Source: Nesterenkonia muleiensis (GTDB taxonomy: Bacteria; Actinomycetota; Actinomycetes; Actinomycetales; Micrococcaceae). From it: a stretch of DNA of 64,000 bases. Shown piece by piece: positions 1 to 64,000 of this stretch (its first letter is position 1; every line of letters starts with the position of its first letter). Made by a program: the position numbers and the translations under genes. The notes under the pieces were generated by a model, which saw only the letters and a list, made by a program, of their open reading frames with translations, was not told where the DNA came from and made no database searches. The stretch spans positions 124,001 to 188,000 of the forward strand of contig NZ_QWLD01000003.1 in assembly GCF_003600155.1 (NCBI RefSeq), in the 5' to 3' direction.

Positions 1-59
1 GCGAATGTCAGGCCAAGATACACCACCCCTGCGACCACCCAGCTTCGCACGATGTCCAT
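1..59 (-). CDS. Small membrane protein, N-terminal fragment (cut by window edge)
   Basis: Only the first 19 codons are inside the window, reading from an ATG at 59 down to base 1. They give MDIVRSWVVAGVVYLGLTF, a short charged start followed by a hydrophobic segment. This resembles the N-terminus of the neighbouring protein at 310-660 (MDLLRTWIISAAVFLGLNF), so the two are probably tandem paralogues. No function can be assigned. The start ATG lacks a well-spaced ribosome-binding site, so it rests mainly on the similarity. Confidence 0.5.
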   Translation of the reverse strand, partial: MDIVRSWVVAGVVYLGLTF

Positions 60-116
60 CACCTGAACTCACAATCCTCTTCTGCAGTTACCCTCATTCA
101 CCGACTGTTCTGCGTC

Positions 117-156
117 CCGTCGTTCCAGTGCCCCGTTCTTAGCACTGGAACGACGG
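117..156. terminator. Perfect 15-bp inverted repeat, probable terminator hairpin
   Basis: The arms CCGTCGTTCCAGTGC (117-131) and GCACTGGAACGACGG (142-156) are perfectly complementary around a 10-base loop. It lies between the two minus-strand paralogues at 1-59 and 310-660. There is no clear U-tract on either strand, which is common for actinobacterial terminators. A protein-binding palindrome is the alternative, but the long loop favours an RNA hairpin. Confidence 0.6.
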
Positions 157-309
157 AACCGCCCGTTCCCCCTGAGCACTTACGAGCGTATTCCCTCAGC
201 GGCCTGCTCGCCTGAGGCTAGAGTCCCAGATCGGGGCCCAATTGACGTGTGGGCCTTCGGCGACGCATCTTTCCCGGCCACAGTGCAGGCCGAATCGCTT
301 GCGGCAGCG

Positions 310-660
310 CTAGGCCATCTTCCACCGGATGAGCATGGCAATCCCGAAACCAAGGGCGGACAGCCCACCTGCTGTGACTATTGACATGCTGAACACCCCC
401 CAGTCGCCCAGGCTCTCAGGCCGCTCCGTTAGCAAGAACCATGCTCCATTGACAACTACGGGAGCGGGCATCACCGCGAGCAGATGCCGGGGCCAGCCTC
501 CCACACCTCGTGCAGCGTGATACAGCGAGGCCACCAGACCGGCCGACAGCGGACAGAGCGCGTAGATGAAGAAGCTGCCATAGCCCACAGTGAGGCTCAG
601 CAGAAAGTTCAGCCCCAGGAAGACTGCAGCAGAGATGATCCAGGTACGCAACAGATCCAC
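310..660 (-). CDS. Small multi-pass membrane protein, unknown function
   Basis: A 116-residue hydrophobic protein with about four predicted membrane segments (roughly residues 5-24, 30-50, 62-80 and 90-112) and almost no soluble domain. The start codon is GTG at 660, supported by AAAGGGG six bases upstream. It is the last full gene of a minus-strand series that begins with the Flp-like protein at 1299-2720, 43 bases after the lipoprotein gene. The N-terminus matches the partial gene at 1-59. I do not recognise the family; the position suggests an accessory of the Tad locus, but this is inference. Confidence 0.6.
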   Translation of the reverse strand: MDLLRTWIISAAVFLGLNFLLSLTVGYGSFFIYALCPLSAGLVASLYHAARGVGGWPRHLLAVMPAPVVVNGAWFLLTERPESLGDWGVFSMSIVTAGGLSALGFGIAMLIRWKMA

Positions 661-703
661 GGTTTACCCCTTTGCGCTGAGGTCACTGACCAGGCAGTGA
701 TCC

Positions 704-1273
704 TCACCAGCTTTGTCCGGCGTCCATCTCCAGAGTCTCGGCGAAACTCTGCACGTCTTCATCACTGACCTCGCTGCCGTAGAACTCTACGGTGACGGCG
801 ACGTCCTGCTCAGGATCAACGAGGACCCACCACCTGCCGGTGATTCCCTCAGCCTCGTCCTCCGACCTGAGATCGACAATATAAGCGTCCTCAGCCCCGG
901 AGATCTCGACCTCTCCCCCTTCGCTGGTGCGAATACCTGGATGGGTGCCGGAGGATCTCACCTGCACGATCATTTCTCCAGCAGCATCGATGGCAGACGG
1001 TGGGGTCTCCCGGAAGCGCCACACCCCAATGAACGCACCAGCACTCTGCTGATCTTCATCGGCGTACTCAGCTACCCACCCACCTTCACGCTCTGCGTCC
1101 CGGTACACCTCATGGATTCCATCCGGCAACTCGAAACTGACCGGACCCACCTGAGTGATGTTGCCGCTTTCACCTTCGCCATCGGTGTGACCGGCGCCAC
1201 CCTCACCGCCATCAGAGGCACAGCTGACCAAGAGCATGCCGGCCATGCCCAGCATGATGCTGGATCGCTTCAT
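704..1273 (-). CDS. Putative secreted lipoprotein near the Tad pilus genes
   Basis: A 189-residue protein with a lipoprotein signal: MKRS, a hydrophobic stretch, and lipobox LVSC with the lipidated Cys at residue 18. A Gly/Glu-rich linker follows, then a roughly 150-residue beta-rich domain without a motif I know. The start at 1273 is chosen over an upstream in-frame codon because AAAGGACG sits just before this ATG and the signal peptide begins there. It lies 25 bases downstream of the large Flp-like protein gene and is probably cotranscribed with it. It should be anchored to the outer face of the membrane; its role is unknown. Confidence 0.7.
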   Translation of the reverse strand: MKRSSIMLGMAGMLLVSCASDGGEGGAGHTDGEGESGNITQVGPVSFELPDGIHEVYRDAEREGGWVAEYADEDQQSAGAFIGVWRFRETPPSAIDAAGEMIVQVRSSGTHPGIRTSEGGEVEISGAEDAYIVDLRSEDEAEGITGRWWVLVDPEQDVAVTVEFYGSEVSDEDVQSFAETLEMDAGQSW

Positions 1274-1298
1274 CGATCTCGTCCTTTCGTGAGGTTGC

Positions 1299-2720
1299 TC
1301 AGCAGTTGGGGTTTTCACGGAACTCACGCGTTCCACCTGGGTGGTCAGGAGGCGCAAGATAGGAGGATTCCTCTAGCCGTTCTTCACTCGAACCGGTATC
1401 CCGGCCGTAGCCACCACCAACCCCGAGAATCTTGGCACGGAATCCCCAGCCGCCGTCTTCAGAAACGCCGGAGAACACATCGTGAGTAGTAACTCCGCGA
1501 TCATATATCAGCTGCTCAAGAGCACTCAATGAGGTTCCGTCCCGTTCTGGCCGCTCGGTCACCCCTTGGGCGTTGGGGGCCATCCCCGCTAGCTGACCAT
1601 CGATTGGATCCGTCATCCAATCCATGACGAGTTGGCGGTCAGCATCAGTCTCGATATCAATCGATGTGGAGTACACCTCGCTGGTGTAATCACCGCTAGT
1701 ACCATTGACCGTTCCCACGGTGAACTCAAGACCGATGACCTCTCCGTCGCTGTTCTCCACCACAGTGAAGGACTCTTCGATCTCATACTGGGGATCGAAG
1801 TCCCACTCGTAAACCCCACCACCAGCTTGGGCACCGAAATTGGACGTGAAGGTGTAAGCCCTCGTCGTGTCTGCAGGGTCGTCACCATGGTGGGTAGCCA
1901 TATGGTACGTGCCGCCGAGAGAGGCACTGCCGCTTATCGACGGCAACCAATCATGACTGAACGAACCTGAGTTATTGACGTTGCCGTCTTCATCCTCATT
2001 GCCTTCGAATCCGGGCCGCAATGAGGCGCTGCCTCCAACTTCACCCTCGAGGCTGAACTGGTGGTGGGTCACGTGAGGGTCACTAGGAGGCTCGGGCGGG
2101 CTGTTGAAGATGGGCCCTAGGACTGGCACATAGTTCCAGTTGGAGTCAACATAGCTCTGCATGTCGTTAACGAATGCCTCGGCTTCTGGCGCATTGTCGA
2201 AGACCCAGGTATCGCCGTTGCCGTATTCCAGTTCAACTCCGGCGTTGGCCCCGGCACCAGCTAATGTGACGTTATTGCCCCAGCTCACGCCAGTATAGGC
2301 ATTCGCCCCGGCAGAGTACCCATCCATGATGGTGACATGGACTTCACCGTCACTGTACTCCTGCCAGGACAACCCCGCGTCTCCGCCCAGGCTGACCCAG
2401 AAGATATCTACGGTCGATCCAGCATTCTGAGCGTTGGAACTGACGGTGCACCGAGGCTGAAAGTCTTCCTCTGTGAGAGGCTCTCTCCCACAGTCACCTC
2501 CGCCGGGCAAATGTGAGCTGATGCTGCAGATCACTTCACTGATGGTGTCCCGCACCTGCGGCGCGAACTGACTGGCCCACGGAAGAGCCACCAGAGAGGC
2601 AATGATGACCGTAATCGCAACCGCCACGCCGGTATATTCCAGAGTTCCCGCCCCCGACTCCCGATCCGGAAGCGAGGCTCTCGGTTCCCACGTGCCCTCT
2701 TGGGCTGTCCCTGTGTGCAT
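1299..2720 (-). CDS. Large secreted protein with Flp-pilin-like N-terminus
   Basis: A 473-residue protein. Residues about 22-48 read SGAGTLEYTGVAVAITVIIA, almost the same as the processed N-terminus of the Flp pilin at 4226-4435 (GQGTVEYVGIAVVITVIIAG), including the Glu-Tyr pair expected at a class III prepilin cleavage site. A long extracellular region with several Cys, Gly-rich and acidic stretches follows, with no domain I recognise. The ATG at 2720 has AAAGGA upstream; earlier in-frame codons lack this. The prepilin peptidase gene lies just upstream. A minor or tip pilin of the Tad pilus is my inference. It is distantly similar to the product at 14142-15383. Confidence 0.75.
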   Translation of the reverse strand: MHTGTAQEGTWEPRASLPDRESGAGTLEYTGVAVAITVIIASLVALPWASQFAPQVRDTISEVICSISSHLPGGGDCGREPLTEEDFQPRCTVSSNAQNAGSTVDIFWVSLGGDAGLSWQEYSDGEVHVTIMDGYSAGANAYTGVSWGNNVTLAGAGANAGVELEYGNGDTWVFDNAPEAEAFVNDMQSYVDSNWNYVPVLGPIFNSPPEPPSDPHVTHHQFSLEGEVGGSASLRPGFEGNEDEDGNVNNSGSFSHDWLPSISGSASLGGTYHMATHHGDDPADTTRAYTFTSNFGAQAGGGVYEWDFDPQYEIEESFTVVENSDGEVIGLEFTVGTVNGTSGDYTSEVYSTSIDIETDADRQLVMDWMTDPIDGQLAGMAPNAQGVTERPERDGTSLSALEQLIYDRGVTTHDVFSGVSEDGGWGFRAKILGVGGGYGRDTGSSEERLEESSYLAPPDHPGGTREFRENPNC

Positions 2721-2947
2721 ATTCCCGTTCCTTTGGTCTTCCCACCCCGTGAAGAAAATTCCTATTCCATATGCACGATACGAGCTGGGCGAGCGGAAAA
2801 CATGAGCCTTAGGCACCTATCACAGGCCTAATTCGCTGCGAGGAGACCTGTCGGTCGAGCCAGGGACACAGAGCAGGTCAAGACATGCTCACATCCGTCC
2901 AGCAACCCACGTGAGGCCCCCGCCGGGCAGGCACGATCGGACGATGC

Positions 2948-3637
2948 TCAATACGCCAAGAGTCCGACGATCAGGACGCCTGCGATCAGGTGGGGGCCAA
3001 GTGCGAGATGAGAACGCGGATCTGCCCGACGGCGAATGATCTGCACTAATCCGAAGCCGAGGCCGATCATCAAGCCAAGACCTACTCCTAGGAGCGTGAC
3101 CATAGGGCCGTGCCATCCCAGCACCAGACCAGCTGAGAGCATAAGTTTGACATCGCCAAATCCCATTTGCGATGGGGAGGCAATGAACAAGATCAAAAAG
3201 AACAATGTCGCGCCGAGCGCGCAGGCCAGAGCCACCCCCCACCGGGACCATTGCCCGGTGACCAGAGCATCTGAAGTCAGAGCAAGCAGACACGCAAGGG
3301 CCAATGGCAAGGTCATCACGTCGGGCAGACGCCGTTCCCGCCAGTCGATGGACGCCAAAAGAGGACCGCTTAAAGCGAAAAGCAGCAGCACGGCCCGTGC
3401 GGGCCAAGAGCCCGTAGGACCAATCGCTGCTAACGTGGCCAATAGACCACCAGCAACACCGTTCCACACCCAAAACCGTCGAGGAGCCGGAGACCCGGTA
3501 AGAAGTGGCGGAAAGAATCCTCTCAACGCCCGGCTAGTTGATGAGTCGGATGTCGTCAAAGAGCCGACCAATCGCTGACGGACTGTAGGACACCGCATTG
3601 CCTGCGCCATCATATTGCACGCTTGCCGAGGCTCCAT
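2948..3637 (-). CDS. A24-family prepilin peptidase (TadV/CpaA type)
   Basis: A polytopic membrane aspartic protease that should cleave the leader peptides of Flp and the TadE/G-like proteins. The two catalytic aspartates are visible: D98 in SIDWRERRLPD and D162 in the GxGD-type motif MGFGDVKL, separated by hydrophobic helices. It lacks the N-terminal methylase domain of PilD, as is usual for Tad systems. The start is uncertain: the longest frame begins at 3637 but overlaps the TadG-like gene by about 100 bases. TTG codons at 3559 or 3526 would remove most of the overlap but have no good ribosome-binding site. Function is secure, start is not. Confidence 0.85.
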   Translation of the reverse strand: MEPRQACNMMAQAMRCPTVRQRLVGSLTTSDSSTSRALRGFFPPLLTGSPAPRRFWVWNGVAGGLLATLAAIGPTGSWPARAVLLLFALSGPLLASIDWRERRLPDVMTLPLALACLLALTSDALVTGQWSRWGVALACALGATLFFLILFIASPSQMGFGDVKLMLSAGLVLGWHGPMVTLLGVGLGLMIGLGFGLVQIIRRRADPRSHLALGPHLIAGVLIVGLLAY

Positions 3638-4205
3638 TACCAGAGCACGTTACTTTCCAGGCGATGAGAGTTTGGCTGTTGTCTTCCCATTGACCGCCAT
3701 CACCTATGCAGCTCACTCCTGCTACGCTCAGTTCGGCTGTCGCCGTGGCATTACCTTGGACATCGCCGATCATATTTGACGTCGTCCCCTGGGCATCGAC
3801 CACTTCGGAGTCAGTGTCGACAGTAATCTCCACGGTTCGGAACCCTGGTGTCCTAGAAGAGTAGTTTCGCACAGTGGAGTTGCTATTGGCCTGCGCAAAA
3901 CTCACTGCTTCCCAATACCCCGACCCGCCCGCAGAAGCCGCATAATGGTCAAAGTCTCTCCACACTTCGTAGCCATCCGCACGGGTAGTGGGCATAATCT
4001 GCCCATGCACCCAGGCGTCAATCCAGTTTCGTTTGGCCTCCTCAGCAGCTGCCAAAGACGCCGCATCGGCTGCCTTTTGGGCCTTGCCCCGCACATCGGA
4101 GGCCTGACCAAGTACCACAAGCCCCAGACCAACGATCAGTACAGATACAGCAAGAAGGAGGACGGCCAGGGACATCTGGCCGTCCTCCTTCTTTATGGTA
4201 CGCAT
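3534..4205 (-). CDS. TadG-like pilus-assembly protein
   Basis: A 223-residue protein with the signature N-terminus of TadE/TadG-like proteins: a short basic stretch, EDGQ, then a long hydrophobic helix (residues 12-35) followed by DVRGKAQKAADAASLAAA, a helix typical of TadG. The rest is a secreted beta-rich domain with two Cys. It is probably processed by the downstream prepilin peptidase and acts at the base of the Flp pilus. The ATG at 4205 is preceded by an in-frame GTG at 4208. A strong AAGGAGGA followed by an in-frame ATG at 4175 is an alternative start, but it would remove the EDGQ region. An 18-bp hairpin spans this part of the gene. Confidence 0.8.
   Translation of the reverse strand: MRTIKKEDGQMSLAVLLLAVSVLIVGLGLVVLGQASDVRGKAQKAADAASLAAAEEAKRNWIDAWVHGQIMPTTRADGYEVWRDFDHYAASAGGSGYWEAVSFAQANSNSTVRNYSSRTPGFRTVEITVDTDSEVVDAQGTTSNMIGDVQGNATATAELSVAGVSCIGDGGQWEDNSQTLIAWKVTCSGNGASASVQYDGAGNAVSYSPSAIGRLFDDIRLIN
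4152..4193. repeat. Perfect 18-bp inverted repeat at the start of the TadG-like gene
   Basis: AAGAAGGAGGACGGCCAG (4152-4169) and its exact complement (4176-4193) enclose a six-base loop. On the minus strand this forms a very stable mRNA hairpin 33 bases after the end of the pilin gene, inside the first codons of the TadG-like gene. The first arm holds a perfect AAGGAGGA and the loop holds an in-frame ATG. It could protect or terminate the abundant pilin mRNA, or limit translation of the downstream gene. Confidence 0.85.
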
Positions 4206-4225
4206 CACTTAAGTGTTTCCAGACC

Positions 4226-4435
4226 TTATCCGCTGATGCCTTCTGCGATGGAGGAGATCACACGCGAGATCACAGAGTTGATCTCCTCGTAGATCTGGCT
4301 CTCTGTGAGAACCATCACAACACCGGCGATGATGACGGTGATCACCACTGCGATGCCGACATACTCAACAGTTCCCTGACCTTCTTCTTTGCGCTGTTCG
4401 AGAGCGTTCTTCAGGTTGAGGTAGAAGTTCATCAT
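4226..4435 (-). CDS. flp: Flp family type IVb pilin
   Basis: A 69-residue prepilin, the expected size. A charged leader (residues 1-19, ending KEEGQ) is followed by GTVEYVGIAVVITVIIAG, the class III hydrophobic stretch with the Glu-Tyr pair, and a short amphipathic tail. It is the major subunit of the Tad/Flp pilus and would be processed after the Gly by the peptidase at 2948-3637. AAAAGGATT lies eight bases before the first of two adjacent ATGs. It has its own upstream region with a small hairpin and a motif shared with the assembly operon, suggesting separate but coordinated expression. Confidence 0.93.
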   Translation of the reverse strand: MMNFYLNLKNALEQRKEEGQGTVEYVGIAVVITVIIAGVVMVLTESQIYEEINSVISRVISSIAEGISG

Positions 4436-4456
4436 GAGTCAATCCTTTTCCGTTCC

Positions 4457-4473
4457 GAATAGCGGAGCTATTC
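4457..4473. promoter_or_regulatory. Small hairpin in the 5' leader of flp
   Basis: GAATAGC (4457-4463) pairs with GCTATTC (4467-4473) around a three-base loop, immediately upstream of the flp ribosome-binding site. Such a tight 5' hairpin could stabilise the pilin mRNA; function is inferred from position only. Confidence 0.45.
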
Positions 4474-4555
4474 CCGTGTTAAGACCCCCAGGCTTTCGCC
4501 CCTCTTGGCCTCCTTGCACTGACTACTATTCCAAGCCCTGCATCCGAAACCTAGA

Positions 4556-4568
4556 GCCTAAAGACCCA
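4556..4568 (-). promoter_or_regulatory. 13-base motif upstream of flp, shared with the tad operon
   Basis: On the minus strand the sequence is TGGGTCTTTAGGC, about 121 bases upstream of the flp ATG. The identical 13 bases occur at 13690-13702 in the same orientation, about 132 bases upstream of the first gene of the Tad assembly operon. The adjacent response regulator or an alternative sigma factor could read it; this is inference. Confidence 0.5.
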
Positions 4569-4663
4569 TTGCTAGGCCCAAAACCACGACAGGACGTGGG
4601 GCCCAAGCAAGGACGCCCCCACAGCAGCGCTTTCCTCAGTCATCTCCGGATCTCTGCTCGATC

Positions 4664-5359
4664 TCACAGCTGATTGCGGAACCAGACGCTGACTGCTTCT
4701 GCACGCGACCCGACTCCCATTTTGGAGAAGATCCGGTTGGTGTGGTTCTTGACCGTCTTTTCGCTGAGGAACAGCTGACCGGCGATCTCCTTGTTCGGAA
4801 GCCCGTCCGCCACCAGCTCCATAATCTGTGCCTCCCGCCCGCTGAGGCCGAAGGGGGAACGCCCACGCACAACCTCCGTGGTACTGTCCGTAGCTCTTTC
4901 GTCGGTAACTGTCTCTGATATGCGTGGATTCGCTTCGGCATCGCTCCCAGAACCTGACATGACCGCGGTGATGGCACTGGGTGACATCAACGATGCCCCG
5001 CCAGCCACGGAGTGAAGCGCCTTGGAGAGGTCCTCCATCTGAATCTCGTTATACACCACGTATCCCCGTGCACCGTTTCGCAGCGCAGAATTGATCACTT
5101 CGTGCTCTTCGCTGTGGGTCAGCATCACCACTGGGCAGATGCACGAAATGGTCTTCACCGCCTCGACACCAGTCATCACCGGCATCCGCACGTCCAATAA
5201 GCAGATATCGGGTGTGAGCTCCTGAGCAAGGTCAATAGCCTGCTTTCCGTTCTCAGCCGATCCTACGAGTTCCAAGTCCGGCAGTGCATTCAAGATCTGC
5301 TCCAGGCCTGTACGGACTACCCCGTTATCGTCCGCTATCAGTACACGCAAAGTACTCAT
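4664..5359 (-). CDS. NarL/LuxR-family response regulator
   Basis: A 231-residue two-domain regulator. The receiver has the acidic pair D10-D11, phospho-acceptor D56 (LLDVRMP) and T81. The position of the normally conserved Lys after GYVV is Tyr103, which is unusual. A linker of about 40 residues leads to a LuxR-type helix-turn-helix (about 165-228: LSGREAQIMELVADGLPNKE and SEKTVKNH). It overlaps the sensor-kinase gene by ATGA, so the two are translationally coupled and form a two-component pair. Its place at the end of the assembly operon, just before flp, suggests control of pilus genes. Confidence 0.9.
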   Translation of the reverse strand: MSTLRVLIADDNGVVRTGLEQILNALPDLELVGSAENGKQAIDLAQELTPDICLLDVRMPVMTGVEAVKTISCICPVVMLTHSEEHEVINSALRNGARGYVVYNEIQMEDLSKALHSVAGGASLMSPSAITAVMSGSGSDAEANPRISETVTDERATDSTTEVVRGRSPFGLSGREAQIMELVADGLPNKEIAGQLFLSEKTVKNHTNRIFSKMGVGSRAEAVSVWFRNQL

Positions 5360-6549
5360 GAGTCTTCCTCCTGACCAGCCACCGGCACGATGAGCGTCAC
5401 CTCAGTCCCCTGTCCCTCCCGAGACTTCACGGTCAGCTTACCCCCGACCTCCTCAGTTCGTTCACGCATCCCGACCAGACCGTAGTGATTGTCCTTTCGG
5501 TGGCCTTTTCCCGTTCGCGTGGAAAACCCGCGCCCTGCGTCGCGGACAACTACCTGCAGCCTGCCCCCCGTATAGGAGACTTCGCACTCCACGCGCTCTT
5601 CACCGGAATGGGTGACTGCGTTGATCAGAGCTTCCTCAGCAATCTTTTGAGCGACATATCGGATGTCAAGGGGCAGCGGAGGCATTGCGGTCGCGATCAC
5701 GTGGTCTACCGTGACACCGTGTATCGCCTGCACTTCGTCAACCACCTTCTGCAGCGAATCCTCCAATGGGGGAACCGCCGCCTCACGCAGGTCGGTCAGC
5801 AGCAGACGGGACTCCGCAATAGCTTCTGTGGCCGACTCGCTGATCTGTTGCGCCTCCTCTGCTGACTTTCCGCTGATCACCATAGCCTTCGCCTGCAGCG
5901 AGATACCTTCGAGACTCTTGACCAGTGAATCGTGTAGTTCCCTTGCCAACCTGGACCGTTCCTGTCCCAACGCGGCATCGGCTGCGGCGGATCGAGCCTG
6001 CTCGATAGCGGTGTCAACCTGCTTCTGCAGCCGTTGCATCACGCTGCCCACGCAGGTGAGGCTGGCGAAAAGTACCAATGATGCCATGACCGTCGTCGGC
6101 GATTGCGCCCACGAATTTCCATCCGACAGGTGAATCGCAACAACCATGATGTACCCCGATGAGAGCAACATCGTCAGGAGGACCTGTCCCAGCACTGGGA
6201 AGAACAGCCCGATGAGCACCGCGGTAGTGCCCAGATAGCCCATGTATGCGGTGGGTGTGTTCGCATTGGCAAAAACAACAAGTCCCAACAGAATGTCAAG
6301 ACCGACTGCTGCTGGGTGCCGGGCGATGAAAGGGGCCACACGATCCCACGCCAGGAGGACGCTCAACGAGGTCGCCAATACCGCCCCAAGCATCACGAGC
6401 TCGCTGAACCCACCTTCCTCGCCCGCGACCACCGCCACCGGATAGGTGCAGATCAAGCGCAGGACCAGAGCGATCTTGCCGCATTTAACCAGAACGTACC
6501 CTGCCTTTACAGAACCGGAGCTCTGCCTTCTCCTTGCGGCAGCCATCAT
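5356..6549 (-). CDS. NarL-type sensor histidine kinase
   Basis: A 397-residue kinase. About five membrane helices fill residues 20-170 without a large extracellular loop. A coiled segment leads to the HisKA_3 phospho-acceptor box RLARELHDSLV with His206. The ATPase domain shows the N-box (EEALINAVTHSG), DAGRGF and the G-box near HYGLVGMRERTEEVGG. It should autophosphorylate and pass phosphate to the regulator at 4664-5359. Its first ATG overlaps the stop of the TadC gene (ATGA), so it is part of the pilus operon. The signal is unknown; an intramembrane-sensing layout is possible. Confidence 0.9.
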   Translation of the reverse strand: MMAAARRRQSSGSVKAGYVLVKCGKIALVLRLICTYPVAVVAGEEGGFSELVMLGAVLATSLSVLLAWDRVAPFIARHPAAVGLDILLGLVVFANANTPTAYMGYLGTTAVLIGLFFPVLGQVLLTMLLSSGYIMVVAIHLSDGNSWAQSPTTVMASLVLFASLTCVGSVMQRLQKQVDTAIEQARSAAADAALGQERSRLARELHDSLVKSLEGISLQAKAMVISGKSAEEAQQISESATEAIAESRLLLTDLREAAVPPLEDSLQKVVDEVQAIHGVTVDHVIATAMPPLPLDIRYVAQKIAEEALINAVTHSGEERVECEVSYTGGRLQVVVRDAGRGFSTRTGKGHRKDNHYGLVGMRERTEEVGGKLTVKSREGQGTEVTLIVPVAGQEEDS

Positions 6550-7442
6550 TCTCCGAACAGGGTCCCGAAGTCGATGTCAGCGACATACCAGATGCTCACC
6601 AGCAGGAGCACCATAGTGCCAGGGACCATGATCAAGGTGACCACACTAGCGATCTTGGGCGAGGCTTTTGAGGCTTCCTGCCGCGCTCGCTGGGCGCGTT
6701 TCTGCCGCAGGTCCGTGGCAATCTGGTCCAGAGACTCCACCAAGGGAGACCCTAAGTCCTCCGACTGCATCAAGGCGGTGACGAACGCTTCCATGGATTG
6801 CGATTTGGTCCGCTCCTTCATATCGCGGAACGCCTCATATCGCGATGTACCCACGTCCATCTGCCGAAGAGCTGTCTGCATTTCCACTGCCAACGGCCCC
6901 TCAGTCCTCTCGAGCACACGTTGCAGAGCACCACGAAACGAAAGACCGGCGGATACTGTCACCGCAAGGACATCTAAGAAATCTGGAAGCGCGTCCTCGA
7001 TCTCCTCCTGCCGACGCCGGCCAGCGGAGTAGAGGATGAGGTCCGGGAGGAAAAAGCCAAGAATGACGACGAGCAGCGGAAACAGAACGTTCTGAGTGAA
7101 CATGAACAGCGCCACCGCGCCCAATCCGAAGATCAGCAGCAGGCGCGCTTTCATGGCAAAGAAGTCTGCCGGGGAAGCGAACTCCTGAGACTGCGCATAG
7201 ACCAGACGTGTGGACACGAAATTCCGATAGGAGGCCCCCATGACTCCCGAGATCTCAGGACCCACTCGCTGTCCGAACCAGGTGAACGGGCTCTTTCCAC
7301 GACGCCGCCTCGCCGGCTCTTTGATCAGGGCTCGGTCCTCGACGCTGAGATGGCCGAGGGGGTCTGCCCGGACAAGACGAAGCCCGTAGGCCAGCGCGCC
7401 GAAGACCAGCACGGCGCCAAGGCCCCAGAGGAGTGGTTCCAT
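6546..7442 (-). CDS. tadC: Type II secretion F-domain protein, TadC
   Basis: A 298-residue inner-membrane platform protein of the Tad pilus. It has an N-terminal helix, two central helices (around residues 96-130) and the T2SSF cytoplasmic domain (about 145-270, including ALPDFLDVLAVTVSAGLSF and LGSPLVESLDQIATDLR), ending in a C-terminal helix. Its ATG shares one base with the stop of TadB, and its stop overlaps the kinase start. TadB and TadC together form the platform on which the CpaF-type ATPase acts. The order and size fit the family; TadC rather than TadB is assigned from position. Confidence 0.9.
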   Translation of the reverse strand: MEPLLWGLGAVLVFGALAYGLRLVRADPLGHLSVEDRALIKEPARRRRGKSPFTWFGQRVGPEISGVMGASYRNFVSTRLVYAQSQEFASPADFFAMKARLLLIFGLGAVALFMFTQNVLFPLLVVILGFFLPDLILYSAGRRRQEEIEDALPDFLDVLAVTVSAGLSFRGALQRVLERTEGPLAVEMQTALRQMDVGTSRYEAFRDMKERTKSQSMEAFVTALMQSEDLGSPLVESLDQIATDLRQKRAQRARQEASKASPKIASVVTLIMVPGTMVLLLVSIWYVADIDFGTLFGE

Positions 7443-8371
7443 CAGATCTTCACCTTGGTGATCCGGTTGATCAGCAGCAAGCCGATCACATAGGTGATAC
7501 CTGTGATGAACAGGGCAATCTGCCCCAGGACGCTGCTGGTCAGGTCGTAGAGCAGGCCGGGCGACATCCAGTTGAACAGCAGAAGGAGTCCTACGCCGAA
7601 GATGACCACAACGTAGCCGGTAAAACTCGCTTGAGTGATCAGAGTGCGCACCTCACGCGCGGTCTCCTTACGGTCCTCCAGAGCCTGCGCCATACCTCGT
7701 AACGCCGTGATGAGCGAGCCGCCAGAACGTTGGGAGATCACCAGAGTTCCGATCAGCACCGTAAGATCTCGACCGGGGATACGCTGCTCCATGCGCTCAA
7801 GACCGATATCAATGGGCGTGCCAATACTGAGTTCGTCATCCAATATGTTCAGCTCACGGCCCGCTGGGTCAGACATTTCGGACGCAGCGATCTGCAGCGC
7901 AGTGCGAATGGAGAGCCCAGCACTGGTCGAGTTGGCGAGAATGCGGGCAAGCTCGGGCAATTGACTGAGAAACAGACGATACTGTCGCTGCCTCAGAAAG
8001 CCCAGAAGTCCAAGCAACCCCCAGAGCGCAGCAATCATCATCAACAAGGCATAGAACAACGTCACTTGCGAGTTGGCGACGAGAAATACCGCAATCACCG
8101 ACACCATGCCCAATACGGTGTACTCCAAAGGGTATAGCGTTCGGAGATTCGCCTCAGTGAAGCGCCTCTCAAGATCCCGCCCGTAACGGGTACGGACAAA
8201 CGCATGGTTCAGAGGGCGAATGAACCCCCCTCGGAAGCTGCCCCTGAGGCCACCGGACTCAGCCCGAACCACTGCAGCCTGATCAGCTGATCCTGAAGCG
8301 AAAAGCACCAGGCCGATACACGCAATGACCAGGACACCCGCTAAGACCAGCAGGAGAAGTTCAGGGCTCAT
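7442..8371 (-). CDS. tadB: Type II secretion F-domain protein, TadB
   Basis: A 309-residue membrane protein with an N-terminal helix (residues 3-24), two helices near 105-140, a T2SSF domain (about 140-275: LPELARILANSTSAGLSIRT, QRSGGSLITALRGMA) and C-terminal helices. It begins directly after the stop of the CpaF-type ATPase gene with no gap, as expected for partners made in equal amounts. It should be half of the heteromeric pilus platform with TadC. Confidence 0.9.
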   Translation of the reverse strand: MSPELLLLVLAGVLVIACIGLVLFASGSADQAAVVRAESGGLRGSFRGGFIRPLNHAFVRTRYGRDLERRFTEANLRTLYPLEYTVLGMVSVIAVFLVANSQVTLFYALLMMIAALWGLLGLLGFLRQRQYRLFLSQLPELARILANSTSAGLSIRTALQIAASEMSDPAGRELNILDDELSIGTPIDIGLERMEQRIPGRDLTVLIGTLVISQRSGGSLITALRGMAQALEDRKETAREVRTLITQASFTGYVVVIFGVGLLLLFNWMSPGLLYDLTSSVLGQIALFITGITYVIGLLLINRITKVKI

Positions 8372-9796
8372 TCAGATAGCCACCCCCGGCTGCCGGCAGG
8401 CAGCGCCTGCTTCAACAGGGATGTGCGCGGGAAGTGGATTTCCGGACAACCAGAAACGATCAGCGAGCGCAGCAGGCACTTCAAACTGCTTGACGGTGCC
8501 CCGCGTGAGGCGATCGGGACCGGGAGGTTCCTGCTCGAAACGCATCAGAGGTTGAAGGGCAAACTCTTCGCGCCGCGAAGAGACTACGGTCGCCACCTCG
8601 ACAACTCGGCGGGAACCGTCGCCGCCTCGGCTGAGCTGAACGATGATATCTACCGCGGAATTGATCTGATCGCGGATGGCCTCGTAGGGAACCTCGATTT
8701 CACTCATTGAGGCCAGAGTTTCCATTCTGGAGACTGCATCATCTGCGCTGTTGGCGTGCACTGTCACCAGAGACCCATCGTGGCCGGTGTTCATCGCCTG
8801 GAGCATATCTAGGGTCTCACCACCACGAACTTCGCCGACGATGATGCGGTCCGGCCTCATACGTAGGCTGTTTCTCACCAAATCGCGAATAGTCACCTGT
8901 CCCTTGCCCTCGATATTGGCAGGACGGGACTCCAGTCGAATCACGTGAGGCTGCTGAAGCTGGAGTTCCGCGGAGTCCTCGATTGTGACGATGCGCTCAC
9001 TATCTGGAATCAGTCCAGACAAAGCATTCAGCAGAGTTGTCTTACCCGTGCCGGTTCCCCCGGAGACCACCACGTTCAACCGGGCTCTGACGCAGGCTGT
9101 CAGCAGTTCAGCCGTCTCGGCGGTGAAGCTGTCTTTCTCCACCAGATCGTTGATTGAGAAAGGAGTGGGAAAGCGCCGTATGGTGATGGATGCGCCGTCC
9201 AGAGACAGGGGTGGGACAATCACGTTGACGCGTTCACCAGTGGGCAGCCTCGCGTCAACCATGGGAGATGACTCGTCCACACGGCGGTTGACACCCGCCA
9301 CAATGCGGTCGATCGTTTGCATCAGCTGCTCATTGCTGGAGAATCCGTAACTCATCCTCTCCAGACGCCCGGCGCGCTCCACGAAAATATCATCGGGGCC
9401 ATTGACCATGATCTCGGTGACGCTGGGGTCCGCAAGCAGAGGCTCCAGAATGCCCAAGCCAAGGGCCTCGTCCACCACTTGACGAATGATCGCCTGACGT
9501 TCCCTGGTGGAAAGAACAGGACCCTTTCTGGAGATCAGCTGGCTCATGACCCGTTCGAGGCGGACCCGCTGCTGGGTGCTGTCCAGTCTTGCGAGTTCTT
9601 CGAGGTCGATCTCCTCCAGCAGCAGCTGTCGATATTCAACAGCTGCCTGTTCGTGCGCGCTGCTGGCTTGTGCAGCGCCGGTCAGGGTGCCCTTGGCCCG
9701 CGCCTGGCCTGCAGCGCCGTTTCCAGACCACGGCTTCTCGGGCCCCTGTGATCCCTGCTTGAGCTTATGAGCCTCTGCTCGTCGAAGCAACGCCAT
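8372..9796 (-). CDS. cpaF: Tad pilus secretion ATPase CpaF/TadA
   Basis: A 474-residue cytoplasmic hexameric ATPase that powers Flp pilus assembly. The Walker A motif GGTGTGKT is at residues 246-253, the acidic box at TIEDSAELQL, and the Walker B region at RPDRIIVGEVRG (314-325), followed by a conserved His region (LVTVHANSADDA). The N-terminal domain (about 95-210) is the usual CpaF module; the first 55 residues are a poorly conserved Gln/Ala/Gly-rich extension. It lies three bases after TadE and abuts TadB. Confidence 0.95.
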   Translation of the reverse strand: MALLRRAEAHKLKQGSQGPEKPWSGNGAAGQARAKGTLTGAAQASSAHEQAAVEYRQLLLEEIDLEELARLDSTQQRVRLERVMSQLISRKGPVLSTRERQAIIRQVVDEALGLGILEPLLADPSVTEIMVNGPDDIFVERAGRLERMSYGFSSNEQLMQTIDRIVAGVNRRVDESSPMVDARLPTGERVNVIVPPLSLDGASITIRRFPTPFSINDLVEKDSFTAETAELLTACVRARLNVVVSGGTGTGKTTLLNALSGLIPDSERIVTIEDSAELQLQQPHVIRLESRPANIEGKGQVTIRDLVRNSLRMRPDRIIVGEVRGGETLDMLQAMNTGHDGSLVTVHANSADDAVSRMETLASMSEIEVPYEAIRDQINSAVDIIVQLSRGGDGSRRVVEVATVVSSRREEFALQPLMRFEQEPPGPDRLTRGTVKQFEVPAALADRFWLSGNPLPAHIPVEAGAACRQPGVAI

Positions 9797-9799
9797 ACT

Positions 9800-10207
9800 T
9801 TAGTCGCTACCAGTCGGCATCGTCGCGGATCGGGAAATCGTCGTCGCAGGCAACGGATCCCACCAAAAATCTGTTCCGATAATGGGGACATTCACATCTG
9901 CCGTACAGGTGATGCTCGATCCCCCTGACCCCCCGCAGGAGACGGATGACCCTGGGCGCAACGAAGAGCTGAGGGCGTCGAGTCCGGCGCTTGTCCCCGT
10001 CCCCGCTGCCAGAGACTCGGCTCGGGCGGCGTCACGAGCAGCAGTGTTGGCCTGACTGAGCGCGTGCATGGCTAAGAATCCTTGCCAAGCAAAAACCACC
10101 ATGATGAACACAAAGATCATGGTTCCCAGAAACTCAAGGCCCACCGTTCCCCGTTCGTTCTTCCTCGCCAGACGGCCTACTCGCCTCCGTGCTGTTGACA
10201 TCCTCAT
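9800..10207 (-). CDS. tadE: TadE-like pseudopilin
   Basis: A 135-residue pseudopilin. A basic leader ends at NERG, followed by TVGLEFLGTMIFVFIMVVFA with the Glu of the class III motif, then the helix ANTAARDAARAESLA typical of TadE. Two Cys in the short secreted domain could form a disulphide. It should be cleaved by the A24 peptidase. The ATG overlaps the stop of the upstream fusion gene by ATGA. A second TadE-like domain forms the C-terminus of that fusion protein, so the operon encodes two TadE modules back to back. Confidence 0.88.
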   Translation of the reverse strand: MRMSTARRRVGRLARKNERGTVGLEFLGTMIFVFIMVVFAWQGFLAMHALSQANTAARDAARAESLAAGTGTSAGLDALSSSLRPGSSVSCGGSGGSSITCTADVNVPIIGTDFWWDPLPATTISRSATMPTGSD

Positions 10208-11886
10208 GGCTCCTCCACTACTCCTGCACTCGCCTCGATCGGAACGATCAGTTCTCGGGTGGCGGGCACTAAAGCCGGGGTTCTGAGGGAGACAGTGACC
10301 CGGTCACCTGAGTGGTTAACGGCCATGTCACGGCGCCAGGGTCCAGGAGTTGACGATTCAGCAGCCTCGACCGCTGAATTGCCCACCGCAGCGGCACGGG
10401 CAGCCTCACTGGCTGAATGTGAGGCGAAGATCCAGGTGGTCCCCAGAAGCACCAGCTGAAAAGCAATCGCCGCTACTGTGACAAAGAGCGCTACCACCCC
10501 GAGGAACTCGAAGGTGGACTGACCCTCTTCGCGCTCACTGCGCACAGCTTTCCTTGTCCGTGCTCCCGTTCCAGTGAGCTGAAGCATGGAATCATCAGCT
10601 TCACGCAGCTCGACCTGGGATTCGGGCTTCTGCTGCTCTGATATGCGCCGCCCTGACCTTCGGCGCCCTGTCTTCTTGCCTGTCTGCTCCCTCTTAGGCG
10701 GTTTGTCTTTTCGCGTCCTGGCCAGGGACGCTGGAGGCACGATCTGCATCTCACGACCCAGCTCCTGGATCTTATGCGACCAGTCTGAGCCTGCCATCGC
10801 CGGATCGCGCCGATTCACGGCCTGCTCGAGGGGGCGATCCATCTTAGGCAGTACAGTGCGGTAGCTCTGCAGAGCCACGATCTTGCGAGCGGATTCAGGC
10901 TGGATGTCGTTCGTCTTGTGCACGCCGTTGAGGACCACCCGCACACTTTCGGACTGCCGAGCACCAATGCGCTCCCACAAAGACGCCAGTCGTCGAACCC
11001 CGCGAAGTGCCAGAACATCGGCCTGCGCGACCACACATACTTCATCGGCCATCTCCACCGCAGTGGCATTAGCCTCACCGATGACGGACCCTACATCCAC
11101 AATGACCACATCAAAGCGAGAACGGAGGACGCCGAGGATCTTCTTGGCGGCGGCTTCAGCGACCAGCTCTCCACGCTCTCCTTCACCCGGCCCGAAAAGC
11201 ACTGAAAGCCCTGCCGGATGGTCAAAGAGCACATCGCCTATAAAGCGAGGAGACAACTCATCCACTACGCTAAGCAGGTCGGTGATATCGCGCTGGCGAG
11301 GCGCATCGATCAGAATGGACTGATCCGGCTTCTGCAGGTCCAGATCAACCAGCACCACTTTACGACCACTGGTTTGAGCCGCTTCTAGTGCTAGGTGCAA
11401 AGCTATTGTGGATGATCCTGCACCGCCCTTTGCCGAGGCAACTGCGATCATCTTGCCAGCACCGAGACTATTCTCGTCATCGTGACTGCGCTGAACCGCC
11501 TTGCGCAGCGAAGCACCCCAGGATGTGGCTGCCTGGACACGGGCCGATACATTCTCAAAGTTCAGCGGATATGCGATGACGCCACGGGATCCAGAGTCCA
11601 GAGCAGTGGCGAAATCCTCACTCTTGGGCTCGGCGACGACAGTGAGCACCGCAATCGAAGGGTACCGCCCCGACACTTCGGCCGCCAGATCCCACATCGG
11701 CATAGGTGATGATGACTCATCGATCACCAGCACATCGATGTCCTGTTCCCCGTATTGGGCGATGGCAGCAAGAAGAGCCTGAGTGGAGGAGTACTGACGC
11801 GATACGTCCGCCTCCGAATCAGAGAGGGCTTGACGGATTTCCCAACTACGCTTTTCATCTGCGCAGCACAGTACAGCTTTAGCCAT
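10204..11886 (-). CDS. CpaE/TadZ-like ATPase fused to a TadE-like pseudopilin domain
   Basis: A 560-residue protein with three parts. Residues 1-125 form a receiver-like domain as in TadZ/CpaE. Residues about 145-385 form a MinD/ParA-type ATPase with deviant Walker A KGGAGSST (153-160) and VLVDLDLQKPD. After a basic linker (about 390-430), residues 450-500 read REEGQSTFEFLGVVALFVTV and SEAARAAAVG, a TadE-like class III prepilin segment. TadZ places the pilus machinery at a pole; TadE is a pseudopilin. I know of these as separate proteins. No stop separates them; a GTG with AAGGA at 10545 could start a separate TadE. The start at 11886 lies two bases from CpaB. Confidence 0.85.
   Translation of the reverse strand: MAKAVLCCADEKRSWEIRQALSDSEADVSRQYSSTQALLAAIAQYGEQDIDVLVIDESSSPMPMWDLAAEVSGRYPSIAVLTVVAEPKSEDFATALDSGSRGVIAYPLNFENVSARVQAATSWGASLRKAVQRSHDDENSLGAGKMIAVASAKGGAGSSTIALHLALEAAQTSGRKVVLVDLDLQKPDQSILIDAPRQRDITDLLSVVDELSPRFIGDVLFDHPAGLSVLFGPGEGERGELVAEAAAKKILGVLRSRFDVVIVDVGSVIGEANATAVEMADEVCVVAQADVLALRGVRRLASLWERIGARQSESVRVVLNGVHKTNDIQPESARKIVALQSYRTVLPKMDRPLEQAVNRRDPAMAGSDWSHKIQELGREMQIVPPASLARTRKDKPPKREQTGKKTGRRRSGRRISEQQKPESQVELREADDSMLQLTGTGARTRKAVRSEREEGQSTFEFLGVVALFVTVAAIAFQLVLLGTTWIFASHSASEAARAAAVGNSAVEAAESSTPGPWRRDMAVNHSGDRVTVSLRTPALVPATRELIVPIEASAGVVEEP
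10543..10555 (-). promoter_or_regulatory. Possible internal ribosome-binding site and GTG start for the TadE-like part
   Basis: Inside the ATPase-TadE gene, AAGGA (10555-10551) precedes an in-frame GTG (10545-10543) by five bases. Starting here (residue 448) would give a free protein of about 113 residues with a normal short pseudopilin leader VRSEREEGQ. This would let one gene make both a fused and a free form. Confidence 0.4.
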
Positions 11887-11888
11887 GT

Positions 11889-12740
11889 CTACCCTTCCTC
11901 ATCCTCAGTTTCTTCGCCATCATGATCGTCCTCGTCGGATCCGCTGTCTTCGTCGAGTTCTTCAGGCGCTTCCTGGAAGTTCGGCCCAAGGTCGATGTCC
12001 TGGAACGACTGGTCGCTCTCTTCGAAAGCAGTGCCGGTCTCGTTATTGCCGGCGCGGACGATACGCATTGAAATAGCGAATGACTCCCCGTAAGCCAACT
12101 GGGTTGCTTCTCCCACTGTCACGGCAAAGGTCACGGGGACCACCACACCCGGGTCGTTTGTTCCTTCTGCTGCCGCTCCAGCTGCTGCCCCCGCGTCCAT
12201 AGGCTGTCCCACTGAGACCACCTCAGCGTTTTGCACCAAGATGCCGGAGACGTTGTAAGGAATATCAGCCCGACGGTAGGAAATGTCGCCGACTTCCGGG
12301 CCTCCCCTGTCCCGAGCGAAGGAGGCGATCACATCGACCTGGTCGCCTGGCTGGACGCGGCCGAAGATTCCCTGATCTCCTGCAAAGTTGATGGAGACTT
12401 CACGCTCACCGTCTTGTAGGGACGAGGCAGGTTCCAGCATGTCGGACTGCAGATATGAACCCTCATTGATCTCAGATGACGCCTTCATGCCCACCAGGTC
12501 CTCCTGCTGAGTGATCATCTGGTCGTTGAGGTACTTATCCGGGACCTCCTCAGTTTCCACGAAATCGAGCGAGATGGCCTGATGGACTCCGATCTCCTCG
12601 TTCGTGACGTAAACCTCAGTGGTGGGACCCACCTCCGCGCGGACCCCGCTGACGTAAGAGGTCACGCCTAAGAAAACCGCGACAGCGCCGATCACAGCGA
12701 TGATCAACGTGATCACGCCACGAAGTTGCTTCGGGTTCAC
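11889..12740 (-). CDS. cpaB: Flp pilus assembly protein CpaB/RcpC-like (SAF domain)
   Basis: A 283-residue protein with one N-terminal membrane helix (residues 9-28), a SAF/beta-clip domain (about 40-110, containing AISLDFVETEEVPDKYL and INEGSYLQSDML), an RcpC-like region (about 112-235, GRVQPGDQVDVIASF) and a strongly acidic C-terminal tail. In Gram-negative Tad systems CpaB/RcpC is periplasmic and works with the secretin; here there is no outer membrane or secretin gene, so it may act at the cell wall. It overlaps the preceding gene by ATGA and is followed two bases later by the ATPase fusion gene. Confidence 0.88.
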   Translation of the reverse strand: MNPKQLRGVITLIIAVIGAVAVFLGVTSYVSGVRAEVGPTTEVYVTNEEIGVHQAISLDFVETEEVPDKYLNDQMITQQEDLVGMKASSEINEGSYLQSDMLEPASSLQDGEREVSINFAGDQGIFGRVQPGDQVDVIASFARDRGGPEVGDISYRRADIPYNVSGILVQNAEVVSVGQPMDAGAAAGAAAEGTNDPGVVVPVTFAVTVGEATQLAYGESFAISMRIVRAGNNETGTAFEESDQSFQDIDLGPNFQEAPEELDEDSGSDEDDHDGEETEDEEG

Positions 12741-13558
12741 CGAGTGGCCTCCTTGATGTCACTTTCCTGTGAACCGCGACTCTCTGATGCGGTCAGGGCC
12801 GGCACTGCAGCGGTCATCAGTGCACGCACGGGAATGTCATCGAGCACAGGCTCAGCTTCAGCGGCGCGTCGGGCGGCGCTGCTGAGATTGCTGGGGGCCA
12901 GAACGATCTGAGCCCCTTGGGGCGTCCCCCACCAAGTGGGGTCTGGGTTGGGGCGGCGGACGACGTCTTGAGGCTCCAGATGTCCCAGCACCCCTTCGAG
13001 AACATCATTCACGCGTGTCGAACTCTTCTTATCCTGAACCGCTTCACCGACGATGGCGATGCTCCCCTCAGCAGCCAAATCGAAGTGTTCAAAGGTCTTT
13101 TCTGGCTTCCTCCGGGAGTAACGCCGTACGGCATCGCCCCGCTCGGCAATGTAGGTACCACCAGGTATCCAGCTGCGAGCGTGTAACCACAGTCCCACCT
13201 TGGGTTCGTCCATGTTAATGACCGAAGGCACAACTGCCAGGCAACGGATCTGCGATTCCAAGACTGCCAATGCTGGGAGAACCCTGTGCGGGGGCAGTGC
13301 TCTCATCAAGGGTTGAGCCATCTCATGGAGCACGCCGACCCCAAGCGGTGACAATCGAGTCACGTGAAAAGCCACCAGAGTCTCTTCGTAACCCGCCCGC
13401 GCCTGATAGACCAAGTGCCGGCTCTCGGCATGCCTTCGGTGAGGACTGATGAGCACAGCCCATGAGCCCTGGGTGGCACCGAGAATGTCTAACGCGTCGT
13501 TCATTGTTTCAGGGGCTGTCGTAATAGCTCCCACAGACGGCGCAATTTCCGTTCGCAT
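12737..13558 (-). CDS. Unknown protein, first gene of the Tad assembly operon
   Basis: A 273-residue protein without signal peptide or clear membrane helix, so probably cytoplasmic. I see no motif that I recognise; it has mixed alpha/beta character with clusters such as MNDALDILGATQGSWAVLIS and several Trp in the central part. The ATG at 13558 has only a weak GGAA upstream. Its stop overlaps the CpaB start (ATGA), so it is translationally tied to pilus assembly. A regulatory or scaffold role is possible, but nothing in the sequence shows it. Confidence 0.7.
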   Translation of the reverse strand: MRTEIAPSVGAITTAPETMNDALDILGATQGSWAVLISPHRRHAESRHLVYQARAGYEETLVAFHVTRLSPLGVGVLHEMAQPLMRALPPHRVLPALAVLESQIRCLAVVPSVINMDEPKVGLWLHARSWIPGGTYIAERGDAVRRYSRRKPEKTFEHFDLAAEGSIAIVGEAVQDKKSSTRVNDVLEGVLGHLEPQDVVRRPNPDPTWWGTPQGAQIVLAPSNLSSAARRAAEAEPVLDDIPVRALMTAAVPALTASESRGSQESDIKEATR

Positions 13559-13689
13559 TTTTTGTTCCGCACTCCAGCACTGTGTGTCATCACTGCCGTG
13601 TCATCCGTTACCACCAGAATCTAACCACAGGAGTGACGCCGATAGTGACTTCCGGGTAAATTTGTGGACGTAATTAGGGCCGATGATAG

Positions 13690-13702
13690 GCCTAAAGACC
13701 CA
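13690..13702 (-). promoter_or_regulatory. 13-base motif upstream of the tad operon, shared with flp
   Basis: The minus-strand sequence TGGGTCTTTAGGC lies about 132 bases upstream of the first assembly-operon gene and matches exactly the element upstream of flp (4556-4568). On the plus strand its GACCCA end stands 17 bases before a TATAAG hexamer (13720-13725), so it may also overlap the promoter of the divergent DUF192 gene. Confidence 0.5.
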
Positions 13703-13785
13703 GGGCCCACTGCAATCTGTATAAGAAACTGGTAGGCACTACACCCACCCCGTAACCAGGGAAGTCCATGCAGGAGTGACTTGCG

Positions 13786-14145
13786 ATGACCACCATTAAA
13801 GATCTCCCCAAGAGGGCAAGGTCTGTGCGTATCAGCGCCGATGACGGTTTGAGCGTGGACGTGCCCCACGCTGGTACCTTCTTTCGCCGACTCCGCGGAC
13901 TGCTCTTCGGCGGAGATCAGCTTCTGCTCAATCCCTGCGCTTCTGTCCATGGAATCGGCCTGCGCAGATCCTTGGATGTCGCCTACATAGCCCCGGACGG
14001 GAAGGTACTCGAAGTGGCAACCATCCGCCCGTGGGCAGCACACCGGCCCAGACGTGGAGCCAAGGTTGCTTGGGAGGCGCCAGCAGGAAAGTTCTCAGCC
14101 ATGGGAATCGCCGCAGGAACGAGCCTCAGGTTTCGTGCTGCATGA
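13786..14145 (+). CDS. DUF192 family protein
   Basis: A 119-residue DUF192 protein. The family pattern is visible: ADDGLSVDVPHAGTFFRRLRGLLF near the start, LNPCASVHGIGLRRSLDVAYI with the His-containing strand, and EAPAGKFSAMGIAAGTSLRF at the end. No signal peptide is present, unlike many DUF192 proteins. The start is supported by AGGAG nine bases before the ATG. It is divergent from the Tad operon and its stop overlaps the next start by ATGA. DUF192 genes often accompany pilus or secretion loci, but their biochemical role is unknown. Confidence 0.85.
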   Translation: MTTIKDLPKRARSVRISADDGLSVDVPHAGTFFRRLRGLLFGGDQLLLNPCASVHGIGLRRSLDVAYIAPDGKVLEVATIRPWAAHRPRRGAKVAWEAPAGKFSAMGIAAGTSLRFRAA

Positions 14146-15383
14146 GAAGCCGACCCCGGGCAGCGCTTCCTCAACTCAGTACAGCGTTCCTCCTTCTGAT
14201 GCTATTGGCGGCATCTATCGCCTTGGTGACCGGACGGGATCTGGCACACCACATCACGGTGGCCGTCTGCGCCGATGCCGATGATTGCGGAACATTCCCC
14301 GATTCGCCTCCAGTCTGCCAGTACTATGGTCGCGATCGCGTCGTCGCCCGAGAGTCTTTCGCTTTCGCTCAACAATGGCCGGCCGACGGCTCCCGCCTCA
14401 TCCAATTCGGCGACGATTCGGCCGAAGTGATCGTTGCCACCGGCAAGGACACGACGGAGGTGTACCGCTTTAATCGCTGGGAAGACGCGCAACGGTGGGT
14501 GATCGACAATTCCACAGATCTGGGCAACACCGCTGATGCCGCCGCTGGTCCATGGCGTGTGCCGGTCAGGGAGGGATACCTCCGTATGTTGCTGCTGACC
14601 GGCCTTGATCATGAATCCGAGCGAGCTGCAGCAGCCTCCGCCTTTCTCGTGGAGGAGCCTTCTGGTCCCGGGACGCATGGGGTGCTCCGCCAGAGCGCTG
14701 AGGGAGACATCAGAGAAGTCACCGTTGTGATGGCCCTTGACGAGGCGACGGATGAACTACGTGAATATGCTAGTAACCTGGGCTTCTGGGGGTTCATCAG
14801 TTATTCAGTGGACCTCGGACCCGAGCTTTCCCCCCAGCGCCTGACTTTCAGCGGCCCTGCCACCGATGCGTGGTCTCTCGCTCAGTTGCGCGCTCCATCG
14901 TCACCGAGAAACAGACCCGAGGCCGAGGAACATCCTCAATACATGTCACATGAAAACGCAGTGCTCAGGAGTTTCGTCCTCGACCTCAGGCAGGAGGCCA
15001 ACGCCGCACTCTACCGGGAGGTTTTCGCCATGGAGAGTATCCTGGAGACCGCGGTGCCGTTACTCACCTCCGAAAACTGGATCTCAGCGGGCGAACGGTC
15101 AGAGCGGTACACCCACCTCGAAGAGCGCATTCGAGACAACGCAGTAGCAGTGGAGACAACTCACGCATTGCAGGATGAGCCGATCACTGACGAGACGGTG
15201 CAGAGCGCTGTGGAGGGCCTCGTGGTCCAAGCGGGGCCGATGACTGCTCCGGAGACCAGGCTCATCGACGCCCGGACTGCCGACCTGACCATCGCCGGCT
15301 CTTCCTTCGAACCACTTCTCAGTTGTGAAGTTCTAGAAGATGACGCCGAAGAAGCGCCCGGACATGGGGGTGGATCCTCATGA
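14142..15383 (+). CDS. Membrane-anchored secreted protein linked to the Tad locus
   Basis: A 413-residue protein. An N-terminal helix (about residues 12-30, TAFLLLMLLAASIALVTG) acts as signal anchor, followed by an exported region with CADADDCG and PPVC. The ATG at 14142 overlaps the DUF192 stop (ATGA), which settles the start. Segments in the first 150 residues line up by eye with the Flp-like protein at 1299-2720: a DCG...P.C cluster and then a Y-x-F...A...v.D stretch, so the two may be distant paralogues. The C-terminal third is helical with many acidic residues and ends HGGGSS. Function is unknown; pilus-associated surface protein is inference. Confidence 0.72.
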   Translation: MRSRPRAALPQLSTAFLLLMLLAASIALVTGRDLAHHITVAVCADADDCGTFPDSPPVCQYYGRDRVVARESFAFAQQWPADGSRLIQFGDDSAEVIVATGKDTTEVYRFNRWEDAQRWVIDNSTDLGNTADAAAGPWRVPVREGYLRMLLLTGLDHESERAAAASAFLVEEPSGPGTHGVLRQSAEGDIREVTVVMALDEATDELREYASNLGFWGFISYSVDLGPELSPQRLTFSGPATDAWSLAQLRAPSSPRNRPEAEEHPQYMSHENAVLRSFVLDLRQEANAALYREVFAMESILETAVPLLTSENWISAGERSERYTHLEERIRDNAVAVETTHALQDEPITDETVQSAVEGLVVQAGPMTAPETRLIDARTADLTIAGSSFEPLLSCEVLEDDAEEAPGHGGGSS

Positions 15384-15913
15384 AGCTCCCTGGTCCACAC
15401 TGGCCGGCCTTTCGTGCCGGCCTCTTGATGCACCTGGCATTCGGCGTCACTATCCTCGCAGTGGCGGTGATCATCGGCCCCCCGCTTGCCTGGGTCCTGG
15501 GAGAAGAAAGCGTTTCAACGATGATCGCCCTACTGGCAGTCTCCGGACGGGCACTGGTGGGCGCTCTGAACTCACGTCAACTGTGGAGTGCTGCTGCTGC
15601 GCCCAGCCTGGTGCTCAGCACCACTCTCAGCGCCTGCCTGGCTGGCTACCTGTCAGTTTTTCTGCCATTGACAGTCCTTGGTCTCTCAACGACGGGCTCA
15701 GGACTTGTATCGGCAACAACATCGGCCATCCTAGCCCTGGCCTTGGACTGCACTTTCGCCCTCCTGGCCACCTGCTCCGGTGCATTGATCGTCTCGGGAC
15801 GGTCGAAACGCCGTTATCGCCCCCGACGTTTTCAGATGTCGAGGCTGCCCGTGATCAGGGAGATCTCTGAGAGTTTTTCTGAGCATCAGGCCAAAGCACG
15901 GCTTAATGCATAG
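15380..15913 (+). CDS. Multi-pass membrane protein, third gene of the DUF192 operon
   Basis: A 177-residue membrane protein with about four helices (roughly residues 12-38, 46-60, 72-100 and 108-138) and a basic cytoplasmic tail (SKRRYRPRRFQ). Its ATG overlaps the preceding stop by ATGA, so the three genes from 13786 are translationally coupled. The family is not recognised. It ends four bases from the convergent gene at 15918. Confidence 0.68.
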   Translation: MKLPGPHWPAFRAGLLMHLAFGVTILAVAVIIGPPLAWVLGEESVSTMIALLAVSGRALVGALNSRQLWSAAAAPSLVLSTTLSACLAGYLSVFLPLTVLGLSTTGSGLVSATTSAILALALDCTFALLATCSGALIVSGRSKRRYRPRRFQMSRLPVIREISESFSEHQAKARLNA

Positions 15914-15917
15914 AGCC

Positions 15918-16475
15918 TCAGAGAAATCCGAGCAACAAAGTCAGGAGAACAACTATTAACAGCAGGGCCCAGCCCACGCGAGTCAATCGCCTGTTCCGGA
16001 GATCTCTACTCGTGATATCGCTCAATTCGCTGTCCTGATTCGCCGTCTGCGGTGTGAAGGAAGTCTCACCGGACGCGACGACGCCCCCTGCGCTTCGTCT
16101 ATCGCTGCGGCCGGTCTCAGGCAGACGAGAAGGGTGGACCTGCGCATCATCGAAAGTCCACGGTAGCCTTGGGAGTTCCTCAGCCTGTTGTCCGGCCTTC
16201 TCGGCTTTTTCCCATATGGTGTCGGCAGTGCCGCTCGGACTCCATGTCAGATCAGACTCGACGTCCCTTTCGGACTGCCTGGCCGGTCTTCCCGTAGCAG
16301 TCTCTGAACTCTGCGGACCCTGGTCCTCCACAGGCGATTCAAGCGGACTGTCTAAGCGTGCCTCCGATGAGCGTTGAGCACCGTGAATCTGTTCTAACCA
16401 GGAACGTTCTTCCTCTTGTTCCTCAGTGACTCGCTGCTGGCGTTTAGCGCCGCCCAGTAATGACCGTTTACCCAT
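15918..16475 (-). CDS. Tail-anchored acidic protein, unknown function
   Basis: A 185-residue protein made of a long, charged, low-complexity region rich in Glu, Ser, Gln and Arg and a single C-terminal helix (about 165-185, VGWALLLIVVLLTLLLGFL) after RNRRLTR. This is a tail-anchor layout with the bulk in the cytoplasm. The ATG at 16475 has AGGAT about nine bases upstream; a GTG two codons earlier is less likely. It follows the OmpA-domain lipoprotein gene by 11 bases and is probably the last gene of that operon. Confidence 0.65.
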   Translation of the reverse strand: MGKRSLLGGAKRQQRVTEEQEEERSWLEQIHGAQRSSEARLDSPLESPVEDQGPQSSETATGRPARQSERDVESDLTWSPSGTADTIWEKAEKAGQQAEELPRLPWTFDDAQVHPSRLPETGRSDRRSAGGVVASGETSFTPQTANQDSELSDITSRDLRNRRLTRVGWALLLIVVLLTLLLGFL

Positions 16476-16486
16476 TGTCACCGATC

Positions 16487-18367
16487 CTACTGGTCTTCGG
16501 CGGAAGCATCGTCAGTCATGGTGATGTGGTCCGAAACATCCTGAGGAAGGGGGAGCTGGCCCGCATCGGGCAGGTGCAGAACAACGGGGCCCTCGAGCTC
16601 TTCGGAGAGGTGGAACTGGGCGTAGAGCGGGCTCTGCGCCATCGGCAGCGTTTCCACGGTCCCGGCGACCTCGGTACAGAGACAGCCCATGTCACCAGAG
16701 CCCAAGGGGAAATACCGGCGTTCAGCGCCGATGTCGATGAGGCTCATGTTGGACAGTCCCGGGGATGTGCCGTCACCTTGGGGATTGTGCCCAAAGTGTT
16801 GTTTGCCGCCTATTTCTGGGTTACCCGTGAACACCCTCCCTGATTCTCTATGACCTGGCGGTGCAGCCAACGCAAAGCGCATCGTCACGAGCTCACCGGT
16901 TCGCTCTGCATCCAGCACGTCGAATCGGATCGGCGTCTCTGAGGTATCGTCCTCAGGAGGTTCGACAATGAACGAGGCTTGCGCTCCCTCTGCTGGGTCT
17001 ATGCTCAGTGCATCGGGAAGTTCAGGGACACCTGCCTGGCCGAGATCGACCTCAATGCCAGCCTCCTGGACGACTATCGGATAGCGAAAGCTGACCCGCC
17101 GATTCCGCTCTTGATTCTCTGGTATCGGCTCACCGTCAGCATCCAAGTTGGGAACCTGGGGCCTTGTGAAACCATAGCCTACGATCTCTAATTCAATGGT
17201 GTCATCCAAATGCTCTTCGATCACATCAGCCACAGCCTGTGAACGTTCCTCAGAGAGTTCTTCGTTCAGCTCAGCCGAACCCACATTGTCTGTATGACCT
17301 TCCACTGTCACCGTGAAACCGGCCGCTTCCTCGTTCAGTTTCTCTGCCGCAGATTCAATAATATCTGCAGCCTCATCCATCAAATCCGCAGAGCCGAATT
17401 CGAAGAGCACATCGGAAGGTAATGAGACCTCCTGAGTCTCCTCTTCGATAGTTGTGGTCACGCCGCTCAGAGTTTCGGTGCGCGCCGCTATCGGATACCG
17501 CACTTCATAACGCGCCCCTGCTCCGTACTGTTCAGGCGGGTCCTCCCCGGAAGCGTGCGTGAAGAACCATGAAGAATCCTGATTAGGGCGGGCGAACGTT
17601 TCTCCTGAGGAGACTTCAACGTCGGGTATCGGTTCAGCCCATTCCCCTGGCACAATATCCACCGATTCGGATTCCGGTGCGGGAAAATCCACATAGATGA
17701 GCTCGGTGCGGCTTGGCGGGTCATCTGCAGCCCCGGAGAGCATCGAGCATATGCAGGTACCCCTGTCAGGGACTTCACTGTCGATGCCGTTCTGGGACGG
17801 CTGCGGCTCGTCGGACTCACTATCCTGGCCAGCGAGGTCTGCTGTGGTTTCTTCCTCGTCCGTCACGCTGGTGATCTGCGGAGGTTCATCGACACTGAAG
17901 AAGTTGGACTCCGCACGTAACGGCTCAATCAGTTCCCCCGCGTCTCGATCCACAAGTCGAATAAACGGCGTTGCCTCGTATCGGTGCTTATGCGAACTTA
18001 GAACGATCGACCCAAGGGGTATGCCTTCGTCTGGGGCCAGCCACGCCATCACCAATCGCACGAACTCGCCATCACTGTCCAGAGACAAAATCTGCAGCTT
18101 CGCCGTGGCCAGTTCATCATCACCTTCCGGTGCCGGGAGAGTAAGTATGGTCTCGGCCACCGGATCGGGCAAGGCCTCGTCCCGCCAGAAACCCTCGTCA
18201 AGAACTGTGCCTCGAGAAACACTGGATGGTGATGCATCTGGCTCTACGGTGGGTTCCTCGGTGCCTCCGCAGCCGGTCAGCACCAGCGATGAGAGCCCCA
18301 CCACTCCCACCAAGAAACTGGCTCTGCGTTGCCCATTTCGCAGTCGAGAACCTCGGCGCCTAGTCAT
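16487..18367 (-). CDS. OmpA-domain lipoprotein 1
   Basis: A 626-residue lipoprotein. The lipobox VLTGC puts the lipidated Cys at residue 33. Residues about 312-432 form an OmpA/MotB-type peptidoglycan-binding domain (SLPSDVLFEFGSADL, TVEGHTDNVGS, ERNRRVSFRY). It is flanked on both sides by related beta domains, each carrying a CxC pair (TCICSM near 204-209 and CLCTE near the C-terminus) with a DFP/LxxELEGPVV-like strand. The start is one of ATG 18367 or 18376. It is a paralogue of the next gene at 18525-20423. It should be lipid-anchored and hold the cell wall; a link to Tad pili is inferred from position. Confidence 0.85.
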   Translation of the reverse strand: MTRRRGSRLRNGQRRASFLVGVVGLSSLVLTGCGGTEEPTVEPDASPSSVSRGTVLDEGFWRDEALPDPVAETILTLPAPEGDDELATAKLQILSLDSDGEFVRLVMAWLAPDEGIPLGSIVLSSHKHRYEATPFIRLVDRDAGELIEPLRAESNFFSVDEPPQITSVTDEEETTADLAGQDSESDEPQPSQNGIDSEVPDRGTCICSMLSGAADDPPSRTELIYVDFPAPESESVDIVPGEWAEPIPDVEVSSGETFARPNQDSSWFFTHASGEDPPEQYGAGARYEVRYPIAARTETLSGVTTTIEEETQEVSLPSDVLFEFGSADLMDEAADIIESAAEKLNEEAAGFTVTVEGHTDNVGSAELNEELSEERSQAVADVIEEHLDDTIELEIVGYGFTRPQVPNLDADGEPIPENQERNRRVSFRYPIVVQEAGIEVDLGQAGVPELPDALSIDPAEGAQASFIVEPPEDDTSETPIRFDVLDAERTGELVTMRFALAAPPGHRESGRVFTGNPEIGGKQHFGHNPQGDGTSPGLSNMSLIDIGAERRYFPLGSGDMGCLCTEVAGTVETLPMAQSPLYAQFHLSEELEGPVVLHLPDAGQLPLPQDVSDHITMTDDASAEDQ

Positions 18368-18524
18368 CACACCCATTGATTGTATCCGCACCTACCTGAT
18401 CACTGATGAGCCGTGGCGTTCCAGCCACAGACCCCGAGAGCAGCCAGGGCCGAAAGTGGAATCTCAGCGCAGTCTCCCCCGAGTCTGCTGTGCTTGCCTG
18501 TTCTCAGGGAATGCCCGGCTACCC

Positions 18525-20423
18525 TTACCCGCCTTCAGTGAGCTGCTCGAGCAGCTCATCGGGCAGTTCGATGTGGCCTCCGTCTGGAATCCGCAGGACT
18601 ACCGGGCCTTCCAGGGACTCCGGGAGCTCGAACTCAGCGAAAGCTGGCACCGCATCAGGCCCCAGGCCTTCATAGGTGGAGAGTCGTTCCGAGCACAAAC
18701 ACCCTTGGCCACCGAACATCACTGGGAAGTACCGTTGTTCATCACCTACATCAACCAGACTGATATTGAGCATATTCGGCGCAGAATGGGTTTTATTCTG
18801 GTAGACGCTCCTGCCGAACTGACGGTCTGTGGATCCGCCGCCGAAGACTCCGAAGGCAGAATCATCGAACGCGTCAGCATCTGCATCGGCAACTCCGAGC
18901 CGCAACACCACAGAGTCATCTCGCCGCTGAGCCTCCAGCAGATCGATCCGGATGTCTACCTCGTTCTGGTCGTCTTCCGGAGCCTCAATAACGTAGGAGC
19001 CCACCGCACCCTCTGACGCCTCGATCTCCTCGGCATCAGCAAGCTCATCCAACTCCTCAAACTCTCCCAGCTCAATCACAGTCTCGGATTCCTCCACCAC
19101 GGTGTATCGGAAACTCACTCTGCGGTTCAGCGCCTGGTTCTCTTCGATCTCATTGCCCTCCACGTCGGTATTGGGCACCAAAGGACGATTGAAACTATGC
19201 CCCTCCGTCTCGATGGTGATGGCATCGTCCAGCAGCGGTTCAATGGCTTCAGCCACCGCTTGCGCACGGTTCTCCGACAGCGGCTGATTCACATCATGAC
19301 CACTGACATTATCGGTATGTCCCTCAATGACTACCGTCTCACCGGACGCCTCCTCATTGAGCATCTGGGCAGCAGCCTCGATGATCGACTCGGCCTCACC
19401 CACCAGGTCGTACTCCCCGAACTCAAACAGCACATCAGCAGGCAAAGAAACCTCCTGAGTATCTCCTTCAATCGTGGTCGTCACTCCCGTCAGTGACTGC
19501 GAGCGAGCCTGCAGCGGAAGACTGGCAACGTACTCGGCACCAGCCCCGTACACCTCTCCAGGCGCCTCGTCATTTATGGATGGCATCTCAAACTCTGCCA
19601 GTTCTTCTTCCTCGGGATCGAACTCGAAAGGTTCGCCCTCAGTGACTGGCACATCAGTGATCGGCTCAGCCCACTGTCCCGGCAGAACCTCGACACGCTC
19701 TGACTCCGGGACAGGGAAGTCGATGAACATCAGCTCAATGCTCTCTGGAGCCTCCGCATCAGCAGAACTCTGCGTGGTGACCTCTGAGCAGATGCAGGTT
19801 CTGCGCGGGCGCCAAGGGTCCATCTCCTCGAACGGATCGGCATCTTCAATGCTGGCCGGTGCAGTGATATCGAACCGTGACTCAGAGGTCAGCAACGGCC
19901 AATGCGCCTGGCCCGCTTCCCGATCAACAAGCCGAATATATGGACGATGCAGCACCTCCCCCGGTTCATTCTGCAGCTCCTCCGAACCAAGGAACGCCCC
20001 CTGCTCGGGAACCAGCCAGGCAAGAATCATCCGCGCATATTCACCGTCAGAGTCCAACGACAGGATCTCCAGCTTCGCTGAAGCGACCTCTCCGTCAGTA
20101 TCGATGACAGGGGCCTCCATCACCATCTCAGCAACCGGCTCAGGCAGAGTGTTCAGCCGCCAGAAACCATCCTCTGCCTCAATAGCAGGCTCCACGTCAT
20201 CGTCATCTTCATCACCCTCGTCCTCTGGCGCACCAGGGCTCCCCTCGGCGCCAGAATCGCCCTCAGCGGTCGGTTCCCCCGCCGGAACACCCCCGGGCTC
20301 TTCAGCAGCACTCTCATCGTCACCATCAAACGTATTCTCAGGCGCACACGCCGTCACAAAGAGCGCGCCGACAAGAACTCCGCCTAGGATCTTTTGCCGC
20401 ATACCAACAGATTCCGTTCCCAT
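18525..20423 (-). CDS. OmpA-domain lipoprotein 2 (paralogue of 16487-18367)
   Basis: A 632-residue lipoprotein with lipobox FVTAC (Cys26) and a very acidic linker (residues 30-85). The order is the same as in its neighbour: beta domain with CxC (RTCICSEV), central OmpA domain (SLPADVLFEFGEYDL, VIEGHTDNVSG, NRRVSFRYTV), and a second beta domain with GCLCSER and SLEGPVVLRIPDGGH. Many blocks are identical between the two, so they arose by duplication. GGGGAA precedes the ATG at 20423. OmpA-type domains bind peptidoglycan; in an organism without outer membrane the protein should link membrane and wall. Confidence 0.87.
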   Translation of the reverse strand: MGTESVGMRQKILGGVLVGALFVTACAPENTFDGDDESAAEEPGGVPAGEPTAEGDSGAEGSPGAPEDEGDEDDDDVEPAIEAEDGFWRLNTLPEPVAEMVMEAPVIDTDGEVASAKLEILSLDSDGEYARMILAWLVPEQGAFLGSEELQNEPGEVLHRPYIRLVDREAGQAHWPLLTSESRFDITAPASIEDADPFEEMDPWRPRRTCICSEVTTQSSADAEAPESIELMFIDFPVPESERVEVLPGQWAEPITDVPVTEGEPFEFDPEEEELAEFEMPSINDEAPGEVYGAGAEYVASLPLQARSQSLTGVTTTIEGDTQEVSLPADVLFEFGEYDLVGEAESIIEAAAQMLNEEASGETVVIEGHTDNVSGHDVNQPLSENRAQAVAEAIEPLLDDAITIETEGHSFNRPLVPNTDVEGNEIEENQALNRRVSFRYTVVEESETVIELGEFEELDELADAEEIEASEGAVGSYVIEAPEDDQNEVDIRIDLLEAQRRDDSVVLRLGVADADADAFDDSAFGVFGGGSTDRQFGRSVYQNKTHSAPNMLNISLVDVGDEQRYFPVMFGGQGCLCSERLSTYEGLGPDAVPAFAEFELPESLEGPVVLRIPDGGHIELPDELLEQLTEGG

Positions 20424-20961
20424 CACACTTCCCCTTCCCTGAGACCTCGCCGGAGGTCACCACCCGATTGGACCAGCTTCCAGCATCACTGAAGAGCCCT
20501 GTCAGAAGCCTTCCACCGCATCAGTCCCTGGCTCTGCACCAGAGAGCTCAGCAACTGTTGCCCACCATACCAAAACTATTTGCTTGCGCAAACCTATTTC
20601 GGTGTTTCGTGGGCACCGGTGAAGAACGCAGACCTTGCTGCGGCGCTGGTCAGCCTTGACACTTGGACAGAGTACTCCTCAATTGACCCTATAAACTCTG
20701 TCATCTCATAGCCAGAAGCGCATCTTCTATAGAGAGTGCAGACAGATTCTCCCTGACCCATAGTGGCGACATACAACCTTCACGTTTGCAAAGTTTCGCT
20801 GCGCGTGGCGCAATATTCCGTACAGATCGGTTCAGCTCTTCGCCGGACCCACGCCCCGGCAGATGAGGACTCAAGTGACTGACTCACCTAGTCTCCCGCT
20901 GAACCGCTGTTGTCTTGTACGCTTTTTGCTGAAGGAGCGGAACCCATCATGAGGAGCTCAA
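20424..20961. other. 538-base region with no convincing gene
   Basis: Upstream of two divergent genes (OmpA lipoprotein 2 on minus, DUF4870 on plus). It holds GACCTC-GCCG-GAGGTC (20443-20458), a small hairpin in the lipoprotein leader, and TTTGC-TTGC-GCAAA (20579-20592). The middle (about 20560-20800) is less GC-rich than the surroundings. Short open frames lack ribosome-binding sites and recognisable products. I see no tRNA or other structured RNA. Confidence 0.5.
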
Positions 20962-21423
20962 GTGTCACACCCGCCACACGGAAACCAAGAGCCTGGGAAC
21001 GAACACACCCATGAACAGACTCCCCCTCATCAAGCACAGGGGCAAGCTCAGCAGCCTCCTCACGGTCAGCAGGGATCCCAGTATGCTGCGCAGGATCAGC
21101 TGCTGCTGAGTGCCGGCGCACATATTGGCGGATTGCTGACCTCTATCATCGTCCCGGCGATCCTCTGGGCGATCTATCGCGACCGCAGCGCCGTGATCGA
21201 AGAGCACTCGCGCCGGGCGCTCAACTTCCAGCTAGTCCTCCTTCCGGCCTATATTCTGGCCAGTATCGTGGCTTTTATACTGCCACTTGGCATCATCGGC
21301 AGCCTGCTGCAGTTCGCCGTGTTCGTGTTTTCTGCCATCTTTGCCATTCAGGGTGCAATATCGGCTTACCACAGCCAGCAGCACAGCTATCCCATCGATG
21401 TCGACATCGTGAAGAAGCAGTAG
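20962..21423 (+). CDS. DUF4870 domain membrane protein
   Basis: A 153-residue protein. The first 40 residues are Gln, His and Pro-rich and disordered. The DUF4870 (Tic20-like) region follows: SAGAHIGGLLTSIIVPAILW, RDRSAVIEEHSRRALNFQL and two more helices, about three to four membrane spans in total. The start codon is GTG at 20962, with GAGGAG five bases upstream. It stands alone between divergent and convergent neighbours. The family has no established biochemical role. Confidence 0.88.
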   Translation: MSHPPHGNQEPGNEHTHEQTPPHQAQGQAQQPPHGQQGSQYAAQDQLLLSAGAHIGGLLTSIIVPAILWAIYRDRSAVIEEHSRRALNFQLVLLPAYILASIVAFILPLGIIGSLLQFAVFVFSAIFAIQGAISAYHSQQHSYPIDVDIVKKQ

Positions 21424-21456
21424 TCGGTCCGGCACCCGGTGTAAAACTGCAAGGTC

Positions 21457-22695
21457 TCACCGAGAGGCCGCATCGCGGTATTCGGTGAGGAAGTCTGCGA
21501 TTTCGGCGATGGCGGTCTCGAGATCCTCCACACTGGGCAAGGTCACTAGCCGCAGATGCTGGGTGTCCTCCCAGTTGAAGGCTCGCCCGTGGGAAAGCAG
21601 TATCTTCTTCTGACGCAGCAGGTCGATGACGAACTTCTCGTCATCGGCGATCGGGTAGATCTCCGGATCCAGCCGCGGGAACAGGTAGAGTGCTCCGTCG
21701 GCCTTCTCCACGGTCACGCCCTCAATCTCTGCGAGCAGCCGGTGCGCAGTTCTCGACTGCTCATAGAGCCGCCCGCCGGGCAGGATCAGCTCCTCAATGG
21801 ACTGATAACCGCCAAGGGCGGCCTGGATGGCATGCTGGGCCGGAACATTGGCGCACATACGCATGTTCATCAGCAGGTTCAGGCCTTCGATGTAGTTCTT
21901 GGCCCGGTGTCTCGGCCCGGAGACATAGATCCAGCCGGACCGGAATCCGGCGACCCGCCACGTCTTCGACAGCCCGGAGAAGGTCACCGTCAGCACGTCA
22001 TCGGCCACGGTGGCCGCATTGATCATCTCCGCGCCGTCGAAGATGATGTTCTCGTAGATCTCATCGGCGAACAGCATCAGATTGTGCCGACGGCAGATAT
22101 CGGCCATCGCCACAAGGATCTCACGTGGGTACACCGCCCCGGTGGGATTGTTCGGGTTGATCAGCACTAAGGCCTTAGTGCGGTCGGTGACCTTGGACTC
22201 GATCTCCTCCGGATCCGGCCACCACCGGTTGTGCTCATCGCAAATGTAGTGAACCGCTCTGCCACCGGCGAGCTTGGTCGCCCCGGTCCACAGCGGATAG
22301 TCCGGAGCCGGAATCAGGATTTCGTCCTCAGGAGCCAACAGGGCAGTGAGCACCATGGAGATCAGCTCGGAGACCCCGTTGCCCAGCCACACATCCTCCG
22401 GAGAGGCATCGCGCAGCCCGCGAGCCTGGTAGTACTGAGCCACCGCGACCCGGGCGGAATAGATGCCCTGGGAGTCCGAATAGCCCTGGGCAGTGGGCAG
22501 GGTCTTGATCATGTGCTGAAGAATCTGCTCCGGAGCCTGGAACCCGAACGGTGCCGGATTGCCGATGTTCAGCCGGGTGATCCGGTGTCCCGCTCGCTCG
22601 AGCCGGACCGCTTCCCGAGCAATGGGACCCCGGACGTCATAGCGGACCTCAGCGAGCTTGGGCGACTGGAGAAACTCCTCGGCGAATTGCTGCAT
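21457..22695 (-). CDS. PLP-dependent aminotransferase, AlaT-like (copy 1)
   Basis: A class I/II fold-type I aminotransferase of about 412 residues. The N-terminus (KLAEVRYDVRGPIAREA, LNIGNPAPFGF) is typical of the alanine-synthesising AlaT group. Other family blocks are PDYPLWTG, NPNNPTGAVYP and the PLP-lysine region FSGLSKTWRVAGFRSGW. It transfers amino groups between glutamate and pyruvate or a related keto acid. It lies 55 bases downstream of a close paralogue. The ATG at 22695 aligns with the start I use for that copy but has a poorly placed ribosome-binding site; GTG or TTG codons about 18 bases upstream, after GGGAG, are alternatives. Confidence 0.9.
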   Translation of the reverse strand: MQQFAEEFLQSPKLAEVRYDVRGPIAREAVRLERAGHRITRLNIGNPAPFGFQAPEQILQHMIKTLPTAQGYSDSQGIYSARVAVAQYYQARGLRDASPEDVWLGNGVSELISMVLTALLAPEDEILIPAPDYPLWTGATKLAGGRAVHYICDEHNRWWPDPEEIESKVTDRTKALVLINPNNPTGAVYPREILVAMADICRRHNLMLFADEIYENIIFDGAEMINAATVADDVLTVTFSGLSKTWRVAGFRSGWIYVSGPRHRAKNYIEGLNLLMNMRMCANVPAQHAIQAALGGYQSIEELILPGGRLYEQSRTAHRLLAEIEGVTVEKADGALYLFPRLDPEIYPIADDEKFVIDLLRQKKILLSHGRAFNWEDTQHLRLVTLPSVEDLETAIAEIADFLTEYRDAASR

Positions 22696-22750
22696 CCTCA
22701 CATCATGCAACACATTGCTCCCGAGGTGGGGCATCGGCAGGCCGGGATGC

Positions 22751-24013
22751 TCACCAGGTGCCGGAGGTCACAGCCTGCGGCTTGGCGAAGGCGTCGCGAT
22801 ACTGGGCCAGGAACTGGGCGATGCCGTCCACTGCCTCCTCCAGCTCCTCGACCGCGGGCAGAGTCACCAGCCGGAAGTGCTGATCATCGATCCAGTTGAA
22901 CGCGCGCCCGTGCGAGACCAAGATCTTCTGCTGGCGCAGCAGCTCGATCACGAAACTCTCGTCATTGTCGATCGGATAGATCTCCGGGTCCAGCCGCGGA
23001 AACAGGTACATCGCCCCGTCCATCTGGGAGACCTGGACACCTTCGATGTCGGAGAGCAGCTTGTATGCGACACTGCGCTGCTCGTAGAGCCGGCCTCCGG
23101 GGTGGATGAACTCCTCGATCGACTGATAGCCGCCCAAGGCGGTCTGGATGGCGTGCTGGCCGGGCACATTGGGGCACATGCGCAGATTCGACATCAGCTG
23201 CAGACCCTCCAGATAGTTCTTCGCACGGTGCTTGGGACCGGAGATGAACATCCACCCGGAACGGTAGCCGGCCACCCGCCAAGTCTTCGACAGCCCGGAG
23301 TAGGTGATGGTGAAGACATCGTCGGAGAGCGTAGCGGCGTTGATCATCTCCGCGCCGTCATAGGTGATCTTCTCGTAGATCTCATCAGCAAACAGCATCA
23401 GATTGTGCCGACGGCAGATGTCCACGATGGCTTCGAGGATCTCCCGCGGATAGACCGCCCCGGTGGGATTGTTCGGATTGATGATCACCACAGCCTTGGT
23501 GCGGTCGGTGACCTTGGACTCGATCTCCTCAGGATCCGGCCACCAGTTATTCTGCTCATCACAGATGTAGTGCACAGGGATGCCCTGATAGAGGGCGGTC
23601 AGCCCCGTCCAGAGCGGATAATCGGGGGCGGGGATCAGGATCTCGTCACCTGGATTGATCAGCGCCTGCAGAGTGATGGTGATCAGCTCGGAGACTCCGT
23701 TGCCCAGGTAGACATCATCCACCTCGGCGTCCTTCATGCCCTTGGTCTGGTAGTACTGGGCCACGGCGGTGCGCGCGGAGTAGATGCCGGCGGAGTCGGA
23801 GTAGCCCTGGGCAGTGGGCAGATGCCTGATCATATCCATCATGATCGAGTCCGGCGCTTCAAAGCCGAAGGGCGCCATATTGCCGATGTTCAGCTTGGTG
23901 ATCCGGTGCCCGGCCCGCTCCAGCCGTGCCGCCTCCTCAGCGATGGGCCCGCGTACGTCGTAGCGGACATTGCGCAGCTTATGCGCCTGGGTGAAGTCCT
24001 CGAATACCTCCAT
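22751..24013 (-). CDS. PLP-dependent aminotransferase, AlaT-like (copy 2)
   Basis: A close paralogue of the downstream gene along its full length, with the same blocks: KLRNVRYDVRGPI, LNIGNMAPFGFEAPD, PDYPLWTG, NPNNPTGAVYP and the PLP-lysine motif YSGLSKTWRVAGYRSGW. Divergence is concentrated in the C-terminal third (for instance IEGVQVSQMDGAMYLFP versus IEGVTVEKADGALYLFP). The start at 24013 is set by alignment with copy 1; ATG 24031 is also possible. A small palindrome lies just upstream. Two AlaT-like enzymes side by side suggest different substrates or dosage. Confidence 0.9.
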   Translation of the reverse strand: MEVFEDFTQAHKLRNVRYDVRGPIAEEAARLERAGHRITKLNIGNMAPFGFEAPDSIMMDMIRHLPTAQGYSDSAGIYSARTAVAQYYQTKGMKDAEVDDVYLGNGVSELITITLQALINPGDEILIPAPDYPLWTGLTALYQGIPVHYICDEQNNWWPDPEEIESKVTDRTKAVVIINPNNPTGAVYPREILEAIVDICRRHNLMLFADEIYEKITYDGAEMINAATLSDDVFTITYSGLSKTWRVAGYRSGWMFISGPKHRAKNYLEGLQLMSNLRMCPNVPGQHAIQTALGGYQSIEEFIHPGGRLYEQRSVAYKLLSDIEGVQVSQMDGAMYLFPRLDPEIYPIDNDESFVIELLRQQKILVSHGRAFNWIDDQHFRLVTLPAVEELEEAVDGIAQFLAQYRDAFAKPQAVTSGTW

Positions 24014-24030
24014 GAGGTGATTCTGCCTCA

Positions 24031-24046
24031 TTGACCCAATTGTCAA
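24031..24046. promoter_or_regulatory. Palindrome upstream of the aminotransferase pair
   Basis: TTGAC (24031-24035) and GTCAA (24042-24046) are inverted around CCAATT, immediately upstream of the aminotransferase start. The minus-strand TTGACAATTGG also resembles a -35 element. A binding site for an amino-acid-responsive regulator is possible. Confidence 0.35.
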
Positions 24047-24067
24047 CAATCCGACACAGGAAGTCGT

Positions 24068-25177
24068 TTAGCCCCAGCTTTCAGGTTCGGCGAGCAGCCC
24101 CTCATCCACGAGCCAGTAAACTGCGGCATCCTCAGGCTCCAGGGCGTCCTCTCCGTGGATCAGACGGCGCAGCGTCAGAAGGGCCTCATCGTCGAGGGCG
24201 AGGGAGATATCCTCGACGACACCGGGCACCTCTTCAGCGATCCGGGAAGAGACCAGCGGGGCGTACTGGTCCTGGGGGAAGGCTCGGCGGGCATCAGTCA
24301 CCGTCACCAGTGCATGATCATCGACATCCGGATGGGAGCTGGTCATCAGGGCCGCGTCGATCTCGGCGGTGATCAGCAGCTCGATGAGTTCATCCTCACG
24401 ACCTGCGTGAATCTCAGCGGGGGCACAGCCATAAGTCTCGTTCAGCAGGGGGGCTGCGTCGGGAAGACTGCCGGTGACACCGATGCTCAGCTCCCCGCAG
24501 CGCTCGGCCAGCTCATCGAAGGCGGTCTCCTCCTCGGCGTCGACCTCATAGTTTTCGGCTGTGACGGTGGTGATGATCAGACCGTTTCGCAGCACTGCTG
24601 TGGTCGGCTCAAAAAGCTGGGCCCGGCTCAGCTGGGACTCCACCAGTGCTGCCAGTTCTTCGGGCTCAGCCGCTGGGCCCCGCCCGTTCTCCTCGTCGGG
24701 GGCAGTCAGGTCGGCGAAGCCCTCGGGGTCCAGTGCCTCCGCCAGGGGCATTGTTCGCGCCACCACCATCTCGTACCGATCATCAGGGGTCTCCCCGGTA
24801 CCCTCGATGACAGCAGCCGTCTCGTCATCCGGTGTTTCGGGGCTGGAATCGCTGCCCGGTGCGGTCGCGGCGAGCCCCACGGCCAGTTCCACGGCTGTCG
24901 CATCGTCGGCCTGGACCACCACGGTAGGTGTCTCGTGAGAGTTCATAGCCATCGCATAGACCTGCGCAAGGGTCTGGTCCAAGGGGTCGTCACTGCCTAC
25001 GGCTACCCGCCAGGCACGTTCCAGATCCTCTCCTGTGGGCTCTGGCACCGGCTGCGGCGGAGCGGAGCAGCCGGCCAGTGTCAGGACCAGGCCCAACCCC
25101 ACAGCAGTGGCGGTTCCAGGGCAGGTGAGGCGATGAGTGCGCACAGGCGAAGAAGGTGCCCTGCGCGCGAAAGTCAT
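24068..25177 (-). CDS. Glycine betaine-type ABC substrate-binding lipoprotein (orphan)
   Basis: A 369-residue lipoprotein with lipobox LAGC after a twin-Arg-poor signal sequence. The C-terminal part (RRAFPQDQYAPLVSSRIAEE through VYWLVDEGLL) follows the OpuAC/ProX pattern of osmoprotectant-binding proteins. No permease or ATPase gene is next to it, so any transporter partner is elsewhere. The central region is unusually acidic and may be a linker insertion. The ATG at 25177 has no Shine-Dalgarno; a TAGAAT hexamer ends seven bases upstream, which suggests a leaderless mRNA. It is divergent from the TPR gene. Confidence 0.7.
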   Translation of the reverse strand: MTFARRAPSSPVRTHRLTCPGTATAVGLGLVLTLAGCSAPPQPVPEPTGEDLERAWRVAVGSDDPLDQTLAQVYAMAMNSHETPTVVVQADDATAVELAVGLAATAPGSDSSPETPDDETAAVIEGTGETPDDRYEMVVARTMPLAEALDPEGFADLTAPDEENGRGPAAEPEELAALVESQLSRAQLFEPTTAVLRNGLIITTVTAENYEVDAEEETAFDELAERCGELSIGVTGSLPDAAPLLNETYGCAPAEIHAGREDELIELLITAEIDAALMTSSHPDVDDHALVTVTDARRAFPQDQYAPLVSSRIAEEVPGVVEDISLALDDEALLTLRRLIHGEDALEPEDAAVYWLVDEGLLAEPESWG

Positions 25178-25223
25178 GGGGAATATTCTACGTGCAGTCC
25201 GCCGCGGGTTTATCCTGGGGAAG

Positions 25224-27014
25224 ATGAGAGGCGAATCTGTTGACCTGCCTGTCGAGATTCCCGGCTCGGCCCCGCTGAACATCCGCCTGCAGTCCCTGCT
25301 GCAGCACCCGGCATCTGCCCAGGATGAGGCGCAGTCTGCCCGCGGATGGGTAGACCTGGCCTATGAGGCCGCCTACGGTGAGCGCTACTCCGCCGCCGCC
25401 GCTGCTGCCGAGCGTGGCCTGACCGCACCAGGGTCCGAGGACCCGGAGAACCGTCTGATGCTGCTGCGGATACTCTCCGGGGTCCATGAGATGCGTGGAG
25501 AGTCCCAGCTGTCGGCACCTTTCCTGCGCGAACGCATCGAACTGCTGCGCCAGCTGGGCCGCACTCGTCAGGCTGAGATCGAGGCCCAGCTGGGCCCGAT
25601 GCTCCTGCGCGAGCCTGACCGGGTCGAGGCGGAGATTCTGAGCCGGATGGCCGAGGAACTCGACGACGGTGAAGGGCCCAGCGTGGAGCGGGCCGATGTG
25701 CTCTCCTCACTGGCAGTTCGCTGCCTCCACGACGAAGGCCCGGAAGCCGCACTGCCGCTGATCAGCGAGGCCTGTGAAATCCTTGCGACGTTGAACCGGG
25801 CCCAGGCCCTGGCCGCCGCGCGGATGTTCTTAGCCCACGCTCAGCTTCTCTGCGATGATCCGGAAGCAGCGCTGACCACCGCCGACCAGGTACTCAGCGA
25901 ACCGGCCAACCGTGCAGTCCGCGGAGCCATGGCCATGCTGCGCGCCACCGTCCACCACCATGCTGATCGGCCAGCAGAAGCCGCCGGCGACGCGATGGCC
26001 TCAGTGGAGCTCTACTCGAGGTGCGGTGTCCGCAAGGGAGCCGCCTCCGCCGCAGCCCTGCTGGCAGGCATCACCTCCAGCATCAACCAGGAAGAGACTG
26101 CTGTACTGGCCTGGCGGGTTGCGGTGCAGCAGGCTGAGCTGGGCGAATTCTCCGAATCCCGGATGCTCTCACTGGCCCTGGGCCAGCAGCTGCTGGAGAT
26201 GAACCAGCACGCAGAGGCGGAGAAGGTCCTCGATGCGCTCTCACTCAGGCTGGCCGGCGGGGAGGGCGACTATTCCACCCGCGGCCGTGCTTTGATGGGC
26301 CTGGGCCATGCGGTCACTCAGCAGAAACGCCCCCTGGAGGCGATGGCCCACTGGAATGAGGCTGCTGACCAGTTCATCGCCGCAGAAGAGGTCGATGAGG
26401 CTGCCCGGGCTCATCTGGCCGCAGGCGCGCTGGCAGCCTCCTTAGACCGGGTCGAGACTGCCCGCCAGCACTACGAACAGGGGCTTGTGCTGGCTGATCA
26501 GGGTGAGGACACCGATCCGCTGATGCTGCTGCAGGCCCTGCATTCTTTGGGACATCTGCTGTGCCGGCATGAGGAGGAGGCAGGCCTGGCCTATCTGGAC
26601 CGGGCGCTGGAGATTGTAGCCGAGCATGGCACTGACTGGCAGCGTGCTGACATCACCGATACCCAGGCCCGTTCGTTGACCGCGCTGGGCCGGGGCTCTG
26701 AGGCGGTGGCCGCAGCCCTGGAGGCAGCCGACATGTTCGCCGGCTGCGGGGATCAGGAGGCGGCCGCCGACGCTGAGATCTTCGCGGCCACCGTGCTGCT
26801 GCAGATGGACCAGCCGCAGGAGGCCGAAACAGTCTTCCGAATGGCCGCCGAGTTCCGGGAGGTCTCCGGGGCCCTGCTAGCGACCTCGCTCGAGGGCAGG
26901 GTTGAAGCCCTGAACGCCATGGGAAAGCACGACGCCGCCGCCCTGCTCAGCAATGAGCTGGAGGACCTCAGAGCACAGCTGGCCAGTGAGGAAGATCGCC
27001 CGCGGCCGGAGTAA
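25224..27014 (+). CDS. Tetratricopeptide-repeat protein
   Basis: A 596-residue all-helical protein built from many TPR-like units of about 34-40 residues, rich in Ala, Glu and Leu, for example AYEAAYGERYSAAAAAAERG and RAHLAAGALAASLDRVETAR. No signal peptide, so cytoplasmic; TPR arrays mediate protein-protein contact. The ATG at 25224 follows GGGGAAG closely. The 3' end overlaps the convergent phosphotransferase gene by 47 bases. The partner is unknown. Confidence 0.85.
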   Translation: MRGESVDLPVEIPGSAPLNIRLQSLLQHPASAQDEAQSARGWVDLAYEAAYGERYSAAAAAAERGLTAPGSEDPENRLMLLRILSGVHEMRGESQLSAPFLRERIELLRQLGRTRQAEIEAQLGPMLLREPDRVEAEILSRMAEELDDGEGPSVERADVLSSLAVRCLHDEGPEAALPLISEACEILATLNRAQALAAARMFLAHAQLLCDDPEAALTTADQVLSEPANRAVRGAMAMLRATVHHHADRPAEAAGDAMASVELYSRCGVRKGAASAAALLAGITSSINQEETAVLAWRVAVQQAELGEFSESRMLSLALGQQLLEMNQHAEAEKVLDALSLRLAGGEGDYSTRGRALMGLGHAVTQQKRPLEAMAHWNEAADQFIAAEEVDEAARAHLAAGALAASLDRVETARQHYEQGLVLADQGEDTDPLMLLQALHSLGHLLCRHEEEAGLAYLDRALEIVAEHGTDWQRADITDTQARSLTALGRGSEAVAAALEAADMFAGCGDQEAAADAEIFAATVLLQMDQPQEAETVFRMAAEFREVSGALLATSLEGRVEALNAMGKHDAAALLSNELEDLRAQLASEEDRPRPE

Positions 27015-28233
27015 GCCCGAGCAGCACCTCGGCACAGCGCAGCCTGTGCTCGGCCTGAGCCTCCCAGCCGCTGCGGCGGGTGTTTCGCGCCCCGGAGACC
27101 AGGGACAGCGTCACCGATGCCGCACGGATCCGCAGGGCTTCAGGGTCCACCCCTTCAGCGAAGGCGCGGGCGAACCGGTCGAAGGCAGCCGGGGCGTGAA
27201 TATACCGGAAGTCCACTGCCGGCAGCACTGCCAGGTGCCCGAGGAAGCAAGCCAGATCGTCCACCCTGTGGCCCGGGCCCAAGGAGTCGACATCCAGCAG
27301 GCAGGAGATCTGCGGGCCCGTCAGCAGCAGATTGGCCTCATAGAAGTCACCGTGGGCCGGTACCACCGGGCCGCGGTCAGTCACCTGCAGCCCGGCAAGC
27401 ACCTCATCCTCCAGACGCCGGATTCTCCGCTCACAGACCGGCAGCGCCGAGACGGCAGCTGTGGCGTAGGAGGGCAGCCGGTCCGTCCATGCGTCGCGGG
27501 AAGGAAGTGTCAGCACCTCTTCGGGCAGAGCATCAAGCAGCTCAATGAAGTCTGCCGGACGGACAGCTGCGGCACCATCGGCCAAAAAATGCTCGGCCAG
27601 GGGGACCCCTTCGCCCTTCCTCAGAGCCACCACGTCACTGACCGGGTCACCGACCGTCACCGGAGCGGGGACACCAGCCTCCAGCAGCATCCGATGCCTG
27701 GCGACTAGGTCAGCGGCCCGGTCTTTGCGCAGAACTTTGAGATAGATCCTTCGACCGTCGGAGAAATCCGCAGCAAGGACCGCCCTTCGCAAGGGCCGGT
27801 AGCTGATGGTCTCCAGGGAGATCAGCTCAGCGCCCTCGCCCCAGGTGGCGGCCACGGCGGCCGGAGAGGCAGCAAGCGGCAGCCCTGGCAGCACAGGGTC
27901 CATGGGGTGCTGCCAGGCCACCAGCTGGCCGTGGTCGGAATCAAGCCGGACCACGTCACCGGCCCCACGGGGGATGCGTTCGCTGGTGATTCCCACATAG
28001 GTCTCCGCGGCGGCTGAGACGCGGTAGATGCCGGTGACTCCAGCACCGGGCCGGTGCTGGACGGCTTCCATCATCACCGCTGCGGGGTTGATCACCTGAT
28101 TGGGCAAGACATCTGTGATCAGCGGGTGAACATCCTTTGACTGGAGGAACTCCAGCTGCTGAGCCTCTTGTTCCACCCGGGACCGGGCCGGTGCCGCTCG
28201 CGGCATTGCGGTCGGCGGATTCAGCGAGGACAT
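26968..28233 (-). CDS. APH-family phosphotransferase (kinase-like)
   Basis: A 421-residue protein. The C-terminal half is an aminoglycoside-phosphotransferase/choline-kinase-like fold with VPAHGDFYEANLLL (HGDxxxxN catalytic loop) and CLLDVDSLGPGHRVDD (metal-binding Asp). The N-terminal 180 residues form an extra domain with RIYLKVLRKDR as probable ATP-binding Lys. It phosphorylates a hydroxyl of a small molecule; the substrate is not evident, and a resistance role is not implied. Its last codons overlap the end of the TPR gene on the other strand. Confidence 0.8.
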   Translation of the reverse strand: MSSLNPPTAMPRAAPARSRVEQEAQQLEFLQSKDVHPLITDVLPNQVINPAAVMMEAVQHRPGAGVTGIYRVSAAAETYVGITSERIPRGAGDVVRLDSDHGQLVAWQHPMDPVLPGLPLAASPAAVAATWGEGAELISLETISYRPLRRAVLAADFSDGRRIYLKVLRKDRAADLVARHRMLLEAGVPAPVTVGDPVSDVVALRKGEGVPLAEHFLADGAAAVRPADFIELLDALPEEVLTLPSRDAWTDRLPSYATAAVSALPVCERRIRRLEDEVLAGLQVTDRGPVVPAHGDFYEANLLLTGPQISCLLDVDSLGPGHRVDDLACFLGHLAVLPAVDFRYIHAPAAFDRFARAFAEGVDPEALRIRAASVTLSLVSGARNTRRSGWEAQAEHRLRCAEVLLGLTPAAGDLPHWPAVL

Positions 28234-28256
28234 GCGGTGAGGCTACCGGAGTGTGC

Positions 28257-29327
28257 TCAGGCGCGCCTGCGCTGGAGGACCTTGTCCAGGTCCATGGACT
28301 CATGCCGGGCGCCCTCCGCCGACTGTTCGGGGCTCTGTGGTGTTCCCGCATCATGCTGCTTGAGCTTCACCTCACCTGCCGGTGCTGGTTTCTCCTGCTC
28401 GATCGGCTCCGGCTCGGGCCTCTGGGCCTTATCGGCCACCATGTACTTGGCCGAGGGCACCTCACGGACATTCCAGGATTCTGCCGGTGTCACCTCAGCA
28501 GACTCACTGGCCTGTGACTGGTCGAAGATCACGGCCTGAGACACTGGGGACGACGCTGTGAAAAGCCGCTCGGCGCTGGTGGGCAGGCCGTCTTCATCCA
28601 CGCTGATCAGTGAGTCCGGCCCGCCCTTTCCTCCTGGCTCGGCGCTCAACGCATCGAAGGGGGCTTGGGCGCCGTCGTCCTTCTGGGCGTGGTGCCCAAG
28701 GCCCAGCTCGGCGGCGGCCGCAGCGGCGCTGCGTTGGCGCTGTGCGGCATCGGCGGCAATGTCGGGATGGGTGTTCATCGCCTCCTGCATGACCCGCTCC
28801 ACCCGCTGACGGCGTGCAGCCCGGCGGCGCACCGCTGCGGTGATCTGCAGACCTGCCAGGGAGAAGAGGAGCACCCCGGCACAGACCGCTGGAACCAGCC
28901 AGGACAGCGCGGCGACGAACGGCACGGCCACAGCTGTTGCGGCACCGCCGATCAGGGCGAGCACCCCCAGCAGAGCAAGGGCGGTGCGGCCCCAGTGGAT
29001 GCGGAAGGGCGCTGATGCTGCTGCGCGATCGGTATTGGTGTTCTGCTTCATCTCTGTCCTGACGGTGGTGCTCATCTGTGCCCCTCTGTTGACTGTGCGT
29101 GTGCCACGCACCCTCCGGCCGCGCTGCACACGTCTGCGCGCAGCGCGGGCCTGCCGGGTGGTCAGCCCGTTCTGTGGCAATGGCTGCCTCGGCAGCCGTT
29201 GGGCCCTGAGCATCAGCGCCGCCAGGAAGAGCCCGGCGACCAGAGGGATGAGGACTGAGGTGTGGATGGGCAGGCTGGGGATCATCTCGATGATTCCGGC
29301 CTGCAGTGGCCGGAGGCCCAGCGTCAT
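28257..29327 (-). CDS. Membrane protein with long cytoplasmic tail
   Basis: A 356-residue protein. One helix near residues 20-40, a strongly basic segment (TTRQARAARRRVQRGRRVRG), then two helices (about 115-165) followed by a long acidic, Ala/Gln/Pro-rich tail with no known domain. The ATG at 29327 has GGAG six bases upstream; a GTG four codons earlier is an alternative. It ends 23 bases from the start of the phosphotransferase gene and may be cotranscribed with it. The family is not recognised. Confidence 0.65.
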   Translation of the reverse strand: MTLGLRPLQAGIIEMIPSLPIHTSVLIPLVAGLFLAALMLRAQRLPRQPLPQNGLTTRQARAARRRVQRGRRVRGTRTVNRGAQMSTTVRTEMKQNTNTDRAAASAPFRIHWGRTALALLGVLALIGGAATAVAVPFVAALSWLVPAVCAGVLLFSLAGLQITAAVRRRAARRQRVERVMQEAMNTHPDIAADAAQRQRSAAAAAAELGLGHHAQKDDGAQAPFDALSAEPGGKGGPDSLISVDEDGLPTSAERLFTASSPVSQAVIFDQSQASESAEVTPAESWNVREVPSAKYMVADKAQRPEPEPIEQEKPAPAGEVKLKQHDAGTPQSPEQSAEGARHESMDLDKVLQRRRA

Positions 29328-29445
29328 AGAGGTCTCCACCTGCCCTGGTCTCTGGTCAGCTCAACTCTGGCGCGACGGGGGTGTCACTGATCTGTCCAGA
29401 GTATCGGATGAAGTGGGTGAACCTTGGACATAAACACGAACCTCT

Positions 29446-29475
29446 GTGACACCTGATCGGAGAGTCCGCCAGAAT
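29446..29475 (+). promoter_or_regulatory. Promoter for the quinone reductase gene, likely leaderless
   Basis: GTGACA (29446-29451) and CAGAAT (29470-29475) are separated by 18 bases. The start codon ATG at 29483 is seven bases after the -10 hexamer, so transcription should begin at or next to the A of the ATG. No Shine-Dalgarno sequence is present. Confidence 0.6.
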
Positions 29476-29482
29476 AGGTCTC

Positions 29483-30931
29483 ATGACTCCAGCGAACCCC
29501 CCTGTGCGTTTTGCCCCTGATCGAGTAGCCATCATCGGTGGCGGCCCCGGCGGCTATGAGGCAGCGATGGTCGCCGCCGACGCTGGAGCCGAGGTGACCA
29601 TCGTCGAGGACAAGGGGATGGGCGGGTCCGCGGTGCTCACCGATGTGGTGCCTTCCAAGACGCTGATCGCCACTGCTGATGCGATGCGGCGGGTCAACGC
29701 CTCCACCTCCTTCGGTGTCCGGTTCGGCGAATCCGGCGGTGACAAGTATGAGGCCGAGGCCTGGGCCGACTTCTCCAAGGTCAACCACCGGCTGCTGAGG
29801 CTGGCCGAGTCCCAGTCTCGGGATATCCATGCCTCGCTGCAGGCTGCTGGGGTGCGTATCATCGCCGGCCGCGGCCGCTTGCTGCCACCGCACCATGTGG
29901 AGGTCACCACTGGTGCCGGAGAGACCTCGGTGGTGGAGGCCGACGCCGTGATAGTGGCCACCGGGGCCCATCCTCGTGAACTGCCCAGTGCTCAGCCCGA
30001 CGGCGAGCGCATCCTGAACTGGACCCAGGCCTATAACCTCGCCGAGGTGCCGGAGCATATGATCGTGGTCGGCTCCGGGGTCACCGGCGCGGAGTTCGCC
30101 TCGGCCTACCGCCGGCTGGGCGCGGAGGTCACTCTGGTCTCCTCCCGGGACCAAGTGCTGCCCGGGGAGGACTCTGATGCGGCCTCGGTGCTGGAGAATG
30201 CGTTCCAGCGGGTGGGTGTGCGGCTGGCCGCCAGAACTCGGGCTGCCTCTGCTGAGCGGACTGAGAACGGTGTCAGCGTCACCCTCTCCGATGGACGGGT
30301 GCTGGAGGGCTCGCACTGCCTGATGGCTGTGGGCGGGATTCCCAACACCGCCGGCATCGGGCTGGAGGAGTGCGGGGTGGAGACCACGGAGTCCGGTCAT
30401 ATCCGGGTGGACACCGTCTCACGCACCACTGCGACCAATATCTATGCCGCAGGTGACTGCACCGGGATGCTGCCGCTGGCCTCAGTGGCGGCCATGCAGG
30501 GACGGATCGCGGTGGCTCATATGCAGGGCGGGGCGGTCAAGCCTCTGCAGCTGCACCGTGTGGCATCCAATGTGTTCACCTCTCCAGAGATCGCCACCGT
30601 GGGCGTCACCCAGGCCCAGGTGGATTCCGGGAAGTACCAGGCCGATGTGGTGAAGCTGGACCTGACCACCAATCCGCGGGCCAAGATGATGAATATTCGT
30701 GAGGGTTTCGTCAAGATCTTCGCCCGCCGGGGCTCGGGCACGGTGATCGGCGCAGTGGTGGTGGCCCCCCGTGCCTCAGAGCTGATCTACCCGCTGGCAC
30801 TGGCGGTGACCCACAAACTCCATGTGGACGACGTCGCCTCCACCTTCACCGTCTACCCCTCACTGACCGGCTCGATCGCCGAAGCAGCCCGGCGGCTGCA
30901 TCTGCACGTGCTGGACCCCGCCGACGGGTGA
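29483..30931 (+). CDS. NAD(P)H-quinone dehydrogenase (LpdA-type flavoprotein)
   Basis: A 482-residue FAD-dependent pyridine nucleotide oxidoreductase. Seen: FAD motif AIIGGGPGGYEAA, NAD(P)H motif VVGSGVTGAEFAS, second FAD motif IYAAGDCTGMLPLASVAAMQG, and a C-terminal dimerisation domain. Where dihydrolipoamide dehydrogenases have the CxxxxC redox pair, this protein reads GGSAVLTDVVPSK with no cysteines. The same change is known in the mycobacterial LpdA (Rv3303c) quinone reductase, so quinone is the probable acceptor. The gene appears to have a leaderless promoter. Confidence 0.92.
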   Translation: MTPANPPVRFAPDRVAIIGGGPGGYEAAMVAADAGAEVTIVEDKGMGGSAVLTDVVPSKTLIATADAMRRVNASTSFGVRFGESGGDKYEAEAWADFSKVNHRLLRLAESQSRDIHASLQAAGVRIIAGRGRLLPPHHVEVTTGAGETSVVEADAVIVATGAHPRELPSAQPDGERILNWTQAYNLAEVPEHMIVVGSGVTGAEFASAYRRLGAEVTLVSSRDQVLPGEDSDAASVLENAFQRVGVRLAARTRAASAERTENGVSVTLSDGRVLEGSHCLMAVGGIPNTAGIGLEECGVETTESGHIRVDTVSRTTATNIYAAGDCTGMLPLASVAAMQGRIAVAHMQGGAVKPLQLHRVASNVFTSPEIATVGVTQAQVDSGKYQADVVKLDLTTNPRAKMMNIREGFVKIFARRGSGTVIGAVVVAPRASELIYPLALAVTHKLHVDDVASTFTVYPSLTGSIAEAARRLHLHVLDPADG

Positions 30932-31019
30932 TCGGCAGGAGCTCTTGGCATGAAGGCCGGTGTCTCGGCGAGCGCGAGCCGTGCGCGCCGGCGGCATCAG
31001 CCCAGCTAGGCTTTGGTCC

Positions 31020-32693
31020 ATGACTGAGCCACGCACTCCCACAGCGGTTGATACTTTCGCCGAGGACTACTCCGCCAAAGCACTGGAGCTCTCTCCCGAG
31101 GAGGCCACCTACCTGGGCATCGGCGGCCATGAGACCGAGTACGGGGACTACTCGCCGGCCGGCAAGCAGCTGAAGGCCGAGCTCGACGCCGCCGCACTGA
31201 AGGATCTGGAGACCCTGACCCCTGCCGACCACACCGATGAGGTCACCCTCCACGCCATGCGTGAGCGGCTGGGCCTGGCGGCAGCCCTGCATGCCACCGG
31301 ACGTGAGGAGGTCAACAACATCGCCACCCCCGCCCACGGGGCCCGGCAGATCCTGGACCTGATGCCGCAATCCACCGACCAGGACTTCGCCCATATCGCC
31401 GGCCGGTTGGCCAATCTGCCTGCCGCGCTGGAGGGCTGGTGGGAATCGCTGCGGGCTGCCAAGAGCGCAGGGAAGGTCTCCGCTGCCCGGCAGGTGCAGG
31501 CCGCTGCCGGGCAGTTCGCCACCTATGCCGCCGAAGAGGGTCCGCTGTCGCAGCTGGTCGCAGCCGCTGAGTCCGCCGGGGTGAGCGGGGGCGTCGCCGC
31601 CGATGTCCGCAGAGGTGTGGAGGGCGCAGCCCATGCCTACCTGGACCTGTCACGCAGGCTCACCGAGCGGCTGCTTCCTTCTGCTCCTGCTCACGATGCT
31701 GTGGGCATCGACTATTACCGGCTGGCCTCGCAGAGCTTCACCGGTACGGTGCTGGACCTGGAGGAGACCTATCAGTGGGGGCTTGAGGAGCTTGCCCGGC
31801 TGGTGGCCGCCCAGGAGGAGGTCGCCTCAACGATCAAGCCCGGCGCCACCATCACAGAGGCCAAGGAGGTGCTCGACACTGACCCTGCCCGGAAGCTGCA
31901 CGGCACCGAAGCGCTGCAGGAGTGGATGCAGCGGCTCTCCGATCAGGCGGTCGCGGACCTGAAAGATGTGCACTTCGACATCCCCTCCCCCATGGATCAG
32001 CTGGAGTGCCGCATCGCCCCGACCACCGACGGCGGGGTCTACTACACCGGTCCCTCAGAAGACTTCTCCCGCCCGGGACGGATGTGGTGGTCGGTGCCGC
32101 CGGAGGACACCGAGTTCACCACCTGGGCCGAGACCACCACCGTCTACCACGAAGGCGTGCCGGGCCACCATCTGCAGATCGCCACCGCCGTGCTGGTCAA
32201 GGACAAGCTGAACTTCTGGCGGCGCAACGGCTGCTTCACCTCCGGCTATGCGGAGGGCTGGGCGCTCTACGCAGAGGATCTCATGGCCGAATTGGGCTAC
32301 CTGGATGATCCTGGGGACATGATGGGGATGCTGGATATGCAGCGGATGCGCGCTGCCCGGGTGATCTTCGACATCGGTCTGCACTGCGGCTTCCGGGCTC
32401 CGGCTGAATGGGGCTCCCAGGTGTGGAACCCGGTCAACGGCCGGGCATTCCTGCGCGAGCATCTGCCGATCTCCGAGGCGCAGCTGGAGTTCGAGCTGAC
32501 CCGCTACCTGGGCTGGCCGGGGCAGGCGCCCAGCTACAAGGTGGGTCAGCGGGTGTTCCAGCAGATCCGCGCGGAGCAGGAGCAGGCTGCCCGTCAGGCC
32601 GGGCAGGAACTCGACCTGAAAGCCTTCCACACTGAGCTGCTGCAGCTGGGCACTCTGGGTCTCGATACCCTGCGCTGGGCGATGCAGAGCTGA
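31020..32693 (+). CDS. DUF885 family protein (predicted zinc peptidase)
   Basis: A 557-residue DUF885 protein. The family motif HEGVPGHHLQIA (about residue 378) resembles a metallopeptidase HExxH-type site and is followed by SGYAEGWALYAEDLM, with the Glu that usually completes metal binding. It is mostly helical and has no signal peptide. The ATG at 31020 lies seven bases after a TAGGCT hexamer and has no Shine-Dalgarno, suggesting a leaderless start. It is followed by the purine nucleoside phosphorylase gene. Confidence 0.9.
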   Translation: MTEPRTPTAVDTFAEDYSAKALELSPEEATYLGIGGHETEYGDYSPAGKQLKAELDAAALKDLETLTPADHTDEVTLHAMRERLGLAAALHATGREEVNNIATPAHGARQILDLMPQSTDQDFAHIAGRLANLPAALEGWWESLRAAKSAGKVSAARQVQAAAGQFATYAAEEGPLSQLVAAAESAGVSGGVAADVRRGVEGAAHAYLDLSRRLTERLLPSAPAHDAVGIDYYRLASQSFTGTVLDLEETYQWGLEELARLVAAQEEVASTIKPGATITEAKEVLDTDPARKLHGTEALQEWMQRLSDQAVADLKDVHFDIPSPMDQLECRIAPTTDGGVYYTGPSEDFSRPGRMWWSVPPEDTEFTTWAETTTVYHEGVPGHHLQIATAVLVKDKLNFWRRNGCFTSGYAEGWALYAEDLMAELGYLDDPGDMMGMLDMQRMRAARVIFDIGLHCGFRAPAEWGSQVWNPVNGRAFLREHLPISEAQLEFELTRYLGWPGQAPSYKVGQRVFQQIRAEQEQAARQAGQELDLKAFHTELLQLGTLGLDTLRWAMQS

Positions 32694-32740
32694 GGAGCTG
32701 AAGGCCGCCCGGATCCGCCCAGCAGGGTAAATTGGATGTC

Positions 32741-33682
32741 ATGAGCACACTAGGCGGCACTGAGCGGGGCGAGGACCCCCAGACTTCTCCAGGCTTCGGT
32801 CACGTCATCGCCGAGGCCAGCGACCACGGCACCCTGCCCGATCCTGTGGAGCTGGCAGCCACCAATGATCCGACCAGCCTGCCGAACCAGCAGGCCGAGC
32901 ACGCCGCCAAGATGCTGCTGCAGGCCTCCGGGGTGGACACCATCGACCTGGCCTGCACCCTGGGCTCGGGCTGGGGTGAAGCCGCCGGGCAGCTCGGTGA
33001 GCTGGTCACTGAGATCGATGCCGAGGACGTCCCGGGATTCCACACCTCCGGTGTTCCCGGGCACTCTGGATCGCTGAAGGTCATCAGGACCGCTTCCAGG
33101 GCCCATGTGCTGGTCATCGGCGCACGGACCCACTACTACGAAGGCAAAGGGGTCGACGCGGTGGCCCACGGAGTGCGCACCGCAGCGGCAGCCGGAGCCG
33201 GCGCCGTCGTACTGACCAATGGCTGCGGCGGGCTGAACCCGGCCTGGTCCCCGGGCACCCCGGTGCTGATCAGCGATCACCTCAACCTCACCGGCACCTC
33301 ACCGCTGCGCGGGGCACATTTCGTCGATCTCACCGATCTCTACTCCCCCAGGATCCGGGGGATCGCCAAGGAGGTCGACTCCTCGCTCCCCGAGGGCGTC
33401 TACGCCCAGCTGCCGGGACCGCACTATGAGACGCCGGCGGAGATTCGCTATCTGGGCACCGCTGGAGCAGACCTGGTGGGCATGTCCACCGCGCTGGAGG
33501 CCATCGCCGCCCGGGCTGCCGGGATGGAGGTCTTCGGCATCTCGCTGGTCACCAACCTGGCCGCAGGCATCTCCGAAGAACCTCTGAGCCACCGAGAGGT
33601 CATCGAGGCCGGGCAGGAAGCGGCGCCGCGGATCTCCGCACTGCTGGCCCAGATCATCACCCGCACACTGGAGGAGAGCTGA
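32741..33682 (+). CDS. punA: Purine-nucleoside phosphorylase
   Basis: A 313-residue trimeric-type PNP that splits purine (deoxy)nucleosides with phosphate. Family blocks: TLGSGWGEAA (phosphate loop), RTHYYEGKG, NGCGGLNP, LPGPHYETPAEIR, GMSTALEAIAA and VTNLAAGIS. The N-terminus is about 30-40 residues longer than the core family. ATG 32741 follows TAAATT by seven bases; TTG 32732 with AGGG upstream is an alternative. The next gene, a phosphosugar mutase, begins two bases after the stop, and deoC follows, so the three form a nucleoside salvage unit that links purine nucleosides to pentose phosphates. Confidence 0.93.
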   Translation: MSTLGGTERGEDPQTSPGFGHVIAEASDHGTLPDPVELAATNDPTSLPNQQAEHAAKMLLQASGVDTIDLACTLGSGWGEAAGQLGELVTEIDAEDVPGFHTSGVPGHSGSLKVIRTASRAHVLVIGARTHYYEGKGVDAVAHGVRTAAAAGAGAVVLTNGCGGLNPAWSPGTPVLISDHLNLTGTSPLRGAHFVDLTDLYSPRIRGIAKEVDSSLPEGVYAQLPGPHYETPAEIRYLGTAGADLVGMSTALEAIAARAAGMEVFGISLVTNLAAGISEEPLSHREVIEAGQEAAPRISALLAQIITRTLEES

Positions 33683-33684
33683 CC

Positions 33685-35532
33685 ATGGCTGAGCACGGGA
33701 CCGCTGAACTGGGCGGCGATGCACTGCTGAACACGGTGACGCGCTGGATAGAGCTGGACCCGGACCCCAGCACCCGGGCCGAGCTGACAGAGCTTCTCCA
33801 TGACGCCGCAGACGGCGGCCAGACCGCCTACGATTCCTTGGAGCGGCTGTTCGCCGGGCGGCTGGCCTTCGGCACCGCCGGGCTGCGTGCGGAGCTGGGC
33901 CCGGGACCTCTGCGGATGAACCGGCTGGTGGTCCGCCAGACAGCCGTGGGCCTGCTGAAATACGCTTCCGCCACACTCGACGACGCTGAAGGCAGAGCCG
34001 ATACGGGTTCGGCCCGGCGAATCGTCATCGGTTTCGACGCCCGCTATCAGTCCGATGAGTTTGCCTTCGAGACCGCGGAGATCTTCCGCGACGCCGGATG
34101 GGAGGTCCACCTCTTCGACAAGCCCGGCCCCACTCCTCTGCTGGCACGCCAGGTGCTGGTCCAGGACGCCGAGGTCGGGGTGATGGTCACCGCCAGTCAC
34201 AATCCGCCCCGGGACAACGGGTACAAGGTCTATCTGGGCGGTGCACTCTCCCGGCACCTGGAGCCTGACGGACTGGGAGTCGGCGCTCAGATTGTCTCTC
34301 CGGTGGATCAGGAGATCGCGGCGACCATCGCTGAGATCGTGGCATCCGACTTCGCCGAAGGCTCCCCCGCACCGGCCGCAGTGTCCTCTCCAGAGGTGCC
34401 GCTCCCCTCCGGAGTCCGTGTGATCGGCCGGCAGGCCCGGGAGAGCTACCAGAAGGAGGCTCTGGAACTCCTGGATCCGGCCGGCTATCCGCACCGGGAT
34501 CTCACCATCGTCTATACCGCCATGCACGGGGTGGGTGGTGAGGCGGTGACCGATCTGCTCGACGCCGCCGGCTTCACTGATGTGGTGCCCGTGGCCGAGC
34601 AGTTCGCGCCCGATCCTGCCTTCCCCACCGCCGACTTTCCCAACCCGGAGGAGGCCGGGGCCCTGGATCTGGCGCTGAAGGCGGCCGCCGAGCACAACGC
34701 CGACCTGGTGCTGGCCAATGACCCTGATGCGGACCGTCTTTCCGCTGCGGTCTTCGACACCGCCGCGGGAAGCTGGCGCCAGCTCTCTGGCGATGAGATC
34801 GGCGCCCTGCTGGGCCTGCACGTCTTGGAGCGCGGCCCGCTGCGCGAGGGCTGGCGGAACGGTGGCGATCAGCCCACTGTCGGAAACTCGGTGGTCTCCT
34901 CCCGCCTGCTGGGCAAGCTCGCCGCGGCCCGGGGGGCCGGACATGAGGAGACGCTGACCGGGTTCAAATGGCTGGCCCGGGTGCCCAACATCGTCTTCGG
35001 CTATGAAGAGGCCATCGGCTTCGACGTGGACCCGGTCCATGTCCGTGACAAGGACGGTGTCTCCGCGGCCCTGATCTTCAGCGAAATGATCGCCGACCTC
35101 AAAGCCAAGGACAAGACCGCGCTGGATGTGCTCGATGAGATCGCTGCCGAGGTAGGGGTTCACCTCACCGGACAGGTCACGATCCGGGTCAAGGATCTCT
35201 CCCAGCTGGGTGCGGTCACCGCCGCGCTGCGGAGCTCCCCTCCTACCGAGATCGCCGGCGATGCTATCGCCGAATCCCTCGACCTGCGCACCGTCCCACT
35301 GCCGGGCAAGGAGTTCACCCAGGCCAAGTCCACCGATGCGCTGGTCTACCTCACCGAAGGAGGACACCGCGTCATCGTCCGGCCCTCCGGCACCGAGCCG
35401 AAGGTCAAGTGCTATCTGGAGGCCGTGGCGCTCCCGGAGTCCGGCTCTCCCGAAGCACTGACTGCTGCACGGCGGACCGCCGAGGCCCAGCTGGAGCGGC
35501 TGCGCACCTCCATGGAGGAGATACTGGGCTAG
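33685..35532 (+). CDS. Phospho-sugar mutase (phosphomannomutase/phosphopentomutase type)
   Basis: A 615-residue alpha-D-phosphohexomutase. The phosphoserine loop VTASHNPPRDNGYKVY, the metal loop ANDPDADR, the sugar-binding GYEEAIGF and the phosphate-binding RPSGTEPKVKCYLE are all present, one in each of the four domains. Its place between purine nucleoside phosphorylase and deoC suggests it converts ribose- and deoxyribose-1-phosphate to the 5-phosphates, as long family members of this type do in nucleoside breakdown; the exact sugar cannot be told from sequence. GGAGAGCTGACC precedes the ATG. Confidence 0.92.
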   Translation: MAEHGTAELGGDALLNTVTRWIELDPDPSTRAELTELLHDAADGGQTAYDSLERLFAGRLAFGTAGLRAELGPGPLRMNRLVVRQTAVGLLKYASATLDDAEGRADTGSARRIVIGFDARYQSDEFAFETAEIFRDAGWEVHLFDKPGPTPLLARQVLVQDAEVGVMVTASHNPPRDNGYKVYLGGALSRHLEPDGLGVGAQIVSPVDQEIAATIAEIVASDFAEGSPAPAAVSSPEVPLPSGVRVIGRQARESYQKEALELLDPAGYPHRDLTIVYTAMHGVGGEAVTDLLDAAGFTDVVPVAEQFAPDPAFPTADFPNPEEAGALDLALKAAAEHNADLVLANDPDADRLSAAVFDTAAGSWRQLSGDEIGALLGLHVLERGPLREGWRNGGDQPTVGNSVVSSRLLGKLAAARGAGHEETLTGFKWLARVPNIVFGYEEAIGFDVDPVHVRDKDGVSAALIFSEMIADLKAKDKTALDVLDEIAAEVGVHLTGQVTIRVKDLSQLGAVTAALRSSPPTEIAGDAIAESLDLRTVPLPGKEFTQAKSTDALVYLTEGGHRVIVRPSGTEPKVKCYLEAVALPESGSPEALTAARRTAEAQLERLRTSMEEILG

Positions 35533-35614
35533 TACCAAGGCGGCGGGCAACCGGTCCCGCGCGCTCCCTGATGCGGCCGCCTCAGGCGGTCATCACACCC
35601 GAAGGAGTTGTCTG

Positions 35615-36310
35615 TTGTCCACACCCACGCCTCACGAGCTGGCCGGGCTGATCGATCACACCGTGCTCAAACCCGACACTGACCAGGCCACTGTCCGCAG
35701 GGTGATAAGTGAAGCAGTCGAGCACGGCTTCGCCGCCGTGTGCATCAACCCGAAGTGGGTGCGACTGACCGCCGAGGCCTTGGCAGGAACCGGTGTGAAG
35801 ACCTGTACCGTCGTCGGCTTCCCGCTGGGGGCGACCACCACTGCTCAGAAAGTCGCCGAAGCTCAGGATGCGGTGTCCAGCGGTGCTGAGGAGGTGGACA
35901 TGGTGGTCGATATCGCTGATGCCAACGCCGGTGACGCCGACGCCGTTCAAGCCCAGATCGCCGCGGTAGCCGCAGCCGCACATGCAGGGGGGGCAATTCT
36001 GAAAGTCATCCTCGAGACCACTTTGCTGACCGAGGAGGCCAAGGTGCTGGTCTGCCGCGCCGCCGAGGCCGCGGGCGCGGACTTCGTCAAGACCTCCACC
36101 GGTTTCGCCGGCGGCGGTGCGACCGTCGAGGACATTTCTCTGATGCACCGTGAGGTCGGCGGCAGGCTGGGAATCAAGGCCTCCGGCGGGGTTCGCACCT
36201 ACGAGGACGTCCTAGCTGTCGTCGGTGCTGGGGCAACACGCATCGGTGCCAGCTCATCACTTGATATTGTGGGGGCAGAGAACACAAGCTCCGGCAGCGG
36301 TGCCTACTAG
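35615..36310 (+). CDS. deoC: Deoxyribose-phosphate aldolase
   Basis: A 231-residue class I aldolase that cleaves 2-deoxyribose-5-phosphate into glyceraldehyde-3-phosphate and acetaldehyde. LIDHTVLKPD at the N-terminus, the Schiff-base lysine in ADFVKTSTGF and the second lysine in IKASGGVRT are visible. The start codon is TTG at 35615 with AAGGAG eight bases upstream; no ATG or GTG fits. It completes the salvage path with the two preceding genes. Confidence 0.95.
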   Translation: MSTPTPHELAGLIDHTVLKPDTDQATVRRVISEAVEHGFAAVCINPKWVRLTAEALAGTGVKTCTVVGFPLGATTTAQKVAEAQDAVSSGAEEVDMVVDIADANAGDADAVQAQIAAVAAAAHAGGAILKVILETTLLTEEAKVLVCRAAEAAGADFVKTSTGFAGGGATVEDISLMHREVGGRLGIKASGGVRTYEDVLAVVGAGATRIGASSSLDIVGAENTSSGSGAY

Positions 36311-36353
36311 GGCGCCGTCGCCGGTATCAACCACTTCACGGCAGAGGGATCGC

Positions 36354-36686
36354 ATGATTGATGCACGCGGCCAGGTCAGGGCCTACTCCGGACAGGGACA
36401 CTTTCTCGGCAATCTGGTTGCCTTCCTTTTTGTGCTCGGCCTGCTTCTCGGGTCTATGGTCGCCCTGGTCTCCTGGGACCTGGACGCTGTCTGGCTGCCC
36501 GGGCTGATCTTCATCGTTCTCTATACCGCAGCATTCCTGGTGGCCAAGGAGATCATCGGCCGCTCCGACTCGCTGGAGCAGCAGGATCTGCACGGCGAGC
36601 ACGGTGAGCCTCTTGACGCCATGGCTTCCCGCGCGGCTGAGTCTCAGGCCCCGGCCGGCGAGCCCAAGCCTGCCGGGCGCTACTGA
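36354..36686 (+). CDS. Small two-helix membrane protein
   Basis: A 110-residue protein with two hydrophobic helices (about residues 18-40 and 50-68), then a charged tail ending in an Ala/Pro/Glu-rich stretch. ATG 36354 follows GAGGGATCGC. It lies 43 bases after deoC. No family is recognised and no enzyme motif is visible. Confidence 0.65.
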   Translation: MIDARGQVRAYSGQGHFLGNLVAFLFVLGLLLGSMVALVSWDLDAVWLPGLIFIVLYTAAFLVAKEIIGRSDSLEQQDLHGEHGEPLDAMASRAAESQAPAGEPKPAGRY

Positions 36687-36774
36687 GCGCTCACCCCTGC
36701 ATTCGCACAGTCTGTTTCCCATATTCATGGCGATTGCGGCCCGTTGTGCCAAATAGGCTGTGCATCTCGTATCT

Positions 36775-37342
36775 ATGCTGAGCTGTGACGATCCTCTGCC
36801 CGCTAAGCCCTGGCGTGTGCTGATCGCCGGGGTCACCGGTGTGGGAAAGTCCACTCTCGGCAATCGGCTCGGTGAGCTGTGGGACACTCCCTACATCCAG
36901 ATGGATGCCCTGCACTGGGCACCGGACTGGATCACGCGTGCTGAGTTTACTGCGACGTCGCAGCCTTTGCCGCCCAAGACGCCTGGATCACCGAGTGGCA
37001 GTACTGGGGCAAGGACATGAAGCATGTGGTCGGTGACCGGGCAGACACCCTGATCTGGCGGCTCAACTTCCCGCGGCCGCTGGCTCTGCAGTGTCTGCTG
37101 CGCCGCACCTTACGACGCCCGATCACTCAGGAGCGCGTCTGCAATGGCAACATCGAGCCCAGCTCTGGACGGTTCTCACCGACAAGGACCACATCATTCG
37201 GTGGGAGATGAAGACCCACAGCAAGTGGCCGGACCGGATGCCGAAGATCCTTGAGGAGTTCTCGCAGCTGACCGTGGTCAAGCTGCGCTCTCCCCGCCAG
37301 GTCTACCGCGGGTTGGCCGGCCCGGCCTCGCGGCTTGCTTAG
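36775..37342 (+). pseudogene. P-loop kinase-like gene broken by two frameshifts
   Basis: The first frame (from 36775) gives a nucleotide-binding N-terminus RVLIAGVTGVGKSTLGNRLG and MDALHWAPDW. Near 36950 the coding continues one frame over as AAFAAQDAWITEWQYW and ADTLIWRLNFPRPLALQCLL, and near 37155 it shifts again to LTDKDHIIRWEMKTH and VVKLRSPRQVY. Joined, the pieces match the topology-modulation/adenylate-kinase-like P-loop family from end to end. Each break needs only a one-base change, so this is a recent pseudogene or two sequencing errors. Confidence 0.8.
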
Positions 37343-37842
37343 CGCAGTACCCGCACCGAGGCACCGCCGGCGGCGTTCCAGCGAAACAGGACCAGATGCC
37401 ACAGGCCAGGGGCCTTTCGTGAGGGATCTATCAGCCCTTCTGCGCCAAGCTGCTCGATGCGGCGGCGAACCGTCCACGAGGGCGACTGCTCTCCTCTGGT
37501 GACGAGGTCCTGCCACGGCGCGGTGGCGTCGTCGAGCTCTATGCCTGCCATCGCACGGGCCCGGCTGTCCCGCAGGTCGACGATGCGCTCTGCCCGCACT
37601 CTGAGCTCTAGCACCTCCAGATCCGGAGTGCGCGCGCTGCGGTGAGCGATCATAGCCGCCTCGACGCCTTCGGCCGAAGAGCTCAGATACAGCGTGGGCT
37701 GATCAGCCGAGGAGTACCGCCCCGGACTCCGGGAACCGGTCAGTGCAGAGTCTCGGTAGCGAGGGTCCACTGCACGGAAGAACGTTCCCGCAACACGTAC
37801 AAAAGGGCTTTCTGCCTCGATCACCTCAGGCATCGCGCTCAT
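37339..37842 (-). CDS. RES domain protein
   Basis: A 167-residue RES-domain protein: FFRAVDPRYRDSALTGSRSPGRYSS near the start (the conserved Arg/Gly/Arg positions), TLYLSSSAEGVEAAM, and a C-terminal GLIDPSRKAPGLWHLVLF. RES proteins in toxin-antitoxin pairs degrade NAD+. No Xre antitoxin gene is next to it, so it is either an orphan or of a non-toxic branch. The ATG at 37842 shares one base with the mfd stop (TGATG), pointing to coexpression with mfd. Confidence 0.75.
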   Translation of the reverse strand: MSAMPEVIEAESPFVRVAGTFFRAVDPRYRDSALTGSRSPGRYSSADQPTLYLSSSAEGVEAAMIAHRSARTPDLEVLELRVRAERIVDLRDSRARAMAGIELDDATAPWQDLVTRGEQSPSWTVRRRIEQLGAEGLIDPSRKAPGLWHLVLFRWNAAGGASVRVLR

Positions 37843-40800
37843 CACCCCTGTGCGAACAGAGCCTCGTAGACTCCGCTGAGCCACTGCAGAAGCGCGCCGT
37901 CGGTGAGGTCCTCCCCGCCGATGGGCTTGGTGGTCGGTTTGGCCAGCAGAACCTGCTGCATGGAGGCCTTGTGCTGGCCGGAGTACATCCGCTCCATACG
38001 CAGCTGGCGCGATTCCGGCAGCTCAGCCACCGGGGCGAACCGGATGAACTTGCCCTGTACGCCCACGTCGGTGATGCCCACCGCGCGCACCCGGTTGCGG
38101 AAGCGTGCGACCTCCACCAGGTTCTGCGCCGGGGCAGGAAGCTCGCCGTAGCGGTCGGCCCATTCGGTGACCACCTCATCGACCTTCTCACCGGTGTCTG
38201 CCGCGGCCAGCTTCCGGTAGCCCTCCAGCCGCAGCGGCTCTGAGGGGACATAGTCGGCAGGCAGATGGGCGTTGATCGGTAGTTCGATCTTGACCTCTTC
38301 GGGGTGGATGTCCTCCTCCCCGCGATAGTCCGCCACTGCTTCGCCGACCATGCGCAGGTAGAGGTCGAAGCCCACACCTTCGATGTGCCCGGACTGCTCG
38401 CCGCCGAGCAGGTTTCCGGCCCCACGCAGCTGCAGGTCCTTTTTGGCCAGCTGGAATCCAGCACCGAGCTCATTATGCGCGGCCACCGCTTTGAGCCGCT
38501 CCAGAGCGTCCTCGCCCAATGGCTTCTCCGCAGGGTAGAGGAAGTAGGCATAGGCCCGCTCCCGGGACCGGCCCACCCGGCCGCGCAGCTGATGCAGCTG
38601 GCTCAGCCCGAAGGCGCTGGCCTTGTCCACGATCAGGGTGTTCGCATTCGAGATGTCCAGCCCGGTTTCGATGATGGTGGTGGAGACCAGCACGTCGAAC
38701 CGGCGCTCCCAAAAGTCCTGAACGATCTGCTCCAGCTGTGACTCGCCCATCTGGCCGTGTGCCACCTCTACCCGGGCCTCGGGGACCAGCTCACGGATCC
38801 GGGCGGCGACCCGGTCGATGTCGGCGACCCGGTTGTGCACGTAGAAGACCTGTCCTTCACGCATCAGCTCCCGGCGGATGGCCGCGGAGACCTGCTTATC
38901 GGTGTAGGGGCCCACATAGGTGAGCACAGGGTGCCGCTCCTCCGGGGGCGTGATCAGCTCGGAGGTCTCGCGGATCCCGGCCAGGGACATCTCCAGGGTG
39001 CGCGGAATCGGGGTGGCGGTCATGGCCAGCACATCCACATTGGTGCGCAGCTTCTTCAGCTGCTCCTTGTGCTCGACCCCGAAGCGCTGCTCCTCATCGA
39101 TGATCACCAGGCCGAGATCCTTGAACTGGACCTGGCTGCCCAGCAGCCGGTGGGTGCCGATGACGATGTCGACCGTTCCCTCCTTCAGCCCGCTCATCAC
39201 CTCCTTGGACTCCTTGCCGCCCTGGAACCGGGAGAGTGCCCGGACCCGGACCGGGAAGCCGGCGTAGCGTTCGGTGAAGGTCTCATAGTGCTGGGACACC
39301 AGCAGGGTGGTGGGCACCAGAACCGCGACCTGTTTGCCCTCCTGCACGGCTTTGAAAGCCGCCCGGATGGCGATCTCGGTCTTGCCGAAGCCCACGTCTC
39401 CGGAGATCAGCCGGTCCATGGGGACCTCGGCCTCCATATCGCGTTTGACCTCATCCATCGCGGAGAGCTGGTCCGGGGTCTCCACATAGGGGAAGGCATC
39501 CTCCAGCTCTGACTGCCAGGGGGTGTCGGACTGGTAGGCATGGCCCCGGGAGGCCATGCGGGCAGCATAGAGGCGGATGAGCTCAGCGGCGATCTCCTTG
39601 ACCGCCTTCCGGGCCTTGCGCTTGGTGGCCGCCCAGTCGGAGCCGCCCATCTTGGAGAGCTTCGGCTCATCACCGCCGACGTACTGGCTGACCTGGTCCA
39701 GCTGGTCGGTGGGGACCATGAGCTTGTCCTTGGGCGCGCCCCGCTTGGAGGAGGCGTATTCGAGGACCATGTATTCGCGCATGCCTGCGGTGCCGGCCCG
39801 GATCGATTGGGGGGAGCCCACCGGGCGCTGGATCAGCTCGACGAACTGACCGATGCCGTGCTGCTCGTGGACCACAAAATCGCCCTGGGACAGCGAGAGC
39901 GGGTCCACCGGGTTCTTCTTCCGGCGGGTTGCGCGCTTCTTTCCGGCACGGCTGTCCTGGCGGATGGACCGGCCAAGCATCTCGGCTTCGGTGATCAGCG
40001 CCAGCTGCAGGGCATCGACGGCGAAGCCCTCGGCAACGTTGGCGGTGCTGACGGTGATCTGGCCCGGTGCCGGGGCGTCGTCAAGCGTTTCTGCCTGTTG
40101 GTGGGGCACTGAGTGCTCGGCCAGCAGCTCGGCGATGCGCTGAGCGGACCCGGAGCCTCCGGTGGTGACCACCACCGACCACTGGTCCTTGGCACGGCCG
40201 GCGAGGAACTCCATCATCTGTTCCACCGACCCGCGGTAGCCGATGGGCGGGCGCGACTCCAGAGAGACGATGTCAGCATCTTGGGCCGGGGATTCGGCAT
40301 CGGTCTCGGCGTCGATTCCCAGGGAGGTGATCGACCACCACCCGCAACCGTGCTCCAGGGATGCCTCTCGGGTCTCAGCCAACGTGGCGAAGGACCCGCT
40401 GGCCAGTGAGTCCCGCTCCTGGGCAGTGACATCGATAGGGGCGGAGGCGCCATCGGAGCTGGCCTGCCAGGCCGCAGCCAGGAACTCTTCGTTGGTGGCG
40501 GCCAGGTCGTGGGCGCGGGTGCGCACCTTCTCCGGCTCTACCACCACGGTCAAGGATCCTTCAGGCATCTCGGTGACCAGCGGCACCATAGTTGAGGCCA
40601 GCACCGGGATCAGCGATTCCATCCCTTCGACGGCCTGGTGCTGGCTGATCTTCTCCAGCATGTCCACCGCGTGCGGCATGGTGCTCATCAGGTCCTTTGC
40701 CCGGGCGGCGATCTCATCGGTGATCAGCAGCTCCCGGCAGGGCACCGCATAGAGTGCGGTCGGCGCATCCTCAGCGTCGATGGACAACTGGTCGGCCACG

Positions 40801-41462
40801 GAGAAGTGTCGCAGCTGCTCGACCTCGTCGCCGAAGAACTCCACGCGCACCGGGTGGGTCTCATGGGGCGGGAACACATCCAGGATTCCGCCCCGGACAG
40901 CGAACTCCCCGCGCCGGGTGACCATGTCCACCCTGCTGTAGGCGGCAGCGGAGAGTCGGGCGACGGCGTCGTCGAAATCGTAGAACTCCCCTGCGCTCAG
41001 GGTGACCGGTTCCAGATCCCCGAGCCCGGCAACGATTGGCTGAATCACCGCCCGGATCGGGGCGATGACCACATCGAGCCGGCCTGCTTGCTCCGGGTGC
41101 GCCAACTGCCGCAGGATACCCAGACGCCGGCCTACGGTGTCCGAGCGCGGAGAGAGCCGTTCATGCGGCAAGGTCTCCCAGGAGGGGAAGTGCGCCACCT
41201 GGGCCTCCGGGGCGAATGCGCTCAGCGCGGAGTGGAGCTCATCGGCCTCGCGGTCGGTGGCAGTGATCGCCAGGGTCACGGCGTCGCGGTGGTTGCCCCG
41301 CAGGTTCTGGGCGACTTCTGCGATCAGTGCCGGCCTCAGCCCGGAGGTCGCGGCGATCTGCAGCTCATCAGTGCGCTCGGACACTGCCTGGTTGGCCGCC
41401 GAGCCGACCCGTGAGTATGACGATGACGCCGCCAGCGCGGTTCGCAGACCCTTCAAAGACAC
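37842..41462 (-). CDS. mfd: Transcription-repair coupling factor
   Basis: A protein of about 1206 residues, the normal size for Mfd. It removes stalled RNA polymerase from damaged DNA and recruits UvrA. Domains in order: UvrB-like N-terminus (FPSWETLPHERLSPRSDTVGRR), the CarD-like RNA-polymerase-interacting domain (FVVHEQHGIGQFVEL), the helicase motor with Walker A SGDVGFGKTEIAIRA and Walker B IDEEQRFGVEHKE, and the TRG motif region, then the C-terminal D7. GTG 41462 (VSLKGLRTAL) with GAGGTG upstream is chosen; in-frame GTGs at 41471 and 41480 are alternatives. Confidence 0.96.
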   Translation of the reverse strand: MSLKGLRTALAASSSYSRVGSAANQAVSERTDELQIAATSGLRPALIAEVAQNLRGNHRDAVTLAITATDREADELHSALSAFAPEAQVAHFPSWETLPHERLSPRSDTVGRRLGILRQLAHPEQAGRLDVVIAPIRAVIQPIVAGLGDLEPVTLSAGEFYDFDDAVARLSAAAYSRVDMVTRRGEFAVRGGILDVFPPHETHPVRVEFFGDEVEQLRHFSVADQLSIDAEDAPTALYAVPCRELLITDEIAARAKDLMSTMPHAVDMLEKISQHQAVEGMESLIPVLASTMVPLVTEMPEGSLTVVVEPEKVRTRAHDLAATNEEFLAAAWQASSDGASAPIDVTAQERDSLASGSFATLAETREASLEHGCGWWSITSLGIDAETDAESPAQDADIVSLESRPPIGYRGSVEQMMEFLAGRAKDQWSVVVTTGGSGSAQRIAELLAEHSVPHQQAETLDDAPAPGQITVSTANVAEGFAVDALQLALITEAEMLGRSIRQDSRAGKKRATRRKKNPVDPLSLSQGDFVVHEQHGIGQFVELIQRPVGSPQSIRAGTAGMREYMVLEYASSKRGAPKDKLMVPTDQLDQVSQYVGGDEPKLSKMGGSDWAATKRKARKAVKEIAAELIRLYAARMASRGHAYQSDTPWQSELEDAFPYVETPDQLSAMDEVKRDMEAEVPMDRLISGDVGFGKTEIAIRAAFKAVQEGKQVAVLVPTTLLVSQHYETFTERYAGFPVRVRALSRFQGGKESKEVMSGLKEGTVDIVIGTHRLLGSQVQFKDLGLVIIDEEQRFGVEHKEQLKKLRTNVDVLAMTATPIPRTLEMSLAGIRETSELITPPEERHPVLTYVGPYTDKQVSAAIRRELMREGQVFYVHNRVADIDRVAARIRELVPEARVEVAHGQMGESQLEQIVQDFWERRFDVLVSTTIIETGLDISNANTLIVDKASAFGLSQLHQLRGRVGRSRERAYAYFLYPAEKPLGEDALERLKAVAAHNELGAGFQLAKKDLQLRGAGNLLGGEQSGHIEGVGFDLYLRMVGEAVADYRGEEDIHPEEVKIELPINAHLPADYVPSEPLRLEGYRKLAAADTGEKVDEVVTEWADRYGELPAPAQNLVEVARFRNRVRAVGITDVGVQGKFIRFAPVAELPESRQLRMERMYSGQHKASMQQVLLAKPTTKPIGGEDLTDGALLQWLSGVYEALFAQG

Positions 41463-41557
41463 ACAGAACACCTCATACACGCAGGATTAGGGAAGAAAAC
41501 AGGCCACCCCTACATTACCGGGAAGCTCTGGAGACTGGGGCTGTATGCTCGGATGTT

Positions 41558-42268
41558 GTGATCTCTCCCACTGGAAGGCCCTGGCTGGATGAGCTTGCGG
41601 CCGCCACAGACCAGTTCAGAGCTGCCGTCGCCTCCGCAGAGCACGACGACGCCCTCAGCACCAAGATTGTGGCCTGTCCTGGCTGGGATCTCCGGGATGT
41701 GGCGATTCATCTGGGTCAGACGCATCTATGGGCCACCGGCATTCTGGGTGGTGCTGACCCCAGGCAGCGGTCCCAGGGGGAACCGGACCAGGGCGAGGGC
41801 CTCTCAGAATGGTACGCCGCTCAGGCTGAGACCCTGCGCAAAGCGCTGGCCGAGGCCGGACCGGACGCACCGTGCTGGACGTTGGTCAAGGAACAGCGGA
41901 CAGCACTGTTCTGGCAGCGCCGACAGGTGCACGAGACAATCGTCCACCTCTGGGACGCAGGCAGTGCGCTGGGGCAGTCCACCGGGATCGATCCAGCGCT
42001 GGCCCTCGACGGTGTGGCAGAGGTCGCTGAGGTCATGTATCCGCGAATGCTGCGCGCCGGACGGATCCAGCCGCTGCCGAAGAACCTGGTCCTCACAGCC
42101 ACTGACCTCGACGCAGAGCCGGTGTGCATCGGAGAGGCAAGCGAGACCATTGAAGTCCGCGCCCGGGCCGATGAGCTGCTCCTGCTGATCTGGCACCGGA
42201 CCCCGTGGGATCCCAGCTACGGGGACCCGGAGGCAGCCGCGCTGATCAGTCAGTCCCTGGTCCCCTGA
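41558..42268 (+). CDS. Mycothiol-dependent maleylpyruvate-isomerase-family (DinB-like) protein
   Basis: A 236-residue protein with the actinobacterial MDMPI N-terminal layout: WDLRDVAIHLGQTHLWA with its His, and RRQVHETIVHLWDAG, the metal-ligand His pair. The C-terminal part is the usual SCP2-like domain of this family. Members use a metal centre, often with mycothiol, but the substrate varies. GTG 41558 is the only sensible start; it has no ribosome-binding site and stands eight bases after TATGCT, so leaderless initiation is likely. It is divergent from mfd. Confidence 0.82.
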   Translation: MISPTGRPWLDELAAATDQFRAAVASAEHDDALSTKIVACPGWDLRDVAIHLGQTHLWATGILGGADPRQRSQGEPDQGEGLSEWYAAQAETLRKALAEAGPDAPCWTLVKEQRTALFWQRRQVHETIVHLWDAGSALGQSTGIDPALALDGVAEVAEVMYPRMLRAGRIQPLPKNLVLTATDLDAEPVCIGEASETIEVRARADELLLLIWHRTPWDPSYGDPEAAALISQSLVP

Positions 42269-42300
42269 TCCCGATGCTCTGCTGAACTCTGGAGCTGCCC

Positions 42301-42783
42301 ATGAACATCCTCGGCCACCTCGACGCCGCCAGCACCTCCTACTCGGTGCATAGGGCAACGGTCGATGACGTGGCAGACATCGTGGCGCTGCTTGCCGATG
42401 ACCCGCTGGGGGCCACACGGGAGACGGCGACCCCGGAGCAGTACCGCGAAGCATTCCACCGGGTCGAGGCGGACGCGCAGCAGCACCTGCTGGTGATCCG
42501 CGACGCGGCCGGTCAGATCGTCGGCACCGCTCAGCTGACCTTTATCCCGTATCTGGTGCGCGGCGGCACTATTCGTGTACAGGTTGAGGCGGTACGCCTG
42601 GCATCACAGGTTAGGGGCAGCGGCCTGGGCACCGCATTCTTCGAGTGGATCCATCAGTTCGCCCGCAATCAGGGAGCGCAGCTGGTTCAGCTCACCTCGG
42701 ATAAGAGCCGAGAGGCTGCTCAGCGCTTCTATGAGCAGCTGGGCTACGCGCCGAGCCACATAGGATTCAAGCGCAGCCTGTAA
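42301..42783 (+). CDS. GNAT family N-acetyltransferase
   Basis: A 160-residue single-domain acetyltransferase. The acetyl-CoA loop is VRLASQVRGSGLGTAFFEW (R/Q-x-x-G-x-G/A) and the C-terminal RFYEQLGYAPSHIGFK is typical. GGAG lies six bases before the ATG. The acceptor molecule is not known. It ends eight bases from the convergent HxlR gene. Confidence 0.9.
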   Translation: MNILGHLDAASTSYSVHRATVDDVADIVALLADDPLGATRETATPEQYREAFHRVEADAQQHLLVIRDAAGQIVGTAQLTFIPYLVRGGTIRVQVEAVRLASQVRGSGLGTAFFEWIHQFARNQGAQLVQLTSDKSREAAQRFYEQLGYAPSHIGFKRSL

Positions 42784-42791
42784 GAACGGGG

Positions 42792-43130
42792 TCATAGGTC
42801 CTGATGCTGCCGTTCATAGGCTTCGCCCCATGCGTTCATCACCTGCACAAGCGGCGCAAGGCTCAACCCAAGCGAGGTCAACGAGTACTCGACCTTCGGC
42901 GGAACCTCCGGGTAGACGACCCTGGTCACGATTCCGTCCTCCTCCAGCTCCCGCAGCTGACGTGTCAGAGTCTTCCTGTTCACCAGCGGGATCAGACGTC
43001 CGAGTTCGCCGAAGCGCAGTGTTCCCTCCAGGAGATTCTTGATGATCGTCAGCTTCCAGGCGCCGCCCACCACTGAGACCCCGACCTCGACAGGGCACAC
43101 CTCCATGGCCCTGCGGACTGGCGTGCGCAT
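42792..43130 (-). CDS. HxlR-family winged-helix regulator
   Basis: A 112-residue HxlR protein. Winged-helix signature: GGAWKLTIIKNLLEGTLRFGELGRLI and NRKTLTRQLRELEEDGIVTR. Cys12 in MEVCPVE is at the position where redox-sensing members (YodB, HypR type) keep a reactive cysteine. It is divergent from an NAD(P)H quinone reductase gene 84 bases away, which is the classic arrangement for a quinone- or electrophile-sensing repressor and its target. Confidence 0.9.
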   Translation of the reverse strand: MRTPVRRAMEVCPVEVGVSVVGGAWKLTIIKNLLEGTLRFGELGRLIPLVNRKTLTRQLRELEEDGIVTRVVYPEVPPKVEYSLTSLGLSLAPLVQVMNAWGEAYERQHQDL

Positions 43131-43214
43131 ACCTCTTACTCCTCTTTCTTATTCCCTATGGTGACAAAAATGTCCGTACTTCACTTCCTACCACTATGGG
43201 TTGAGGATAATCCC

Positions 43215-43985
43215 ATGGATAAGCAAACGATTCTCTGGGTAAGTGCACACCCCGAACCTGAGTCGCTGAATGGAAGTCTGCGGCGGGACGGCCTCGCCCA
43301 TCTCACCTCAGCCGGCCACACCGTTCTGGAATCCGATCTCTACGCTATGGAGTGGAATCCGGTAGTCTCCCAAGAGGATGCGGGCATTGCCGAAGGCGAG
43401 CGCTTTCGTGTGACCGAAGATGTCCGGCAGGCGTACCTGGACAATACGTTGCCCGATGATGTGAGAGCCGAACAGGCCAAGCTGCTCAGCGCCGATGCTC
43501 TGGTGATTCAGTTCCCACTGTGGTGGTACGGCATGCCCGCGATCCTCAAGGGCTGGTTCGACCGCCTGTTCATCAGCGGCTTCGCCTTCGGCAAGGACCC
43601 AGAAACCGGACAGCGGCTGCGTTTCGAGCAGGGGCCGTTCCGGGGCAAGCGGGCGCTGGCGGCTCTGACGCTGGGGGACCGTCCAGCGTCGATCGGTCCG
43701 CGGGGCAAGAGCGGGGAGATCACCGAGCTTCTCTTCGGCCTGCTGCATGGGACGTTCACCTACACCGGGATGAGCGCGCTGAGGCCCTGGGCGCTGCCGA
43801 GCGCAGATTTCACCGAAGACTACGACGCCGTTCTCTCCAGTCTCACCGGACGGCTTGACTCGCTCTTCACCGAGACCCCCATTCCCTACCGGCCGCAGTT
43901 CACCGGTCAGTACACAGATCAATGGGAGCTGGTCCCGGAACTCGCCCCAGGAGAATCCGGCCTCTCGATTCATCTGGAGAGCTGA
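43215..43985 (+). CDS. NAD(P)H dehydrogenase (quinone), flavodoxin-fold
   Basis: A 256-residue NQO1/KefF-type flavoprotein (Flavodoxin_2): ILWVSAHPEPESLNGSL at the FMN/FAD loop, FPLWWYGMPAILKGWFDR in the middle and an extended C-terminal region. It reduces quinones by two electrons, avoiding semiquinones. ATG 43215 has GAGG upstream. It is divergent from the HxlR regulator, which probably represses it. Confidence 0.9.
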   Translation: MDKQTILWVSAHPEPESLNGSLRRDGLAHLTSAGHTVLESDLYAMEWNPVVSQEDAGIAEGERFRVTEDVRQAYLDNTLPDDVRAEQAKLLSADALVIQFPLWWYGMPAILKGWFDRLFISGFAFGKDPETGQRLRFEQGPFRGKRALAALTLGDRPASIGPRGKSGEITELLFGLLHGTFTYTGMSALRPWALPSADFTEDYDAVLSSLTGRLDSLFTETPIPYRPQFTGQYTDQWELVPELAPGESGLSIHLES

Positions 43986-44096
43986 AGCACCACTGGCTGT
44001 GGTTGATCCTGAAAAGTGCGTTGCCTCCAACCCCGCCAGGGCGCCGGCGCTTCTGCCTGGTCGAATGCCGAGGGACGGCGCCGTAGAATTCTGCTG

Positions 44097-45140
44097 ATGA
44101 GTAGACCAATTCCTGCTGCCGACCTCGCTGCTGAGCTTGGTGCCAGGATCCCTGTGATAGCCGCGCCCATGGCTGGCGGGCCGAGCACTCCTGAGCTGGT
44201 GCTCGCCGCAGCATCTGCCGGAGGGATCGGATTCCTGGCCGGGGGGTACAAGACCGCCGAGCAGCTGGTTGAGCAGATCGCGCACGTCCGGGCGGAGACC
44301 AACCGCTTCGGTGTGAATCTCTTCGTGCCGAATCCGGTGCCGGTGGACCCGTCCGAGTACCAGAGCTACCGCAGTGCCCTGCAGTCCTGGGCGGAGCAGT
44401 ATGGTGTCGAGCTCCCCGAAGGTCCCAGAGAGGACGACGACGCCTGGCATGACAAGCTCCAGCTCCTGGTGGAGAACCCGGCACCAGTGGTCAGCTTCAC
44501 CTTCGGACTTGCCGATCAGAAGGCAATCACCTCCCTCCAGCACGTGGGATCAACGGTGCTGCAGACCGTCACCAACGCTGAGGAGGCACAGCAGGCGGAG
44601 GCTGCCGGAGTGGATGGGCTGATCGTGCAGTCCAGTCAGGCGGGCGGGCATTCGGGCACCTGGACCCCACAGCTGCCGCTGAAAGACACGACGACGCTCC
44701 CACTGGTACGGCAGATCAGGGCAGCGACACCACTGCCGTTTTGGGCTGCTGGGGGGATCGCCACCGCAGCCATCGTGCAGGATGTGCTTTCCGCCGGTGC
44801 TGAGGCCGCTGTGGTCGGGACCGTGCTGCTGAGGTCGCAGGAGAGCGGAGCGAGTGCGACTCATCAAAGTGCCCTGGCGTCGTCGTCGTTCTCTGAAACC
44901 CTGATGACCACAGCGTTCTCCGGCCGCCCGGCCCGCGCGCTTCGCAATGCGTTCACCGAGGAGTTCACCGCATCGGCACCACTGGGGTTCCCGGCCCTGC
45001 ACTATCTCACCGGCCCGCTGCGCAAAGCCTCAGCTGCCGGTGGAGATCCCCACGCGGTGAATCTCTGGGCCGGCACCGGCTATCCCGAAGCGACGGCGGA
45101 ACCTGCCGCCGCCATCCTGCGGCGTCTTGCCGGAGAGTGA
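44097..45140 (+). CDS. Nitronate monooxygenase
   Basis: A 347-residue FMN TIM-barrel of the 2-nitropropane dioxygenase family, which oxidises alkyl nitronates such as 3-nitropropionate. Seen: IPVIAAPMAGGPSTPEL at the N-terminus, VQSSQAGGHSG with the catalytic His, AAGGIATA and the phosphate site GAEAAVVGT. The ATG at 44097 has no ribosome-binding site and stands seven bases after TAGAAT, so a leaderless mRNA is likely. It is followed nine bases later by the APH-like gene. Confidence 0.9.
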   Translation: MSRPIPAADLAAELGARIPVIAAPMAGGPSTPELVLAAASAGGIGFLAGGYKTAEQLVEQIAHVRAETNRFGVNLFVPNPVPVDPSEYQSYRSALQSWAEQYGVELPEGPREDDDAWHDKLQLLVENPAPVVSFTFGLADQKAITSLQHVGSTVLQTVTNAEEAQQAEAAGVDGLIVQSSQAGGHSGTWTPQLPLKDTTTLPLVRQIRAATPLPFWAAGGIATAAIVQDVLSAGAEAAVVGTVLLRSQESGASATHQSALASSSFSETLMTTAFSGRPARALRNAFTEEFTASAPLGFPALHYLTGPLRKASAAGGDPHAVNLWAGTGYPEATAEPAAAILRRLAGE

Positions 45141-45149
45141 TGTCAGAAC

Positions 45150-45881
45150 GTGAACCAGCCGTCCGCATCTGTTCCCCAGGGTGAGGTGGAAGTACCTGAG
45201 CGTGTGCTCGAACGTGCCGCCGGGGACTCGATCAAACCGATCTGGCGCAATGAACTTGGCGGTATGACCTTCAGGCTCGCCGGAGCACACGGCACCAGGT
45301 ACCTGAAGTGGCAGGACTACACCGGACTGGGCGCTGACCGACACGCAGAGGTGGACCTGGGCACGGAGGCGGAGAAGCTGGCTTGGGCCAACCGGTTCGT
45401 GACCGTCCCACAGGTGCTGGACAGTGGAGTAGACGGACAGGAGGCCTGGCTGCTCACTGCTGGAATCGATGCGTCGGCGGCATATCACCCGCGCTGGCGC
45501 GCTGAACCGGAGACTGCGGTGCGTGCGATCGCCTCAGGTCTGCGGCACCTGCATGATTCACTCCCAGTGGCGAACTGCCCGTTCACTGTGCCCTGGGCAC
45601 ATCCAGAGCAGGCGCCGGCGCCGGAGCGGCTGGTGGTCTGCCACGGTGACCCCTGCGTGCCCAACACCCTGCTCGATGATGAGGGCAATTTTGCGGCACA
45701 TGTCGACCTCGGTGCGCTGGGAGTCGCTGACCGTTGGGCTGATCTGGCGATCGCCACCTACAGCATCAGCTGGGAAGTCAATTTCGGCCGCAACTACGAT
45801 GACCTGTTCTTCTCCGTCTACGGGGTGGAGCCTGACCAGGACCGCATCGCCTTCTACCGGAACCTCTGGGATGACGGCTGA
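45150..45881 (+). CDS. APH(3')-like phosphotransferase
   Basis: A 243-residue kinase-like protein of the aminoglycoside 3'-phosphotransferase group. The catalytic loop VVCHGDPCVPNTLL (HGDxxxPN) and the metal site AHVDLGALGVADRWADLA are intact; an ATP-site Lys is seen in TRYLKWQD. Such genes are common in actinobacterial chromosomes and may phosphorylate aminoglycosides or other molecules; resistance is not proven by sequence. The start is GTG at 45150, as the nearby ATG is out of frame; the ribosome-binding site is weak. Confidence 0.82.
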   Translation: MNQPSASVPQGEVEVPERVLERAAGDSIKPIWRNELGGMTFRLAGAHGTRYLKWQDYTGLGADRHAEVDLGTEAEKLAWANRFVTVPQVLDSGVDGQEAWLLTAGIDASAAYHPRWRAEPETAVRAIASGLRHLHDSLPVANCPFTVPWAHPEQAPAPERLVVCHGDPCVPNTLLDDEGNFAAHVDLGALGVADRWADLAIATYSISWEVNFGRNYDDLFFSVYGVEPDQDRIAFYRNLWDDG

Positions 45882-45894
45882 GGTCTGCCCACGG

Positions 45895-46239
45895 TCATAG
45901 CAGCGCCAGGAAGTCGCGGAGCCAGCGATCCACCTCGTGCATAGTCGCCGAGTCCACCACTCCGGTCTCACCGACGAACCGGTCACGCGTCACCGTCCGC
46001 GGCTGTTCGGTCATCGCGAAGGTCGGTTGCCGCAGGTCGAGCTGCGGACCGCGTAAGAGCACATGATTCGGCCACCCACGATCGTTGGTTGTCGCGGGCA
46101 GCACAATTGCCAAGGTATCGGCCTGCTCCAGGTACAGGTCGCTCGCAACCACCAGCACAGGTCTGCGCCCAGCCTGCTCGCGTCCTCGTACAGGATCAAG
46201 CTCCGCCCAGGCCACCGAGCCTCGGCGAAGCTCACTCAC
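45895..46239 (-). CDS. MazF/PemK-family toxin
   Basis: A 114-residue MazF-type endoribonuclease: RRGSVAWAELDPVRGREQAGRRPVLVVAS carries the conserved Arg and the RPVLVV strand; VLPATTNDRGWPNHVLL, with the conserved Thr, and QPRTVTRDRFV follow. These toxins cut mRNA at short sequences and stop growth. The ATG lies inside the end of the antitoxin gene (overlap of eight bases), the usual coupled arrangement. All expected blocks are present, so the toxin should be active. Confidence 0.92.
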   Translation of the reverse strand: MSELRRGSVAWAELDPVRGREQAGRRPVLVVASDLYLEQADTLAIVLPATTNDRGWPNHVLLRGPQLDLRQPTFAMTEQPRTVTRDRFVGETGVVDSATMHEVDRWLRDFLALL

Positions 46240-46459
46240 CGTTTCGGCCGTCGCGGAGCGTCACATCCCACGAGCGGAACTCGTCCCAGTAGCTTGCATC
46301 AGCGCCCTGGAACGCTCGTCCGAAGTCCTCCATGCGCCGCCTCCGCTCATAGGCGTCAAGCAGACCTTCAATGAGCCCAGCCGCGGTCACGCCACGCTCC
46401 CTCGCATCACGATTGATGCGGTCTCTCAATTCCTCGGGCACCTTGATCGTCGTCGCCAT
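46232..46459 (-). CDS. Ribbon-helix-helix antitoxin of the MazEF module
   Basis: A 75-residue protein. The N-terminus MATTIKVPEELRDRINRDARERG is a ribbon-helix-helix DNA-binding motif; the acidic/aromatic C-terminus (YWDEFRSWDV) should bind the toxin. The ATG at 46459 is six bases after TATACT and has no Shine-Dalgarno, so the mRNA is probably leaderless. A palindrome overlaps this promoter, consistent with autorepression. Confidence 0.9.
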   Translation of the reverse strand: MATTIKVPEELRDRINRDARERGVTAAGLIEGLLDAYERRRRMEDFGRAFQGADASYWDEFRSWDVTLRDGRNGE

Positions 46460-46468
46460 AAAATAAGT

Positions 46469-46482
46469 ATACCGATAGGTAT
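46469..46482. promoter_or_regulatory. Operator and -10 element of the MazEF module
   Basis: The palindrome ATACC-GATA-GGTAT overlaps the minus-strand -10 hexamer TATACT (46471-46466). Binding of the ribbon-helix-helix antitoxin here would block transcription. A related ATACC...GGTAT site lies at the second antitoxin gene (46967-46981). Confidence 0.65.
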
Positions 46483-46586
46483 TCCAAGATGATCTACGCA
46501 CCTCGATATATCCTGGCCTGTCCATCACTGCAGTCGACGTAGTCCAGCAGGCGTGGCCCGGAATCCTAGGGGTGGGGGGTCCTATC

Positions 46587-46784
46587 TCAGGCGAAGTCGC
46601 CACCCATCAAATAGTTGATGATCCGGCGGACTTCCCCGACGTCATAGCCTGTCCTCTCAATCTTGATGACACGCTCCAGGGAGACACTCAGAGGCTGCTC
46701 GCACATCGCCTGTGAGTTCGAACCAATGGGAACCCTCGTGGGCCATTCACGTCTCGCGGTAGTCAGGGGAACGGTGATCGCCAT
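46587..46784 (-). pseudogene. 5'-truncated MazF-like toxin
   Basis: The 65-residue frame starts MAITVPLTTARREWPTRVPI, which matches the middle of MazF toxins (VLPLTT...WPThV), and goes on with EQPLSVSLERVIKI and a C-terminal helix. The first 40 or so residues of the fold, including the RPVLVV strand and conserved basic residue, are missing; the sequence upstream of 46784 in this frame does not resemble MazF. AAGGAAG directly precedes the ATG, so a peptide could still be made, but it should be inactive. Confidence 0.75.
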
Positions 46785-46968
46785 CTTCCTTGACGGCGGA
46801 CTCGTAGTCCTCAGCGCTCACCTCAGCCATACGCCTCCAAAACTCTTTTTCCTCGGCTTCCTGGAGAAGCTGATCAAGATAGGCATGCTGAGACATCCGC
46901 TGCTGCTGAGCGAGCCGGCTGACCTGGTCGCGCAGTTCCTTGGACACTTTGATGCTCGTGAGAGCCAT
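46747..46968 (-). CDS. Ribbon-helix-helix antitoxin of a decayed module
   Basis: A 73-residue protein with SIKVSKELRDQVSRLAQQQ at the N-terminus (ribbon-helix-helix) and FWRRMAEVSAEDYESAVKED as toxin-binding tail. The first part is intact, whereas its toxin partner downstream has lost its 5' end. The gene overlaps the toxin remnant by 38 bases, more than usual, consistent with a deletion joining the two. It could now act as a solo antitoxin or regulator. Confidence 0.8.
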   Translation of the reverse strand: MALTSIKVSKELRDQVSRLAQQQRMSQHAYLDQLLQEAEEKEFWRRMAEVSAEDYESAVKEDGDHRSPDYRET

Positions 46969-46981
46969 ACCACTATGGTAT
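46967..46981. promoter_or_regulatory. Operator-like palindrome at the second antitoxin start
   Basis: ATACC-ACTAT-GGTAT overlaps the start codon of the antitoxin gene (ATG 46968). The half-sites are the same as those at 46469-46482, with a five-base instead of four-base spacer. Confidence 0.55.
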
Positions 46982-47116
46982 AACCCTCAAGGTTTATGAA
47001 GGTTGTGGTCGATCGCCCAGACACTCCCGAAACACTATGCGGTGCTCTCCAGAGAGCTACATCGACGCGAACTTCCTTCGCCCCAACCACTACGATTTTC
47101 TTGAGAGGTGATCACC

Positions 47117-47362
47117 ATGACTGAACAACCCACCCGAAGCGATATCGACGACTTCATCGACAGTATCGATCCTGCGAAAATGCGTGACGCCAAGAATCCG
47201 CGTGAGATCGCAGCCGCCCGCAAAGCTGTCGAAGAATCTCAGGCACACCTCCAGCGGGCCGTCGAGCATGCTCGCGAAGCAGGAGACTCATGGACAGCCA
47301 TCGGCATGGCACTGCGCACCTCCAAGCAGAACGCTTACCGCAAGTTCAGCCAGAATGGCTGA
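47117..47362 (+). CDS. Small helix-turn-helix protein
   Basis: An 81-residue protein. The C-terminal half (AREAGDSWTAIGMALRTSKQNAYRKF) fits a helix-turn-helix of the small Fis/sigma-like type common in actinobacteria; the N-terminal part is acidic and helical. ATG 47117 follows GAGAGG. It is near the toxin-antitoxin remnants but on the opposite strand; no partner is evident. Confidence 0.7.
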   Translation: MTEQPTRSDIDDFIDSIDPAKMRDAKNPREIAAARKAVEESQAHLQRAVEHAREAGDSWTAIGMALRTSKQNAYRKFSQNG

Positions 47363-47403
47363 CCGGGCTCCCATACTCACAGAATTTGGGAAGGTGTTAC
47401 TTT

Positions 47404-47805
47404 ATGAGCGGCCGAGCTGTTATGAGCCAACCAAGCGTCGTGATGGATGTCAGGGACCTCACTGCGAGCGCCGCTTTTTGGGGCCGACTTCTCGGAGTCG
47501 AGCCTGGCAAACCTCGCAGCAATGGCGACTATCTCACGGTCGGCCCATTAGCCTCTGGGGTCGCCTTGGTTCTGCAGCGAGTGGATGATCCGCGCCAGGT
47601 GAAGAACCGCGTGCACCTCGATTTCACGGTGGACGATATCGAGTCAGCCGTGCAGTTGATCCTCGAACTCGGCGGGAGCCGACTCGAGAAACAGTTCACG
47701 GTAAGCGGCGAGACAATGGCAGACCCCGACGGCAACGAATTCTGCATCGCCGCCTACACCCGAGACGCTCAAGGCGAGCGGGTAGAGCCAACGTCAGGTC
47801 CATAG
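47404..47805 (+). CDS. VOC family (glyoxalase-like) protein
   Basis: A 133-residue single VOC domain: MDVRDLTASAAFWGRLLGVEPG, then VHLDFTVDDIESAVQLILELGG and MADPDGNEFCIA, giving the His/Glu metal ligands of the fold. It may be a lyase, dioxygenase or binding protein; the substrate is not clear. AAGGTG lies about eight bases before the ATG at 47404; a second ATG at 47422 is possible. It ends two bases from the convergent GNAT gene. Confidence 0.85.
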   Translation: MSGRAVMSQPSVVMDVRDLTASAAFWGRLLGVEPGKPRSNGDYLTVGPLASGVALVLQRVDDPRQVKNRVHLDFTVDDIESAVQLILELGGSRLEKQFTVSGETMADPDGNEFCIAAYTRDAQGERVEPTSGP

Positions 47806-47807
47806 CC

Positions 47808-48821
47808 TCAGCCCAAAGCCTCGCCTGCCATGTCCACAGCCACCGGGGAGAAGCCGCGCCGGTTCCAGAACTCCTTGGAGAGCACATTGGACTCCACGTA
47901 GAAGAGGAAGGCATAGGGCACATCCCGGTCGGCGAACACACGCAGTGCTTCGCTGAGCAGGGCTGACCCGGCACCGCGCCCACGCCAGGACTCTGTGACT
48001 GACGTGAGCCCGATGAATCCGCGGCGGCGCGGCATGAACATTCCGATGGCCGAGTCCCGCGGCTGCTCATTGATGCGCAGAAACAGGCAGCCCACCAACT
48101 GTCCAGTGTCCGGGTCCTCCGCGACCAGACAGCGGGGGTGCACGACATCGTCGAACCCGCCGCTGACGTACCGGCGTGTGGGCTCCACTGCCTGATTCCG
48201 GCGGTGCGGAGCAGTCGTATGAAGGGCGTGGTACTCGTACTCCTCCATACACAGGGCGATCAGCTGCTCCTCATCCTCCGGCACTGCAGGACGGACAGTC
48301 ACGGCATAGTCGGACTCCGGGATCTCTGCGGGAACCCGGCGCCCGGCCATGAGCTTCTCCGGCTGCAGCCCGTGGCTGCGCCAGAAGGAGCCCATGATCC
48401 AGTCGTGCGGACGCACCGAGACCATGAGCCGGCTGATGGAGTGCGCCGCGGCGTCGTCCCTGATCCGCTGCAGCAGTGCATCGAGATGCTCGATGGCTGC
48501 CTCATCCCGCGCTGCAGCATGGCCCAGGCCGATCTGGGCGAAGCGTTCGGGCAGGAAGCTGTATCCGGGATGGTCCTCATCGGTAATCACCAGAGAGGCC
48601 CCGAGCAGGGCAACCGCCGAGCCGCCCTCGTCCAGAGCAAGCCATCCACTGGCCATCTCCGTCTGCTCCGCATAGGGCTTGAGCAGCTTCTGCGCCGCTG
48701 TTGCGGGGTCAACCGGAGAGGTGTCGGCGACCAGCGGGGTACCGTGCTGGTCGGCGATCGACTCCGTAACAAGCTGCAGGGCGGCGTCGGGCGCCTGGTG
48801 GATAGGGAGAACAGTCACCAT
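47808..48821 (-). CDS. Tandem-domain GNAT acetyltransferase
   Basis: A 337-residue protein. The C-terminal half is a clear GNAT domain (IGLTSVTESWRGRGAGSALLSEALR as acetyl-CoA loop, FWNRRGFSPV at the end). The N-terminal half has the length and pattern of a second, degenerate GNAT domain, as in mycothiol synthase-like proteins. The start ATG is six bases after TAACGT with no ribosome-binding site, which suggests a leaderless mRNA. The acceptor is unknown. Confidence 0.85.
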   Translation of the reverse strand: MVTVLPIHQAPDAALQLVTESIADQHGTPLVADTSPVDPATAAQKLLKPYAEQTEMASGWLALDEGGSAVALLGASLVITDEDHPGYSFLPERFAQIGLGHAAARDEAAIEHLDALLQRIRDDAAAHSISRLMVSVRPHDWIMGSFWRSHGLQPEKLMAGRRVPAEIPESDYAVTVRPAVPEDEEQLIALCMEEYEYHALHTTAPHRRNQAVEPTRRYVSGGFDDVVHPRCLVAEDPDTGQLVGCLFLRINEQPRDSAIGMFMPRRRGFIGLTSVTESWRGRGAGSALLSEALRVFADRDVPYAFLFYVESNVLSKEFWNRRGFSPVAVDMAGEALG

Positions 48822-48914
48822 CTAGTCACGTTAGCATCCTGGCGACGTGACGATTCGGCTGCTGCGTCACATCATCCCAGCTGAGCCGATCGTCTCAACT
48901 TGCCGACACCGTGA

Positions 48915-49226
48915 TCACTGGGTGCTGCCCAGATGCTCCTGGATCCGCTGGACCTTCTCGGTGAGCTGATTGGTGTGCCCGGGTCGGATATCGGCCTTGA
49001 CCGAGAGACTCACCCGGGAGCTGGTGGTAAGGACCGACTCGGTGGCGCGCTTAATCACGCCGAAGACCTCATCCCATTCACCTTCGACGATGGTGAACAT
49101 CGAGTTCAGCTCATACGGCAGACCAGAGTCTCTGACGACCTTGACCGCCTCGGCCACAGCAGCGGCAACCGAACCGTCGTCGTCCTCACGAGCGGTGGTC
49201 GGGGCAACGGAAAATGCGACTAACAT
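48915..49226 (-). CDS. Thiamine-binding protein (MTH1187/YkoF family, DUF77)
   Basis: A 103-residue protein with the family features: MLVAFSVAPTT at the start, LNSMFTIVEGEWDEVFGVIKRA in the middle, and RVSLSVKADIRPGHTNQL. Members form a ferredoxin-like tetramer and bind thiamine or its pyrimidine part. AAAGGAG is perfectly placed before the ATG at 49226. It is divergent from the PIG-L gene. Confidence 0.88.
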   Translation of the reverse strand: MLVAFSVAPTTAREDDDGSVAAAVAEAVKVVRDSGLPYELNSMFTIVEGEWDEVFGVIKRATESVLTTSSRVSLSVKADIRPGHTNQLTEKVQRIQEHLGSTQ

Positions 49227-49331
49227 GATGTGCTCCTTTCCCAGCGTTTCCGCTGATTCACCCAGGCTACGTGCCACAGCGTCCGCTTTGAACCCCTGGT
49301 GCGCTTCGGCTGGGGTACATACGCTGGAGCA

Positions 49332-50060
49332 ATGACTACCCTGCCATTCTTCGACGACAGCGGGATCAGCCGGGTGCTGTGCATCGTGGCGCATCCCGAC
49401 GATATGGAGTACGGCGGTTCAGCCGCTGTGGCCCGCTGGACCGCCATGGGCATCGAGGTCTCCTACCTGCTGCTGACCGCCGGTGAGGCCGGTATGCGCA
49501 GCCGAGACCCCGAGGAGGTCGGCCCGCTGCGCACCCAGGAGCAGCGTCAGGCGTGCCGCGAGGTCGGGGTCGAGGACCTCCTGGTACTGGACTTCCCCGA
49601 CGGCGCGCTCGAGCCCACCCTGGAGACCCGCAAGCAGATCGCACGGCGGATCCGACAGTTCCGGCCCGACGCCGTGGTCACCCAGCCCTGGGACCTCGAG
49701 GTGGAGTGGGGGCTGAACCACGCTGACCACCGTGCGGCCGGGATCGCCACTGTCGACGCGATCCGTGACGCGGACAACCCCTGGGTCTTCCGCGAGTTGC
49801 GCGAGGACGAAGGGCTCGAGGCGTGGGGAACCCAGTGGCTGCTGGTGGCCGGGGCCGGGCCCACACATCTGATCGATGTCTCCGGTGCACCGGTGGAACA
49901 CGCCGTGCGCTCCCTCCAGGCGCACAAGGCCTATCTGAAGGAATTGGGCGACCACATGGACCCCCAGGATGTGGTCGAGTCCATCACTGGTGAAGCCGCC
50001 CAGCTCGCAAAGGCAGGATCAGCCACCCACGCCCTGGGTGTGAGGGTCTACCAGATGTGA
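49332..50060 (+). CDS. PIG-L family deacetylase
   Basis: A 242-residue zinc-dependent de-N-acetylase. The metal motif is VAHPDDMEYGG, with a third ligand in LNHADHRAAG. The family includes MshB and Mca of mycothiol metabolism as well as sugar deacetylases; the sequence does not settle which. The start ATG is preceded closely by GGAG and by TACGCT six bases upstream, so it could be leaderless. It is followed by a regulator gene 64 bases later. Confidence 0.88.
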   Translation: MTTLPFFDDSGISRVLCIVAHPDDMEYGGSAAVARWTAMGIEVSYLLLTAGEAGMRSRDPEEVGPLRTQEQRQACREVGVEDLLVLDFPDGALEPTLETRKQIARRIRQFRPDAVVTQPWDLEVEWGLNHADHRAAGIATVDAIRDADNPWVFRELREDEGLEAWGTQWLLVAGAGPTHLIDVSGAPVEHAVRSLQAHKAYLKELGDHMDPQDVVESITGEAAQLAKAGSATHALGVRVYQM

Positions 50061-50124
50061 GGGGTCTCTGCTGTGGGCAGAAAGGGGTCCTCAAGCACTC
50101 CGATGCCTGGGTAATGTGTGAGCC

Positions 50125-50499
50125 ATGGATGAGCTCGCACAGCATAGGCAAGCACGCAGGCAACATCAGTCCGCCCAGCCACTGTGGCGGGAGGTGCTGG
50201 GCGCCCGGCTGCGCAGGCTGCGGAAGCTACGTGGGCTCACACTGACTGACCTTGCCGCTGCGGCTGGAGTCTCCCCGCAGTACCTCTCTGAGGTGGAGCG
50301 CGGACGGAAGGAACCGTCCTCGGAGATGATCGCGGCGATCTCAGGAGCTTTGGGACTCACCTTGGTGCAACTGACCTCTCATGTGGCCGATGAACTGCAG
50401 CGGACCTCGTTCACCTCGCAGCTCTCCTCGACTCAGTCCCTGTATTCACCGGCCTCGCACAGCTTCAGCGGCTCGCCTCAGCTCTCCCTGGTGGCCTGA
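50125..50499 (+). CDS. ClgR/PopR-like XRE regulator
   Basis: A 124-residue regulator. The helix-turn-helix LGARLRRLRKLRGLTLTDLAAAAGVSPQYLSEVERGRKEPSS is strongly like ClgR, the activator of clp genes in actinobacteria; here only fragments are quoted: YLSEVERGRKEPSSEMIAAI. The protein ends in ...LSLVA, a hydrophobic C-terminus like the Clp degrons of ClgR and PopR. It faces a clpP pair, and its 3' end overlaps the second clpP by 22 bases. This matches the PopR-clpP3clpP4 theme of Streptomyces. The start ATG is seven bases after TAATGT with no Shine-Dalgarno. Confidence 0.85.
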   Translation: MDELAQHRQARRQHQSAQPLWREVLGARLRRLRKLRGLTLTDLAAAAGVSPQYLSEVERGRKEPSSEMIAAISGALGLTLVQLTSHVADELQRTSFTSQLSSTQSLYSPASHSFSGSPQLSLVA

Positions 50500-51110
50500 G
50501 GCCGTCCGCCCAGAAGCTCTGGTCTGCTCCGCAGCACCTCGTCGGCCAGGCCGTACGCTACTGCCGCCTCAGCAGTGAACACCCGGTCGCGGGAGGTGTC
50601 TGCGCGCAGTGTCTCCGGGCTCTGGCCGGTGTGCTCGGCAAGCACCTGCTCGATCTCCCCACGCACCCGCACCAGCTCATCGGCGTGCAGGATCAGGTCC
50701 GGGATCGGCGCCCTGCCGGCGTTCATGGCCGGCTGGTGCAGCACGATTCTGGTGTGCGGCAGCACTGAGCGGCTGCCTGGGGAACCCCCGGCCAACAGCA
50801 CCGCCCCGGCCGCGAAGGCCTGCCCCACACAGGTGGTGGCCACCGGTGCCTTGATGTACTGCATGGTGTCGTAGATGGCCATCATCGCCGATGGATCGCC
50901 GCCTTCGCAGTTGATGTAGAGGTTCACCGGACTCTCCACCGAGGCAGCCTCCAGGTGCAGCAGCTGGGCGATCACCGTATTGGCCACTCCGGAGTCGATC
51001 GCGGTGCCTAAGTAGATGATCCGCTCGGCCAACAGCTGGGAGTAGACGTCCATCACGCGCTCGCCGCGGGAGTCACGGGTAATGACATTGGGAATGGTGT
51101 AGCTGCTCAT
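50478..51110 (-). CDS. ClpP-like protein without catalytic serine
   Basis: A 210-residue ClpP paralogue. The ClpP fold is clear (YLGTAIDSGVANTVIAQLLHLE, LYINCEGGDPSAMMAIYDTM, VLPHTRIVLHQP, DTSRDRVFTAEAAVAYGLAD). His125 and Asp171 are kept, but the block that reads GQAAS in active ClpP is GQAFA here, so the catalytic Ser is Ala100 (codon GCG, one base from TCG). It should be a non-catalytic ring subunit that pairs with the active ClpP encoded just upstream (ATGA overlap). Confidence 0.9.
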   Translation of the reverse strand: MSSYTIPNVITRDSRGERVMDVYSQLLAERIIYLGTAIDSGVANTVIAQLLHLEAASVESPVNLYINCEGGDPSAMMAIYDTMQYIKAPVATTCVGQAFAAGAVLLAGGSPGSRSVLPHTRIVLHQPAMNAGRAPIPDLILHADELVRVRGEIEQVLAEHTGQSPETLRADTSRDRVFTAEAAVAYGLADEVLRSRPELLGGRPQATRES

Positions 51111-51778
51111 CGCGACTCTCCTTGACTGGTCGAATCGGTGTGCTCCACTGCGGCGGTCAGACCCACCGGGTGCCTGCTCGGTGTAGGTGAGATCTCCGCG
51201 AAGCTGGAGACGATGTGATCGATGAAACCGTACTCCTTAGCCTGTCCGGCGGTGTACCACCGGTCGCGCAGCGAGTCATCGAAGATCCGCTCGATCGGCT
51301 GGCCGGTGTCTGAGGCGATGATGCCCAGGACTGTATCGCGCATATCGCGCAGCTCCTCGGCAGCCAGTTCGACGTCGGCCGCGGTGCCGCCGATGCCGGA
51401 GGAGCCCTGGTGCAGCAGCACCTTGGCATGCGGCAGGGCAAATCGCCGGCCGGGAGTTCCCCCGGAGAGCAGAAACTGCCCGGCGCTGGCGGCCATGCCC
51501 AGCGCCAGGGTGGAGACCTGGTTGGGGATGGTGCGCATGATGTCGCGGATCGCCAGCATCGCCGGGACCGAGCCACCGGGCGAGTTGATCCACAGCCATA
51601 TCCCCCGGCCCGAGTCATCGGCGGCCATGGTCAGCAGCCTGGTCATCAGCCAGGCGCCGTTGTCATCCTCCAAGGCGGAGTCCAGCACCAGCACCCGCCG
51701 GTGTGCCAGCTCCTCCCGCATCTGACCGGTCACGTACCGGCCCGGGCTTTCTTCACTCATACGGTGTTCTTCACTCAT
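51107..51778 (-). CDS. clpP: ATP-dependent Clp protease proteolytic subunit (active copy)
   Basis: A 223-residue ClpP with the full triad: Ser98 in LGMAASAGQFL, His123 in VLLHQGSS and Asp168 in FDDSLRDRWYT. The usual hydrophobic groove residues and INSPGGSV are present. It should assemble with the serine-less paralogue into mixed rings and work with ClpC or ClpX. ATG 51778 (GAGG upstream) is used; an in-frame ATG at 51760 follows a repeat of the same ATGAGTGAAGAA sequence. Confidence 0.92.
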   Translation of the reverse strand: MSEEHRMSEESPGRYVTGQMREELAHRRVLVLDSALEDDNGAWLMTRLLTMAADDSGRGIWLWINSPGGSVPAMLAIRDIMRTIPNQVSTLALGMAASAGQFLLSGGTPGRRFALPHAKVLLHQGSSGIGGTAADVELAAEELRDMRDTVLGIIASDTGQPIERIFDDSLRDRWYTAGQAKEYGFIDHIVSSFAEISPTPSRHPVGLTAAVEHTDSTSQGESR

Positions 51779-51866
51779 GGACACCACCCTCACCCGGGCG
51801 GTTCAGCAGCAGCGTCTTTCTCTGCCCCCAGCGGCACTGCTCTGAGGTGATCCGCCCTGGGCAGAT

Positions 51867-51895
51867 CGGCGCTGGGCTCACCGGCATCAGCGCCG
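51867..51895. promoter_or_regulatory. 8-bp inverted repeat upstream of the clpP pair
   Basis: CGGCGCTG (51867-51874) and CAGCGCCG (51888-51895) are perfect inverted arms with a 13-base spacer, about 90-120 bases upstream of the clpP start and after the serpin gene. It could be the operator of the ClgR-like regulator or a terminator of the serpin transcript. Confidence 0.45.
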
Positions 51896-51972
51896 AGTTC
51901 GTCTCATCCGTACCGCCCTAATGCGCGCAGTTCTGCTCTTCTGTGCTGAGCAGGAGGCTGAATCGACGAACC

Positions 51973-53244
51973 CTAGCCTGCGGTGGGGTCGTTGATGACC
52001 GCCATGAACAGCGGCCAGTTGGTCTCCTGGTGCACGATCCGCAGTGTGTAGGGCCGGTCCACGGTCATCTTCACGGTCTCCGGCGGGTCGACCGGCGCGG
52101 AGGTCACTCCCGCGATCTCGGTCACCGCAGCAGCCACAGTCCCCTGCTCATCGACGGTGAGCACCGCTTGATGCGCAACCTGGCTGATCTCTACCGCTGA
52201 GCCGATCACTGAGAAGTCGTTGCCGGCGATCACCTCCGCATACCCCATCTGCTCCAGCAGCGGCACCAGCTCCTGGCTGGTCTCCAGGTCCAGGGTCGGC
52301 AGGGCGAGCTCGACGGGGATGCGGTCACCACCGGCGAGGGCATCGTCGACCGCAGCCCAATCTTCAGCTGTGAAGTCCTCCGGTGCTGATCCGGCGGCGG
52401 GCAGCACCACGTCCATGGCAAATCCGTCAGTGTAGGGCAGCCGGATGACCTGGGCCTCGTCGTGCTCGGTGTAGGCCGTCTCCAGAGTCCGCTGCATCAT
52501 CTCTGCCTGCACGCTGCCGCCGTCTGCAGTGGTGAAGTCGCGGTCCGAGGTGCTGGAGGGATCGAACTGGGTCTGCCACTGCGCAGCCATGAGGATCGCA
52601 TTCTGCAGCACGAAGACCAGTGCGGCGTCGGGAGCCTGCACGGCGGATTGTTCGATCAGTCCACCGGTATGCTCCTGCACCCAGGCATCCAGCAGGTTCT
52701 TCGAGTCCTGGCTGCCGAAGTCGGTGGTCACCACACCGGCGTCGAAGTGCGCGGCCAGCGCGTCCAGGAAATCCTCCTCCGGAGTGGCCGACTCGTTGAG
52801 CACCAGCTGGTTGGCCAGGTGCAGCACGGGGGTATCTGGCAATTCGTCTTCCTGGACCACGGCAGGGTCGCCGTCGTATTCCAGCGCTGCGGCCCGCAGC
52901 GCATTAAACGCCGTACTGCGCTCGGCACCTTCAGCGCCCAGGAGTTCCTCCAGTTCTTCGGCCGCCGGTCCGCTGGCCCCTTCGGCGAGCATGGCCAAGG
53001 CCACGGTGATCGAGGCCGGGGACAGCACCAGGTTCTCCCCCTGGGCAAGCTCAGCCAGGGACTCTGCGCCGAACTCGGTCGAGGCCGCCACCACCTGGGC
53101 GATCGCATCGGCTTCGGCCAGGGAGGCAGGTTCGTATTCGACGTCCGAACGGAGGTCACCGTCTTGCTCGCCGCCGCAGGCTACCGAGCCGAGAAGAACG
53201 ACGGCGCCCAGTGCTGAGTTCCGGAGCCACAGGTTAGGTTCCAT
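51973..53244 (-). CDS. Lipoprotein serpin
   Basis: A 423-residue serpin-family protease inhibitor with a lipoprotein signal (LLGSVAC, lipidated Cys at residue 23). The serpin core is visible: LVLSPASITVALAMLAEGASG, VLQNAILMAAQWQTQFDP, and the inhibitory hinge DEQGTVAAAVTEIAG before the reactive loop, then the C-terminal strand WPLFMAVINDP. Small residues in the hinge (TVAAAV) favour an inhibitory, not a storage-type, serpin. It should be displayed on the outer membrane face. ATG 53244 follows TATCAT by six bases, so may be leaderless. Confidence 0.9.
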   Translation of the reverse strand: MEPNLWLRNSALGAVVLLGSVACGGEQDGDLRSDVEYEPASLAEADAIAQVVAASTEFGAESLAELAQGENLVLSPASITVALAMLAEGASGPAAEELEELLGAEGAERSTAFNALRAAALEYDGDPAVVQEDELPDTPVLHLANQLVLNESATPEEDFLDALAAHFDAGVVTTDFGSQDSKNLLDAWVQEHTGGLIEQSAVQAPDAALVFVLQNAILMAAQWQTQFDPSSTSDRDFTTADGGSVQAEMMQRTLETAYTEHDEAQVIRLPYTDGFAMDVVLPAAGSAPEDFTAEDWAAVDDALAGGDRIPVELALPTLDLETSQELVPLLEQMGYAEVIAGNDFSVIGSAVEISQVAHQAVLTVDEQGTVAAAVTEIAGVTSAPVDPPETVKMTVDRPYTLRIVHQETNWPLFMAVINDPTAG

Positions 53245-53325
53245 GCCCCGATGATATGTGCAGACGCTGAGCAACAGTAGGATGACAGGACAGCCAGACC
53301 CAATGTCTACGCCGAGGAGCAAATA

Positions 53326-53829
53326 GTGGCAATTGAAGCCGAGAAGGTCATCCCCCAGCCGGTCGAGAAGATCGTTGAGGCCTACAGCGCTGAGGCCTTC
53401 CATGAGCATCTGGCTGCCAAGGTCGGTTCCGAGCTGAAGAGCTTTGAGGTCACCCGGTCAAATGATGGGTCATTGGTGATCAGCTCAGTGCAGGTCATGG
53501 GTGCTGAGAAGCTGCCCGAGCTGGCCCGGAAGGTCATCAAAGGCACCGTCACCGTCAATATCACCGACACGTGGGGCGCCCCGGACGCTGGAGGTTCGCG
53601 CCGCTCGGACACCCTGATCAATGTCAACGGCGCACCGGTCAAGGCATTGGCTTCGCAGAACCTCCACGCCCGCACAGACTCAGAGACGCTGGCCACCATC
53701 CGCGGCGAGGTGGATGTCAAGGTTCCGCTGATCGGCAACAAGCTCAAGGCCCAGGCTGAGCCCTACATGGCCAGGTTCGTGGAGCTGCAGGCCAAAGAGG
53801 TGCACAAGTTCATCACCTCCCAGGGCTGA
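53326..53829 (+). CDS. DUF2505 protein
   Basis: A 167-residue DUF2505 protein (SRPBCC-like lipid-binding fold): a start VIPQPVEKIVEAYSAEAFHEHL, central beta strands (LVISSVQVM, GTVTVNITDTWG) and a C-terminal helix EPYMARFVELQAKEVHKF. It is typical of actinobacteria and has no known ligand. GTG 53326 has GAGGAG upstream. It is divergent from the serpin. Confidence 0.85.
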   Translation: MAIEAEKVIPQPVEKIVEAYSAEAFHEHLAAKVGSELKSFEVTRSNDGSLVISSVQVMGAEKLPELARKVIKGTVTVNITDTWGAPDAGGSRRSDTLINVNGAPVKALASQNLHARTDSETLATIRGEVDVKVPLIGNKLKAQAEPYMARFVELQAKEVHKFITSQG

Positions 53830-53893
53830 CCCGCCAAGACTCTCCCGCCTCAGGGCCTGCCCGGCCGTTCCTTCCTTCCTTCCACATCGAAAC

Positions 53894-53916
53894 TCCCCAG
53901 CTGCATAGCGTGGGGA
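53894..53916. terminator. Weak hairpin between DUF2505 and pth
   Basis: TCCCCA (53894-53899) and TGGGGA (53911-53916) form a six-base stem with an 11-base loop between two convergent genes, where a bidirectional terminator would be expected. The stem is short. Confidence 0.35.
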
Positions 53917-54017
53917 CTTCTCAATGCGCGGAGAAGGAGAGCATATGAGGCGGGCACAGAGCCCTGACTGCGCCGGTGCAGAGACAGGGCCAGCAGCCCC
54001 TGGGCAACCTCTACGCG

Positions 54018-54596
54018 TCAGTGGAAGCGGTTCTGCGCGGTGGTCAGTCCCTCCAACAGGACTGATTCGACGGCGTCGGCGGCACGGTCGATGACTCCTG
54101 GGAGTTCCTTCTGCTCCTCTGCGGAGAACTTCTGCAGCACGTGGGCCGAAGTGTCCATTTGCCCGGGAGGCCGGCCGACCCCCACCCGCAAGCGGAGGTA
54201 GTCACGGTTGCCGTCCAGGTGCTCGCTGATGGACTTCAATCCGTTGTGGCCGCCTTCCGATCCGCCGCGCTTGAGTTTGAGCCGGCCGAAGTCCAGGTCA
54301 ACCTCATCGTGGACCACCAGCAGCGTCTCCGGCGGGACATTGAAGTAGTCCATGACTTTGCGAATGGGCTTGCCGGAGACGTTCATGTACCCCTCGGAGA
54401 TCGCGAAGATCGCCTTGGGACCGCCCTCCCCCAGCCTGGCGCCGACCGCTTTGGCTCCGACTTTGGTGCGAGTGTAACTCGCCCCCATCCGGTCCAACAG
54501 CTCGTCGAGGACCATCTGGCCAATATTGTGCCGGGTATGTTGATAGCGGGCCCCGGGATTCCCGAGACCCGCTATCAGCCATGCGTTGTCTGCCAT
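54018..54596 (-). CDS. pth: Peptidyl-tRNA hydrolase
   Basis: A 192-residue Pth that frees tRNA from stalled peptidyl-tRNA. Catalytic N13 and H23 lie in GLGNPGARYQHTRHNIG, and the Asp in VVHDEVDLDFGRLKLK; GGHNGLKS and LRVGVGRPPG follow. Size is normal. It lies 29 bases downstream of the L25 gene, the common actinobacterial pair, and probably shares its promoter. Confidence 0.97.
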   Translation of the reverse strand: MADNAWLIAGLGNPGARYQHTRHNIGQMVLDELLDRMGASYTRTKVGAKAVGARLGEGGPKAIFAISEGYMNVSGKPIRKVMDYFNVPPETLLVVHDEVDLDFGRLKLKRGGSEGGHNGLKSISEHLDGNRDYLRLRVGVGRPPGQMDTSAHVLQKFSAEEQKELPGVIDRAADAVESVLLEGLTTAQNRFH

Positions 54597-54625
54597 GGGG
54601 ACCAGTCTACTGATCCTCGGTGGAC

Positions 54626-55261
54626 CTACTCGCTGCCGTCGCCCTCAGACTCTTCGTCTTCTGCGGCCTCGCCCTCGGTCGCTTCGCCCTCTGCGGCCTC
54701 GTCCTCTTCAGACTCCAGCGGCTGCTCCTGCGGCTCGTAGATGGATACGACCGGGGACTCCAGGTCGGTCAGGGCCAGCTCGGTGCCTTCAGGCAGGATG
54801 ATGTGCTCGGGCAGAGCGTTCTCGTCGCGGCCTTCGATGTCCACCGAGACCGAATCGGGAAGGTTCAGCGCATCGGCCTCCACCGGCACGGTGGGCTGGT
54901 CCAGCATGTACTCGAAGCCCTCAGCGGGCTCACCAGTGACCTCGACGGGCACGTCCACCACGATCTTCTCACCCTTGCGCACGGCCAGCAGGTCCAGGTG
55001 CACAATGAAGGGCTTGATCGGGTCGCGCTGGATGTCCTTGGGCACCACCAGCTGCTCATCGCCCTCGATGTCCAGGGTGATCAGCGCGTTGGGGTTGCGC
55101 ACGGCCAGCGAGGTCTGGTGGCCGGGCAGCAGCACGTGGCGAGGGTCATCACCGTGGCCGTAGATGACCGCGGGGATCAGATCAGCGCGGCGGGCGCGGC
55201 GGGCCGATCCCTTGCCGAACTCGGTGCGGGTCTCAGCAGAGATCAGAATCTTGTCAGCCAT
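54626..55261 (-). CDS. rplY: Ribosomal protein L25/Ctc
   Basis: A 211-residue CTC/TL5-type L25. The N-terminal domain (TRTEFGKGSARRARRADLIPAVIYG) binds 5S rRNA; the C-terminal beta domain (VDVPVEVTGEPAEGFEYML) is typical of long forms. A very acidic tail rich in Glu and Ala ends the protein. GAAGGAACCCA precedes the ATG. Upstream is a GCCGGATCCGGC palindrome (55324-55335), possibly part of the leader. It is followed by pth. Confidence 0.95.
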   Translation of the reverse strand: MADKILISAETRTEFGKGSARRARRADLIPAVIYGHGDDPRHVLLPGHQTSLAVRNPNALITLDIEGDEQLVVPKDIQRDPIKPFIVHLDLLAVRKGEKIVVDVPVEVTGEPAEGFEYMLDQPTVPVEADALNLPDSVSVDIEGRDENALPEHIILPEGTELALTDLESPVVSIYEPQEQPLESEEDEAAEGEATEGEAAEDEESEGDGSE

Positions 55262-55414
55262 TGGGTTCCTTCTTCAGTAGGTGGTTTTCGCCAAGCTGAT
55301 CAGAAGGAGAGAAGAACGACGACGCCGGATCCGGCCGTCAGAAACAGCTCCCTGTCGATCACGGGGCTGACATCAGATCAGATGCAAGCCCCCTCGCCTG
55401 GGCACAGCTAGCCA

Positions 55415-57406
55415 CTATACCGCACTATCCTGGCGGTGGGCGAAGTCTTGGGCGTAGTAGAGGAACCATTCGAGGGTGCCGGGGTCGGCGGCGGCTTCAC
55501 GGTCGACGGTGGCGGGATCCTTGCCCTGGAAGACCTTCTTGATCGGCACCTCCATCAGTTTGCCGGTGCGAGTGCGCGGCAGGTCGGGGGCCTGGACGAT
55601 GGCGTCCGGGACGTAGCGGGGTGAAAGCTCAGTGCGGATGCGTTGGATGATGGCCGCTTGGAGCTGTTCGTCCAGGGTGCGGTCGGGCTGTGGGAGCACG
55701 AACAGCGGCATGTAGTAGCCCCCGTCTGCGAGTTCCACGCCCAGCACCATCGAAGCCTGGACCCCCGGGGTCTCGTCGACTACCTGGCAGATATCGGCTG
55801 AGCCCATCCGGATGCCGCCACGGTTGATGGTGGAGTCCGAGCGGCCATGGATGATCAGTGACCCGCCCGGAAGCTGGGTGGCCCAGTCACCATGGCACCA
55901 GACGCCTTCAAAGACGTCGAAGTAGGCCTCCTTGAACCTGACCAGCTCCGGGTCATTCCACAGGTACAGCGGCATCGAGGGCAGCGGCTTGGTGATCACC
56001 AGCTCCCCCACCTCTCCGGCGACCGGCTCCCCAGCCTCATTGAAGGTATCCGCGGCGACTCCCAAATAGGGGCCCATTAGCTCACCCCGGTAGACCGGGT
56101 CGAAGGGGTTGGACCCCACAAAGGCGGAGGCCACATCAGTACCCCCGGACTCCGAGCCCAGACGGAAATCAGGATGGACCTCCCGGTACATCCATTCCCA
56201 GCCGGCATCGGGCAGTGGGGAGCCCGAGCAGAAGACAAACCGCAGAGCAGAGAGGTCGTGGCGCTGGCCCGGGGAGAGCCCGGACTTCTGGATCATGGTC
56301 AGCACCGCAGCACCGGTCCCGAAGTAGCTGACCCCCTCCTGGGCGCAGATCGCCAGCTGCTTATCCGGGGCACCGTAGGCCGGGGCACCGTCGTAGGTGA
56401 TCACCGTGGCTCCGCAGAACATGGCATCGACCATGATGTTCCACATCACCCAGGTGGTGGCCGCAGTGAAATAGACCCGGTCCCCCGGTCGGACATCGTA
56501 CTGCAGCCCGTTGGCGCGCAGTGACTCCAGCACCACTCCTCCGTGAGAATGCACAATGCCTTTGGGTTTGCCCGTAGTGCCTGAGGAGTAGAGCACCCAC
56601 AGCGGATGGCTGAACTCCACCCGAGTGAACTCAGGCAGCTGCGGGATGGCGACGATCTCTGTGAACCGGTGCGAAGGCACTCTGATCTCCGGCAGGGCTG
56701 CGGTCCTCGGGTTCTGCTCAACCAGGATGTGCTGCTGCACAGTGGGCAGAGCTTCCAGCAACTCGGGCAGCGCTGTGCCCTGATCATAGTACTTGCCGTT
56801 GAACTGGTAGCCGTCCACAGTGAGCAGCACTGTGGGCTCGATCTGTTCGAACCTGTCTCGAATGCCTTTGATACCGAAGTCCGTGCTGACCACGGACCAG
56901 ACCGCGCCCACTGCCGCTGTGGCCAGCAGAGCCACCACAGTCTGCGGAATATTCGGCATCACCGCACAGACCCGGTCCCCGGGCCGGACTCCGAGACTGT
57001 GCAGCTTGGCTGATAGGGCGCCCACCTGCCCGACCAGCTGGTTCCAAGTCAGCGATTCGCGATGGCCCTCCTCGTGCAGGCCCACCAGGGCTTCCTCATC
57101 ACCATGTTCGGCGGCGAAGCGCAGGAGGTTCTCAGCATAGTTGAGGTCAGCACCCGGATACCAGCGCACCCCGGGCATGGTCTCCCCGGCCCGCACTAGA
57201 CCGGAACCGCGGTTCCCGATGACCTCGAAGTACTTCCACACCGCATCCCAGAACCGGTCGATGTCCTCAACCGACCAACGCCACAGCTCCTGATAGCTGG
57301 AGGCCCGCACATCATGCCGCTGCGCCACCCACTCCCGGAATCGCCACAGCTCGGAGCCCTCAGCCTGCTCCACCGAGGGCTGCCACAGCTTCACCCGCTC
57401 GGCCAC
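55415..57406 (-). CDS. Acetoacetyl-CoA synthetase
   Basis: A 663-residue AMP-forming ligase that activates acetoacetate. ATP loop YSSGTTGKPKGIVHSHGG, acetoacetyl-type N-terminal extension (LWQPSVEQAEGSELWRF), GRSDSTINRGGIRMGS and the catalytic Lys in RTGKLMEVPIKK are seen. GTG 57406 with AAAGG seven bases upstream is preferred over a TTG at 57433. The gene stands at the border of a more A/T-rich region that contains other acyl-CoA genes, so its product may feed or receive that pathway. Confidence 0.93.
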   Translation of the reverse strand: MAERVKLWQPSVEQAEGSELWRFREWVAQRHDVRASSYQELWRWSVEDIDRFWDAVWKYFEVIGNRGSGLVRAGETMPGVRWYPGADLNYAENLLRFAAEHGDEEALVGLHEEGHRESLTWNQLVGQVGALSAKLHSLGVRPGDRVCAVMPNIPQTVVALLATAAVGAVWSVVSTDFGIKGIRDRFEQIEPTVLLTVDGYQFNGKYYDQGTALPELLEALPTVQQHILVEQNPRTAALPEIRVPSHRFTEIVAIPQLPEFTRVEFSHPLWVLYSSGTTGKPKGIVHSHGGVVLESLRANGLQYDVRPGDRVYFTAATTWVMWNIMVDAMFCGATVITYDGAPAYGAPDKQLAICAQEGVSYFGTGAAVLTMIQKSGLSPGQRHDLSALRFVFCSGSPLPDAGWEWMYREVHPDFRLGSESGGTDVASAFVGSNPFDPVYRGELMGPYLGVAADTFNEAGEPVAGEVGELVITKPLPSMPLYLWNDPELVRFKEAYFDVFEGVWCHGDWATQLPGGSLIIHGRSDSTINRGGIRMGSADICQVVDETPGVQASMVLGVELADGGYYMPLFVLPQPDRTLDEQLQAAIIQRIRTELSPRYVPDAIVQAPDLPRTRTGKLMEVPIKKVFQGKDPATVDREAAADPGTLEWFLYYAQDFAHRQDSAV

Positions 57407-57484
57407 TGCACTGCCTTTCGCCCATGATGTCAATCACAGGCTAGAGTACACTGGAAGAACCTTTAACTGTACGTCTCGCATATC

Positions 57485-59293
57485 TTAAGGATTGGTGGTT
57501 TTCCCGACCGCCCGGGAACTCTCAGCCAATGTCTGCGAGATCTCGTACAGATAGATTGCGGAGCCCACCTGGAGCGCACGGGGCATTCGGCTCCAACCTT
57601 CCCCTATGATACTGTCAACCCGTTGCAACCGTTGAGTCACCGTCTTCGGGTGAATTATTAATTCCTCTGCAGTTCGTTTGATATGCATATCGGAATCAAA
57701 ATAAGCCTTCAATGTTCTCACTAAATCGGTTCTATGCTCGCTGTCATATCTAATAATTCCGCCGATCTCAGATTCAATAATACGATGAGGATCCTTTTCT
57801 CCTGAGCCAAGATGCAAGCCAATTAAACCGAATGATCGATTGTCAACAATACGACCATTAATATTTAATGATCGGGCAGCTGTAGCATAAACAGTTGCTT
57901 CTTCAATGAGGTGTGAGTAATGGAGGAATGAGCTACCTGGGCCAGCTTTTCCCGCATAGCCCCGACCGCCTTCCTGAAAGAATTCAGTGGCGATGGTATC
58001 CAATGTCTCATCGCTCGTCCACGAGGGAAGAAGCACGATCACACGGTCGCCCCGGTCTAGCATAAGCCCATGATGAGATCGGATATTTCTCATGACCTTG
58101 AGCCGGTACGGATTCCTCTGCTGAACCATAAGGGGGAGGATGACTAATGCAATGGCGCCCTCTGCTAAGCAACCCGCCCCTACTCGCTTTACTCGTTCTG
58201 GAAAGGACCGAAGAGCCCGACGAAGCATCACATCCTCGAGAAGCTCACCGCGCACCTGCTCGTGTGAGGCCGCCTGCGCTTCATCCCTGACCCGAGACCA
58301 CGCCAGTACCAGTGCACCACGTTCGCATAGCTCATGCTCCCAGGGATGGAGCGGCTCGTCCCGACACACCATCAGAGAAGCGATCTGCTGACCGCCTGCG
58401 CCAATGGGTATAAAGACAGCTGACTCATCGGAGCAATCCGATTCCGAGTCCACCACCTTCACCATCGCGGAGAGGATAGTTCCTAGCCGTTGAGATATCT
58501 CCTCCACACCAGCCCCATCCAGGACAAGAACTGATAACTCGCGGTGAATCTCGGAGATGTACTTTGCTCGAGCGCGCTCCTCTTGCAGGGTGTCTGTCAC
58601 TTCGGCCAAATGGTCATGCGCCCGGGAGAGCTTCTCCTTAGAGAGTGCCCGCGCAAACGCCGGGCCTGCGTGCATGGACAGGGCGCCGAGGATAGCTAGC
58701 TCTTTCTGAGTAAAGATGCGCAGCGACCTGGAAGCTACGAAGAGCACCCCAAGTATGTCGCCATCGACAATCATGGGCGCTGCGGCAATGGTGACAAACC
58801 CTTCCCTGCGTACCACTTCGTCCACCGAGGGGTCGTGCTGGATGTTCTTGTCTCTCCAATAGTCCGCCGTTGCGTATGGCCGGCCGGTTGCCATGACTTT
58901 TCCCCCGACGCCCATCCCATGGGAGAACTGGACAGCGGAGAATTGCACCTCAGCATCTCCTACGCTCGTTCGCGTGTAACTGATACCAGAAACGTCATCA
59001 AAGATGCTGATGTAGGAAACCTCACAGGAAAACGTCCGCCGAACCTGCTCACAGATGAACCGAAGCACGTCCTCAGGGTCGTCGAGCTTCGAGAGCTCCG
59101 TGACTGTATCGTAAAGAAGCTGCCGGTCGGTAGCCTGGGCTCTCAGTGCTTCCCATTTGGTCTGGAGCGTACGCAGTAAGTGATGAGTCCTGTCACTGGC
59201 GTCGGATTCGACCAAGGCAGAGGTAGCTTCATGCACAGCCTGGTGATCGCCCTGCACGAGACTCTCCACGAGTGTGAGCCACTGCTCATGCAT
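57485..59293 (-). CDS. GAF-domain transcriptional regulator with PucR-type HTH
   Basis: A 602-residue regulator. A GAF domain (about residues 70-210, EVSYISIFDDVSGISYTRTS) is followed by a helical linker (KEKLSRAHDHLAEVTDTLQE) and a C-terminal PucR/CdaR-type helix-turn-helix (ELIIHPKTVTQRLQRVDSII). The GAF domain probably senses a small molecule. The 3' part of the gene is strikingly A/T-rich compared with the neighbouring chromosome. It is likely the controller of the acyl-CoA cluster upstream on the same strand. Confidence 0.85.
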   Translation of the reverse strand: MHEQWLTLVESLVQGDHQAVHEATSALVESDASDRTHHLLRTLQTKWEALRAQATDRQLLYDTVTELSKLDDPEDVLRFICEQVRRTFSCEVSYISIFDDVSGISYTRTSVGDAEVQFSAVQFSHGMGVGGKVMATGRPYATADYWRDKNIQHDPSVDEVVRREGFVTIAAAPMIVDGDILGVLFVASRSLRIFTQKELAILGALSMHAGPAFARALSKEKLSRAHDHLAEVTDTLQEERARAKYISEIHRELSVLVLDGAGVEEISQRLGTILSAMVKVVDSESDCSDESAVFIPIGAGGQQIASLMVCRDEPLHPWEHELCERGALVLAWSRVRDEAQAASHEQVRGELLEDVMLRRALRSFPERVKRVGAGCLAEGAIALVILPLMVQQRNPYRLKVMRNIRSHHGLMLDRGDRVIVLLPSWTSDETLDTIATEFFQEGGRGYAGKAGPGSSFLHYSHLIEEATVYATAARSLNINGRIVDNRSFGLIGLHLGSGEKDPHRIIESEIGGIIRYDSEHRTDLVRTLKAYFDSDMHIKRTAEELIIHPKTVTQRLQRVDSIIGEGWSRMPRALQVGSAIYLYEISQTLAESSRAVGKTTNP

Positions 59294-59314
59294 CCCTAGG
59301 ATGCCCTCTCCTCT

Positions 59315-59731
59315 CTACCGCGCCACCCAGGCCAGGCTCGAACCTGTCAGTGCTTGCTCGTCGAACTCCGCCTTGACAGTGATACCGCATTCAATGTCTT
59401 CAGCATGACCGAGAAAACGCCCTGGAAGCCGTACTGGACCCACATCAACAACAACGACTCCACAGGGAAGCTTGTCCGTATAGTATTCGCTAAAAGCCCT
59501 GTACATCACTGTATAGGTGTATACCGTGCCGTGGTCGGGGACCTCCTCCCACTTGAATTCAGTACTCTGGCATTCACGACAGAATGGCCGCGGGGGCCAC
59601 TGCCATGCTGCGCAGGAACAACATTTTCTTGCATACAGTTTTTTCTCCTTCATAGCTCGGAAGAAGCCGCCATAAAGTTCTCCCTCGGCCTCCCACGGCA
59701 GCGGATATTCAACACCTGCTGTTGTCTGCAT
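59315..59731 (-). CDS. DUF35 zinc-ribbon OB-fold protein
   Basis: A 138-residue DUF35 protein. The rubredoxin-like zinc ribbon is ARKCCSCAAWQWPPRPFCRECQS (four Cys ligands), followed by an OB-fold (TVYTYTVMYRAF, LPCGVVVVDVG). DUF35 proteins pair with SCP2-type thiolases and help bind acyl-CoA, for example in steroid side-chain breakdown. ATG 59731 has GGAGTAAAGGAA just upstream. It follows the thiolase gene by 50 bases. Confidence 0.9.
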   Translation of the reverse strand: MQTTAGVEYPLPWEAEGELYGGFFRAMKEKKLYARKCCSCAAWQWPPRPFCRECQSTEFKWEEVPDHGTVYTYTVMYRAFSEYYTDKLPCGVVVVDVGPVRLPGRFLGHAEDIECGITVKAEFDEQALTGSSLAWVAR

Positions 59732-59781
59732 TTCCTTTACTCCTAGAAGTCTCCTGTTAGCACTTGTCAATAAAAAGAAGC

Positions 59782-60948
59782 TCAGCGCCCCATCACCAGC
59801 ACAGATCCGTCGCCGAAGTCTCCGTATCCGGTCACCAGCCCGAGCCCGGCACCGTGAACCTGCCGTTCACCGGCTTCACCGCGAAGCTGCCGAACTGCCT
59901 CTACAACATGATTCATGCCAGCTACATGTGCCTCAGAGAGGAGGCCGCCATGGGTGTTTAGCGGCAGATCCCCACCAAGCTCTATTCGCCCATTGGCAAC
60001 AAAGTCACTGGACTCCCCGCGCTGGCAGAACCCAAGCTCTTCTAGCTGGCGCAGAACGATGAAAGTGAAACAGTCATAGATCTGTGCAAAGTCAAAGTCA
60101 TCTGGCTTCACTCCCGCCAGTTCCAAGGCACGAGGTCCGGCCTTGGTGATGCCCATATTCAACACGTCCGGGCGGGCCAGAATGTCATCGGGAGCATCCG
60201 CATGGCCCTCTGATCCGCTCAGAATAGAGACCCCGCGAGAGCTCTCAGAGTCTACTGCGGCCGCAGAGACAATGACAGCGGCTGCTCCGTCTGTCTCCAA
60301 CGAGATGTCGAAGAGCCGAAAAGGTTTGACCAAGTACTTGGAAGCTTGGTAATCATCCGAGGTCAGGGTCCTGCCGCCCATATACGCATTGGGATTTAGG
60401 TTCGCATGTTTACGAGTGGCCAGCGCCACAGTTTCCATACCTTTTGGATCTGCCTCATATTCGTAGAACCAGCGGTTAGCATGAAAGCTGTACCACTGCA
60501 TCGGCGCAAACAACCCCAATGGATACTCGATGTTCTGCCGAATCTCCTTACCAGGCATATTCGTCACGTTGGAGGATTCTTGAGCGCCGGAGCTGAGTCG
60601 GACAGGGGTGGAGTATGCATTCCATCCGGTGGCCACCAGCACCCGCGTAGCCACCCCAGTGGTGACGGCCATTGCCGCTTGGAGAACAGCTGCCGCTGGA
60701 GAGGCCCCGCCAATGTGAACATGGGCGTGGTACTTGAGGTCTTCGATGCCGAAGGTGTTAACCACATCTTCATTGGTGGGCGAATCCTTCCATGCCATCA
60801 CTACCCCGTCGATAGCTTTGGGCTCTATCCCAGCATCTGCGCAAGCAGTCAAGGAAGCATCCAGAATTTGATCACGTTCGGAGCGGTCGGTGCCGCGAGT
60901 GTAGGCAGTCTCCCCGACCCCAGTGATCTGGGCTTTCAGCTGAGTCAT
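59782..60948 (-). CDS. SCP2-type thiolase / acyl-CoA aldolase-like protein
   Basis: A 388-residue thiolase-fold protein (ITGVGETAYTRG near the start, YDCFTFIVLRQLEELGF, NTHGGLLSEAH and the C-terminal QLRGEAGERQVHG). At the place of the thiolase nucleophile the sequence is HIGGASPAAAVLQAA, with no Cys. The same loss is known in Ltp2-type retro-aldolases that work with DUF35 partners, so carbon-carbon cleavage of a hydroxyacyl-CoA is likely. ATGA overlap with the upstream CoA-transferase gene shows coupling. Confidence 0.87.
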   Translation of the reverse strand: MTQLKAQITGVGETAYTRGTDRSERDQILDASLTACADAGIEPKAIDGVVMAWKDSPTNEDVVNTFGIEDLKYHAHVHIGGASPAAAVLQAAMAVTTGVATRVLVATGWNAYSTPVRLSSGAQESSNVTNMPGKEIRQNIEYPLGLFAPMQWYSFHANRWFYEYEADPKGMETVALATRKHANLNPNAYMGGRTLTSDDYQASKYLVKPFRLFDISLETDGAAAVIVSAAAVDSESSRGVSILSGSEGHADAPDDILARPDVLNMGITKAGPRALELAGVKPDDFDFAQIYDCFTFIVLRQLEELGFCQRGESSDFVANGRIELGGDLPLNTHGGLLSEAHVAGMNHVVEAVRQLRGEAGERQVHGAGLGLVTGYGDFGDGSVLVMGR

Positions 60949-62084
60949 TCTTCATGTCCTTTCTCTGCCGTCGCGCCGCTGATGAGGAACGGCAGACGAA
61001 CTCTTCGGATTGTTCTCTCTCCCTCAGAAATTTCTTCAATGGTGGTACGATGACGAGTGAAATGACTGTCTTCCACACATTCGAAGGGCGTGTTGACCGG
61101 GGCCCAGGGAAGCTTTCGCTTCTGAGCTTCGATGAACATCCAACCGGAATCGTTGAGGGAGGCGAATCTGCGAATAGCATCAACGACGTCGAACATATGC
61201 AGTTCTCGTGTCTGGCTTCGTTGATACTTCTCGTCGTCGAGCCCATGGTCAAAACCCTCAGACTCCATCCACTCCTTCAACGCAGCAAAACGTCGATCGT
61301 CGATGTAGAGAGGCAGTGCCAACAGATGCTTGCCGTCTCCGCAGGGGTGCTGCCATCGAGGTGTCTGGCGTGGCATAGCATGACGCCCGGTGTGTCGGAT
61401 GACCTCCTGACCGGTGTAGTCCCAGTAGGGAATGGCCATCTCAGTAGAGACTGCCAAGGCATGCTGCGCTGAGATGTCCAAAACCCGTCCGGAGGCTCTC
61501 GGCTGCTGCCCCTGCTGGAGTAGAGCCCCCAAGATAGCGATCGCGGCAATCATCCCCGTGACGTGATTGACCTGACCACCGGTCGCGGCAACAGGCAGAC
61601 CGGCTTCCACACCGTCGTCGTAGCCGCAGGAGCCCATGAAACCTCCTGCGGCCAGCAAAGTGAGATCTGAAGCCGGACGGCCAGCCCACGGACCGTTCAG
61701 GCCATAGGGTGTGATGTGACATATCAAAACCTCGGGGTTCTTCTCCCGGAGCGCTGTGGCCTGTTGCGCACTTAGCACAGGAACCGAGGAGCCTCCTTCA
61801 CATGCATTAATGACCACCTCGTGCTGAGACAGCAACTCGATGAGCGCAGTTGATTCTTCAACAGTTGTCCTCGTCTCGGCTCCAGCGGTGTAATGGGCCT
61901 GCCGTATTGCGCTATGGGCCTCCTCGGTGCGGCTATCAGTGCTCGGCTTCTCAGGCTGTACTGTGACAATCCGGGCTCCTAGGTCACCAAGGATGCGCAC
62001 TGTGAACTCACTCAGATTTCCTCCGAGATGTGCTACTGAGATGCCCTTGAGGACCTCTGCTAAAGGATGCTGATGACTCACCAC
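60945..62084 (-). CDS. Class III CoA-transferase (CaiB/BaiF), catalytic Asp replaced
   Basis: A 379-residue CaiB/BaiF-family protein: RILGDLGARIVTVQPE near the N-terminus, ITPYGLNGPWAGRPASDL and GGQVNHVTGMIAAIAILGALL. In active members the last block has a catalytic Asp (D-x-x-T-G); here it is Asn173 (codon AAT, one base from GAT). It overlaps the next CoA-transferase gene by seven bases. A heteromer of one active and one inactive subunit is likely, as in benzylsuccinate CoA-transferase. Confidence 0.85.
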   Translation of the reverse strand: MVSHQHPLAEVLKGISVAHLGGNLSEFTVRILGDLGARIVTVQPEKPSTDSRTEEAHSAIRQAHYTAGAETRTTVEESTALIELLSQHEVVINACEGGSSVPVLSAQQATALREKNPEVLICHITPYGLNGPWAGRPASDLTLLAAGGFMGSCGYDDGVEAGLPVAATGGQVNHVTGMIAAIAILGALLQQGQQPRASGRVLDISAQHALAVSTEMAIPYWDYTGQEVIRHTGRHAMPRQTPRWQHPCGDGKHLLALPLYIDDRRFAALKEWMESEGFDHGLDDEKYQRSQTRELHMFDVVDAIRRFASLNDSGWMFIEAQKRKLPWAPVNTPFECVEDSHFTRHRTTIEEISEGERTIRRVRLPFLISGATAEKGHEE

Positions 62085-63424
62085 AACGACCTCTCAATCT
62101 TCATCTCACGGGGAACTCCTTCAGGCCAGAGAATGCCATGTGACTCAAGATGATCGATCTTCTCCTGGCTATAACCGAGCACTTCTCTGAGGACGGTACT
62201 GGTATCGGCCCCGAGGAGCGGAAACTGTGATTTCAGCTGCCATTCATCCTGTCCGTCAGCGGCAAGCACCGGAAGTGCCTGCACGCGGAAGTCGCCCAAT
62301 GCCGGGTGCTCTGTGTTCTGCAGCAGTCCACGTTCAGCCAGTTGCGGATCGTTCTCCACTCTGTCCATACCTGCTTGCACCGGAGCTGCCGGCACTCCCG
62401 CCGTAGCAAGCAGTTCTGTAGCCTCATATTTCTCATACTCCAGGAAATACTCAGAGAGGGAGCTCTCAATCGCCTCAACCTGTTCGTGCAAAGCAGAGAA
62501 AGCCAGCTCCGCGTACTCGTCCAATGCCGGCGTAAGAGCCTTGAGCAGACCTTCCCACTGCTCCGGAGTCTCCACGGTGAGCGCTACCCAGTCGTTGTCC
62601 CCCTGACCTTTGGTGCGGAAAACATTGCTCAGTGGCGCACGATCACCCCGATACCCCACATCCCGTCCATAGGGATCAACGGAACGATTGCCCTCTGGGA
62701 AAGTCTCCGGTGGGGCTGCTCCAGTCGTGAGGTACTCGGTAAGAGCCGGCCCGATCAGCGAAAGCCCGGTTTCGACCTGGGAAAGGTCGAGCCTCGTGCC
62801 TTCACCGGTGCTCTGAGCACGCTTGAGCGCTCCCAGCACTCCGATCGCGCCCATATAGCCGGCTGTCACATCGAGGTATGAATAGCCCCAACCTGCTGGA
62901 TCGCGTCCCGGCACACCCGAGATGGCTGTCATGCCGCTCATAGCTTGGGCGGTGGGGCCCCATGTGTTCTTCGGAGCATGCGGCCCGTTGTGACCGAATC
63001 CCGAAATGCTGGCGTAAACGATCGATGGGTTGAGTTCCTTCATCACCTTGAAAGACAGTCCCCAGCTCTTCATCACAGAGGACGAGAACGACTCAGTCAC
63101 CACATCTACTTCACGGATCAGGTCCTTGATGACTTCTAGCCCCTCATCCGATTTCACGTTGATCGTGACCGATTCTTTGCCGACATTGAGGTTTGAGAAG
63201 AATGCTCCGTTGTTGTAGGTCATCTCCTTGGTGTCCTTGTGAAACATTGCCGTACGCATAGGATCTGGACCCTTGGGCCATTCAATTTTGATAATCCGTG
63301 CCCCCAGCCCTCCCAGATACCTGGTCATCGTGGGTCCTGCCACACTCCAGGTGAAATCGAGGACAGTTACTCCCTGCAGCGGTAACCCGGTCAGTTCAAA
63401 ATGTTCGGAATGCTCAGCACTCAT
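62078..63424 (-). CDS. Class III CoA-transferase (CaiB/BaiF), active subunit
   Basis: A 448-residue CaiB/BaiF protein with VLDFTWSVAGPTMTRYLGGLGARI, VASISGFGHNGPHA-like glycine loop and the catalytic Asp185 in SYLDVTAGYMGAIGVLGAL. It moves CoA from an acyl-CoA donor to a carboxylic acid. Together with the following Asp-less gene product it may form the entry enzyme of the catabolic cluster. Its start overlaps the preceding membrane-protein gene (ATGA). Confidence 0.9.
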   Translation of the reverse strand: MSAEHSEHFELTGLPLQGVTVLDFTWSVAGPTMTRYLGGLGARIIKIEWPKGPDPMRTAMFHKDTKEMTYNNGAFFSNLNVGKESVTINVKSDEGLEVIKDLIREVDVVTESFSSSVMKSWGLSFKVMKELNPSIVYASISGFGHNGPHAPKNTWGPTAQAMSGMTAISGVPGRDPAGWGYSYLDVTAGYMGAIGVLGALKRAQSTGEGTRLDLSQVETGLSLIGPALTEYLTTGAAPPETFPEGNRSVDPYGRDVGYRGDRAPLSNVFRTKGQGDNDWVALTVETPEQWEGLLKALTPALDEYAELAFSALHEQVEAIESSLSEYFLEYEKYEATELLATAGVPAAPVQAGMDRVENDPQLAERGLLQNTEHPALGDFRVQALPVLAADGQDEWQLKSQFPLLGADTSTVLREVLGYSQEKIDHLESHGILWPEGVPREMKIERSLW

Positions 63425-63861
63425 GACACCACCACATTAGGCTCGCCTTCAGAATGTTCTTCTTGCAGTTTCAAAATCCCGGAGATACTGGCGATATATG
63501 CGTACATCACACCTCCGACAACGCTGTAGAAGGGCCATCCGAACAAGAACAGCACAGCAGTACTGGCGGGAAGGCCAGCGAGCCATTGGTCAGTGTTATC
63601 TAGCGTCAGCAAGGCAATCAGCCACAAGGCCACCGAGATGACGTTGAAGGTATGCAGCGCCCCCATGATGGTTCTTCTGCGTGTGGTATCGGGAATGTCG
63701 CTGACCGAGAGGTAAAGAAGCACCGCAATAATCGCCGGCAGCGCTAGGAAAATCAGGAACGGAATGTTGGCCATCATCCCGATGAATCCCAGGATCATGA
63801 CGATAGTGAGCGAATAGACCAACGCGTCGATCCGCCGGTGAGTGGCGACTGAGACACTCAT
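63421..63861 (-). CDS. Small four-helix membrane protein
   Basis: A 146-residue protein with about four membrane helices (roughly residues 12-32, 34-52, 68-88 and 98-122) and a short polar C-terminus. GGAGG lies close before the ATG at 63861, which overlaps the stop of the partial gene upstream (ATGA). It could be the small partner of a transporter encoded upstream; no family motif is recognised. Confidence 0.7.
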   Translation of the reverse strand: MSVSVATHRRIDALVYSLTIVMILGFIGMMANIPFLIFLALPAIIAVLLYLSVSDIPDTTRRRTIMGALHTFNVISVALWLIALLTLDNTDQWLAGLPASTAVLFLFGWPFYSVVGGVMYAYIASISGILKLQEEHSEGEPNVVVS

Positions 63862-64000
63862 TGGTCCTCCTTCTGAGTGGTTGAGCGGCTTGTACGATCA
63901 GCTCCAGCGCTGGGTATGTGCTCAGCAATAGCAGCAGCGGAAGCCGAGACAGGGGCGGGAGTGCGGTAAAGGTTCTCGTACTTCTCCTGATCCGCCGCGC
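63858..64000 (-). CDS. C-terminal tail of a gene cut by the window edge
   Basis: The last 47 codons, ending in ...RTSRSTTQKEDQ and TGA at 63860-63858, which overlaps the next start. The tail is hydrophilic and includes DQEKYENLYRTPAPVSASAA, the type of C-terminus seen on sodium:solute symporters, but too little is visible to identify it. Confidence 0.5.
   Translation of the reverse strand, partial: AADQEKYENLYRTPAPVSASAAAIAEHIPSAGADRTSRSTTQKEDQ

Follow-up and report, generated by a model that had tools for sequence, protein, structure and literature searches.

A TadZ/CpaE-type ATPase fused to a TadE-like prepilin in an actinobacterial Tad pilus operon

Published work describes TadZ as a protein with an atypical Walker A motif that binds ATP and dimerises (available parts of PMC13170226 and PMC6668835), and in a model of the Caulobacter system CpaE dimers encircle the motor at the membrane, which they contact through an amphipathic C-terminal helix (PMC13170226, same excerpt). 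Prepilin leaders are cytoplasmic and vary in length, and the peptidase takes them off at the cytoplasmic face, as stated in the accessible sections of PMC10191384. The tad clusters of Micrococcus luteus are, like the one described here, actinobacterial Tad clusters with TadE/F minor pilins; in the available portion of that paper (PMC4322843) a TadB–TadC fusion is noted, no TadZ ortholog is reported and no TadZ–TadE fusion was found. A search of the open PubMed Central literature, which included the accessible text of PMC4322843, PMC3244431, PMC6668835, PMC2947987, PMC13170226 and PMC10191384, found no report of a TadZ/CpaE–TadE fusion. The fusion described here is likely to be previously unreported; domain-architecture databases may already list it.

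The window, the whole stretch of DNA that was analysed, comprises 64,000 nucleotides of Nesterenkonia muleiensis. An earlier note on this DNA had proposed a single uninterrupted gene, of unstated strand, joining a polar-localisation ATPase to a class III prepilin segment. The reading frame is indeed unbroken over its 560 codons and lies on the minus strand (Table 1). Its landmarks are where they had been placed: KGGAGSST starts at residue 153, and the prepilin segment REEGQSTFEFLG, expected near residue 450, starts at residue 452. A computational check for a stop or frameshift between the two domains found none, and the full-length fusion occurs with an open reading frame in 4 of 30 Nesterenkonia genomes, the window's and three others; two Nesterenkonia relatives of the protein are 72 and 63% identical to it in their best segment. 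The TGA stop of the fusion gene overlaps the ATG of the downstream gene (ATGA).

Judged by its neighbours, the fusion gene belongs to a complete Tad pilus operon of Nesterenkonia. All genes are on the minus strand, in the order unknown conserved gene, CpaB, fusion, second TadE-like protein, TadA, TadB, TadC, histidine kinase, response regulator, Flp, Tad/TadG-like protein and A24 peptidase. The genes at 7442..8371 and 6546..7442 are ones that we take to be TadB-like and TadC-like. From the unknown gene through the response regulator, gene order is identical in the relatives L004, L005 and L230; past the response regulator it varies, with the Flp match of L005 lying upstream of the operon and L004 stopping at the response regulator. 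Each of the four fused Nesterenkonia genomes has two A24 genes.

Table 1. Features of the fusion gene and of the surrounding tad operon (positions in the window; a slash marks the predicted cut)
Feature	Position	Strand	Basis or remark
CpaB/RcpC	11889..12740	(-)	Pfam RcpC, 49.6 bits
TadZ/CpaE–TadE fusion gene	10204..11886	(-)	560 aa, ATG start; read 11886 down to 10204
Receiver (REC)-like alpha/beta domain, residues 1-125	11512..11886	(-)	AF2 model; Pfam Response_reg below cut-off
ParA/MinD-type ATPase domain, TadZ/CpaE kind, residues 142-392	10711..11463	(-)	Pfam AAA_31; Foldseek 3ea0, 3fkq
KGGAGSST, atypical Walker A without P-loop lysine, residues 153-160	11407..11430	(-)	lysine at that position in 0 of 165 homologues
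Low-complexity linker, residues 393-442	10561..10710	(-)	predicted disordered, poorly conserved
Basic leader ending at Gly455 (-1), residues 443-455	10522..10560	(-)	predicted prepilin-peptidase cut after Gly455
TadE-like mature pilin, residues 456-560, E+5 = E460	10207..10521	(-)	long helix, then strands
Second TadE-like minor pilin gene	9800..10207	(-)	Pfam TadE 20.5 bits, cut-off 22.9; start overlaps fusion stop by 4 nt
TadA/CpaF motor ATPase	8372..9796	(-)	TIGR03819 345.6 bits, cut-off 373.15
TadB-like platform protein	7442..8371	(-)	position and order; weak UpsF match
TadC-like platform protein	6546..7442	(-)	position and order; weak UpsF/ArlJ match
Flp major prepilin, 69 aa, EEG/QGTVEYVG	4226..4435	(-)	motif as described in the available text of PMC4322843
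Tad/TadG-like protein	3534..4208	(-)	Pfam Tad (TadE/G-like), 33.1 bits
A24 prepilin peptidase (TadV/CpaA kind), likely cutter	2948..3637	(-)	Pfam PF01478, 53.8 bits; D at 98, GFGD at 159

Several other genes of the locus deserve mention. The histidine kinase and the LuxR-type response regulator (4664-6549, minus strand) sit within the operon between TadC and Flp, and also come after TadC in L004, L005 and L230. The gene at the head of the operon (12737-13558, minus strand; 273 aa) has no family in Pfam or PHROGs; its counterparts in the other three Nesterenkonia with the fusion are 45-63% identical to it, and of two Streptomyces loci one gives a weak match. A protein of 505 aa (1299-2816, minus strand) combines an Flp-like class III signal, ESGAGTLEYTG, with a large C-terminal part that might make it a pilus-borne adhesin; it has no Pfam, NCBIfam or PHROGs match. 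Two long lipoprotein-like paralogues (16487-18391 and 18525-20426, minus strand) lie a few kb from the tad operon, and their EGHTDN resembles, as judged by eye, an OmpA-type peptidoglycan-binding motif. Given two further TadE matches in the same genome (G000:C31:5660-5788 and G000:C13:188708-188836), both above the Pfam cut-off, the host may carry more than one Tad-like system.

The AF2 model of the fusion protein, built from six sequences (mean pLDDT 60.4, pTM 0.40), is laid out as a receiver-like domain, an ATPase, a disordered stretch, a helix at 445-500 and short strands. Over residues 1-120 strands alternate with helices at a ten-residue mean pLDDT of 60-90, and the ATPase domain is placed at 146-380 with low to moderate confidence. 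Foldseek of the model returned the ATPases ParA, FleN and MinD, the two-domain protein 3fkq from E. rectale and a receiver domain, 3jte. The ATPase half passes the Pfam cut-offs for AAA_31 (55.7 bits), CbiA and ParA; Pfam Response_reg reaches 19.9 bits, under its cut-off of 30.2. On the strength of its ATPase and receiver-like domains and of the tad locus context, the N-terminal part is of the TadZ/CpaE type. Filing the protein as Ssd, the actinobacterial CpaE homologue of TIGR03815, was dropped at a score of 49.1 bits against a cut-off of 154.45. All 165 distinct homologues, fused or split, lack the P-loop lysine of the Walker A motif and have T, A, S, G, V or C at its position, and this suggests slow or no ATP hydrolysis across the TadZ subfamily. 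The atypical Walker A of the fusion protein agrees with the TadZ descriptions in the available parts of PMC13170226 and PMC6668835.

The C-terminal half (residues 443-560) is, by its sequence features, a TadE-like class III prepilin with the prepilin-peptidase motif EEG/QSTFEF: the class III signal is present, with a basic leader, G at -1, E at +5 and a hydrophobic helix. For the window's fusion protein taken alone, family models give weak evidence of TadE: the isolated C-terminus matches NCBIfam TadE_Rv3655c at E 2.2e-6, but its 28.1 bits fall under the cut-off of 40, and Pfam TadE has no match. The identification rests on the homologues. Among the 41 non-Streptomyces fused homologues, the window's included, Pfam TadE matches 11 and TadE_Rv3655c 18 (E <= 0.001), and in split relatives the segment homologous to the fusion's C-terminus is the next gene of the same operon, tadE; because of both observations we regard the C-terminal half as TadE-like. 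Together with the Pfam ATPase matches, they uphold the proposed domain call of a TadZ/CpaE ATPase joined to a TadE-like class III prepilin, and a check for homologues with a non-TadE-like C-terminus did not refute it. In the whole-protein model pLDDT is 68-88 over residues 461-560, and a single-sequence model of the isolated C-terminus (pLDDT 71.5) has a long helix and three strands. A fold search of the PDB with this modest model gave no match at E <= 0.001, and a PDB sequence search with the TadE part gave one match, to a non-pilin, at E 0.3.

Searching genomes for the same fusion yielded 170 distinct homologous loci, of which 73 are fused, 92 have a separate tadE next and 5 are unclassified, the total excluding the duplicates L230 (same gene as L011) and L190 (of L008). 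A sequencing or assembly error that joined two genes in the window is ruled out by this recurrence in many independent genomes, and we give it next to no credence. Genomes with a match at E <= 1e-30 number 27 of 396 in the order, 21 of 396 in the phylum, 119 of 121 in the Streptomyces sample and 11 of 66 in another class; the threshold is not biased towards fusions, because every locus of these samples scores at least 139.8 bits on the ATPase alone. The order sample contains 28 loci (25 fused, 2 split, 1 ended by the contig) and the phylum sample beyond the window 22 (13 fused, 8 split, 1 without a nearby TadE). All 4 new loci from the other-class sample are fused, and the 119 loci of the Streptomyces sample comprise 32 fused, 84 split and 3 at contig ends, seven loci being common to the phylum and Streptomyces samples. 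Among classifiable loci, 41 of 43 outside Streptomyces are fused, as are 32 of 116 in the Streptomyces genus sample, so that the earlier statement that the two proteins are normally separate needs correcting within this actinobacterial TadZ subfamily. Fused forms are found in the window's order, in Streptomyces, in many families and in several actinobacterial classes.

Some matches fall outside this picture. Locus L039 (98 bits on the ATPase) and weaker family matches were kept out of the fused and split classes, and six served as the tree outgroup. In the window's family 293 of 295 genomes have some match (E <= 0.001), and the TadZ subfamily is patchy there, because no match beyond the four Nesterenkonia is better than 1.3e-27. 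L113 (G934:C15) belongs to the same TadZ subfamily, but no TadE was found near it; it forms the longest end branch of the ATPase-domain tree, and its genome has two fused copies (L096, L112). A tblastn search of plasmids with the fusion gave no match at E <= 1e-15. The order- and phylum-wide searches ruled out a fusion limited to Nesterenkonia.

The region joining the two halves combines a variable linker with a conserved predicted cut site. In the AF2 model pLDDT is below 50 over residues 344-459. Identity to four relatives amounts to 1-18 of 50 positions in the linker and 56-63 of 105 in the TadE part, and in the 41 non-Streptomyces fused proteins 8 to 226 residues (median 17) lie between the residue aligned with 392 and the cut site. 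All 73 fused loci have G at -1, with E at +5 in 70 of them and D in the remaining 3; since the site picker accepted either G or A at -1 but insisted on an acidic residue (E or D) at +5, only the -1 glycine is an open result. In a picker-free MAFFT alignment of the 41 non-Streptomyces fused proteins, the 15 invariant columns include G455 and Walker A residues; at column 460, 38 proteins have E and the other 3 have D. Position -2 is free in these rows (entropy 2.63 bits) and -3 is E, D or Q, while in the Streptomyces fused rows the entire neighbourhood of the site is conserved, as expected for close relatives. In 66 of the 73 fused loci the most hydrophobic stretch follows directly on the G/E+5 motif, versus 552 of 3650 shuffled stretches; among the seven misses, three have D at +5 and four have the most hydrophobic stretch beyond the site. 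L085, with G/QATVELPV and a hydrophobic helix on the same reading frame, was counted as fused.

Such a site bears on whether the chain is cut at all. Were the fusion left uncut or cut only in part, the TadE helix would permanently anchor the ATPase ring to the membrane and couple ATP-driven dimerisation directly to a base-bound pseudopilin. This would suit the single continuous chain with its flexible linker in the AF2 model, the membrane ring modelled for CpaE around the Caulobacter motor (available part of PMC13170226), and M. luteus, where, according to the accessible text of PMC4322843, TadE/F are needed for surface Flp yet absent from sheared pili, so that TadE may act at the base. However, a permanent tether needs neither an invariant -1 glycine, which a merely tethering stretch has no obvious reason to keep, nor any exchange with a split arrangement such as that in Streptomyces, and an A24 peptidase is present in the same locus. 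Of the two options in the earlier note, cleavage by the A24 peptidase and a lasting tether, we consider the tether unlikely and favour cleavage, because all 73 fused homologues keep the -1 glycine and relatives in Streptomyces have switched between one gene and two.

An ATPase-domain tree of 61 rows, built by a quick method, requires 5 changes of the fused label when all other groups are set against it and 4 when only fused and split are compared, with at least 3 changes on well-supported branches; no split row occurs in several lineages outside the branch that includes Streptomyces and the other split pair. Trees of Streptomyces require 4 or 5 fused/split changes, and a single origin of the Streptomyces fused rows is rejected (p-AU 4.3e-18, LG+G4 quick tree). 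On this phylogenetic evidence the two forms have switched more than once within Streptomyces; change counts are independent of the root, and either form may have come first. From the cpaE stop to the tadE start, 33 of the 92 split loci overlap, 47 are within 0-20 nt, 9 within 21-60 nt and 3 otherwise, a count that takes the in-frame start nearest the cpaE stop and so leans towards adjacency. A stop codon lost or gained, together with a frame shift in overlapping pairs, would suffice to change the state. The fusion could then be a neutral accident, a stop loss tolerated since the prepilin is cut anyway and conferring no advantage, as the overlapping or adjacent genes of the split relatives and the repeated switching would allow. 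Against this, 41 of the 43 classifiable non-Streptomyces loci are fused, across many families and several classes, which suggests retention. We put the chance of such an accident at a little under even; it is compatible with cleavage and rivals only the idea that both parts are delivered together.

A separate TadE could also arise without cutting if the reading frame were translated twice, once in full and once from a start near the leader. In the window gene codon 448 is a GTG, which lies seven codons ahead of Gly455, is preceded by a Shine–Dalgarno-like stretch and would give a leader of 8 residues; the leaders of split tadE can be as short as that. Starts of this kind, with a Shine–Dalgarno-like stretch, occur within 40 codons in 13 of 74 fused rows (one duplicate, L230, among the 74), but in 26 of the same 74, the nearest relative L004 included, the 40 codons ahead of the site contain neither ATG nor GTG nor TTG. 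We consider internal initiation improbable; in the window gene itself the GTG at codon 448 leaves it some weight.

The reading that we prefer and consider probable is that of a two-in-one precursor, in which TadZ serves as an outsized leader peptide for a TadE minor pilin, and the two would be parted by the A24 peptidase encoded in this locus. The 455 N-terminal residues would act as the TadZ/CpaE hub and double as the cytoplasmic leader. The basic patch and hydrophobic helix would insert with the N-terminus in the cytoplasm, parking TadZ at the membrane, and the peptidase would cut after Gly455 to yield a 455-residue TadZ and a 105-residue mature TadE. TadZ would then be released, and TadE would enter the pilus or its base. 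A TadZ ahead of the leader breaks no topological rule, because leaders are cytoplasmic, are cut there and vary in length (available sections of PMC10191384). Expression from a single gene would supply equal numbers of both parts and bring the hub and the minor pilin to one site before release, and the Caulobacter CpaE ring model (excerpted text of PMC13170226) makes this co-delivery, by analogy, plausible. Counted against the precursor reading are the scores of the window protein under the curated TadE cut-offs, the internal GTG at 448, the TadE model without a PDB pilin match, and L113 without TadE. A further step, which we find rather doubtful, would make the prepilin peptidase a polyprotein protease: TadZ would stay at the membrane while the minor pilin is being put in place and would be freed by the cut, so that maturation would serve as a timed TadZ switch. 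If this were true, pilin maturation would also switch TadZ, in a lineage spanning several actinobacterial classes.

The fusion bears on two questions, the recruitment of other Tad parts by TadZ and the role of TadE. The occurrence of a natural fusion in many families, its cut site intact, is evidence for TadZ and TadE working in one place and in linked amounts, and Streptomyces, with its mixture of fused and split forms, offers ready natural controls.

Set beside TadZ/CpaE of Tad (Flp, type IVc) pili, the fusion protein likewise has a receiver-like domain, a ParA/MinD-type ATPase with an atypical Walker A and a place in a tad operon. PDB entry 3fkq, titled 'NtrC-like two-domain protein', is one that we take to be the Eubacterium rectale TadZ structure; Foldseek aligns it over 383 columns (E 2.2e-8), but at an rmsd of 18, so that the domain arrangement is not reproduced. 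What the fusion protein adds to known TadZ/CpaE is a C-terminal linker and a complete TadE prepilin. In Streptomyces, L006 and L007 have the same order cpaB-cpaE-tadE-tadE2-tadA-tadB-tadC as the fusion operon, but there, and in L008, the adjacent cpaE and tadE are parted by a stop codon and a fresh start. With the TadE/TadF minor pilins, pseudopilins processed by TadV, the fusion protein shares the G/xxxxE site, the hydrophobic helix, the small C-terminal domain and an adjoining second TadE-like gene. The tadE leader of split relatives, counted from the start nearest the cpaE stop, has 8-37 residues in 78 of 89; in the fusion an ATPase of 455 residues takes the leader's place, which would widen the concept of class III leader peptides, hitherto short tails, to include a whole ATPase.
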